A DNA stretch of 37,471 nucleotides, from assembly GCA_040757775.1 (NCBI GenBank), contig JBFLWQ010000028.1, forward strand, positions 1 to 37,471. Reading direction: 5' to 3'. Below, one piece after another: positions 1-37,471 of this stretch; position 1 is the stretch's first letter, and each line of letters starts with the position of its first letter. The translations under genes were made by a program, and so were the position numbers. The notes under the pieces were generated by a model. That model did no database searches. It was not told the DNA's origin and saw nothing but the letters and a program-made list of their open reading frames with translations. Source of the DNA: Thermodesulfobacteriota bacterium. Lineage in GTDB: Bacteria; Desulfobacterota; UBA8473.

Positions 1-1
1 C

Positions 2-91
2 AGGACGATTCAGGAGATTTTAGGACACTGGCATGTAAATACAACCATGATTTACACACATATGTTATGCGGAAGAAACCAACTGAGATAA
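2..91 (+). CDS. Tyrosine recombinase/integrase, C-terminal fragment (cut by window edge)
   Basis: Reading from base 2, the frame gives about 29 codons ending in TAA at 89-91. It contains the end of a tyrosine recombinase catalytic domain: an L-G-H box (H at 26-28) followed by T-T-M-I-Y-T-H with the nucleophile-type Tyr at 53-55. This His-then-Tyr spacing and wording is typical of integron-type and phage-like integrases, which cut and rejoin DNA through a 3'-phosphotyrosine. The tail after Y-T-H is short and does not match the usual integron integrase ending, so the gene may be diverged. The rest lies left of the window, so whether it is intact cannot be judged. It is on the same strand as the catabolic genes that follow, after a non-coding gap of about 460 bases. 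Confidence 0.75.
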   Translation, partial: RTIQEILGHWHVNTTMIYTHMLCGRNQLR

Positions 92-465
92 GGAGTTCCG
101 TGAACACTTTGTGAGATTGTGTAAGATCAGATTCAACTATACCTGAATATACGCATGTTTATCAACTCATGCAAGAGAAATCAACACTTTTTTCTGCAGG
201 TATCCGTTTTAACCTGATCTGTCGAATTAGTTCACCCTGAAAAATTTCCTTTTCCGCTCCCTGGTATAATGTTTCATGAAAATACTTTATTAGATAAACA
301 GAATAAGACAAATCCATGGAATTCAAAATACCCTTGCGCAACAATAAAAAAATAAATTTATGTTCTTCCACTATCCCCTGCATGACTTGAATTACCTCTA
401 TTATCTGACTGATTAATCATACTTATCAAATGGAAAGTCCATTATTTCTTATACATAAATATTTC
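92..465. other. Intergenic region, no convincing gene
   Basis: This AT-rich stretch separates the recombinase fragment from the TetR promoter. A 73-codon frame on the - strand (383 down to 162) has no recognisable domain and only a weak, distant AGAGG upstream of its ATG. It also overlaps a 28-bp sequence (226-253) that recurs at 32306-32333, which argues for a dispersed repeat and not a gene. I see no RNA gene here. Confidence 0.4.
226..253 (+). repeat. Dispersed 28-bp repeat, copy 1
   Basis: Matches 32306-32333 at 25 of 28 positions. The common core is ATTAGTTCA followed by TGAAAAATT and CCTTTT. The second copy sits next to a palindromic hairpin between convergent genes; this copy is beside the recombinase remnant. 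The two are 32 kb apart and in unrelated contexts, so a short dispersed element or remnant is the simplest reading. Confidence 0.5.
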
Positions 466-494
466 TTGACAAGGCGTCCAGTTAATATTATAAA
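466..494 (+). promoter_or_regulatory. Sigma-70-type promoter for the TetR-led operon
   Basis: A perfect -35 TTGACA (466-471), a 17-bp spacer and a -10 TATAAA (489-494) lie about 55 bp before the GTG start of the TetR gene at 549. This is the best consensus promoter in the left half and probably drives the regulator and the same-strand SBP genes behind it. Confidence 0.7.
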
Positions 495-525
495 TTGACC
501 AAATATTACTGATTGTACAGTCAAT
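494..525. promoter_or_regulatory. Candidate operator at the TetR transcription start
   Basis: Inverted arms ATTGAC (494-499) and GTCAAT (520-525) enclose a second inner inverted pair, ACTG (508-511) and CAGT (518-521). The block lies from the -10 box to just after the expected transcription start, the place where TetR-family repressors commonly bind to control their own gene. Binding by the adjacent regulator is inferred. Confidence 0.4.
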
Positions 526-548
526 CTAATTTACTCAAAGGTGACATC

Positions 549-1280
549 GTGTCTACAAAAGACAAAATTATGAGGGCGGCAAAAAAACTGTTTTGTGAAA
601 AGGGATATCATGCCACCTCTCTCAAGGATCTGGCGAAAGAAATAGGGACAACTACAAGCATCATCTATTACTACTTCAACAGTAAAGAGGAACTTCTAGT
701 ACGGATATACGAGCTAGAACTCGAGGAGTCAATAGATGGTTTGTTGAAAATAGCCCACTCTAAGATACCTACAACTAAAAAAATGGCCGACATCATCAAA
801 TACTGTGCGAAATACAATATGGAAAAACAATCTTGGGCGAAGATATTTTTCGAAGAGGAATCTGCACTTCCAAGTAATTTTCAAAAATTGATACAGAATA
901 AAAAACGACAATATAACAAAGTATTCGAGGATATATACTCTGACGGTGTAAAGGAAGGGGTATTTAAGCCAACACCAAACCTGAGGGTCATTGTGAATTC
1001 TATTCTTGGAATGTATATTTGGGCATATAAATGGTATAGGCCCGACAGGGGGGACGACCCTGAAAAGATTGCTCAACAGATGGCAGATATTTTATTAGAA
1101 GGCTACACGATCTCGAAAAGAAAATATCTGGATCAAGAACAAGAGGTCACTTCCCCTGGCACAGAAATGGAAACGTTATCTAGTCCTGATCGTAAAATTG
1201 AAGAAGTACTTGATAAAATTCAAACCCTTACCTCAATGACGGAATCGTTAGCTGAAAAATTAGATGTTATTCGCTCATAA
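549..1280 (+). CDS. TetR/AcrR-family transcriptional regulator with C-terminal coiled extension
   Basis: A 243-residue regulator. The N-terminal 50 residues are a typical TetR DNA-binding domain: an R-A-A-K-K-L-F helix, G-Y-H-A-T-S, then a helix-turn-helix ending in I-Y-Y-Y-F-N-S-K-E-E-L-L. The middle is a divergent ligand-binding domain of unknown ligand. After about residue 190 there is a polar extension of roughly 55 residues rich in Glu, Lys and heptad-like Leu/Ile, longer than the usual 190-210-residue TetR protein. I place the start at the GTG at 549 because AAAGGTGA precedes it at good spacing; an in-frame TTG at 513 has no ribosome site and overlaps the candidate operator. It heads a same-strand run of SBP and catabolic genes and so probably controls them. 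Confidence 0.85.
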   Translation: MSTKDKIMRAAKKLFCEKGYHATSLKDLAKEIGTTTSIIYYYFNSKEELLVRIYELELEESIDGLLKIAHSKIPTTKKMADIIKYCAKYNMEKQSWAKIFFEEESALPSNFQKLIQNKKRQYNKVFEDIYSDGVKEGVFKPTPNLRVIVNSILGMYIWAYKWYRPDRGDDPEKIAQQMADILLEGYTISKRKYLDQEQEVTSPGTEMETLSSPDRKIEEVLDKIQTLTSMTESLAEKLDVIRS

Positions 1281-1402
1281 CTGAGGAAGTCCAAACCAAA
1301 ATAAACCGGCTTTTAGATAAAAAGAATTGCTATGCTGAGTTTGAGCTGGGTTGAAAACAATTTTTTTCGGCTTATCGTAACTAACGGAGGTTGAATATAA
1401 AA

Positions 1403-2608
1403 ATGAATAGAAGGGTCTTCGTGGCAATTACATTGATGGGAATTATTTTTTTCATTAACAGCTTAATCAGTCAGGCCAAAGATTTGAGGGGTGTTACGGA
1501 TACAACGATAAAGATCGGGGCTATATTGGATCAAACAGGGCCTATTGCAGGGGATACAACAGTGCTGGTAGCCGAAAGCTTCAGAAATTACATGAGACAT
1601 ATCAACGATAAGGGCGGAATATTAGGAAGGAAAATACAGGTGATAGTTGAGGATGACCACTATTCCATTCCCGCGGGGATAGCTGCCTTTAAGAAGCTCC
1701 TCTTCAGAGATGAGATATTTGCCCTGTTTGGGCCTGCCAACATAGGGGGAGCAAGGGCACTCTTTGGACAGATAGAAAAACTGAAGGTTCCCAACTTGAG
1801 CGGAGCCCCTGATGAGGCTCAGGTGGATCCGTTAAAAAGGCATATATTTCTACCCTTCAATCCATACCGCGATCAGTTTGGAGCAATTTTAGATTATATT
1901 ATAAATGATCTCAAAGCCAAAAATATCAATGTAACATTTGTATATTTCGAAGGAGAATCGGGCAAGGTAGCCCTTAGATCAGTCCAGAAATGGGCCAAAT
2001 TTTTCAACTTTAGCCTCAACACAGAGGTACTAAACCTGGGCGCCCTTGATGCTACTTCCCAGGTGTTGAGCATCAAAAAGAATAAGCCAACCCATATCCT
2101 GATACACCTTACTTCTTATGGTGCTGTGGCATTACTCAGAGATTTAAAGAAATTTGATCTTAACATTCCCGTTTATGGAAGCCTTTTCTCATGTACAGAG
2201 GATACAGTAAGGATGGGAGGCAGTGCATCGAAGAATTATATAGGTGCTCATCCTTACTCTTCCTGGTACGATGAGGGAAAGGGTGTGGAAGAGATGAGAA
2301 GGATCACTCTCAAGTATAAACCTGGCACTGAGATGCCATATCGCAACAAGATGTATACCGTAGGCTGGGTCATAGGTGCCATTTTTTATGAAGCTATAAA
2401 TAGGACTGGAAGAGATCTAAGTAGTGAAGGTATGGTAACTGCACTGGAAAGTATAAGAGATATGGATACAGGAGGGCTTTCCGGCCCGATCAGTTTTTCC
2501 CCTACCAACCATCAAGGGATACATCGTACAAGGCTTTACAGAGGCGATCCGGAAAGCGGGAAACTTGTCCCAATTACGGATTGGAAAAAGACCCCGGAAA
2601 TAAAATGA
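1403..2608 (+). CDS. Branched-chain amino acid-type ABC substrate-binding protein (SBP 1)
   Basis: Periplasmic binding protein of the LivK/Leu-Ile-Val-binding type (type I periplasmic fold), 401 residues from the ATG at 1403. The N-terminus is a Sec signal peptide with basic M-N-R-R, a hydrophobic core and a likely type I cleavage after S-Q-A; no lipobox Cys. The mature part opens with R-G-V-T-D-T-T-I-K-I-G and D-Q-T-G-P, has N-D-K-G-G-I then G-R-K-I and E-D-D-H-Y-S-I-P, and ends with a D-T-G-G-L-S-G-P-I box near the C-terminus. GGAGG at 1386-1390 lies 12 bp before the ATG; a TTG at 1391 is too close to it to be a good start. No permease or ATPase partner is nearby. The ligand cannot be predicted; the family takes up amino acids, aromatic acids and other organic acids. 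Confidence 0.88.
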   Translation: MNRRVFVAITLMGIIFFINSLISQAKDLRGVTDTTIKIGAILDQTGPIAGDTTVLVAESFRNYMRHINDKGGILGRKIQVIVEDDHYSIPAGIAAFKKLLFRDEIFALFGPANIGGARALFGQIEKLKVPNLSGAPDEAQVDPLKRHIFLPFNPYRDQFGAILDYIINDLKAKNINVTFVYFEGESGKVALRSVQKWAKFFNFSLNTEVLNLGALDATSQVLSIKKNKPTHILIHLTSYGAVALLRDLKKFDLNIPVYGSLFSCTEDTVRMGGSASKNYIGAHPYSSWYDEGKGVEEMRRITLKYKPGTEMPYRNKMYTVGWVIGAIFYEAINRTGRDLSSEGMVTALESIRDMDTGGLSGPISFSPTNHQGIHRTRLYRGDPESGKLVPITDWKKTPEIK

Positions 2609-2633
2609 GGACTATGTTATTTAGGGGACCCTG

Positions 2634-2817
2634 GTGTCTACAGTTGTGTTAATGAGAGCTGCAAAGAAATTGGGGGTTCAAGCTTCTCAAGAATTATGAT
2701 ACCGATGGACTTCTTGTACCTGTCACATTCAGTTCTCAAAACCATAGAGGCGGGAATGCATCAAAGATTTACAGATCCGACCCAGTCAGTGGAAAATACA
2801 AGGCTTTAACAGGATAA
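2634..2817 (+). pseudogene. Decayed C-terminal remnant of another SBP gene
   Basis: Between SBP 1 and SBP 2 the frame at 2692-2817 encodes 41 residues and a stop that match the C-terminal end of the neighbouring SBPs: an N-Y-D-T-D-G-L-L-V-P-V-T-F box (compare F-D-T-G-G-I-S-G-P-I-T), then N-H-R-G-G, K-I-Y-R-S-D-P and a K-Y-K-A-L-T-G end. Just upstream (2634-2693), in another frame, V-L-M-R-A-A-K-K-L resembles the K-R-A-G-(R/K)-(D/N)-L segment that precedes this box in intact copies. No start or N-terminal part is visible, and the two parts are frame-shifted with a deletion between them. It is best read as the debris of a former tandem copy. Confidence 0.75.
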
Positions 2818-2907
2818 AGAAAGTCAGAGTAGTTATTACATATCTACGAAAGGAGAAACCAATAAAAGATATCAACTGTTTTATTTAACGAAGGAGGAGG
2901 AACGATT

Positions 2908-4116
2908 ATGCAAAAGAGAGGGGTAATTTTAGTGATAATAGCAACTGTAATCTTTTCAGTCGCTCTTGTCAGTCTCCCCAGCTATGGCGGGTCGTCAAGA
3001 GGAATTACTGACACTACAATTAAAGTGGGGGGGATCTGGGACTTTACAGGTCCAGTTTCAAACATCATGACTCCTGTATGTGATGGAACCAGAACCTATA
3101 TCAGACATATCAATGATCAGGGTGGAATTAACGGGAGGAAGATTAAGTACATCCTGGAGGATGACCGTTATATCATACCTGCCGCTCTGGCAGCATTTAA
3201 GAAACTGGTATACAGAGACGAGATCTTTGCACTTTTAGGACCTGGTTCTACCGGTGAGGCGAAAACCTTGATGAGCAAAATAATGAAAGAGGGGCTTCCC
3301 ACAATCCCTTGTGCTGCGGATAAAGATCTTCTTGATCCTTATCGGCGGTACATTTTTGGACCCATTGCTACATATGAGCATCAGACAGGGGTCCTCCTTG
3401 ATTGGATTGTTCAGAAATCAAAACCCAGGAAGCCCAAGATAGTCTGTCTTGTTGCTGACGTAGCCGCTAAAGCCCCATTTTTAGACGGTATCCAGAAGTG
3501 GGCAAAGTTTTTTGACCTGGATGTTCCGGTTGTAATGACTCCGGTAGGCAATCTGGATTTTACTTCCGAGATATTGATTATAAAAAGGGAAAATCCGGAT
3601 TATGTGATACCGTTTCTCGTTATCCCTGCTATCGGTGCTCTCATCAGGGACTCTAAGAAGCTAGGGCTTAATTGCAAGGTATATGCGACGTATTCAGGCA
3701 CCAGTGAAGATGTTCTCAATATAGCAGGAAAGGTAGCTGATAATTTCTATGGGGTCCACTTCTTCAGCTCGTGGTATGATGACAACCCGGGAATGGCTGA
3801 GCTAAGAAAGGTAACGCTTCATTATCATCCTGGAACAGAGAAACCTTATAGGTCTAAAAATTTTACTATAGGGTGGATCATAGCCAAACTGTTTCACGAA
3901 GGGTTAAAGAGAGCAGGTAGAGACCTGGATAATGAGAAACTGATAGATGCATTAGAGACCTTAAGAGATTTTGATACTGGAGGCATATCCGGTCCGATTA
4001 CCATTACCCCGAAAAGTCATGAAGTAGTGAAATACGAAAGGATCTACAATGGCGATCCAGCAACGCAGAAACTCATCCCGATTAGCGATTGGAGAGATGT
4101 GCCGAAAATCAAATAA
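2908..4116 (+). CDS. Branched-chain amino acid-type ABC substrate-binding protein (SBP 2)
   Basis: 402 residues, starting at an ATG behind a strong AAGGAGGAGG site. A Sec signal peptide (M-Q-K-R, long hydrophobic core, P-S-Y-G-G end) is followed by the same landmarks as its paralogues: R-G-I-T-D-T-T-I-K-V-G, D-F-T-G-P, N-D-Q-G-G-I-N-G-R-K-I, E-D-D-R-Y-I-I-P, S-S-W-Y-D in the middle and F-D-T-G-G-I-S-G-P-I at the end. It is a soluble periplasmic solute receptor in Gram-negative terms. It stands directly before the glycyl radical enzyme on the same strand (about 150 bp gap), so its ligand may be the substrate of that enzyme or a relative; this is inference from position only. Confidence 0.88.
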   Translation: MQKRGVILVIIATVIFSVALVSLPSYGGSSRGITDTTIKVGGIWDFTGPVSNIMTPVCDGTRTYIRHINDQGGINGRKIKYILEDDRYIIPAALAAFKKLVYRDEIFALLGPGSTGEAKTLMSKIMKEGLPTIPCAADKDLLDPYRRYIFGPIATYEHQTGVLLDWIVQKSKPRKPKIVCLVADVAAKAPFLDGIQKWAKFFDLDVPVVMTPVGNLDFTSEILIIKRENPDYVIPFLVIPAIGALIRDSKKLGLNCKVYATYSGTSEDVLNIAGKVADNFYGVHFFSSWYDDNPGMAELRKVTLHYHPGTEKPYRSKNFTIGWIIAKLFHEGLKRAGRDLDNEKLIDALETLRDFDTGGISGPITITPKSHEVVKYERIYNGDPATQKLIPISDWRDVPKIK

Positions 4117-4269
4117 AGTTTACAGGGATAAGGGAAAAAACACGACATTTTCGATTAGCAAATATAATTTTAAAAATTGCCCCTGCAAGTGATAGGGGTG
4201 AACTGAGAATAACTCATTGAATGTTTTTCGTATTGCGGTACCTGTAATTTTTTGAAAGGAGGGAATACC

Positions 4270-6690
4270 ATGAACGAGAGAATTCGAACCTTACAAGAGA
4301 ATGTAGTGATAAAGGCCCACAGGAATGTTACTCGAGGCATGAAAAAGGAAGAGGATGATGCTCCTTTTCGACGAGAGCTGAATGTAAAGCTCTGCCTTGA
4401 ACGAGCACGTTTGCTGACCGAGTCCTACAAGGAGACCGAAGGTGAACCCATGGTAACAAGGAGGGCAAAGGGTCTTACAAAGATTCTTGAAGTAATGACC
4501 CTTTTCATACAGCCCCAGGAGCTCATCGTGGGGAACTATGCAAGTAGGCCTGATTGTGTGACGCACTACCCTGATCTTCAGTGGAGGTGGATAGAAAAAG
4601 CAGTGAACAACGGATATAAAGATATTCTCAGCGAGGGTGAGAAGGAAGAGCTGCGAACGATACACAAGTACTGGAAGAGCAGGGCAGTACACGGCATGGA
4701 GCGACCCCTTCTTCCTGAGGACATCCAACCATACTGGTCATTTAATGGTACCTTGTACTGGGCATATAACTGGGCTATTGCTACACCCAATTACGAGAAG
4801 GTTTTTCGCATAGGCATAAAAGGCATAAGAAAAGAAGTTGAAGACAAGTTACAAAAGATAAAAAAAGAGTTTTCGGAGAATACTATAAATGGCAAAGAGT
4901 ACGTTGAAAAAAAGACATTCCTGGAGTCCGTTATTATAACGATGAATGCTTTTACCAGGTGGGCTTTGAGGTATTCTGAGTTAGCGAGAAACCTCGCTAA
5001 GGTTGAAGAAGACGCGAAGAGAAAGGATGAACTGGAAAGTATTGGAGACATATGCAGTTGGGTATCTGAGAATCCGCCCAGGATGCTTCATGATGCAATA
5101 CAGCTCTTCTGGTTTATTCATTTGATTGTTGACTATATTGAGGTACCCCTGGTAGGTTCTGGCATAAGATTTGATACGGCTTTCTATCCCTTTTATGAAA
5201 AAGATGTAAATAAAGGGATAATCACTCGAGAGGGTGCTCAGGAGTTAGTGGAGTGTCTGTGGCTTAAGTTCCTGGAGACAGGATTTCTCCATCCGCCCAT
5301 ATGGTCGGGTGGAGGCGGAGGCGGCCTTGGATGGCAGACTCTTTCCATAGGGGGTGTCAATTCCGATGGTGAGGACGTTACCAATGAGATGAGCTATATA
5401 GTTCTGGATGCAATAAAGTCTGCTCGCTCAATACAGCCTGCACTTGCTCTGAGATGGCATGAAAAAACACCGAGAGAGCTTATGCTCAAGGCAATTGATG
5501 TCATAAGTACGGGAGTCGCCCAGCCAGCACTATTTAACGACAATGCTATTATCCCCAGGTATCTGGAAGCGGGGATTCCCCTGGAAGAGGCTCGAGGCTA
5601 TTCCATCAATAACTGCATGTATCCTATCATCCCTGGCAAAAACATCAATTACCGTACTGCCGCTGCGGGGCTCATAATGTTGCCTAAATGTCTTGAATTA
5701 GCCCTCAATAGAGGAAGGGATATGAAAACAGGGCAGCTGATAAGCATTGAGACTCCTGATCCTTCTACATTTACATCGATTGAGGATATAAAGGATGTCG
5801 TTTTACAACACTACAGTTTTTATTGCCATAAAGCTTTTGCGATCTGTGACGTTGCAGACGCCCTTTACGAGGAGTATCTACCACGTCCTTTTCTGTCCGC
5901 CCTCCTGGATGGTTGTGTAGAAAGGGCAGAGGATTTGGCGAAGTGGAGCTACTTACCATGGAGGACTTTGCAGGTCCTTGGGGGGATTAATGTAGTGGAT
6001 TCGCTGGCAGCGGTTAAGAAGTTTGTTTTTGAGGAGAAGAAGTTGAGTATTGCAGAGTTGATTGATATTCTCAAGAGTAATTGGGAAGGTAAGGAAGATG
6101 TACGCATGATGTTTATCAATGAGGCTCCTAAGTTTGGGAATGACGATGATTCTGTTGATTTGATTGCCAGGGATCTGTTATACAGAGTAACCGAGGAAAC
6201 GAAGAAGTACAAGACATATCATGGGCTTCCAGGTTGTGTAGATGGGAGTGTAGCTTCGACCCCTTATGCATATTCCGTAGCTACATGGGCTACACCTGAT
6301 GGTAGGAAGGCGGGGGATGCCTTTCATGATGGGACTATATCCCCTGAGAGTGGAATGGACAAGAAGGGGCCAACGGCTGCACTGAAGTCGATTTCAAAGG
6401 TGGACCCTTTAAAATCATGGAACCATCTGTATAATCAGTCATTCCTGCCTCAGTTCTTAAAGGGAGATAATGCGAATGTCTTTGCTGATTATCTCAATAC
6501 ATGGGGGGAGTTAGGTATTCACCATATTCAATTTAATGCTGTTGGTAAGGATGAGATGCTGGATGCTCAAGTACATCCTGAGAAACATTCTAATTTGATA
6601 GTGAGAGTCGCTGGATATTCTGCCTACTTTATTGACCTCAGTAAGGGCCTACAGGATGAGATCATAAAGAGGACCGAACAGTGCTTTTAG
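4270..6690 (+). CDS. Glycyl radical enzyme of the pyruvate formate-lyase family, unknown substrate
   Basis: 806 residues, the usual length for the PFL/decarboxylase/dehydratase-type family. The glycyl radical loop R-V-A-G-Y-S-A-Y-F is close to the C-terminus (Gly at residue 782, codon 6613-6615). The active-site Cys is at residue 449 (codon 5614-5616), in I-N-N-C-M-Y-P after E-A-R-G-Y. In most dehydratase and decarboxylase members this box reads G-C-V-E; here the Gly is Asn and the Glu is Tyr, so the chemistry may differ. A run of six Gly in W-S-G-G-G-G-G-G-L-G-W lies about 90 residues before the Cys. I use the ATG at 4270 with AAAGGAGGG six bases upstream. No radical SAM activase is next to it, so activation must come from elsewhere in the genome. 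Family certain, reaction unknown. Confidence 0.9.
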   Translation: MNERIRTLQENVVIKAHRNVTRGMKKEEDDAPFRRELNVKLCLERARLLTESYKETEGEPMVTRRAKGLTKILEVMTLFIQPQELIVGNYASRPDCVTHYPDLQWRWIEKAVNNGYKDILSEGEKEELRTIHKYWKSRAVHGMERPLLPEDIQPYWSFNGTLYWAYNWAIATPNYEKVFRIGIKGIRKEVEDKLQKIKKEFSENTINGKEYVEKKTFLESVIITMNAFTRWALRYSELARNLAKVEEDAKRKDELESIGDICSWVSENPPRMLHDAIQLFWFIHLIVDYIEVPLVGSGIRFDTAFYPFYEKDVNKGIITREGAQELVECLWLKFLETGFLHPPIWSGGGGGGLGWQTLSIGGVNSDGEDVTNEMSYIVLDAIKSARSIQPALALRWHEKTPRELMLKAIDVISTGVAQPALFNDNAIIPRYLEAGIPLEEARGYSINNCMYPIIPGKNINYRTAAAGLIMLPKCLELALNRGRDMKTGQLISIETPDPSTFTSIEDIKDVVLQHYSFYCHKAFAICDVADALYEEYLPRPFLSALLDGCVERAEDLAKWSYLPWRTLQVLGGINVVDSLAAVKKFVFEEKKLSIAELIDILKSNWEGKEDVRMMFINEAPKFGNDDDSVDLIARDLLYRVTEETKKYKTYHGLPGCVDGSVASTPYAYSVATWATPDGRKAGDAFHDGTISPESGMDKKGPTAALKSISKVDPLKSWNHLYNQSFLPQFLKGDNANVFADYLNTWGELGIHHIQFNAVGKDEMLDAQVHPEKHSNLIVRVAGYSAYFIDLSKGLQDEIIKRTEQCF

Positions 6691-6728
6691 TGCATGGTTA
6701 AACGACAGCAGAAATGAGTTTGCTCTTT

Positions 6729-6761
6729 GGTGGTATGAGGGTCATCTCATACCACCTTTTT
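6729..6761 (+). terminator. Rho-independent terminator after the glycyl radical enzyme
   Basis: A perfect 11-bp stem (GGTGGTATGAG at 6729-6739 and CTCATACCACC at 6746-6756) with a 6-base loop is followed at once by five T. It lies 39 bp after the enzyme stop and before the ferredoxin, so it should end or attenuate the upstream transcript. Confidence 0.88.
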
Positions 6762-6835
6762 ACAATAAGGCTCTGACGGAAGAAGATTCAAATTTTTAAT
6801 CATACTCGATCAAAATTTTAAGGAACGGAGACGGT

Positions 6836-7054
6836 ATGGCTAAGGGAAGTGTAATAATCAGTAAGGATTTCTGTATGGGTTGTGGATACTGCGTTGAGTT
6901 CTGTAATAAAAAATCTTTAACAATATCCCAGGAAAACTATACATCTCAAGGGTTCATGCTTGCTGAATTTACAGAACCAGAATCATGCAATGCCTGTGGT
7001 TTATGCGTTAAGATGTGTCCTCATTTTGCAATTGAAGTCTATAAGTTAACTTAA
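6836..7054 (+). CDS. 2[4Fe-4S] ferredoxin, delta subunit of the 2-oxoacid oxidoreductase
   Basis: 72 residues with two four-cysteine clusters: C13-x2-C16-x2-C19-x3-C23 and C51-x2-C54-x2-C57-x3-C61-Pro. The last Cys of the first set is followed by Asn-Lys in place of the usual Pro. In this oxidoreductase family the small subunit carries electrons from the thiamine diphosphate site to external ferredoxin. The ATG is preceded by ACGGAG. It is separated from the alpha subunit by only 13 bp, so the two are cotranscribed. The order delta-alpha-beta-gamma is a standard arrangement for 2-oxoglutarate and branched-chain 2-oxoacid enzymes. Confidence 0.88.
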   Translation: MAKGSVIISKDFCMGCGYCVEFCNKKSLTISQENYTSQGFMLAEFTEPESCNACGLCVKMCPHFAIEVYKLT

Positions 7055-7067
7055 CGAAGGGGATAAT

Positions 7068-8162
7068 ATGGAAGATATTATTTTTATCGACGGTAACGAG
7101 GCGGTTGGATGGGGAGCTTTAGCAGCTGGCTGTGATGCCTTCTACGGTTATCCTGTTACGCCACAAAACAATATTGGAGAATGGTTTGCCAGGGAGTTTC
7201 CAAAAAGGGGTAAGGTATTTGCGCAGACATCCTCTGAGGTTGCATCAATTAACTGGCTTCTGGGTGGAGCAACGGTTGGAGGGAGGGTAATAACATCTAC
7301 TTCGGGCCCTGGTTGGCCTTTAATGCAAGAGACGATATCTCACATTGTAAATTGTGAGGTCCCATGTGTGATCGTCCTGGTTCAAAGAGGTGGTCCGGGG
7401 CAGGGAACGACACGACATGGTCAAATGGATTATGCCAGTGCAACCTTAGGTGGTGGAAATGGTGGATACAAGAATATCGTTCTTGCACCATATTCCGCAC
7501 AGGAAGTTCATGACTTAGTCCAGATCGCTTTTCATCTCGCAGACAAGTATCGTAATCCTGTAGTTGTTCTCAGTGATGGAATTATAGGTACTACCATGGA
7601 ACCAGTCGAGCTGAGAAGTTTGGAGTTTGAAGAACTTCCTGAAAAGGATTGGGCACTAAGGGGTAGAGGAAAACAAAAGGGAAAGAAGAGAAATTTACTA
7701 AGCTGCGGACAAGGGTTAATGCCAACACCCAGAAACCCTAGTTATCTTGCCCTCTTAAATACCCTAAACGACAAGTTCAATAAAATGGAGAGAGAAGAAG
7801 TACTCTCCGAAAGCCATAATCTGGACGATGCAGAGCTGGTTGTGGTTTCCTATGGTTACTCTGCCAGAGTTTCCATAGAAGCAATGTGGCTGGCAAGAGC
7901 GGAAGATTTGAAAGTAGGCATGATACGCCCTATTACAGTATGGCCATTTCCTTATGATGTAATTAGATCAGAATATAAAAAAGGGAAAAAATTCCTGGTG
8001 GTTGAGGATTCCTTAGGTCAGATGCTTGTTGACGTAAGGATGGCGTGTGACTATGAAACAGAGATTGGTTTAATTAGCTGTCTGGACAGACATGAAGAGA
8101 GGGAGGGAGGGGTAATTTTCCCAGAGAAGGTCCTTCAAAAAATAAAAATGATGCTTGCTTAA
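7068..8162 (+). CDS. 2-oxoacid:ferredoxin oxidoreductase, alpha subunit (KorA/VorB-like)
   Basis: 364 residues. The pyrimidine-binding domain starts with I-D-G-N-E-A-V-G-W-G-A-L and Y-G-Y-P-V-T-P-Q-N-N-I, then Q-T-S-S-E-V-A-S-I-N and T-S-T-S-G-P-G-W, all hallmarks of this family. The second half (from about residue 240) has the transketolase C-terminal-like fold with V-V-S-Y-G-Y-S-A-R and R-P-I-T-V-W-P-F-P. The complex oxidatively decarboxylates a 2-oxoacid with CoA to an acyl-CoA, CO2 and reduced ferredoxin, or runs in reverse. Its closest look is to the KorA/VorB type and not the long single-chain pyruvate enzyme. Substrate specificity cannot be read from sequence alone. It follows the ferredoxin and precedes the beta subunit by 49 bp. 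Confidence 0.9.
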   Translation: MEDIIFIDGNEAVGWGALAAGCDAFYGYPVTPQNNIGEWFAREFPKRGKVFAQTSSEVASINWLLGGATVGGRVITSTSGPGWPLMQETISHIVNCEVPCVIVLVQRGGPGQGTTRHGQMDYASATLGGGNGGYKNIVLAPYSAQEVHDLVQIAFHLADKYRNPVVVLSDGIIGTTMEPVELRSLEFEELPEKDWALRGRGKQKGKKRNLLSCGQGLMPTPRNPSYLALLNTLNDKFNKMEREEVLSESHNLDDAELVVVSYGYSARVSIEAMWLARAEDLKVGMIRPITVWPFPYDVIRSEYKKGKKFLVVEDSLGQMLVDVRMACDYETEIGLISCLDRHEEREGGVIFPEKVLQKIKMMLA

Positions 8163-8211
8163 TTATTAATATCAAAATGTAATTATAGCAATTAATGGAG
8201 AGAAAAGAACT

Positions 8212-8982
8212 ATGAACCAGAAAAAAGAGCTAGTTGCTGGTACACCCAGCTTAAAGGTAAAACTTCCTCTTCCTTTATCATTTTGTCAAGGCTGTCATCA
8301 TGGTTCAGCCGTCCGTGTTATATGGGAATCATTGGAGGAATTAGGGATTGAAGACAATACAATATTCATAGGAGGAGTTACATGTGGGAGCATCAATGCA
8401 TTCATCACCGATGTTGATGCCCTTGCACCTGTTGCACATGGAAGAGCACCTGATACTGCCAGCGGCATGCGTAGGTTAGTGGATGAGGATACTATAATCA
8501 TTACCTACCAGGGAGACGGTGATGCTATAGCAATAGGAACAGAGAGCCTGGTTCAAGCAGCGGGAAGGTCAGAGAGAATCACCGTATTTATGGTAAATAA
8601 TGCAAACTACGGAACTACTGGTGGTCAGATGGCACCTACTACAATCGTTGGCCAGAAAACTACCACCACACCCCTTGGAAGGGGAAAAAATCAGGAAGGC
8701 TTTCCGTTAAGTGCTGCAGAGATAGTTGCGGGAATAAAAGGCACTGCTTATTCTGCCAGAGGGTCACTAACCAGCCCAGCCAATTATACTAAAACCAAAA
8801 AATATGTAAAGAAAGCTCTTCAGAAACAGATTGATAAAGTGGGATTTTCTTTTGTGGAGATTTTATCCGCGTGCCCTCCTAATTGGGGCATGCCCCCAAC
8901 AGAATGTTTAAAATGGATCGATACCGAGCTGGCAAAAGAGTTTCCTCTGGGTGAGTTTAAGGATGTAGATTCTCCTGGATAA
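8212..8982 (+). CDS. 2-oxoacid:ferredoxin oxidoreductase, beta subunit (thiamine diphosphate-binding)
   Basis: 256 residues. It carries the thiamine diphosphate motif G-D-G-D at 101-104 with V-N-N at 128-130 and the following Y-G-T-T-G-G-Q-M-A-P-T-T segment, and the Cys set expected for a proximal [4Fe-4S] cluster: C25-x2-C28, C58 and C221 (in S-A-C-P-P-N-W). The words G-Q-K-T-T-T-T-P and A-H-G-R-A-P are typical of the VorA/KorB type. It pairs with the alpha subunit just upstream. A gap of 141 bp separates it from the gamma subunit, longer than within the rest of the operon; I see no terminator in that gap. Confidence 0.9.
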   Translation: MNQKKELVAGTPSLKVKLPLPLSFCQGCHHGSAVRVIWESLEELGIEDNTIFIGGVTCGSINAFITDVDALAPVAHGRAPDTASGMRRLVDEDTIIITYQGDGDAIAIGTESLVQAAGRSERITVFMVNNANYGTTGGQMAPTTIVGQKTTTTPLGRGKNQEGFPLSAAEIVAGIKGTAYSARGSLTSPANYTKTKKYVKKALQKQIDKVGFSFVEILSACPPNWGMPPTECLKWIDTELAKEFPLGEFKDVDSPG

Positions 8983-9135
8983 ATAACTACGACTTGTTAC
9001 TTAGAGCCAGTCTCAAGTTTCTCCAACTGGTTATAAAGATTCAAATTTTGCTCAGCTTCTAGAGTTCTGTTTTAGTAACCCTACTAATTAACAATACCAA
9101 CAGCTTAAAACTTATATACAATATTGGGAGGAAAA

Positions 9136-9711
9136 ATGAAAGAGGATAGCTATGATGTAATCTTTGCTGGGGTGGGAGGAATGGGTGCATTGACTGCCGG
9201 TCAGTTGCTGGCACAGGCAGCAGCAAAACATTTCAGATATGCTACCTATTATCCTAACATAACTTCCTCAAGGAGAAATGAACCAGCAGATTGCGTCGTA
9301 AGGTTTTCGGATAAGATGATATATTCACAACTAACCGATAAGGTTGAAACAGCAGTTATAATGAGCGATATGCAAATGCATTCCTTCGACATGGTAGTAA
9401 ACCAGCTTTTGATTGATCGAATTAAAGATGGAGGTTTGCTTATTCAGGAAGAGGGAGCGTCCACTGGTAATGTTGATGGGAAGGATATTCGAATAGTGAA
9501 AGTACTAGGAATCGAGACCTCATTAAAAATTAACAACCCGCGTGGAGTCAATATTGTTTACCTGGGAGTCTATGTTGGGGCTACAAAGGTAATTCCAATT
9601 GAATTAGCTAGGATGGAAGTAGAAAAAAGATTTGGAACAAAAAAGGATGTGTTAACAATGAATATACGGGCTTTTGAAGAAGGAGTTAGAATAGGAGGAA
9701 TGGCGTTTTGA
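9136..9711 (+). CDS. 2-oxoacid:ferredoxin oxidoreductase, gamma subunit
   Basis: 191 residues from the ATG at 9136, preceded by TTGGGAGGA; a TTG at 9124 lies within that ribosome site. The N-terminus has the gamma-domain motif F-A-G-V-G-G-M-G, followed by Y-P-N-I-T-S-S-R-R-N-E-P-A-D-C-V-V-R, which matches the typical Y-x-x-E-x-R-G-G-x-x-x-C-x-V-R region only loosely. The gamma domain helps bind CoA in this family. It completes the four-subunit enzyme with the three genes upstream. Confidence 0.85.
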   Translation: MKEDSYDVIFAGVGGMGALTAGQLLAQAAAKHFRYATYYPNITSSRRNEPADCVVRFSDKMIYSQLTDKVETAVIMSDMQMHSFDMVVNQLLIDRIKDGGLLIQEEGASTGNVDGKDIRIVKVLGIETSLKINNPRGVNIVYLGVYVGATKVIPIELARMEVEKRFGTKKDVLTMNIRAFEEGVRIGGMAF

Positions 9712-9830
9712 GGTGCCCGGTTTAAGCTGAGGATTGGTAGGAAGGATAGTTATCAATCAAATTGGTGATGAAGTGTTTAATAAATGGGAATTACCTACCG
9801 GTTACGATTCTTAAGATGGAGGAAATTATC

Positions 9831-11054
9831 ATGAAAAGAAAGATTCTTGCAGGGAATCATTTATTGGCAGTGATATTCCTTTTGGTACTATCCTTGACGT
9901 TGCTCCTAGGACGTTCTTTTGCTAATGCGGAAGAAGTGAGAGGGGTAAGCGATGATAACGTGAAGCTTGGTATTATTGCAGATCAAACAGGTGGTGCAGC
10001 CACTGCGACTGTCCCCTTGACAAAAGGGGCAAGGATGTACTTCAGACATATCAATGATATGGGTGGAATTAACGGTAGGAAGGTAGAGATTATTCTTGAG
10101 GATGATCGTTATACTATCCCTGGTTCATTTGCTGCTTTTAAAAAACTGCTCTTTAGAGACAGAGTTCTATCCATTCTTCTCTGCGGAGGAACAGGTCAGA
10201 CATTGGCCCTTATGCAGCAGATTGAGAAATATAAGGTTCCTGTATTACCCTGGAGCCTTGCAGACAAAATGACAATACCATTAAGGAGATACATATTTAC
10301 TATAACAGCAAGTTACGACGATGGCCTAAAGATCATTATAGATTATATCATGAAAGATATGAAGGCTGGAAATCCAAGGATAAGCTATGTTTATCCAGAT
10401 GTTGAGTTTGGCAAAACCGGTTTGGAAACTGTTGAACAATACCTCCCCAAATACAATTTAAGATTAACAAGTAAAATCGTCCTTGGTATAGGTGCTATTG
10501 AAGCTACTTCAGAGGTGTTAAACCTGGATAGACAGAAGATAGACTATATAATCTTTAATAACGGGGGTACGGCCGCTGTTGCCTTTCTAAAAACCGCAAA
10601 GCAATATGGGTTGAAAAGCAAAGTCATTGGAGCTTTCTATGCCGGGACTGAGGATGTTCTGTCAGGTGGTCGTGAAAATGCTAAAGATCTTATTGTAATA
10701 AGCCCCTTCTCCTATTGGTATGAGGATCCTCCAGGAATGATTGAGCTGAGAAAAATTGCGAAGAACTACGAGCTAGACCCAAAACAAAATAACAGAAGCT
10801 TCATTCAAGGTTGGATAACCTCTATGATCTGCGCAGAGGGTTTGAGAAGAGCGGGGAGAAATTTAACCCCAGAATCTTTAATCCAAGCTTATGAAACCTT
10901 TCAAAACTTTGGCACGGGTGGGCTTTCGCAGCCTGTCAATTATAGTAAAACCGATCACAAGGGTGGAAAGGCTTTTAAAATGTACAAAACTGACGTTAAA
11001 AAAGAGGTTTTTATACCCATTACTGACTTTAGAGAACCTGCTTTTAAAGATTGA
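9831..11054 (+). CDS. Branched-chain amino acid-type ABC substrate-binding protein (SBP 3)
   Basis: 407 residues from the ATG at 9831, which has GGAGGA at 9818-9823; an in-frame ATG at 9762 would add 23 residues before a complete signal peptide and is unlikely. The leader M-K-R-K with a long hydrophobic core ends at A-N-A-E-E, a type I cleavage pattern without lipobox. Landmarks: R-G-V-S-D-D-N-V-K-L-G, D-Q-T-G-G, N-D-M-G-G-I-N-G-R-K-V, E-D-D-R-Y-T-I-P, and F-G-T-G-G-L-S-Q-P-V near the end, slightly divergent from the D-T-G-G box of the paralogues. It follows the oxidoreductase operon by 119 bp and precedes SBP 4 on the same strand. Confidence 0.87.
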   Translation: MKRKILAGNHLLAVIFLLVLSLTLLLGRSFANAEEVRGVSDDNVKLGIIADQTGGAATATVPLTKGARMYFRHINDMGGINGRKVEIILEDDRYTIPGSFAAFKKLLFRDRVLSILLCGGTGQTLALMQQIEKYKVPVLPWSLADKMTIPLRRYIFTITASYDDGLKIIIDYIMKDMKAGNPRISYVYPDVEFGKTGLETVEQYLPKYNLRLTSKIVLGIGAIEATSEVLNLDRQKIDYIIFNNGGTAAVAFLKTAKQYGLKSKVIGAFYAGTEDVLSGGRENAKDLIVISPFSYWYEDPPGMIELRKIAKNYELDPKQNNRSFIQGWITSMICAEGLRRAGRNLTPESLIQAYETFQNFGTGGLSQPVNYSKTDHKGGKAFKMYKTDVKKEVFIPITDFREPAFKD

Positions 11055-11136
11055 GATGTGGCTTGAATCTCGGGAACAGGGGAGATCAAAAGATAAATCT
11101 GTTCATTTTATCATGTATCTATGAAAGGAGAGAACC

Positions 11137-12342
11137 ATGAAAAGATTGTCGATCGTTTTCTTCGGACTGGTAGTGATCTGTCTTTTATTTCTAGGTGTAG
11201 TAAGATTGGGTTATACGGAAGGAATACGAGGGGTAACTAATGATACCGTAAGAGTCGGGCTTTCATTAGACCTGACTGGTCCTACGTCTACTGTCCAGCG
11301 ACCTATACTTGAGGCAGTAAAGAACTTCTTTAGTTACGTGAATGACCAGGGTGGTATTAATGGGAGAAGGGTGAAATTAATAGCGGAAGATGACAGGTAT
11401 TCAATACCCGTTGATATGGCGGTCTTTAAGAAGTTCGTCTTCAGGGATGAAGCCCTGGGTCTTATTCTGGTCTTGCAGGAGGCATCTATTAACGCGATTC
11501 TCCCGCAGATAACCAAGCATAAGGTTCCGGGTGTAATCCTTTCAATGAACGAAGGCGCCGTAATTCCGACGAAACGATATCTCTTTCAACCTGTAGCCAG
11601 TTATAGGGATCAGATCAAGGTTCTGTTTGATTATATAATGAAAGACCTGAAGGCAAAAAACCCAAGGATAGCATTTATTGCTCCTGATAATTCTTATGGT
11701 AAGGACGGGTACGCTGCGGCTCAAGAGAGCGCCAAACATTATGGTCTTCAGATAGTTGACAGGGAGTTTCTTTCTCCTGGGGCAATAGAAGCAGTATCCC
11801 AGGTCCTCCTTATGAAAAAGGCAAACCCGGACTTTGTTGTTTCCCATAACTATGTCGATAATTCTATTGCATTACTTCGCGATGCCAGAAAGATGAAATT
11901 TTCTGTACCCATTTTGGGAGGCGCCGGTTCGTGTAGTGATGACCTCGTTAAGATAGCTGGCAAGGCGGCAGAGAATTTTATTGGTGGTTCCCCAACAGTT
12001 ACCTGGCATACCAATACAGAGGGTATAAAAAAGATGAGAGAAGTTCATAAGAAGTATTCTCCTGGAACAGAGGATACCCCCCGCACTCAGATCCATATAC
12101 TCGGGTGGATTACTGCCATGGTCTTTGCAGAAGGTTTAAGGCAAGCCGGAGCAAACTTGACCCCGGATAGTTTTGTGGATGCCCTGGAAACCCTTAAAGA
12201 CTTCAAGACCGGAGATCTATCTGCTCCCGTTACCTTTGGACCGGACAAACATAAGGGTGGAGAATCTTCAATGGTATTCAAGGCAGATATAGAAAAAGAA
12301 AGGCTTGTAACCCTCACGGGGTGGAGAAAACCAAGCTTTTGA
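11137..12342 (+). CDS. Branched-chain amino acid-type ABC substrate-binding protein (SBP 4)
   Basis: 401 residues behind AAAGGAGAG and an ATG. Signal peptide M-K-R-L-S with a hydrophobic core to about residue 27. The mature protein keeps R-G-V-T-N-D-T-V-R-V-G, D-L-T-G-P, N-D-Q-G-G-I-N-G-R-R-V and E-D-D-R-Y-S-I-P. Where most copies have S-(S/P/Q)-W-Y it has T-V-T-W-H, and the C-terminal box reads F-K-T-G-D-L-S-A-P-V, so its binding pocket is probably different. It ends the + strand run; the next gene is convergent (126 bp gap, no clear terminator). Confidence 0.87.
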   Translation: MKRLSIVFFGLVVICLLFLGVVRLGYTEGIRGVTNDTVRVGLSLDLTGPTSTVQRPILEAVKNFFSYVNDQGGINGRRVKLIAEDDRYSIPVDMAVFKKFVFRDEALGLILVLQEASINAILPQITKHKVPGVILSMNEGAVIPTKRYLFQPVASYRDQIKVLFDYIMKDLKAKNPRIAFIAPDNSYGKDGYAAAQESAKHYGLQIVDREFLSPGAIEAVSQVLLMKKANPDFVVSHNYVDNSIALLRDARKMKFSVPILGGAGSCSDDLVKIAGKAAENFIGGSPTVTWHTNTEGIKKMREVHKKYSPGTEDTPRTQIHILGWITAMVFAEGLRQAGANLTPDSFVDALETLKDFKTGDLSAPVTFGPDKHKGGESSMVFKADIEKERLVTLTGWRKPSF

Positions 12343-12468
12343 TTGAGAGACCGGTCTATGAATGTGAGCTATAGTTACTTTCCTTCCCACTTCCTTAAGA
12401 GATTTCATCCGATGTAGTCAGGTTCTTTACGTCCCTGTTCTTTAATTCGCAACCATTCAATTCCGCTG

Positions 12469-13833
12469 TCAAACTGTCTTGCGGGTCATCTGTTTCAGTC
12501 TGTTATATGTTTCTAAAGAAAAGTACCTTGACCTGAAAGGTACAAGAGAGTTGTTGTGAAAGAGTGGTTCTCCCGCTATATCGAATCTCGCTTCCTCAAC
12601 AGCATTCTCCCAGAGGGCTGTTTGTGGAATGGGGGAATATTCGGCTAGAATGGGTTTTGCCCCTGTCTCCCATACAAATCTGATAGTATCTTCCACTTCC
12701 TCAGGTTTCTGACCGGGGAGACCTATCAGTATATAGACACCAATGTCTCCGGATAAGAACCCTGCCTCCCTTAAGTTTGAAACTGACTGCTCAAACTCTC
12801 TGTTTGTGGTCTTGTTACCGGTAGAGTACTGCCTCTTTACATCTGATGTTTCAAGCCCCAGCCGTATTGTCTTGAAACCAGCCTCATGCATCAATCCACA
12901 GAGCTCCTTCGTCATAAATCTTATATGTATGCCATTGGGTGTGTGAAAGTTGCACAATATTTTTCTTCTCAACACCTCTTTCAGGATAATCTTAATATTC
13001 TTCTCCGGCTCTACCATAAGGGCATCATCGTAAAATGCAAATTCCTTCACCCCATATATCTCTCTCCAAAACTGCATTTCGTCCACTACACAGAGGGGGA
13101 TTCTCCGCCTAAACCCCTTATAAACAATATGGGAGGCACAATAAGTACACGAAAACGGGCAGCCCCTGGAGGTCATAATGCATACATAATCCAGATTCGG
13201 CATAAGGTCGAACGCAGGATAGGGAAGAACGTCTAACCCGTCACCCGGGTTCGGGTATTCGAGCCTGTTCCCTGTAAGTTCACCCACCAATTTTAATGCC
13301 TCCATCTCTCCCTCTCCTCTGACAATATAGTCTGCCTTCGAATACTCAGAGGCATGGGAATAACATAGGGTAGCATAAATGCCCCCAAGGATAACCGGGA
13401 CTTCAGGATAGATGTCTTTAATAATATCTATTACCTGAAAAACACCAGGATACCAGTACGTCATCATGGAGGTTACCAGTATTACACCTGGTTTTGGAAT
13501 TCTCTTGAGCTCTTTTAGAAATATTACAGGAGTAATACCGTATCGGCTGTATCTTTTAGGAATACCCTTCAAACAATCCGGTTTTGCCACATTCTCTTTA
13601 TAGAACCTGCCTGTGCCATAGCCCTTTCTTTTAGCCGGTTCGATACCGGTTACGTTCTCCATATCCGGAGTATTTATATCAAGGCAATCGATATAATGAA
13701 CTCTGTAGCCGTTCTTTCTTAAAAGGCTGGCAATATACAGAAGCCCTATTGGCTTTGCCCACAGGTCGAAGGCGGCAAAATCGTATATCCAGGGGTTTAT
13801 TAAGAGGATATCGTGGTTCTTTTTATTCTTCAT
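12469..13833 (-). CDS. B12-binding-domain radical SAM protein, unknown function
   Basis: 454 residues. The first ~185 residues look like a cobalamin-binding Rossmann domain (D-I-L-L-I-N-P-W, W-A-K-P-I-G-L-L-Y-I-A-S-L-L, then V-I-L-G-G-I-Y-A-T). The radical SAM core follows with C225-x3-C229-x2-C232 in T-S-R-G-C-P-F-S-C-T-Y-C, and later G-L-E-T-S-D and Y-I-L-I-G-L-P-G-Q-K. Members of this class do radical methylations, ring contractions and other modifications; substrate cannot be told. Its ATG is only 3 bp downstream of a CRISPR-repeat-like hairpin (13837-13862) and has no normal Shine-Dalgarno, which is odd. It is transcribed away from the ABC exporter. A link to the nearby B12 mutases is possible but unproven; it is not a recognisable glycyl radical activase. 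Confidence 0.82.
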   Translation of the reverse strand: MKNKKNHDILLINPWIYDFAAFDLWAKPIGLLYIASLLRKNGYRVHYIDCLDINTPDMENVTGIEPAKRKGYGTGRFYKENVAKPDCLKGIPKRYSRYGITPVIFLKELKRIPKPGVILVTSMMTYWYPGVFQVIDIIKDIYPEVPVILGGIYATLCYSHASEYSKADYIVRGEGEMEALKLVGELTGNRLEYPNPGDGLDVLPYPAFDLMPNLDYVCIMTSRGCPFSCTYCASHIVYKGFRRRIPLCVVDEMQFWREIYGVKEFAFYDDALMVEPEKNIKIILKEVLRRKILCNFHTPNGIHIRFMTKELCGLMHEAGFKTIRLGLETSDVKRQYSTGNKTTNREFEQSVSNLREAGFLSGDIGVYILIGLPGQKPEEVEDTIRFVWETGAKPILAEYSPIPQTALWENAVEEARFDIAGEPLFHNNSLVPFRSRYFSLETYNRLKQMTRKTV

Positions 13834-13836
13834 GTG

Positions 13837-13862
13837 GTTTCAATCCACGCCCCCGCGTGGGG
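13837..13862 (-). repeat. Single type I-C-like CRISPR repeat (orphan) or equivalent hairpin
   Basis: Read on the + strand it begins GTTTCAATCCACGC and continues to CGCGTGGGG. The 26 bases match, from memory, the first 26 of the common 32-base type I-C repeat in reverse orientation; the last six of that repeat are not conserved (TCAACA here). An internal 6-bp stem CCACGC/GCGTGG closes on four C. I find no second copy and no cas gene in the window, so it is not an array. Confidence 0.6.
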
Positions 13863-13912
13863 TCAACACACTCCTAAAGTGTGAAAAAAGGAAATTCCTG
13901 AATTGATTAATC

Positions 13913-13941
13913 TTGACAAAATAATATCTATTATACATTAT
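13913..13941 (+). promoter_or_regulatory. Possible promoter for the ABC exporter
   Basis: TTGACA at 13913-13918, a 17-bp spacer and CATTAT at 13936-13941 lie about 120 bp before the ATPase start. The -35 is perfect, the -10 weaker. The rest of the 13863-14059 gap holds a small hairpin (CACACT/AGTGTG at 13866-13882) and nothing else I recognise. Confidence 0.4.
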
Positions 13942-14059
13942 TAAACCTTCTTTTAAAAGGAATCTTTATTTCACAGAGGGTTAGGCATATCTATCTATAC
14001 CAAATAAGCTCAAGCGCTTTCTGCAGGAACCACCTTCAACCCTAACGAGAGACAGAGAA

Positions 14060-15025
14060 ATGGCAGATAAACTTCAGAGTGCAAAAGGGAAAGAGGGTTC
14101 AGAGAAAAAGCATATGGAGCATATTATAGAGGCGGAAGGTCTGAGAAAGACCTTCGGGGACCTGATAGCGGTTGATGGTATCTCCTTTCAGGTAGTGCAG
14201 GGAGAATGCTTCGGCATACTGGGTCCTAACGGTGCAGGAAAAACATCGACGATTCGCATGATATATGGTTTCTCTCCCATGACCAGCGGCAGTTTAAAGG
14301 TTTTTGGTCTCGACATATCTAAAGGATTACGTCAAATCAAGTCTCGTATCGGCGTTTGCCAGCAGGAAAACAATCTGGACCCGGAGTTGAGTGTTTTAGA
14401 AAACCTGAAAGTATATGCCCGCTATTTCAACATCCCTCAAAATGAAGCCCATAAAAGGGCAGAGGAACTCTTAAAGTTTATGTCCCTCGACCATCGGGGG
14501 AAAGCCAAAGTAACTGAACTCTCAGGTGGAATGATGCGCAGGTTAGTCCTGGCTCGTTCCCTCATCAATAATCCGGACATTTTGATACTCGATGAACCCA
14601 CAACCGGTCTGGACCCCCAATCAAGGCATCAGGTCTGGGAAAGACTCGAAGGGCTCAGGTCGAAGGGTCTTACCATTCTGTTGACCACCCACTACATGGA
14701 TGAGGCTTCCCGCCTTTGTGACCGGCTTGTTATCATGGACCATGGTCGCATATTGGTTCTGGGCAAACCCTTCGAACTTATCAGAAAATATGTCGGACAA
14801 AATGTTATCGAGGTCAATGTCCTCAATAAAGAATTGCAGATATTCATTCAATCTCAAAGACTAGAGTACGAGGATATCGGCCATCGCATGATTATCTATT
14901 CTGGAGATAGTGACAATCTATTTCATAAGATCAGTGACAGCTACTGTAAGGAGGGTTGCATCCTGCGAATGGCTACACTGGAAGACGTCTTCTTAAAATT
15001 GACAGGCAGGGATCTGAGGGAATGA
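14060..15025 (+). CDS. ABC transporter ATP-binding protein (ABC-2 export type, NodI/DrrA-like)
   Basis: 321 residues. Walker A is G-P-N-G-A-G-K-T (55-62), the signature L-S-G-G-M is at 154-158, Walker B I-L-I-L-D-E-P ends at 180, followed by T-T-G-L-D-P and the switch His in L-T-T-H-Y-M-D-E-A. The C-terminal ~90 residues form the extension typical of NodI/DrrA/CcmA-type exporters. It energises export of an unknown molecule with the permease that overlaps its stop codon. The start is uncertain: the ATG at 14060 has only a weak GAGA site, and the first ~20 residues are polar and poorly conserved, so an ATG at 14114 is an alternative. Confidence 0.88.
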   Translation: MADKLQSAKGKEGSEKKHMEHIIEAEGLRKTFGDLIAVDGISFQVVQGECFGILGPNGAGKTSTIRMIYGFSPMTSGSLKVFGLDISKGLRQIKSRIGVCQQENNLDPELSVLENLKVYARYFNIPQNEAHKRAEELLKFMSLDHRGKAKVTELSGGMMRRLVLARSLINNPDILILDEPTTGLDPQSRHQVWERLEGLRSKGLTILLTTHYMDEASRLCDRLVIMDHGRILVLGKPFELIRKYVGQNVIEVNVLNKELQIFIQSQRLEYEDIGHRMIIYSGDSDNLFHKISDSYCKEGCILRMATLEDVFLKLTGRDLRE

Positions 15026-15813
15026 TGAAAAGAACTCCACACAGAATTTCCAGACAATTTATTCGGGTATGGGAGAGAAATTTTACGGTTTACCGAAAAA
15101 CATGGAAAATAAGTTTTCTTCCACCTCTCCTGGAGCCCCTATTTTACATACTGGCATTTGGGGTTGGTCTTGGGGTCCTGGTTGGAAGGGTCCTTTATCA
15201 TAATTCCGAGGTATCTTACGTGGCTTTCATTGCACCAGCGTTGGTCGCTATCACTATAATGTACAGCGCCTTTTTTGAGAACACCTATGCCTCTTTTGTA
15301 AGGATGTACTATCAAAAGACCTTCGACGCCATAATGGCAACACCCATTTCACTGGAAGAGATTATTGCCGGAGAAATTATATGGGGGGCTACCAAATCTG
15401 TAATCGCAACATTGACCATGCTGGGGGTTATCAGCATGTTCGGTATCATTTCATACCCCCATGGTCTCTTAATTATACCTCTGGCTTTTCTGGGGGGTAT
15501 TGCGTTTGGATCGATCGGTATGTTTTTTACAGGTATTGTGCCAACTATTGAGATATTTAATCTGCCCATATTCCTATTCATTACACCTATGTTCCTCTTC
15601 AGTGGAACCTTTTTCCCCATTGACAACCTGCCCCTTTGGGTTCAAAAGCTCGCCGTCCTGCTTCCTCTCACCCATCTTGTTGACCTGTCACGATCCTTCA
15701 GTTTTGGCTATGTGGGTATAAATCTCCTCTGGAACGCAGGTTATCTCTTAGTTTTTTCTATTATATTTTTCCCGCTTGCCATTCTCGTGATGCACCGGCG
15801 TTTGATTAAATAA
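15022..15813 (+). CDS. ABC-2 type transporter permease (NodJ-like)
   Basis: 263 residues from the ATG at 15022 that overlaps the ATPase stop (ATGA overlap, GAGGGA upstream). About six hydrophobic segments are visible: P-L-F-Y-I-L-A-F-G, A-L-V-A-I-T-I-M-Y, the V-I-A-T-L-T-M-L-G-V-I-S-M-F-G stretch, L-I-I-P-L-A-F-L-G-G, I-F-L-F-I-T-P-M-F-L-F-S-G and the C-terminal L-V-F-S-I-I-F-F-P. The words P-M-F-L-F-S-G-T-F-F-P and L-P-L-T-H-L-V-D-L-S-R are typical of ABC-2 permeases of the NodJ group. It forms the membrane part of an exporter with the gene before it; what is exported is unknown. It is not a partner for the periplasmic binding proteins, which belong to importers. Confidence 0.88.
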   Translation: MMKRTPHRISRQFIRVWERNFTVYRKTWKISFLPPLLEPLFYILAFGVGLGVLVGRVLYHNSEVSYVAFIAPALVAITIMYSAFFENTYASFVRMYYQKTFDAIMATPISLEEIIAGEIIWGATKSVIATLTMLGVISMFGIISYPHGLLIIPLAFLGGIAFGSIGMFFTGIVPTIEIFNLPIFLFITPMFLFSGTFFPIDNLPLWVQKLAVLLPLTHLVDLSRSFSFGYVGINLLWNAGYLLVFSIIFFPLAILVMHRRLIK

Positions 15814-15815
15814 GG

Positions 15816-15852
15816 TATACGCCCACACCAAAGGTTTTGGTGTGGGCGTATA
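15816..15852. terminator. Bidirectional hairpin between convergent genes
   Basis: A perfect 17-bp stem (15816-15832 with 15836-15852) and a 3-base loop GGT lie 2 bp after the permease stop and 33 bp from the end of the convergent SBP 5 gene. No T-run follows on the + strand; on the - strand only short T/A-rich sequence follows. It probably ends or protects both transcripts. Confidence 0.75.
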
Positions 15853-15885
15853 GGTTCAACTGTTCGTCAGAAAGAGCTTTTTTGC

Positions 15886-17082
15886 TTATTCTGAAAATTT
15901 TCTCCATCCTGTTATTGGAACAAACCTTTCTTTTTCCAAGTCTGCCTTTACGAATATCATAAACCCTGCTCCCTTGTGACTTTTGGAACTAAAACTAACT
16001 GGTCCGCTTATACCTCCCGTATCGAAGTCCTTAATTGATTCAAGGGCAGCTATATAGGTTTCTACATTCAAGTTCTTTCCTGCTCTCTCCATACCCTCTG
16101 CGGCGATCATCCCTGCAACCCAACCCCAGCAATAATGCCTGTTGGGTTCTTTTTTACCTGGCTGAAACTTTAGAGTCATCTCTCTCATTTTTTTTATCCC
16201 CGGAGTGTCATCATACCACGACATGAATCCCCATGTACCGATGATATTTTTGGAAGCAGATTTTGCCATTTCTACAACTACATCAGGACAGGAAGCGTCT
16301 CCTGCCAGAAAGGTAGGGAAGTATCCCAATTTTTTTGAAGAATTATACACGGCTATCGATGCTGGAGCGCCATGGAGCGTGAGGACATAATTCGCCTTTG
16401 ATTTTCTTAAGTTCATTGCTTCAGTGCCCGCATCTATGAGGGTCATGGGAAGAAGTTCAATATCCAGAAGCTTCAACCCGTACTTCTTGAGCCTCTCTGT
16501 GGAAGCCTCTATAGCTCTTTTACCCCATACCGTATCTCCTGTCGCTATCGCAAACCGTGCATCTTTTTCCTTCAGGTCTTTCATAACATAATCAATCAAC
16601 ATTACCATCTGATCTCCATAATCCAGGTTATGAGTGAAAACATACTTTCTGAAGGGGGTTGTCATGGTAAGCATACCACTATATGTAATTGTGGGAAGCT
16701 TGTTCTTTTCGATTTGATCGAGGAGGGCGGTCGTCTGAGGGCTTGCTAATCCTATCTCAGCAAATATTTTATCCTTAAAGACCAACTTCTTGAACGCAGC
16801 AAAAGCCATTGGTATTGAATACCTGTCGTCTTCAACTAGAACCCTTACCTTTCTCCCTTTGATTCCACCTTTATCATTGATATACCTGAAATAATTCCTG
16901 ACTCCTATTGCATAGGGGGTAAGGTTGTCACAAACTGGTCCTGTCATGTCCATTATTGTTCCTATCTTGATTGTATCATCTGTAACACCCCTGACCTCTT
17001 CTGCCCGGCTGTCAAAATTATTGAGAAATAAGATACTTACTAATAGCATAACTACCGAAATCAACTTCATACCCATTTTCAT
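15886..17082 (-). CDS. Branched-chain amino acid-type ABC substrate-binding protein (SBP 5)
   Basis: 398 residues from the ATG at 17082, with GGGAGA six bases upstream; an in-frame start at 17127 would put 15 polar residues before the signal peptide. Leader M-K-M-G-M-K with a hydrophobic core ends near S-R-A-E-E. Landmarks R-G-V-T-D-D-T-I-K-I-G, D-M-T-G-P, N-D-K-G-G-I-K-G-R-K-V, E-D-D-R-Y-S-I-P, S-W-Y-D-D-T-P-G and F-D-T-G-G-I-S-G-P-V are all kept. It is the last gene of the - strand run and follows SBP 6 after about 110 bp. Confidence 0.88.
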   Translation of the reverse strand: MKMGMKLISVVMLLVSILFLNNFDSRAEEVRGVTDDTIKIGTIMDMTGPVCDNLTPYAIGVRNYFRYINDKGGIKGRKVRVLVEDDRYSIPMAFAAFKKLVFKDKIFAEIGLASPQTTALLDQIEKNKLPTITYSGMLTMTTPFRKYVFTHNLDYGDQMVMLIDYVMKDLKEKDARFAIATGDTVWGKRAIEASTERLKKYGLKLLDIELLPMTLIDAGTEAMNLRKSKANYVLTLHGAPASIAVYNSSKKLGYFPTFLAGDASCPDVVVEMAKSASKNIIGTWGFMSWYDDTPGIKKMREMTLKFQPGKKEPNRHYCWGWVAGMIAAEGMERAGKNLNVETYIAALESIKDFDTGGISGPVSFSSKSHKGAGFMIFVKADLEKERFVPITGWRKFSE

Positions 17083-17193
17083 CTTCAATCTCCCTTCTGC
17101 TAATAATACCTCATAGAATTGCACCATTGAAAATTTGAATTTATGCGTTTTAAGCTTCCCTCCATATACTTATCTTTTAAAGGATTAACCAGT

Positions 17194-18396
17194 TTATTCT
17201 GATTTCCTCCACTCCGTTATAGGCACATATTTTTGTTTAACAGGGTCTGACCTGTAAATCCTCCAGGAGTCTCCCCCCTTATGACTGGCAGAGGTGTAGG
17301 TAATGGGGTTGCAAAGCCCACCAGTATCAAAATTCTTCAACGTTTCAAGGGCATCCACCAAGGTTTCTGCATCTAGATTTTTCCCTGCTCTTTTCATTCC
17401 TTCTACAAGGACAGTGGCAAGTACCCATCCATGAGTGTATAAAGTGCCGCGATAAGGCTTTTCAGTACCCGGATGGTACTTAAGGGTGATTCCCCTCATT
17501 GATTTTACCCCTGAACCTTCGCCATACCAGGGAGCAAGGGCATGAACTGAATAGAATTGCTTTGCTGTTTCACCCAATGTGTGTATCTCTTCTCCCAGCA
17601 TTGCACCCCAGCTATGAAAGGCTGGTGTTTCCAATCCAAACTTCCTCATCTCCCGTAAGAAAGTCATTGCTGAAGCGGTAATGAGTCCTACATGAATTAC
17701 ACAATTGACATTGTTTTTCTTTAAACTCATAACCTGTGAGCTGGCATCTATTGCACCAGCCATCATGACCTCCTTTGTCACAGGTTCTATGTTGTACCCT
17801 TTCAACCTTTCCAGGGCAGGTCTCAGATCAATCTTTCCGGTTTCAGTGTCCGGATAAACAAGAGCTATCCTTGGGTTTTTCAGTTTATACTCTTTGACTA
17901 TATAATCAACAAGGACTCTTACTTGCCCCTCATAGGTATCGCTTGTGGTAAAAATATATCTCTTTAAAGGGTTCACAGCAAGATCGGGAAACACAACAGA
18001 TACGTTTGGAAGTTTGTCTTGTTGAATCTTTCTCCAGAGTATGTTGACAAAACCTCCTGAACCAGGTCCTATAAAAGAAAATATCCTGTCCCTGAAAACC
18101 AGTTTTTTATAAGCTGCAAGGGTAGCGGGAATTGAGTATCTGTCGTCCTCTACAATTACATCCAGTTGTCTTCCATGAACACCGCCATTATCATTAATGT
18201 ACCTTATGTATGTTCTTATTGCTTGTGTGCAGGGAACAGTTATTGCCGCAGCAGGTCCTGTTTGATCCAGAATGACACCTATTTTGACCGACTTATCCGT
18301 TACTCCCCTGACATCCTTTGCCTGACCAACAGAGGCATTTATTAAAAAAACAATTCCCAATAATGCGGCTGCTACAAATACTTTCTTTACATTCAT
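17194..18396 (-). CDS. Branched-chain amino acid-type ABC substrate-binding protein (SBP 6)
   Basis: 400 residues from the ATG at 18396, 7 bp after AAAGGAG (18404-18410); a TTG at 18402 is too close to that site. The signal peptide ends S-V-G-Q-A-K-D and closely resembles that of SBP 1 at the other end of the region, and both continue with R-G-V-T-D and I-L-D-Q-T-G-P, suggesting a closer pair. Mature landmarks include N-D-N-G-G-V-H-G-R-Q-L, E-D-D-R-Y-S-I-P, A-P-W-Y-G and F-D-T-G-G-L-C-N-P-I, the last diverging from the common box. It follows the FolC gene at about 195 bp. Confidence 0.88.
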   Translation of the reverse strand: MNVKKVFVAAALLGIVFLINASVGQAKDVRGVTDKSVKIGVILDQTGPAAAITVPCTQAIRTYIRYINDNGGVHGRQLDVIVEDDRYSIPATLAAYKKLVFRDRIFSFIGPGSGGFVNILWRKIQQDKLPNVSVVFPDLAVNPLKRYIFTTSDTYEGQVRVLVDYIVKEYKLKNPRIALVYPDTETGKIDLRPALERLKGYNIEPVTKEVMMAGAIDASSQVMSLKKNNVNCVIHVGLITASAMTFLREMRKFGLETPAFHSWGAMLGEEIHTLGETAKQFYSVHALAPWYGEGSGVKSMRGITLKYHPGTEKPYRGTLYTHGWVLATVLVEGMKRAGKNLDAETLVDALETLKNFDTGGLCNPITYTSASHKGGDSWRIYRSDPVKQKYVPITEWRKSE

Positions 18397-18591
18397 ACCC
18401 AAACTCCTTTCTTTTTATTAGTCTTTGATTATATTAAATTCTATAAGAGTTCTTATTTACCCTTCATAGGTATCTCAGACAATAAGCATGTATTCTTTAT
18501 GGAGTGTAACGGCGATTTAAACTATAACCCACCAAAAAGTCAATAAAAAAAAAATCAAACAGAGAGAAACATATAAGTTAGCAGGTTAAAG

Positions 18592-19881
18592 TTAAAGGGT
18601 ATGGGCAACAAACAACTCCCTTGCCTCCCCTACTGTAAATATAGAGCCTGTTACACACACCATGTCTTCTCTTTTAGCGAGAGAAATAGCAAGGGATACA
18701 GCCTTTTTGACGTCATCGACCATTTCAGCTTCTTTATGGTATTTTTTAACTTCTTCATAGAGGACCGGAGGAGAGGCTGACCTGTCCATTTTAGGTGCAG
18801 CAAGTACTACTTTATCTGCCAAAGGAACCAATCTTGAGATGATAGCCCTGAAATCTTTATCCATCATTATCCCCAAGACCAGAAGCAATCTGTTAAAGGA
18901 AAAAGTCCCATCGGATATTGCATCCCTGAGGGTCTTTATCCCCGCAGGGTTATGTGCACAATCCAGGACAATCAGAGGGTCTCTTCCAACAATTTCCAGT
19001 CTTCCAGGCCAGTATGTACTCTCAAGTCCTTTATAAATGGCTTCATCTTCTATCTCAACACCCTTTTCTTTCAGTACCTCAATAGCCCCCAAAGCAGTAA
19101 CGGCATTGGCAATCTGATGTCTCCCCAAAAGATTCAGTCTTAAACCTGAATATCTACTTTTCAACCCGGAGTAATTAAACCTCCCATCTGCCATTTTTTT
19201 TCCTTTAAGATCCCTGCCAACTCTATAGAGAGCAGCCCCATCCTGCAGGCACTTTTCCTGAATGGAGGCAAAAACAGAGGGCTGAGTTACTCCTGTAATG
19301 ACAATGCCACCCCTCTTAATAATCCCTGCCTTCTCCATTGTTATTTCATGAATCGTCTTTCCGAGGTACTGTTGATGATCCATAGATACGTTGGTAATAA
19401 CAGAGACCAGGGGATTAACTACGTTTGTTGAATCAAACCTGCCACCCATTCCCACTTCCAGAACGGCAAAATCAATGTCTTGTTCCTGAAAATAAAGGAA
19501 AGCTATGGCTGTAGTAAATTCAAAGAAAGTGATATCACGGGCAAGATCAGTACCCTCAATCTTCTGATAAACGATGTCCGTCAGTTCAGCTACCCTGCTC
19601 TCTGAGATCTCACGGTTATTTACCTTGATTCTTTCGGTAAAGTTCACTAAATGGGGAGAGGTATAAAGGCCCACCCTTAACCCGGCTTTATCCAAAATAG
19701 AAGAAATCATAGCAGCAACTGAACCCTTGCCATTGGTTCCCCCCACATGAATACTCTTTAATTCTTTTTGGGGATTATTTAAGAGGTCTAACAGACGGGA
19801 TATGTTTGCAAGCCCAAGCTTTATGCCGGATGCCTGAAGGGCATACAGGTATTCTATTGACTTGTTGTAGGATTGAAACAT
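18592..19881 (-). CDS. folC: Bifunctional folylpolyglutamate/dihydrofolate synthase
   Basis: 429 residues, the family's normal length. The ATP-binding P-loop G-G-T-N-G-K-G-S is at 47-54, Y-T-S-P-H-L-V-N-F-T-E-R-I follows at about 74-86, then E-V-G-M-G-G-R-F-D-S-T-N and D-C-A-H-N-P-A-G in the second domain. FolC adds glutamate to folates in the cytoplasm. It is a housekeeping gene in an otherwise catabolic cluster, between an acyl-CoA dehydrogenase (upstream) and SBP 6 (downstream). No good Shine-Dalgarno is seen before the ATG; the 70-bp spacer upstream (19882-19952) is a low-complexity mixture of GGGTTAAG and GGTTCAAGG units. Confidence 0.93.
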   Translation of the reverse strand: MFQSYNKSIEYLYALQASGIKLGLANISRLLDLLNNPQKELKSIHVGGTNGKGSVAAMISSILDKAGLRVGLYTSPHLVNFTERIKVNNREISESRVAELTDIVYQKIEGTDLARDITFFEFTTAIAFLYFQEQDIDFAVLEVGMGGRFDSTNVVNPLVSVITNVSMDHQQYLGKTIHEITMEKAGIIKRGGIVITGVTQPSVFASIQEKCLQDGAALYRVGRDLKGKKMADGRFNYSGLKSRYSGLRLNLLGRHQIANAVTALGAIEVLKEKGVEIEDEAIYKGLESTYWPGRLEIVGRDPLIVLDCAHNPAGIKTLRDAISDGTFSFNRLLLVLGIMMDKDFRAIISRLVPLADKVVLAAPKMDRSASPPVLYEEVKKYHKEAEMVDDVKKAVSLAISLAKREDMVCVTGSIFTVGEARELFVAHTL

Positions 19882-19952
19882 ATTTCAAAAAGGGTTAAGA
19901 GGGTTCAAGGTTTAAGGGTTAAGGATTTGTTTTTCAATGATTTTATAAGCAC

Positions 19953-21104
19953 TTAATTTTTTAACAACGATCTGGCAATAACCATTTTTTGAATATTGCT
20001 GGGGCCTTCGTAAATCTGAATGCCTTTTGCATCTCTCATCATTCTTTCAACAGGATGGTCCTTGGTATAACCATGACCACCAAGTATCTCAACTGCCTCT
20101 GTAGTTACTTTCATTGCAACCTTTGTTGCAAGGTACTTTGCCATAGAAGCAAATCTGGGTATCAGTTCAATCTCTCTCCCCTTATCAATCATATGGGCTG
20201 CCCTGTATACCATGCACCTTGCCGCTTCTATATGGGTCAACATATCAGCAAATTGAAACTGAATGCCCTGAAATTCGGTTATGGGCTTTCCAAAGCAGAT
20301 TCTCTCCTTTGCATAGTTCAGGGAATAATCAAAGGCACTCTGGGCAACACCCACCGCCTCTATAGCCATAAGCACCCTTGCCTGATTGAACACTCCTACT
20401 ACGATTTTAAAGCCCTGCCCTTCAGGGCCTAAACGATTTTTCTCCGGAACAACAGCATCCTCAAATATGAGTTCTGTCATCGCAGTACCCCTCTGCCCCA
20501 TCTCGTTCTCATGCTTGCCTATGGAAAATCCCGGCGTATCCTTTTCCACTACAAAGGCAGAGATGCCACTGTGTTTCTTTTCCGGGTTTGTTAAAGCGAA
20601 TAGAGAAAAGAAATCGGCTACACCACCCAGAGTTATAAAGCACTTGGTTCCATTAACCAGATAATTGTTACCGTTCAATTTTGCCCTGGTTTTCATGGAA
20701 GCCGCATCTGAACCAGCCTCGGGCTCTGTAACAGAAAGGCATCCAAGTTTCTTCTTACCGATTATCTGCGGAAAATACCAGCCTTTCTGCTCTTTAGTGC
20801 CTGCCTCTCTCATAACCAGTATTCCACCTATTGTTTGGACCATAAACATTGTTGATACTGAAAGGGATGCCCTCGCAATCTCTTCTGCTGCTACACACAA
20901 AGTGACAATGCCGCTGCCTGAGCCACCGTACTCCTCAGGTACTGCCATATTGAGAATTCCCTGTTTCCTGAGGAGGTCAACCATATCCCAGGGAAACTCA
21001 TCAGTGACATCGATCTCTGCTGCACGGGGAGCAATCCTATCCTTCGCTATCCTTCTAACACTCTCTCTCAACATATTCTGCTCTTCAGTAAGCTCAAGAG
21101 TCAT
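19953..21104 (-). CDS. Acyl-CoA dehydrogenase (ACAD 1)
   Basis: 383 residues from the ATG at 21104, six bases after AAGGAGGG; a TTG at 21110 directly abuts that site. The FAD/substrate signatures are S-V-T-E-P-E-A-G-S-D and G-T-K-C-F-I-T-L-G-G-V-A-D, and the C-terminal I-Y-E-G-P-S-N-I-Q-K holds the catalytic base Glu as in short-chain enzymes. It oxidises an acyl-CoA to a 2-enoyl-CoA, passing electrons to electron-transfer flavoprotein or a related acceptor; neither is encoded here. It lies downstream of mutase A on the same strand, separated by a 145-bp MITE-like element, and may oxidise the mutase product. Confidence 0.92.
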   Translation of the reverse strand: MTLELTEEQNMLRESVRRIAKDRIAPRAAEIDVTDEFPWDMVDLLRKQGILNMAVPEEYGGSGSGIVTLCVAAEEIARASLSVSTMFMVQTIGGILVMREAGTKEQKGWYFPQIIGKKKLGCLSVTEPEAGSDAASMKTRAKLNGNNYLVNGTKCFITLGGVADFFSLFALTNPEKKHSGISAFVVEKDTPGFSIGKHENEMGQRGTAMTELIFEDAVVPEKNRLGPEGQGFKIVVGVFNQARVLMAIEAVGVAQSAFDYSLNYAKERICFGKPITEFQGIQFQFADMLTHIEAARCMVYRAAHMIDKGREIELIPRFASMAKYLATKVAMKVTTEAVEILGGHGYTKDHPVERMMRDAKGIQIYEGPSNIQKMVIARSLLKN

Positions 21105-21168
21105 TAACAACCCTCCTTAAAATTTTCAATGTATCGAAATCTGGAAGATCAAGTTTGGACGATATTAA

Positions 21169-21313
21169 TTGTTGGTGACTCTTTTATTTTAGTTGTTATA
21201 CGTAAGACCCTATTAAAAACCCATGTTATTCTATGAGTGAATAATAAAACAGGATCGAATCTCTGGTGACAAATTGTAGTTAATAAGAAGTAAAATAAAA
21301 GAGTCACCAACAA
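21169..21313. mobile_element. MITE-like element with 23-bp perfect terminal inverted repeats
   Basis: The ends TTGTTGGTGACTC...TTTTA (21169-21191) and its exact reverse complement (21291-21313) form a 23-bp perfect inverted pair. Pairing extends inward about eight more bases with two mismatches. The element is 145 bp, A+T-rich and non-coding, which fits a miniature inverted-repeat transposable element. I see no clear target-site duplication and no second copy in the window. It lies between mutase A and ACAD 1 and could also act as a large hairpin in their transcript. Confidence 0.6.
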
Positions 21314-21365
21314 CCATGGAAAGGCATATTATTAAAATGACTTTCCAAATCCCCTGAATTCTCTA

Positions 21366-23054
21366 TTAATACGGAGACTTCATTATACCAAAGGGATCAT
21401 AGCTCAATCCATAGGCTTCCCGTATGGTTCCCTGTATCTCTCCTGTTGTAGCGTATGCCTTCAATGCCTCAATTATGGGGGGGATAAGATTTTCGCCCTC
21501 TCCCATCTGAGCTTTTTCCCTCAAGCGCTTTATAGTCTCTTTTACCTTTTTCCGGTCACGAGTCTCTTTAAGGCTTTTAACATTGGCTATCTGTTCCCTC
21601 TCTGTTTCAGGTGGAATCCTGTGTACACCCCCGGGGGTTCTTTCTTCAGAAGCGGTTGTAAAGGCGTTTACACCTACTATAATCCGCTCTTTATTCTCTA
21701 TTTCCTTCTGTAGTTGAAGGGCAGCATGGTCTATCTTCTGGTCTACCCACTCCTTCCTCATAGCCTCTGCCATTCCACCTATCTCATCTATTTCTTTGAT
21801 TATTTTTACGGCCTCTTCCTCAAGTTTATTCGTGAGGTTTTCTATAAAATACGACCCGCCCAATGGATCTGCGGTGTTTGCCACTCCGGTCTCGTAAGCC
21901 AGAATCTGTTGGGTTCTCAAAGCTATACGCTGAGACTCTTCGGAAGGAAGAGCTATGGGTTCATCGTAAGAGCAACAATGGAGAGATTGGACCCCACCCA
22001 GTACAGCAGCCAGAGCTTCAACAGTAATCCTTATAATATTATTTAAAGGCTGCTGCGGCACCAGGGAAGAGCCGGCGGTATGAACACCGAATCTAAACTT
22101 CCAGGAACCAGGCTTCTTTGCCCCAAATCTCTCCTTCATAATCTTTGCCCACAACCTCCTGGCAGCTCTCAGCTTGGCTATCTCTTCAAGAAAATCCATA
22201 CCAGCCGAGAAATAAAATGATATCCTGCATGCAAAATCGTCAACATCTAAACCGCGTTCTATCGCTTTTCTTATATACTCCATTGCAATCTCAAATCCAA
22301 AGGCAATCTCCTCGGGCGCATTGATGCCAGTCTCTCTCATATCATAGGCATTCACGGAATTGGTATTCCAGAATGGCATATGTTTCGTACAGAACTCTAT
22401 TATGTCCACAGCCAATTTTACGCTGAGGTCTATCGGGTTATTTGGCTTACCATAACAGTAACGAGAGTGCAAAGGATCATTTGCGATGGTACCTCTCAAC
22501 TTTGCAATATCTATACCTCTTTTTTCTGCAACTGTTATATACTGGGAAAATATAACGGCGGCAAGGGATGAAGCACAGAGAAGGGCAACACTGACCTTAT
22601 CAAGGGGTATTCCATCTAACAGTTCCTCCATATCCTTCAATGAGGTAAGGTTTACCCCGCTCACTCCAACCTCACCTTCAGCCATAGGGTGGTCTGCATC
22701 GATTCCCCAGACGGTCGGAAGATCCCGGAAGATGCTGAAGCCGCTTACTCCCTCATCTGCTAGAAACTTAAGCCTTTTATTGGTATCGGCTGCCCTGGCG
22801 TATCCACCAGCTTCCCGCATCGTCCAGTATCTGCCTCTGTACATATTCGAATGGATACCCCTTGTAAAGGGGTACTTTCCTGCGTTGGCTATCTTTCCTT
22901 CGTAGTCAATTCCTGCTACATCAGCAGGAGTATAGATATCCTTGACCGGAAATCCTGACCATGTAGTTAATCTATTTGGCTTATCGAAATATGCTTCCAT
23001 TAAACCATCTATCTTCCTATCCTCTCTTTTTTGAACCTTTACTGAATCACTCAC
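21366..23054 (-). CDS. B12-dependent acyl-CoA mutase large subunit A, noncanonical active site
   Basis: 562 residues, the size of the methylmalonyl-CoA mutase catalytic (TIM barrel) subunit without a B12 domain. Family words are clear: Y-P-F-T-R-G-I, L-R-A-A-R-R-L-W-A-K-I-M, Q-S-L-H, D-E-P-I-A-L-P and D-P-L-G-G-S-Y-F-(I/V)-E. By hand alignment with the Propionibacterium enzyme, Tyr89 is Ala82, Gln197 is Ala191, Arg207 is Tyr201 and His244 is Asp238. These residues contact the substrate or protect the radical, so the substrate is unlikely to be methylmalonyl-CoA. The start is GTG at 23054 with GGAGGT six bases upstream. It must use a separate cobalamin subunit, most likely the one encoded 130 bp upstream (23185-23568). 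The 23055-23184 spacer holds short imperfect repeats of GCTGA and AC(G/T)G type. Confidence 0.9.
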   Translation of the reverse strand: MSDSVKVQKREDRKIDGLMEAYFDKPNRLTTWSGFPVKDIYTPADVAGIDYEGKIANAGKYPFTRGIHSNMYRGRYWTMREAGGYARAADTNKRLKFLADEGVSGFSIFRDLPTVWGIDADHPMAEGEVGVSGVNLTSLKDMEELLDGIPLDKVSVALLCASSLAAVIFSQYITVAEKRGIDIAKLRGTIANDPLHSRYCYGKPNNPIDLSVKLAVDIIEFCTKHMPFWNTNSVNAYDMRETGINAPEEIAFGFEIAMEYIRKAIERGLDVDDFACRISFYFSAGMDFLEEIAKLRAARRLWAKIMKERFGAKKPGSWKFRFGVHTAGSSLVPQQPLNNIIRITVEALAAVLGGVQSLHCCSYDEPIALPSEESQRIALRTQQILAYETGVANTADPLGGSYFIENLTNKLEEEAVKIIKEIDEIGGMAEAMRKEWVDQKIDHAALQLQKEIENKERIIVGVNAFTTASEERTPGGVHRIPPETEREQIANVKSLKETRDRKKVKETIKRLREKAQMGEGENLIPPIIEALKAYATTGEIQGTIREAYGLSYDPFGIMKSPY

Positions 23055-23184
23055 TTTTTCACCTCCAGGTCATCGTAAGTAGTTTACTGTTTTAACCTCT
23101 TAAGCTGACCTCTGAATGCTGACAGCTGAACGCTTGCAAATTACCAACGGACAATTGAGAACGGTCAACTGACACCATCATAAC

Positions 23185-23568
23185 TTATTTTATCATAAAA
23201 TCAACTATATCATCCAATGGGCTCCCGGATCCAAATACCTCTTGTACTCCCATCTTCTTCAAGTCAGAGACATCTTCAAGAGGTATACACCCACCTACAA
23301 CGACTGTCAAGTCATCTCTACCCTTCTCTCTCAAAAGCTTCATTATTTTTGGTGCCTCCACCAGGTGTGTGGACGAGTGAAAACTCAAACCCAATATATC
23401 CACGTCCTCTTCAACAGCAGTCTTTGTAATCTCTTCAGGTGTTACATAAATCCCTCCGTATACCACTTCTGCACCAGCGTCCTTCAATGCCCTGGCTATC
23501 AGCTTTATGCCCATGTCATGGGCATCCAGGCCAGGTTTAGCCAACAATACCCTTTTCCTTTTTTCCAT
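23185..23568 (-). CDS. Stand-alone cobalamin-binding subunit of an acyl-CoA mutase
   Basis: 127 residues: only the B12-binding domain of the methylmalonyl-CoA mutase family. The D15-x-H17-x2-G20 motif supplies the lower-axial His ligand of cobalamin; later G-L-S-F-H-S-S-T-H and V-V-V-G-G-C-I-P complete the domain. GGAGG precedes the ATG. It lies between mutase large subunits B (upstream, 23 bp) and A (downstream), so one cobalamin subunit may serve two different large subunits. Confidence 0.93.
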   Translation of the reverse strand: MEKRKRVLLAKPGLDAHDMGIKLIARALKDAGAEVVYGGIYVTPEEITKTAVEEDVDILGLSFHSSTHLVEAPKIMKLLREKGRDDLTVVVGGCIPLEDVSDLKKMGVQEVFGSGSPLDDIVDFMIK

Positions 23569-23591
23569 ATTTAATATTCCTCCACGTAAAG

Positions 23592-25295
23592 TTACACGGC
23601 TATCTGCCTGTGTCTTGCCCTGATAACCTCCCGATACGCCCTGACTTTATCCCCAAAGAGGGCATTCATAATCTCTTCAAGAGTAGCATAAGCCTTCACA
23701 GCTTCAATACTCGGTGGTACGATGTTTTCTCCCTTTTTAACCGCATCCTGGATACTTGATAAACCTGATTTTACCTTTTCATTGTCCCTTTCTGTTTTTA
23801 CCTTTTTGAGTCTGGCCAATTGCTTCCTCTCATAGGACGGATCGACTTTGAATGCCTTAACCCTTATCTCTTCCTTAATCCTGTATTTATTCAAGCCTAC
23901 AACTGTCCTTTCCCCTTTTCTTATAGCATCCCAGTAACGGTTAACCGAATCATCCATCTGCTGCTGAAGCCATCCGCTTTCTATTGCCCCCGGCATACCA
24001 CCCATGGCATCAATCTCTTCTATCAATTTTGAAGCTCTCTCCTCCAGCTGTCTGGTCAACCACTCCACAAAGTAAGAACCAGCCAGAGGGTCTATTGTAT
24101 CTGCAATACCCGTTTCTTCAAGGAGTATCTGTTGAGTCCTCAGGGAAATCCTGGCAGACTCCTCTGTAGGTATGCAGATAGCCTCATCATAAGAATCGGA
24201 ATGTAACGAGCTAACACCGCCCAGAAGAGAAGCCAGACTCTGGATAGCTACCCGGGCAATGTTGTTCAATGCCTGTTCTGCTGTCAAGGTGTTACCGTCT
24301 GTCTGAACATGAAGCCTGAGAAGCATAGCCCTGGGGTCCTTTGCCCCAAATCGTTCCTTCATTATCCTTGCCCACAGTTTCCTGGTTGCCCTGAATTTGG
24401 CTATCTCCTCGAAGAAATTGTTATGACATCCCATAAAGAACGTAAATTTGGGGGCAAATTCCTCCAATCTCAATCCCCTATCCAGAAATGCCTGTGTATA
24501 GCTAATAGCCCCTGAAAGCATAAAGGCCATCTCCTGCACGGCATCTGTTCCAGAATCACGATGGGCATAACCACCTATAGCCATCGGGTTCCAGTTAGGC
24601 ATATTCCTGGCAAGATACTCTATAATATCAACAAAATATCTGAATGCCTCTTTAGGGGCAGGAAAGATTGCCTGCTTATTTGCTACGTATGAGGTTAAAA
24701 AATCCAGCTGGCTCGTACCTCTTAACTTTGAAAGGTCTATCCCCCTCTTTTCTGCTACGGCAATTAACATGAACAACATAACAGGACATCTTGCAATAAG
24801 GGTAACCGGGTATTTGACTATATCAATTCCGTCAAAGGCATCCTCCATATCCTGCAACGTATCCACAGGCAACCCATTCATCCCCACCTGACCTTCTGCC
24901 AGAGGGTTATCTGAATCTATGGCATGGTTGTTTGTGGGAAGGTCAAAGACCACTGTTACACCAGTTTCTCCCATCTCTATAAGATATTTAAGCCTCTCAT
25001 TGGTCTCTTCAGGGGTTGCAAATCCACATACCTGCCTCGCCTGCCACGTACGACTTCGATAGCCTACAGGATATATCCCCCTGGTGAAGGGATACTCGCC
25101 AGGAAAACCCCCATCCCTCTCATAATCGAAGGCTTCAATATCTTTAGGAGTATAGAGGCGTTTTACAGGTATCTGGGAATGGGTCTCAAACAAACCCTGC
25201 CTCTCTCCCAATTTTTCTACGGCCTTTCTTTCCCTCTTTTCTTCCCATTCTTTCAGTTTTTCTTCCAGCGATTTAATTTTATCTTTGTCAAACAT
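23592..25295 (-). CDS. B12-dependent acyl-CoA mutase large subunit B, noncanonical active site
   Basis: 567 residues, methylmalonyl-CoA mutase catalytic-subunit family. Landmarks: Y-P-F-T-R-G-I-Y, V-V-F-D-L-P-T, F-R-A-T-R-K-L-W-A-R-I-M, S-S-L-H-S-D-S-Y-D-E-A and D-P-L-A-G-S-Y-F-V-E-W-L-T. Against the methylmalonyl enzyme, Tyr89 is Val89, Gln197 is kept (Gln196), Arg207 is Asn206, and the His244 position reads Ala244 with a His right after it. It thus differs both from methylmalonyl-CoA mutase and, as far as I recall, from isobutyryl-CoA mutase (Phe/Gln). A ~35-residue charged, helical N-terminus may contact the partner subunit. It is followed by the cobalamin subunit 23 bp downstream and preceded by SBP 7. 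ATG start with GGAGG upstream. Confidence 0.9.
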   Translation of the reverse strand: MFDKDKIKSLEEKLKEWEEKRERKAVEKLGERQGLFETHSQIPVKRLYTPKDIEAFDYERDGGFPGEYPFTRGIYPVGYRSRTWQARQVCGFATPEETNERLKYLIEMGETGVTVVFDLPTNNHAIDSDNPLAEGQVGMNGLPVDTLQDMEDAFDGIDIVKYPVTLIARCPVMLFMLIAVAEKRGIDLSKLRGTSQLDFLTSYVANKQAIFPAPKEAFRYFVDIIEYLARNMPNWNPMAIGGYAHRDSGTDAVQEMAFMLSGAISYTQAFLDRGLRLEEFAPKFTFFMGCHNNFFEEIAKFRATRKLWARIMKERFGAKDPRAMLLRLHVQTDGNTLTAEQALNNIARVAIQSLASLLGGVSSLHSDSYDEAICIPTEESARISLRTQQILLEETGIADTIDPLAGSYFVEWLTRQLEERASKLIEEIDAMGGMPGAIESGWLQQQMDDSVNRYWDAIRKGERTVVGLNKYRIKEEIRVKAFKVDPSYERKQLARLKKVKTERDNEKVKSGLSSIQDAVKKGENIVPPSIEAVKAYATLEEIMNALFGDKVRAYREVIRARHRQIAV

Positions 25296-25511
25296 ATACG
25301 TTTACCTCCATGCAAAAAGATCGATAGAGAACTCATCATTACGAACAAAAAATCCCCCGGGAAGTCCTTACACCTCTCAAGAAGAGCTTTTTCTACCTTG
25401 GAGGTCAGTCGGTAAATTACTATCCTTCTATTTTTACCCCTTTTTCTGGCAGAAATCCATCTTTATTTACCGATGCAAAATCAGCCATAGTAGAGAAAAT
25501 CAACCTTCTTC

Positions 25512-26711
25512 TCATTCAGCCGGCTTTATCCAACCCGTAACCGCAACAAGCCTCTTCTTCTCCATGTCAGTCTTAAATATCCTGCAGTAATTAGTGGCCT
25601 TATGGGATTTGGGGGTATAGGTAACAGGACCACAGATGCCTCCGGTATCAAAGTCCCTGAGTGTCTCAAGGGCATCTACCAGCTTTTCACCATCAACTTC
25701 TCTACCCGCCCTTTTAAGCCCTTCAGATATAATCACTCCCCAATACCAAGCCATTTGATAATAATTAACCGGCGGTTTGCTTTTTGGGCGATACCTCAGG
25801 AAAGCCTCTCTCACCTTTTTCATTTCTGGAGTATCGTCATACCACTGACTAAATGCGTGAAGTCCATAGTAATTTCTAGCCGTCGCACCTGCCCTCTCTA
25901 TTGCATCTTCACCACATCCATAATGAATCCCCCAAACATTGGGGAAGTATTGAAACCTTTTACCAGTGCTCAGTATCAGAGCCACCTCTGGTGTAGGTAG
26001 AGCTCCCACTAAAACATTGTTTATCCCATTTGCCTTTAAACAAAGCACCTGGGAAGTAACATCTATCGCCCCAACAGCCACAATTTCCTCATAATACTTT
26101 TGGTTGAAAAAGCCTGCCCACTTCTTAGCACCGGCTGCAAAGACTTTCCCACCCTCGGTATCCGGTCTGGCTATCGCTATTTTTGGATCATTGACCTCCA
26201 TTTTGTTTACTATGTAGTCATAAGCCACACCAGCAAAATCCCAGTAATCTCCTGGAGGGGCGAAAACATACCGTTTATACGGAGTAAACATGATAGGGGA
26301 AATTGTTATGCCAAATGAAGGCATTTTACTCTTTTCGAACTGCGAGAACAGGGCAGTGTGCTGTCCTGTACCTCCAGGTCCTGAAATACAAAGCACCTCA
26401 TCTCTGTACGCCAGTTTCTTAAATGCTGCAATGGCCGTTGGAATACTGTATCTATCATCTTCCACAATGAGTTTTATCTTCCTCCCGTGGATACCACCCT
26501 CTTCGTTTACCAATCGAAAGTAGTCTCTGTGACTATTTGCATAGGTAACAAGAAACATTGCCACAGGACCGGTCAAATCTGTTATCAGACCGATCTTTAT
26601 CGTATCACCAGTAACCCCTCTTACCTCCCCGGCATAAGAAGGTACGCTCATAAGAATAGCCAAGACAAATACCAAAACGATCTGACTCCTCAAAAGATTT
26701 CTTTTCTCCAT
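25512..26711 (-). CDS. Branched-chain amino acid-type ABC substrate-binding protein (SBP 7)
   Basis: 399 residues from the ATG at 26711 behind AAGGAGGAG; an in-frame GTG at 26732 lies upstream of that site and is not needed. Signal peptide M-E-K-R-N ending V-P-S-Y-A-G-E. Landmarks: R-G-V-T-G-D-T-I-K-I-G, D-L-T-G-P, N-E-E-G-G-I-H-G-R-K-I, E-D-D-R-Y-S-I-P, S-Q-W-Y-D-D-T-P-E and F-D-T-G-G-I-C-G-P-V. It is the downstream member of a tandem pair with SBP 8. Differences between them fall mainly in the central region (about residues 215-240), where ligand specificity may have shifted. It sits between the CdhA-like gene and mutase B. Confidence 0.9.
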   Translation of the reverse strand: MEKRNLLRSQIVLVFVLAILMSVPSYAGEVRGVTGDTIKIGLITDLTGPVAMFLVTYANSHRDYFRLVNEEGGIHGRKIKLIVEDDRYSIPTAIAAFKKLAYRDEVLCISGPGGTGQHTALFSQFEKSKMPSFGITISPIMFTPYKRYVFAPPGDYWDFAGVAYDYIVNKMEVNDPKIAIARPDTEGGKVFAAGAKKWAGFFNQKYYEEIVAVGAIDVTSQVLCLKANGINNVLVGALPTPEVALILSTGKRFQYFPNVWGIHYGCGEDAIERAGATARNYYGLHAFSQWYDDTPEMKKVREAFLRYRPKSKPPVNYYQMAWYWGVIISEGLKRAGREVDGEKLVDALETLRDFDTGGICGPVTYTPKSHKATNYCRIFKTDMEKKRLVAVTGWIKPAE

Positions 26712-26813
26712 AGTCTCCTCCTTTTTACACACGAGTTCTATCTCCCCTTTTCTCGTGAGAATAAGTTGTCATTTCCTGGAGAATTACCATAATACAGAAA
26801 ATCAACCCTTTTC

Positions 26814-28013
26814 TCATTCAGCCGGCTTTATCCAACCGGTAACCGCAACAAGCATCTTCTTCTCCATGTCAGTCTTAAATACCTTGCAGTAATTGGTGGC
26901 TTTATGGGATTTAGAGGTATAGGTAACAGGACCACAAAGGCCTCCAGTGTCAAAGTCCCTTAGTGTCTCAAGGGCATCTACCAGCTTTTCACCATCAACT
27001 TCTCTACCTGCCCTTTTAAGCCCTTCGGATATGATTATCCCCCAGTACCAGCCCATTTGATATACGTTTATTGGCGGTTTGTTTCCAGGATGATATTTCA
27101 TAAAAATCTCTCTCATTTTTCTCATCTCTGGAGTATCATCTTGCCACATGCTAAATGCATTAATACCATAGTAATTTTTGGCCGCTTCACCTGCACTCTC
27201 TATTACCTCATCACCGCATGCATACTGAACGCCGTATATGTTTGGGGAATATTTTAATCTCCTGCAGGTCCTCAATACCAGAGAGGCTGCATCTGTAGTA
27301 TTAGCTGCAACCACAATACTATCAACACCTTCCTTCTTAAGCTTAAGTATCTGAGATGTTGCATCCATCGCCCCAACAGCCAGAATTTCCTCATAATACT
27401 TTTGGTTGTAAAAACCTGCCCACTTCTTACCACCCTCAGCAACAACTTTCCCCCCCTCCGTGTCTGGCCTGACCATGGCTATCTTCGGGTCCTTTACCTT
27501 CATCTTATTCAGTACATAATCATAAATCACACCAATAAAATCCCAGTAGTCACCGGCAGGTGTAAAGACATACCGTTTATATGGAGTATACATTACAGGA
27601 GAAATCGTTACAGCAAAAGAAGGCATTTTAGTCTTTTCAAGCTGGGAGAAGAGGGCAGTATGCTGTCCTGTTCCTCCTGGACCCGAAATGCAAAGCACAT
27701 TGTCTCTGTACACAAGCTTTTTAAAAGCAGCAAATGCCGCCGGTATACTGTATCTGTCATCTTCAATAACAAACTTTATCTTCCTCCCATGGACTCCACC
27801 ATGTTCGTTTATCCACCGGAAGTAATCCCTGTGGGCATTCGCATAGACCACAAGCATCCCAGCTGCGGGGCCAGTCATATCAGTTATCATCCCAATCTTT
27901 ATTGTATCCCCAGTTACACCCCTCACTTCCTCAGCATGCGAGGGAATACTTACCAGAAGGACCAGAACGAAAACCAAAACACTTATACGTGCTAAATGAT
28001 CTCTTTTCTTCAT
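26814..28013 (-). CDS. Branched-chain amino acid-type ABC substrate-binding protein (SBP 8)
   Basis: 399 residues from the ATG at 28013 with AAAAAGGAG upstream; a TTG at 28037 is less likely. Signal peptide M-K-K-R-D ending I-P-S-H-A-E-E. It shares nearly all landmarks with SBP 7, including S-H-K-A-T-N-Y-C near the C-terminus and V-A-V-T-G-W-I-K-P-A-E at the very end. In the middle it differs (S-I-V-V-A-A-N-T-T-D-A-A-S-L against N-V-L-V-G-A-L-P-T-P-E-V-A). It lies 42 bp downstream of the CdhA-like gene and is very likely cotranscribed with it. Confidence 0.9.
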   Translation of the reverse strand: MKKRDHLARISVLVFVLVLLVSIPSHAEEVRGVTGDTIKIGMITDMTGPAAGMLVVYANAHRDYFRWINEHGGVHGRKIKFVIEDDRYSIPAAFAAFKKLVYRDNVLCISGPGGTGQHTALFSQLEKTKMPSFAVTISPVMYTPYKRYVFTPAGDYWDFIGVIYDYVLNKMKVKDPKIAMVRPDTEGGKVVAEGGKKWAGFYNQKYYEEILAVGAMDATSQILKLKKEGVDSIVVAANTTDAASLVLRTCRRLKYSPNIYGVQYACGDEVIESAGEAAKNYYGINAFSMWQDDTPEMRKMREIFMKYHPGNKPPINVYQMGWYWGIIISEGLKRAGREVDGEKLVDALETLRDFDTGGLCGPVTYTSKSHKATNYCKVFKTDMEKKMLVAVTGWIKPAE

Positions 28014-28055
28014 GATAATTCTCCTTTTTGAGAACAAGGTTAATAAACAAACTTT

Positions 28056-30548
28056 TTACATCCTGTCTTTCCTTACCTTGTAAACCAGCCTTGGCAGGTA
28101 CGTTACATACTGGCCCGATTTAAAACCGTACTGTTCAACATAATCTTCCATAGGCAGCAGCCTGCCATCTCTATGCCTTGCTTTGATGATTCTCCCTTTT
28201 TTCGTATCTATCTCCCACCCATGCTCCTCCGCAAGTAATCGTAACAACTTAACCTTTTTCGCCGTCGGAATCTCTACCTCTTTTCTTATATACAGGTGCC
28301 AGTCGTCAGGAGGAACACCAAATTTCTTTCGATAATAATCCAAATAGAGAGCAAGTTTATTCTGCTTCGCTACCTCCATCTCCTGTACCACAAAACCCAA
28401 CTTAGGAACGAGAGCAAGGACCTCATCCACTGTCTCCACAGGCATTATCATATGCTCAGGCACCGGGTCAACTTCCCTTTTCTCACCTGTCATACCGTGT
28501 ATAGCCCACCACTTGCTTCGATCATACTTGTTACCCATAAGGTACGTCTTGAATTTGAATCCATCGGGCCCAACTATTACAGGGATGCCGGCCCTTGCAT
28601 GTCCGAGAGCCACGTTGTACATCATCTCTGAGGCAGCCCCCCATATAACCAGTGCATTTGAGAACCTCATTACACCCTCAGACTGCATAGAATAGTTAGC
28701 CCTGTATGGCGTCCTGAATCCCATGTACTCCACCTTATAATGAGTAACAGTTAACGGTTCGGATTGAGTCAGGCATCCGCCGGTATTTGCAAAACAGCGT
28801 GGATTCTGGAGGGCGGGGTAGATTTCATAGATAGATTTACCTGTCTTTTCATCCTTATATCGGGCAATCTCAGATGCTACACAGCCAGAAACGCTCACCG
28901 CATAATTATTGGAGATGAATTCATTGGCCATACGGGCCACATCCATTTCAGAACCTTTTGTACTACCACAGCCAACTATTCCAATAGTGACGGGGACGGA
29001 AAACGCCGTAATAGCCCAATCCCTTACCTCCAGGTTACTGAATGTCCCTCTCCCTGCCCTCATGACCGATTTGTCCTCTTTTATAGCCTTTTTGGAGGCA
29101 CCCAATATAAGGTCTATTATAGGAATACCCTGGGGGCAGACCTCCTCACATCTACCGCAGTAAATACTCTGGTGATGAAGTTCGCACAACTGAGAAAGGT
29201 CACCACCTGCGGCGGCTTTCAATGCTCTACTTATCTGCAAACTATTGGGACATGCCCTGAAACAGGCATCACATTCATCGCATTTTGCTGCCTGACTCTT
29301 TATATCCCCTTCCGATAAGAGATAATTTTCCTTCCTTTTTGTTTTTACCTTAAAGGCCACATTAAAGGCTACGTTAGCCGCTTTTTCTGGATCGGTAATC
29401 AAAACAGCCTGCAGACCACTCAACAGTTCATTTGCTAAATCATCAACAGTATCCGCAGACCTATCTGCCAAGCCCATGTTCTGTTTAAAACTGGTAGCGA
29501 TAACCTTTGTATCTGTTCTGGCTGCTTCTCCTATGACATCCGTCTTACAGCAGGTTTCGCTTATCACCAGGACATCGGCTATTCCCATCCTGAGAACCCG
29601 ATTGGTTTTCACAGGGGTAGTGAGGGTCTTGGCCTTATCATAGAATCTGACCAGATCATGACCAACAGATCCTATGCCACATACCTCTATCCTATCTTCC
29701 ATACCATTTTCTCTTATAAGGTTTACCAGGTTCCATGCAGGCAATAAATCGAACCCTAGAAATACTATAACCGGTTTGTTTGTATCTGCTGTTCCCATGC
29801 CTGTTTGAATGTTGACCGGCGGCCAGGATGGAAGCTCTGCAAGCTCTTTGTCCGCAGACCAGCAGAAGCCGAAAAAACTGAACTTCAAAAACTCGGTAAT
29901 ATCCATTGCCGAAAGGAGAAGTGACCCTCCATGAAGAGCCTTTGATTGCAAATCTATGGCATTGCCCTCGAATCCCCCGCTGGCAGATGCCAGAAGTTCT
30001 GTTAGCTGATCCTCTATGTAGGTTACGACCTTGTTGGCATGGCCCAAGGTCTTGGGTGTAAAACCCACTAATGCATTGACATTCATCATTCCATAGGCGA
30101 CATTTTTACCCCATCGGATCTCAGCATCTTCTCCATATTTCCTCAAACAATAATTGAGAAGGTCTCTACACGTGGACAGATGGGTAGCCAAACCCCTGCA
30201 GGAAGCCTGGAGGGACAACTTTGCCTGGTATCCCTCCAAATCTAAACCACATATCCCCCTTAGCCTATCCAGATCGCACGGTCCCAGAGGGCAGTCGTTA
30301 CAAGTTTTCTCGATATTCGTATAGATGGGTGGGTATCTGTCCAGCAAGAACCTATCGAACTCGGCAATATCTGTAGCATGGGCATAGGGTGTTAACCACA
30401 CCTTGATCTGATTCACCATGTTTTCAGACCATGTCGTTTCAATGCATTCCTTAACCAGACTTTGTACTCCTCTGATATCTCGTACTGTAGTTGTAATATC
30501 TATTTCAGTGTTTCCAACCTTAGCGATTTTCTTCTCTTCTCTTTCCAT
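28056..30548 (-). CDS. CdhA-like (ACDS alpha / CO dehydrogenase family) iron-sulfur protein with altered cluster ligands
   Basis: 830 residues. It follows the layout of the archaeal acetyl-CoA decarbonylase/synthase alpha subunit: an N-terminal cluster motif C83-x2-C86-x4-C91 and C100, a middle CODH domain (K-P-V-I-V-F-L-G-F-D-L, A-D-V-L-V-I-S-E-T-C-C-K-T-D), a ferredoxin insert with C423-x2-C426-x2-C429-x3-C433 and C464-x2-C467-x3-C471, and a C-terminal half with S-G-C556 and T-G-G-C592. Judged by hand alignment to CODHs, His206 and Cys333 ligands are kept, but the Cys of the usual I-C-C-T box is Ser294 and the last C-cluster Cys region reads His650. The second ferredoxin motif lacks its first Cys (Ser461). 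It may therefore not oxidise CO. ATG with GGAGG upstream; follows the TetR gene by 79 bp and precedes SBP 8. No CdhB-E partners are present. Confidence 0.82.
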   Translation of the reverse strand: MEREEKKIAKVGNTEIDITTTVRDIRGVQSLVKECIETTWSENMVNQIKVWLTPYAHATDIAEFDRFLLDRYPPIYTNIEKTCNDCPLGPCDLDRLRGICGLDLEGYQAKLSLQASCRGLATHLSTCRDLLNYCLRKYGEDAEIRWGKNVAYGMMNVNALVGFTPKTLGHANKVVTYIEDQLTELLASASGGFEGNAIDLQSKALHGGSLLLSAMDITEFLKFSFFGFCWSADKELAELPSWPPVNIQTGMGTADTNKPVIVFLGFDLLPAWNLVNLIRENGMEDRIEVCGIGSVGHDLVRFYDKAKTLTTPVKTNRVLRMGIADVLVISETCCKTDVIGEAARTDTKVIATSFKQNMGLADRSADTVDDLANELLSGLQAVLITDPEKAANVAFNVAFKVKTKRKENYLLSEGDIKSQAAKCDECDACFRACPNSLQISRALKAAAGGDLSQLCELHHQSIYCGRCEEVCPQGIPIIDLILGASKKAIKEDKSVMRAGRGTFSNLEVRDWAITAFSVPVTIGIVGCGSTKGSEMDVARMANEFISNNYAVSVSGCVASEIARYKDEKTGKSIYEIYPALQNPRCFANTGGCLTQSEPLTVTHYKVEYMGFRTPYRANYSMQSEGVMRFSNALVIWGAASEMMYNVALGHARAGIPVIVGPDGFKFKTYLMGNKYDRSKWWAIHGMTGEKREVDPVPEHMIMPVETVDEVLALVPKLGFVVQEMEVAKQNKLALYLDYYRKKFGVPPDDWHLYIRKEVEIPTAKKVKLLRLLAEEHGWEIDTKKGRIIKARHRDGRLLPMEDYVEQYGFKSGQYVTYLPRLVYKVRKDRM

Positions 30549-30627
30549 AGATTACCTCCTCCATTCTAAATCACTTAATACATCCTTACTTATTCCAATC
30601 AGATTAACCTTTAATGAATAACCCGCC

Positions 30628-31269
30628 TTAAATACGACTCTGATTACGTAATAAGCCTCTCTTAACCAGATTAAAAGTGGAGACAAGAAGCTCACTTACA
30701 TCATCTTCTGGGACATTGAGATGAACTCTCATAACCGTAGTTTGAACAATACCTATAGATAACCCCCACAGAATACGGGCTATGTGGCGGGGGTCTACTT
30801 CTATGAAATCCCCTTGGTCAATACCTTTTTGGATTACCCCCCTCAAAATCTTCAGGGCCATACCTGCCTTTCTGTTGATCTCATCCGACAATTCAGGGGG
30901 TATCTTATCCATAATGTCCTCATGGAGTAAATATGCAGAGGTTTTTATATAATTAATGTCCTCTTTATAGTACCGGTAATATGAGAGAGCTAACCTATCC
31001 AGCATCTCGGCAGGTTTCAAATCCAGATCGGCTGTTTCTCTATATTTATCCAGTAAGTTATCAAGCCCCTTTATAAAAATAGACATGAATAACTCTTCTT
31101 TCGTTTTAAAATAGAGATAGATGGTCCCCTTTGCCAGCTCTACCCTCTCTGATACATCATCCACAGTTGCCTTACCAAGCCCCTTTTCAGAAATGACCTC
31201 ACATGCAGCATTTATTATATCCTGTCTTCTCTTCTGTTTTTCCTTCTCTTTTCTCTCTGCTATACCCAT
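30628..31269 (-). CDS. TetR/AcrR-family transcriptional regulator, probably acyl-CoA-responsive
   Basis: 213 residues, typical length. N-terminal basic stretch (E-R-K-E-K-E-K-Q-K-R-R), then A-A-C-E-V-I-S-E-K-G, A-T-V-D-D-V-S-E-R-V and the recognition end K-G-T-I-Y-L-Y-F-K-T-K-E-E-L-F. The ligand domain resembles FadR-type TetR regulators that sense long-chain acyl-CoA, but this assignment is tentative. AAGGAAGG precedes the ATG. It is the first gene of the - strand run and has a good promoter with an inverted repeat at the expected start site (31301-31317), so it likely represses itself and the CdhA-mutase genes behind it, and perhaps the divergent hydrolase. Confidence 0.87.
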   Translation of the reverse strand: MGIAERKEKEKQKRRQDIINAACEVISEKGLGKATVDDVSERVELAKGTIYLYFKTKEELFMSIFIKGLDNLLDKYRETADLDLKPAEMLDRLALSYYRYYKEDINYIKTSAYLLHEDIMDKIPPELSDEINRKAGMALKILRGVIQKGIDQGDFIEVDPRHIARILWGLSIGIVQTTVMRVHLNVPEDDVSELLVSTFNLVKRGLLRNQSRI

Positions 31270-31300
31270 TTTGAAAACCTTCCTTGACTACCAGTTATCA

Positions 31301-31317
31301 AATGACTCTTGGTCATT
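31301..31317. promoter_or_regulatory. Candidate operator AATGAC-N5-GTCATT
   Basis: A 6-bp perfect inverted repeat (31301-31306 and 31312-31317) just downstream of the - strand promoter of the TetR gene. It resembles, from memory, the Bacillus FadR operator built on TGAATGA/TCATTCA. The adjacent TetR protein is the natural candidate to bind it. Confidence 0.5.
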
Positions 31318-31325
31318 ACTAACCT

Positions 31326-31353
31326 ATTCTATTAAATAACAGCTTTTTGTCAA
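31326..31353 (-). promoter_or_regulatory. Sigma-70-type promoter of the TetR-CdhA-mutase run
   Basis: On the - strand: TTGACA (31353-31348), a 16-bp spacer, TAGAAT (31331-31326). Transcription would begin near 31319, at the edge of the inverted repeat 31301-31317. The -35 box also overlaps the 20-bp palindrome at 31352-31371. Confidence 0.6.
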
Positions 31354-31384
31354 TCGGAAAATTTTCCGATTTTTATAATCGGAA
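31352..31384. promoter_or_regulatory. Perfect 20-bp palindrome plus third half-site
   Basis: AATCGGAAAA joined to its exact reverse complement TTTTCCGATT forms a perfect palindrome (31352-31371); after five bases a further AATCGGAA half-site (31377-31384) follows, so TTCCGATT-N5-AATCGGAA is a second inverted pair. It lies between the divergent TetR and hydrolase genes and overlaps the -35 of the former. A multi-site operator is likely; the binding protein is unknown. Confidence 0.55.
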
Positions 31385-31477
31385 TACAGACGTCGAAAAA
31401 AGTTAAAGAATGATTGACTTTACGAATGTAAAAATATTAATAATAGGGAACAAAACCTGGAAGAAGGAGTGGGGCAG

Positions 31478-32263
31478 ATGCCTTTTCTGAATATTAATAG
31501 TATAGATATATATTATTTTACCGGGAAAACCGGGATTGTTAAGGGCAGGAAAAATCTGCTGTTCATCCATGGCGCCGGGGGGAGTCATAAAATGTGGCTG
31601 AAGCAACTCCATCATTTTCAAGGCAACTATAACCCCATAGCTATTGAACTGCCAGGTCATGGTAAATCAATGGGAGATGGAGAAAAAGAGATTGGCAGCT
31701 ACACAGAATGGATGAAAGAGATAATCGAGGCACTGTCCTTAGACAACTGTTTCCTGATAGGCCATTCCATGGGAGGAGCAATTACCATGGACTTTTCATT
31801 AAAATACCCTAAATATCTGAATGGTATACTTCTGGTGGGTACAGGGGCAAGGTTAAGGGTCAACCCCATGATCCTCGACAGCATCAGAAATGATTTCTAT
31901 AATGCTGTAGAATTGATATGCAGATTCGGATTTTCCAAAGACGCACCGGCAAATCTCATAGAAGAAGGAAGGAAAGTGATGCTTAAATCCAGACCAGATG
32001 TTCTATATGGTGATTTTTTCGCATGCAACAACTTCGATATAATAGAAAGGATAGAGGAAATAAGCATCCCTGCACTGATATTATGCGGCAGCGAGGACAA
32101 AATGGCTCCCACAAAATACACCTATTATCTAAATGAAAGGATAAAGGTATCTCAGCTAAAAATCATAGAGGATGCCGGCCACATGGTTATGCTGGAAAAG
32201 CCCAGGGAATTTAATGAGGCAGTGGAAGGGTTCTTGAGATTCCCGAATATAGAAATGGCATAA
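31478..32263 (+). CDS. Alpha/beta-hydrolase fold protein
   Basis: 261 residues from the ATG at 31478, 8 bp after AGAAGGAG; a GTG at 31469 overlaps that site. The fold's landmarks are all there: oxyanion H-G-A-G-G at 31-35, nucleophile elbow G-H-S-M-G-G with Ser97, acid in G-S-E-D-K (Asp207) and H235 in D-A-G-H-M-V-M-L-E-K-P. Such enzymes cleave esters, thioesters or C-C bonds; the substrate is unknown. It is the only + strand gene in the right half, divergent from the TetR gene and sharing its palindrome-rich control region, so it is probably co-regulated and may act on an acyl-CoA or ester intermediate. No signal peptide: cytoplasmic. Confidence 0.88.
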   Translation: MPFLNINSIDIYYFTGKTGIVKGRKNLLFIHGAGGSHKMWLKQLHHFQGNYNPIAIELPGHGKSMGDGEKEIGSYTEWMKEIIEALSLDNCFLIGHSMGGAITMDFSLKYPKYLNGILLVGTGARLRVNPMILDSIRNDFYNAVELICRFGFSKDAPANLIEEGRKVMLKSRPDVLYGDFFACNNFDIIERIEEISIPALILCGSEDKMAPTKYTYYLNERIKVSQLKIIEDAGHMVMLEKPREFNEAVEGFLRFPNIEMA

Positions 32264-32278
32264 TTTATTACTTTAATT

Positions 32279-32352
32279 AGGGAATTTTTCATATGGCAGA
32301 ATCTTATTAGTTCATCTTGAAAAATTCCCTTTTGACAGGCGGGACGCCTGTC
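32279..32352. terminator. Two hairpins between convergent genes (12-bp inverted repeat, then REP-like palindrome)
   Basis: AGGGAATTTTTC (32279-32290) and its exact complement (32319-32330) pair over 12 bp around a 28-base loop and are followed by TTTT. Directly after comes an 8-bp stem GACAGGCG/CGCCTGTC (32334-32352, loop GGA) of the sort found in many bacterial REP-like repeats. It lies 15 bp after the hydrolase stop and before the end of convergent ACAD 2. The right arm of the first pair overlaps dispersed repeat copy 2 (32306-32333). Confidence 0.5.
32306..32333 (+). repeat. Dispersed 28-bp repeat, copy 2
   Basis: Matches 226-253 at 25 of 28 positions. Here it runs directly into the GC-rich palindrome at 32334-32352, whereas copy 1 does not. 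Confidence 0.5.
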
Positions 32353-32390
32353 CTACTGGTATTAATGTTTCACTTTTCAGGGTAGACTTA

Positions 32391-33527
32391 TCAGTCAAGC
32401 ATAGATTTGGCTATAATCATTCTCTGGATCTGATTTGTCCCTTCGATAATCTGGGTGGACTTGGCGTCTCTCATCATCCGCTCCACAGGATAGTCCTTCA
32501 TATAACCATAACCACCGAGTATCTGTACTGCGTCGGTAGTAACCCTCATGGCTGTATCTGAAGCCATACACTTTGCCATAGCAGCATATGGAAGGATATC
32601 TCTTATACCACGATCTAACATAGAAGCAGTCTGATATATCAATGCCCTAGATGCCTCAACCTGTATTTTCATATCGGCAAGCATGAACTGGATAGCTTGA
32701 TTTTTAGATATTGGTCTGCCAAACTGGACTCTCTCTTTAGAATAACGTGTTGCATAGTCCAATGCACCCTGTGCAATACCCAGTGCCTGAGACGCTATAC
32801 CCAATCTGGTCTCCTTTATGGACTCGATAAGAATATTCCAGCCACTTCCTTCCTTACCAAGGAGGTTCTCTTTGGGCACCCTTGCATCCTCGAAAACCAG
32901 TTCCGAGGTTTGAGACCCGCGCATACCCAGTTTATCTTCTATCTTGCCTATACTAAACCCCGGAGTCTCCTTATCCACTACAAATCCTGATAGTCCTTTC
33001 GTTCCCTTCTCGCCACTTGTTCTAAAAAATGCCGTGTACATATCGGCAACTCCCCCGGCAGTAATAAAACACTTGGAGCCATTAACGATGTAATGGTCTC
33101 CGTCCAGGACAGCCCTTGTCCGCATAGAACCTACATCAGACCCTGCATTGGGCTCGGTAAGAACCCAGCTCATAATTACATTTCCCTTACCAAGGCGGCT
33201 AAAAAATCGCTCTTCCTGTTCTTCATTCACACTTACTAAAAGGGTAGTCAGGCACGACCCCTGTGTAGCGACCAGCATAGAGGATGAAGCACAAACCCTG
33301 GCGATCTCCTCTATAACCAGATAATATGTTGTATGATCTGTTTCTAATCCCCCGTATTTTTTAGGAAGTTTCAGCCTTAATAGATCGTATTCCTCAAAGA
33401 GGGCTACCACCTCCCTGGAAAATTCACCTGTTTTATCGATCCTGACTGCAATAGGCGTAAGTTTCTCTTCAGCAAGTTTCCTGACTGTTTTACGTATCAT
33501 CTCCTGTTCTTCTGTAAGGTGAATCAT
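32391..33527 (-). CDS. Acyl-CoA dehydrogenase (ACAD 2)
   Basis: 378 residues. FAD-binding words W-V-L-T-E-P-N-A-G-S-D and G-S-K-C-F-I-T-A-G-G-V-A-D, then R-V-Q-F-G-R-P-I-S, and the C-terminal I-I-E-G-T-N-Q-I-Q-R with the catalytic Glu. It oxidises an acyl-CoA at C2-C3 in the cytoplasm. GGAGGT lies 13 bp before the ATG, rather far, with a nearer GAAAG. It follows the small cobalamin subunit of mutase C on the same strand (about 107 bp, with a TTGAATCC-type low-complexity spacer) and probably processes the rearranged acyl-CoA. It is only distantly like ACAD 1, so the two likely act on different substrates. Confidence 0.92.
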   Translation of the reverse strand: MIHLTEEQEMIRKTVRKLAEEKLTPIAVRIDKTGEFSREVVALFEEYDLLRLKLPKKYGGLETDHTTYYLVIEEIARVCASSSMLVATQGSCLTTLLVSVNEEQEERFFSRLGKGNVIMSWVLTEPNAGSDVGSMRTRAVLDGDHYIVNGSKCFITAGGVADMYTAFFRTSGEKGTKGLSGFVVDKETPGFSIGKIEDKLGMRGSQTSELVFEDARVPKENLLGKEGSGWNILIESIKETRLGIASQALGIAQGALDYATRYSKERVQFGRPISKNQAIQFMLADMKIQVEASRALIYQTASMLDRGIRDILPYAAMAKCMASDTAMRVTTDAVQILGGYGYMKDYPVERMMRDAKSTQIIEGTNQIQRMIIAKSMLD

Positions 33528-33634
33528 TATATTCTTTCATACCTCCAATCTTTTAAATTTTCACTTGACCCCTTGAATCCTCGAATCCTTGAATCCTTTC
33601 AATCTGAAAATTTCAAATATCTTTGGTTACTTCT

Positions 33635-34042
33635 TTAATGTCCATCCAGTAACTTTAATATAAAACTGGCGACTTCCTCAGGGTGTGAACCGGGACCAAA
33701 TACACCAGCCACCCCCAGCTCTTTTAGTGTAGAGGTATCTTTATCAGGGATTATGCCGCCAATTATAACCGGCACAACCATACCCTTCTCTTTCAATTTT
33801 GAAATCAAACCCTTTGATAAATAAAGGTGTGCCCCTGTTGAAGAGCTTATCCCAATAAGGTTCACATCCTCTTCTTCTGCAATCTTCACAACTTCGTCGA
33901 ACTCCCTGAATCTGGGATAGTATATCACTTCTATCCCTGACTCCTTACACCTGTTTACAATAGTTCTCAAACCTATATCGTGGCCTTCAAAAACATGCCG
34001 TGTCAATAATGCTCTGACCTTTTCTTTTTTAGCTGTTTCCAT
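33635..34042 (-). CDS. Stand-alone cobalamin-binding subunit for mutase C
   Basis: 135 residues, B12-binding domain only. The ligand motif reads E19-G-H21-D-I-G24 where D-x-H-x-x-G is usual, so the Asp that normally hydrogen-bonds the His is Glu here. Later G-I-S-S-S-T-G-A-H and V-I-I-G-G-I-I-P keep the domain pattern. It lies 12 bp downstream of the mutase C large subunit, a clear translational pair. Confidence 0.92.
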   Translation of the reverse strand: METAKKEKVRALLTRHVFEGHDIGLRTIVNRCKESGIEVIYYPRFREFDEVVKIAEEEDVNLIGISSSTGAHLYLSKGLISKLKEKGMVVPVIIGGIIPDKDTSTLKELGVAGVFGPGSHPEEVASFILKLLDGH

Positions 34043-34054
34043 TGAATTCCCCCT

Positions 34055-35758
34055 TCAGCAAGGATATGCATGCCCGTATACGTGAAAAAAAACCTCCATC
34101 ATCTCTCCCAGAGTACATTTTGCCCTAGCAGCATCAATCAGTACCGGCATCAGATGACCCGCCTGGTCAACCGACACATACTCACGGGCCGCCGTCTCTA
34201 CTTTTTTCAGCGCATTCTTTACCTCATTCTGATTCCGCGATTTTTTCCACTCTCTGACCCTTTGAGCAACCATCTTTTCTATAGCCTCTTGGTCTATAGT
34301 AAATTCAGGAACGTTCAATACTTCTTCCTGTCTGTACTTATTGACCCCCACAATGATTCTCTGCCCGGAATCCACTTCCTGTCTCCACATCCTGATTCTT
34401 TGGTCCAGAAGGTTCCACAGCCACCCTGTCTCCATGCATCGGGTGAACCCACCTCTTTCTTCGATTTCCCCTGTAATTTTCCATGCCTCTTTTTCCAGCC
34501 TGTCCGTCAGCCATTCAACATAGTAAGAGCCTCCAAGAGGATCACAAATTTTAGGCACACCTGACTCATCAAGTATAATCTGGTTTATTCTGAGAGAGGT
34601 AATGGCGGCATCTTCCGATGGAACCCAAAGAGCCTCATCATAGGAAGATGTATGAAGCGATTGTGTACCGCCCAGCACAGAGGCCAAAACCTGCAGGGTC
34701 GCCCTGGCTATATTGTTAAAAGGCTGTTGGGCAGTGAGGTTTATGCCTCCAGTGTGAATATGAATCCTAAATTGCAGGGAAGCAGGTTTTTTGCATCCAA
34801 ATCTCTCCATCATGGTCTTCGCCCACATCTTCCTGAACGCCCTGAGCTTGCATATCTCTTCAAAAAAATCCATTCCCATATGCATCTGGGCACTAAACCT
34901 GGGAATCATATCATCAGGATTAATACCTGCCTTTATCCCACACTCTATTAACTCTATGGCTTCGGACAGCATAAATGCCATCTCCTGGGCAGGAGAAGCA
35001 CAGTTTTCACCAAGAACATAACCACAGAGGTTTGTATGGTTCCATCGAGGAATATGCTCAACACAGTACTTGATCAACTCAACCTGGAGTTTCAACTGTT
35101 CCTGTGGGGGGTGATCCCTGGTATTCTGCCCCAGCCAGGAAATTTTCCTGCGATTCTGGCTCTGTCCATTGAGGTCTTTCGGCTCGTAACCAAGTCTCTC
35201 TGCATATACGATGTATAAAGCCAATATCGGGAGGCATGTTGACTTTGTGCTAAAGCCTACCCTCGTTTTTTTCAAGTCGTATCCATCACATATAATCCGA
35301 ATATCTTCTTCTGTGTTTACTGATGTCCCGCCTATTCCGACCATTCCCTTAGACTCAGGGGCATCGGGGTCATAACCATAAGCAGATGCCATATCAGGAA
35401 CGATAAAGAGAACTGTTCCCTTATACCCCTTCATGCCTTCCTTAGCTAATTTTTCACCTCTCTCTCTCGTCTCCTCAGCCCTGCCGTATCCGTGGATCTG
35501 TTGAGTCATCCATGGTTGATACTGATACGTCAGAGGATAGATCCCTCTGGTATATGGGTAGGAACCGGGCATCTCAATCTCACTGTAGTCTATATCCGCC
35601 ACATCCAACGGGGTATAAACTGGCTTCAAGGGAATCCCTGAATCCGTACGAGACTCTGGTATTTTAACTCCAAGTTTCTTCTCATACTTTTCTGTAAAAT
35701 TCTTCTGCCATCTCTCTTCCATCTCTTTAACTTTATTCAAGCCCTTTTCATCTACCAT
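34055..35758 (-). CDS. B12-dependent acyl-CoA mutase large subunit C, noncanonical active site
   Basis: 567 residues from the ATG at 35758, 7 bp after GAGGT; a GTG at 35764 is too close to that site. Family words: Y-P-Y-T-R-G-I-Y-P, L-R-A-F-R-K-M-W-A-K-T-M, T-Q-S-L-H-T-S-S-Y-D-E-A-L and D-P-L-G-G-S-Y-Y-V-E-W-L-T. Compared with methylmalonyl-CoA mutase: Tyr89 is Ile88, Gln197 kept (Gln201), Arg207 is Gln211, His244 is Val248. Arg-to-Gln is also seen in isobutyryl- and 2-hydroxyisobutyryl-CoA mutases, and Ile at the Tyr position recalls the latter, but the missing His sets it apart. Its cobalamin subunit follows. Upstream lie two 2-hydroxyacyl-CoA dehydratase-type subunits. Confidence 0.9.
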   Translation of the reverse strand: MVDEKGLNKVKEMEERWQKNFTEKYEKKLGVKIPESRTDSGIPLKPVYTPLDVADIDYSEIEMPGSYPYTRGIYPLTYQYQPWMTQQIHGYGRAEETRERGEKLAKEGMKGYKGTVLFIVPDMASAYGYDPDAPESKGMVGIGGTSVNTEEDIRIICDGYDLKKTRVGFSTKSTCLPILALYIVYAERLGYEPKDLNGQSQNRRKISWLGQNTRDHPPQEQLKLQVELIKYCVEHIPRWNHTNLCGYVLGENCASPAQEMAFMLSEAIELIECGIKAGINPDDMIPRFSAQMHMGMDFFEEICKLRAFRKMWAKTMMERFGCKKPASLQFRIHIHTGGINLTAQQPFNNIARATLQVLASVLGGTQSLHTSSYDEALWVPSEDAAITSLRINQIILDESGVPKICDPLGGSYYVEWLTDRLEKEAWKITGEIEERGGFTRCMETGWLWNLLDQRIRMWRQEVDSGQRIIVGVNKYRQEEVLNVPEFTIDQEAIEKMVAQRVREWKKSRNQNEVKNALKKVETAAREYVSVDQAGHLMPVLIDAARAKCTLGEMMEVFFHVYGHAYPC

Positions 35759-35817
35759 AGTCACTACCTCGTTCCCTATTATTATATGTTAACCGTCATT
35801 TCACCCGAAACCCCCAT

Positions 35818-35925
35818 GCCCGCCTCAGGCGGGCACCACGAATGATGGAAACCACTCCATCCCTCCCTCTTTGGAGACTGTGTCACAATGTCATTGCGAA
35901 AGAGTGAAACGACTGAAGCAATCTC
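35818..35925. repeat. REP-like hairpin and GTCATTGCGA...AAGCAATCTC repeat
   Basis: GCCCGCC-TCA-GGCGGGC (35818-35834) is a 7-bp GC-rich hairpin. Downstream, 35890-35925 begins GTCATTGCGAAAG and ends GAAGCAATCTC, a wording I recall as a common dispersed intergenic repeat in Desulfobacterota and Nitrospirota genomes. Both lie in the 185-bp gap between the dehydratase-like subunit and mutase C. Confidence 0.5.
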
Positions 35926-35943
35926 ATCCTTTAATTCATTATC

Positions 35944-37329
35944 CTAAGAGGCTTTTCTCATCTTCAGCAATTCTGCAAATGTTTCAACCCTCGTTCTCGA
36001 CTGTCCCGCACTGTAATTACGGGTATCATAGCAGTCTCCCTCCAGAACCAGACAAGGGATGCCCAGGTCTTCAGTTATCGATTTTTTCGACATGATGGGT
36101 GTAATAGCCCACGGACGACACGAATAGGGGTAACTGATGATAAACCCGTCCACGTTCCATTCTCTGCAGTATTCCGTGAAGTAATCTATTCCCCCCTGGC
36201 AGGAATACAACAGGCCTCGTTTGAAGAAGCCTTCCATCATCTTTTGACCATACTCAGTTGACTTTGTTTTCGTCCGCTCTTTGTGGGTCAACCAATCAAT
36301 CTGACAAACAGCTATCGACAATCCGAGGCTCTCCACCATTTTAAGTACAGAGGGATCAACGGCCTGCCTGATTCCAAAGTATACCTTGGGAGCACCCTTT
36401 TCAACAACGCCCTCTCCCCTGTCTATTCGCTCTTTTGTCTCTATAATCAGTGTGGTTATGGCTTTTATTCCCTCATCCTTTTTTCTCATAGGGGTATTGG
36501 ACATCCAGTATAGAAGGTTGAGGTTTGTCTGACTGATAACCTGGGGATCGCTTCGCCCCACCATTTCCACCAAGTTATTGAAATTGGTGTAAAATACTGC
36601 GTTTTCCTTCACGCCAGCTTTACGTACCTCTTCGGTAAACGTGCAACCGGTTACCTCTTCTATCTTTTTCAAGACCTTGTTCAACTGGCTTCCAGCATAC
36701 CGGATTCGCCTTTCACTCAGATTATCAGGCCACTCCCCCCAGCCGGCATCAACAACCCCGTCCAGATAAACAACCGGAATGTCATAGAGTTCTGCCAGGA
36801 GCTGGTCTGCCTCCGTCGCCTGATCGCAGTACCAGCCAGGCGAAACTATTAAATCAGGTCTTGGTATTATCCCCATTTTAATAGCCCCTATGTGCGTCTG
36901 CCATAGGGCGCAGTGTGCAGACCCTACCCCTAGTCCTGCATGTTCACCTGCCTCAAGAATGGGACCGAGTTTGTCAAAGATCTGGCCCATAGTGACGTTC
37001 AGCACCTCTGCTATACTCGTCGTATACAAGTCATCTGAAAGATGGCGGACTGCCATCATCATAGCACCGGGAAGAGGCCAATCACTATAAATTACTTTCT
37101 TGTACTCATCCCGACAGAGAGCCAAGGATACCAGTTCCTCCATCCATACCCGCAATGACTTTACTATCCCTTTAAGCGAAGTATCAAAGTTTTCCTGAAC
37201 CCTTTCCTCTGCCCGTACTATATCCTCTTTTCCTATTCCAAGTTTATCAAAAGCCTTTTCTATCCTGGGCATCTCCTTCTTCAGTTCATCATCCTCATAC
37301 CCACATAACTTCAAGAAATCTGTATACAT
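35944..37329 (-). CDS. 2-hydroxyacyl-CoA dehydratase family subunit (HgdB/FldC/BcrB-like)
   Basis: 461 residues. Recognised by the C-terminal family box L-V-L-E-G-D-C-Y-D-T-R and S-R-T-R-V-E-T-F-A-E-L-L (other members read ..E-x-D-Y-...-R-I-E-A-F-x-E-x-L), with S-C-R-P before it and S-A-H-C-A-L-W in the first half, likely cluster-binding Cys. These enzymes hold a [4Fe-4S] cluster and use an ATP-charged activator to give a ketyl radical, either dehydrating 2-hydroxyacyl-CoA or reducing benzoyl-CoA; which applies here is unclear. Its partner subunit ends 17 bp upstream at the window edge; the activator is not in the window. ATG with AGGAGG upstream. It leads into mutase C. Confidence 0.85.
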   Translation of the reverse strand: MYTDFLKLCGYEDDELKKEMPRIEKAFDKLGIGKEDIVRAEERVQENFDTSLKGIVKSLRVWMEELVSLALCRDEYKKVIYSDWPLPGAMMMAVRHLSDDLYTTSIAEVLNVTMGQIFDKLGPILEAGEHAGLGVGSAHCALWQTHIGAIKMGIIPRPDLIVSPGWYCDQATEADQLLAELYDIPVVYLDGVVDAGWGEWPDNLSERRIRYAGSQLNKVLKKIEEVTGCTFTEEVRKAGVKENAVFYTNFNNLVEMVGRSDPQVISQTNLNLLYWMSNTPMRKKDEGIKAITTLIIETKERIDRGEGVVEKGAPKVYFGIRQAVDPSVLKMVESLGLSIAVCQIDWLTHKERTKTKSTEYGQKMMEGFFKRGLLYSCQGGIDYFTEYCREWNVDGFIISYPYSCRPWAITPIMSKKSITEDLGIPCLVLEGDCYDTRNYSAGQSRTRVETFAELLKMRKAS

Positions 37330-37346
37330 AGAACAACCTCCTGCTC

Positions 37347-37471
37347 CTAAAGTTTGCGACCACGCTTCTTGTTCAACATCTCAACAAATGCCTCAATCCT
37401 TGTCCTGAATGGCCCCTTCTCTGAAACATCATAGTCCGTCTCTATCTTCAACATGGAAAGGTCCGCCTTCT
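37347..37471 (-). CDS. 2-hydroxyacyl-CoA dehydratase family, second subunit (C-terminal part, cut by window edge)
   Basis: The last 40 codons of a gene entering from the right, ending in TAG at 37349-37347. The residues L-K-I-E-T-D-Y-D and F-R-T-R-I-E-A-F-V-E-M-L are the family's characteristic C-terminal end, so it pairs with the subunit that starts 17 bp downstream. Its stop is followed by the AGGAGCAGGAGG ribosome site of that gene. Confidence 0.85.
   Translation of the reverse strand, partial: KADLSMLKIETDYDVSEKGPFRTRIEAFVEMLNKKRGRKL

Follow-up and report, generated by a model that had tools for sequence, protein, structure and literature searches.

A probably CO-inactive CdhA homologue of a Thermodesulfobacteriota bacterium and a predicted Sec-Gly-Sec acetyl-CoA synthase homologue encoded beside a paralogue

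Few enzymes in biology are regarded as better conserved than those of the Wood-Ljungdahl pathway, and clade-A CODH homologues are often taken as evidence of CO metabolism. In established CODH structures His261 and Cys295 (CooS-II numbering) are the protein ligands of the pendant Fe1 of the C cluster and, because they ligate that iron, form together with Ni the unit that binds CO2/CO. Homologues with changes at this site have been catalogued. In Table 2 of Inoue et al. 2019 (PMC6344411), group A-6 has no D cluster, C-site residues N, S, C, C, C, C, acid-base residues H, L and an incomplete F cluster, and group A-4 has C-site residues D, P, C, C, C, C and acid-base residues Q, R. Both groups occur in bacteria only and are associated with ACS beta (PMC6344411), and selenocysteine is not mentioned in the main text of that paper. 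CODH-V, with a change at position 295, lacks both the C-cluster and CODH activity (PMC10502027, PMC13240472). The selenoproteome reviews of 2022 and 2026 include a selenocysteine-containing HgcA/CdhE-type protein; ACS beta is absent from the lists of both.

We describe here a CdhA-like gene in a stretch of 37,471 nucleotides (the window), which is the entire contig C28 of a 3.1 Mb genome in 50 contigs. The gene and its neighbours are as follows.

30628..31269, minus strand, TetR-family regulator, 79 bp upstream of the CdhA-like gene on the same strand; one also precedes the orthologue in genome G001
28056..30548, minus strand, 830-aa open reading frame of the CdhA-like protein, W group, A-6-like within Inoue clade A (profile match, residue map, AlphaFold model)
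26814..28037, minus strand, Peripla_BP_6 substrate-binding protein directly downstream (family match)
25512..26732, minus strand, Peripla_BP_6 substrate-binding protein, 72% identical to the 26814..28037 protein (family match)
23592..25295, minus strand, methylmalonyl-CoA-mutase-type large subunit (family match)
23185..23568, minus strand, B12-binding small subunit (family match)
21366..23054, minus strand, second mutase large subunit (family match)
19953..21110, minus strand, acyl-CoA dehydrogenase, co-directional (family match)

An earlier note on this DNA had assigned the protein the layout of CdhA, the CODH/ACDS alpha subunit, and three lines of evidence agree. TIGR00314 (CdhA) matches it over nearly its full length with 570 bits (E 6e-171), below the curated equivalog cut-off of 781.3 bits. 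Its full-length phmmer matches among solved structures are CODH alpha subunits only: 8riu (E 9e-140), 9c0q, 31ox and 3cf4, with 8riu, 9c0q and 3cf4 at E<=1e-118. An AlphaFold model built from 26 related sequences (pLDDT 87.9, pTM 0.90) has the CdhA fold, with target-normalised TM-scores of 0.92-0.94 (about 0.93) to 9c0t, 8riu and 3cf4.

Cluster ligands were assigned from a residue map in which 21 family members, and two members added later, were compared with bacterial CdhA and CooS in CooS-II numbering. The sites in the window protein are given below.

30249..30302, minus strand, B-cluster motif C83-C86-C91-C100, complete (residue map)
29751..29753, minus strand, F266 in place of C-cluster His261, a pendant Fe1 ligand (residue map)
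29667..29669, minus strand, S294 in place of C-cluster Cys295, a pendant Fe1 ligand (residue map)
29550..29552, minus strand, C333, kept C-cluster ligand Cys333 (residue map, invariance)
29250..29282, minus strand, E-cluster ferredoxin motif C423-C426-C429-C433, complete (residue map, invariance)
29136..29168, minus strand, F-cluster ferredoxin motif S461-C464-C467-C471, first Cys replaced by Ser (residue map)
28968..28970, minus strand, C527, kept C-cluster ligand Cys446 (residue map, invariance)
28881..28883, minus strand, C556, kept C-cluster ligand Cys476 (residue map, invariance)
28773..28775, minus strand, C592, kept C-cluster ligand Cys526, the Ni ligand in CODH (residue map, invariance)
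28623..28625, minus strand, M642 in place of the acid-base Lys563 (residue map)

The six C-cluster ligands are not all conserved: four are kept (C333, C527, C556 and C592) and two are lost. The CODH alpha fold is accompanied by complete B and E clusters and an F cluster of three Cys and a Ser. The earlier note had also counted two changed C-cluster ligands, and it was right that a Cys has become Ser294, which aligns to Cys295, and that the second ferredoxin motif begins with Ser461 instead of Cys. Its other ligand, placed at Gly-His650, was mistaken, the true equivalent of Cys526 being the kept C592; canonical bacterial CdhA has C or F next to Gly in the His650 column, which is no ligand position, and 8riu has V there. 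The second loss is instead that of His261 (F266), which had been overlooked together with the replacement of Lys563 by M642, the reduction of the His relay to H123 alone and the replacement of both canonical CdhA D-cluster Cys (E80 and N84). The hybrid-cluster protein (HCP) ligand set of His and Glu is absent as well, with F in the His column and S in the Cys295/Glu column. On this residue map the reading as a functional CODH was rejected.

The pattern extends through the family. In 26 sequences there is no variation at C333, C527, C556 and C592, at the Cys of the E motif or at three Cys of the F motif, and the residues that replace the lost ligands vary by group (F, N or D at His261; S, A, P or N at Cys295). 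Throughout the f1 group neither pendant Fe1 ligand remains and most acid-base residues are gone. Every one of the 19 W, X, Y and Z members of family f1 has the F-cluster Ser; the same position is Cys in the outlying copies G005:C166 (f1), G047, G082 and G184. Values of dN/dS between window orthologues are 0.11-0.13, so the gene is under purifying selection, and the substitutions, being fixed across orthologues under this constraint, are more than chance. In the CdhA-like relatives of G047 and G082 (L106:2155-4890 and L156:10831-13629) the whole B-cluster motif is also gone and the Lys563 equivalent is kept; both bear an N-terminal extension, which is Cys-rich in L106.

Compared with CdhA (3cf4, 9c0q, 8riu), the window protein shares the fold, the B and E clusters and the four C-site Cys, but lacks the pendant Fe1 ligands, the acid-base Lys, the His relay and the D cluster and has Ser in the F cluster. 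It resembles CODH-V of Carboxydothermus and HCP in its CODH-type fold, its altered Cys295 position and the absence of the expected C-cluster; CODH-V has Glu295, whereas the window protein has Ser, has lost the His too and has no HCP-type Glu. Based upon the residue description in Table 2 (the A-6 reference sequence is OIP30420), the Y-group paralogue of the same genome is an exact match to A-6, and the A-4 pattern equals that of O_G005 and O_G184. The window protein differs from A-6 in having Phe rather than Asn at His261 and Met rather than Leu at Lys563, and its gene lies outside any ACS cluster; it appears to be a Phe variant of the A-6 pattern. Because they equal those of the catalogued A-6 and A-4 groups, the CdhA-like ligand changes are not new, and judged from its residues the window protein is very probably a CO-inactive CdhA homologue of known kind.

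Two further paralogues are present in the same genome, X at C1:212011-214482 (67%) and Y at C9:107595-110072 (58%), and two or three matches per genome were found in all eight f1 genomes searched. Of 395 genomes of the phylum, 12 have a match at E <= 1e-125: the eight of f1, G047 and G082 (both f2), G184 (f74) and G118 (f11), the last at 34%, which is within the canonical CdhA range. In the tree, the family is split from canonical bacterial CdhA with support of 100/100 and groups W, X, Y and Z are resolved; the placement of long-branched outgroups is less certain. Named records of W orthologues are MAGs labelled Deltaproteobacteria, e.g. SURF_34 and CSMAG isolates. The same genome encodes separate CooS proteins and an AcsB/AcsC/AcsD cluster on C6, and the C-cluster ligands are complete in two of its three other CODH/HCP-type sequences, the third of which aligned poorly. 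With separate complete CooS proteins and AcsB/AcsC/AcsD on C6, CO chemistry is therefore covered elsewhere in the genome.

That substrate-binding protein and B12-mutase genes accompany the CdhA-like gene had been noted before, and they do lie downstream of it on the same strand. A survey of gene neighbourhoods found this set in the window's own genus only (G000, G001, G002); the link is absent in G005, where the flanks are readable, and was not seen in G006 or G007, whose contigs are short. Genes for acyl-CoA mutases, dehydrogenases, a ligase and a CoA-transferase surround the W and X copies, which suggests acyl-CoA metabolism as the setting of both. Elsewhere in the window there are a pyruvate-formate-lyase-like glycyl-radical enzyme (4252-6690), with no activase gene seen adjoining it, and then a three-gene 2-oxoacid:ferredoxin oxidoreductase (7068-9711). 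Eight Peripla_BP_6 proteins are encoded within the 37 kb (1391-4116, 9762-12342, 15886-18402, 25512-28037), and no matching LivHMGF permease genes were seen in the window.

The gene had been described as without ACDS partners, a label that is misleading. It is true of the complete window contig C28, which has no CdhB, CdhC, CdhD or CdhE (no match to PF03598, PF02552 or PF03599), and no CdhB or CdhC was seen in cis at W orthologues in other genera. It is not true of the two paralogues of the same genome: outside the window, CdhB/CdhC-like genes adjoin them on C9 and C1. On C9, the gene after the Y paralogue is CdhB-like (PF02552 at 23.7 bits, against a cut-off of 21); beyond it the contig breaks off within a CdhC-like N-terminus, MVKIPEGKIYHIPEDLEEALEE..., and the complete order CdhA-like/CdhB-like/CdhC-like is found in four relatives (G003, G004, G005, G006). 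On C1, a TetR gene lies between the X paralogue and a divergent CdhC-like gene. Downstream of the CdhABC-like genes in G005 and G006 are two proteins without a family match and then three maturation-type genes, for a MoxR/ChlI-type AAA ATPase, a CooC/MinD-type ATPase with a C-Y-C motif and a ChlD/VWA protein. The two proteins in such a cluster without a Pfam or NCBIfam match are at L097:8254-9105 and L097:7730-8137, and the 283-aa L097 protein recurs in G005, G082, G184 and G402.

Clusters with Z-type or outgroup members also hold FwdB-like and FwdA-like proteins and a small CdhE-like Fe-S domain. These formylmethanofuran dehydrogenase-like proteins and the stand-alone CdhE-type domain occur at L102:5820-9124, L155:11284-12528 and L171:12282-14373, and their place beside CdhA/CdhB-like genes hints at a C1 step in the system. 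Short CdhC-like proteins in G008 (L090:9751-10533 and L092:9659-10477), apparently without the A-cluster region, are encoded near 2-hydroxyacyl-CoA dehydratase (HGD-D) homologues.

The CdhC-like gene on C1 has two in-frame TGA codons, within ...PQTS-TGA-GGG-TGA-FELLLFYIPQVDGIG....

L012:9417-10775 (C1:209416-210774), minus strand, CdhC/ACS-beta-like gene with TGA-GGG-TGA at the Cys-Gly-Cys distal-Ni motif

Both codons align to the Cys-Gly-Cys distal-Ni motif of solved ACS, as predicted Sec306 and Sec308. The partner has the same A-cluster [4Fe-4S] ligands as ACS/CdhC, with C217, C220, C229 and C239 all conserved, and also the Gly that separates the two distal-Ni ligands; it differs in having an in-frame TGA at both distal-Ni Cys. 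TGA-GGN-TGA occurs at the same site in seven genomes of two families (G000, G003, G004, G005 and G006 of f1; G184 and G402 of f74), and a Cys version of the gene is present in G047 and G082 and as a second gene in G005. G402 has a pair of paralogues, of which the TGT-GGG-TGT copy is 89% and the TGA-GGG-TGA copy 95% identical to the G184 protein. The two are at L168 / L172:7618-9063 and L167 / L171, and the Cys copy amounts to TGA changed to TGT twice. The AlphaFold model of the CdhC-like protein is poor (pLDDT 58), with an unreliable C-terminal half.

The TGA codons are followed by a hairpin stretch and candidate SECIS, ATCCCTCAGGTTGAyGGGATAGG, which folds as ATCCC-TCA-[GGT]-TGA-y-GGGAT and is shared by f1 and f74 CdhC-like proteins of 46% identity. 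Among six Sec genes, codons for invariant amino acids are identical at 7 of 10 positions in the hairpin as against 2 of 117 elsewhere (Fisher p 4.6e-8, for a region chosen post hoc and related sequences). Support for the hairpin is this conservation of synonymous sites; its pairs hardly vary and covariation was not counted, and its folding energy is not significant against shuffles (z -0.6 to -1.6). The hairpin is absent from distant Cys homologues and is retained in the recent Cys paralogue of G402. The genome has a tRNA-Sec with anticodon tca (C13:12592-12684) and SelB (357 bits), and in its FdhA a single in-frame TGA precedes a hairpin whose loop contains GGU. Reassignment of TGA was ruled out, as TGA ends 10 of the 28 window genes, and a frameshift or pseudogene origin of the split CdhC-like reading frames was ruled out by reading the DNA and by the same TGAs in relatives. 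Together these sequence features make a strong case that the CdhC-like protein is a predicted Sec-Gly-Sec acetyl-CoA synthase homologue. No selenocysteine-containing acetyl-CoA synthase was found in the open-licence literature searched, and the combination of a CdhA homologue without the CO site beside a Sec-Gly-Sec ACS-like protein was found in no open-licence paper searched. The HgcA/CdhE-type selenoprotein belongs to the corrinoid (gamma) family, in the wider CODH/ACS-related group, whereas the CdhC-like partner is of the Ni-bearing ACS beta type.

We propose, at a probability of roughly 55%, that the window protein is a CO-inactive electron-relay or scaffold subunit of a CODH/ACS-derived complex. 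CO/CO2 interconversion would have been lost along with the pendant Fe1 ligands, the His relay, the D cluster and the acid-base Lys, a loss for which inactive CODH-V is a precedent, and the C site would hold an ordinary cubane without pendant iron; with such a cubane the protein would be an Fe-S chain that passes low-potential electrons, not a CO catalyst. These electrons would pass via the B, C-site, E and F-like clusters, with the Sec-bearing Ni site of the CdhC-like protein as their putative recipient. The CdhB-like protein may still act in binding, and the Ni site of the CdhC-like protein may be matured by the CooC-like and AAA/VWA proteins. As the closest paralogues lead a CdhA-like/CdhB-like/CdhC-like operon, the protein most likely delivers electrons to, and serves as a scaffold for, the ACS-like subunit; it is gene order that suggests electron transfer to that subunit. 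The window copy would be a dispersed paralogue, located in an operon of acyl-CoA (mutase, dehydrogenase) and substrate-binding protein genes. It could work with CdhB-like and CdhC-like proteins from other loci of the genome, or for the acyl-CoA/substrate-binding protein pathway alone. More tentatively, the complex without a CO site might combine the CdhA-like relay with a Sec-Gly-Sec ACS-like protein in which two selenolates bridge the dinuclear Ni, and might carry out acyl-CoA chemistry other than making acetyl-CoA from CO.

Some points weigh against this proposal. The four conserved Cys at the C site might also house a catalytic cluster, the Ser in the F cluster may weaken the E/F wire, no CdhB or CdhC is encoded in cis at the window locus or was seen at its orthologues in other genera, and the model of the CdhC-like protein is poor. 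The earlier suggestion of a CODH-derived electron-transfer protein or a new redox protein fits the lost CO site and the kept cluster ligands, and is partly supported overall. Of its two halves, a new redox catalyst comparable to HCP or CODH-V, binding a non-CO substrate at the sites freed by His261 and Cys295, is one that we consider unlikely. Strict conservation of the four C-site Cys despite changed catalytic residues, group-specific replacements that look as if tuned, and the different Fe-S-O cluster carried by CODH-V all speak for it, but the Cys295 column has no HCP-type Glu, the acid-base Lys and His relay are lost, and a plain cubane is a simpler account of the four Cys.

A role as a redox or metabolite sensor for the substrate-binding protein-mutase operon seems very improbable: the TetR genes just upstream here and in G001 and beside paralogue X would fit it, but such genes commonly adjoin acyl-CoA operons, and the paralogues sit with structural CdhB/CdhC-like genes. 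It is very improbable that the protein is still a Ni-CODH with unusual ligands, as the placement of A-6 under the Ni-CODHs by Inoue et al. 2019 (PMC6344411) implies. The retained Ni ligand Cys526 and the CooC-like gene of related operons agree with that placement; against it stand the loss throughout f1 of both pendant Fe1 ligands and most acid-base residues, the inactivity of CODH-V with its change at 295, and the separate complete CooS proteins of the genome. Finally, the two stops that table 11 gives the CdhC-like partner could be pseudogene mutations, leaving no living complex. This is hardly credible given the recurrence of both codons in seven genomes from two families, a frame open on either side of them, frozen synonymous sites in the hairpin that follows, the 89%-identical TGT-GGG-TGT paralogue of G402, and a genome with tRNA-Sec, SelB and an FdhA with one in-frame TGA.

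Since the CO site has been lost from this entire family of CdhA homologues, a CODH annotation would mislead. The new element is the predicted Sec-Gly-Sec ACS-like partner in the paralogous operons, which among the open-licence papers searched is the first ACS homologue predicted to carry selenocysteine at the Ni site. If it is made and active, this partner would be a natural test of the role of the bridging thiolates in the A cluster.
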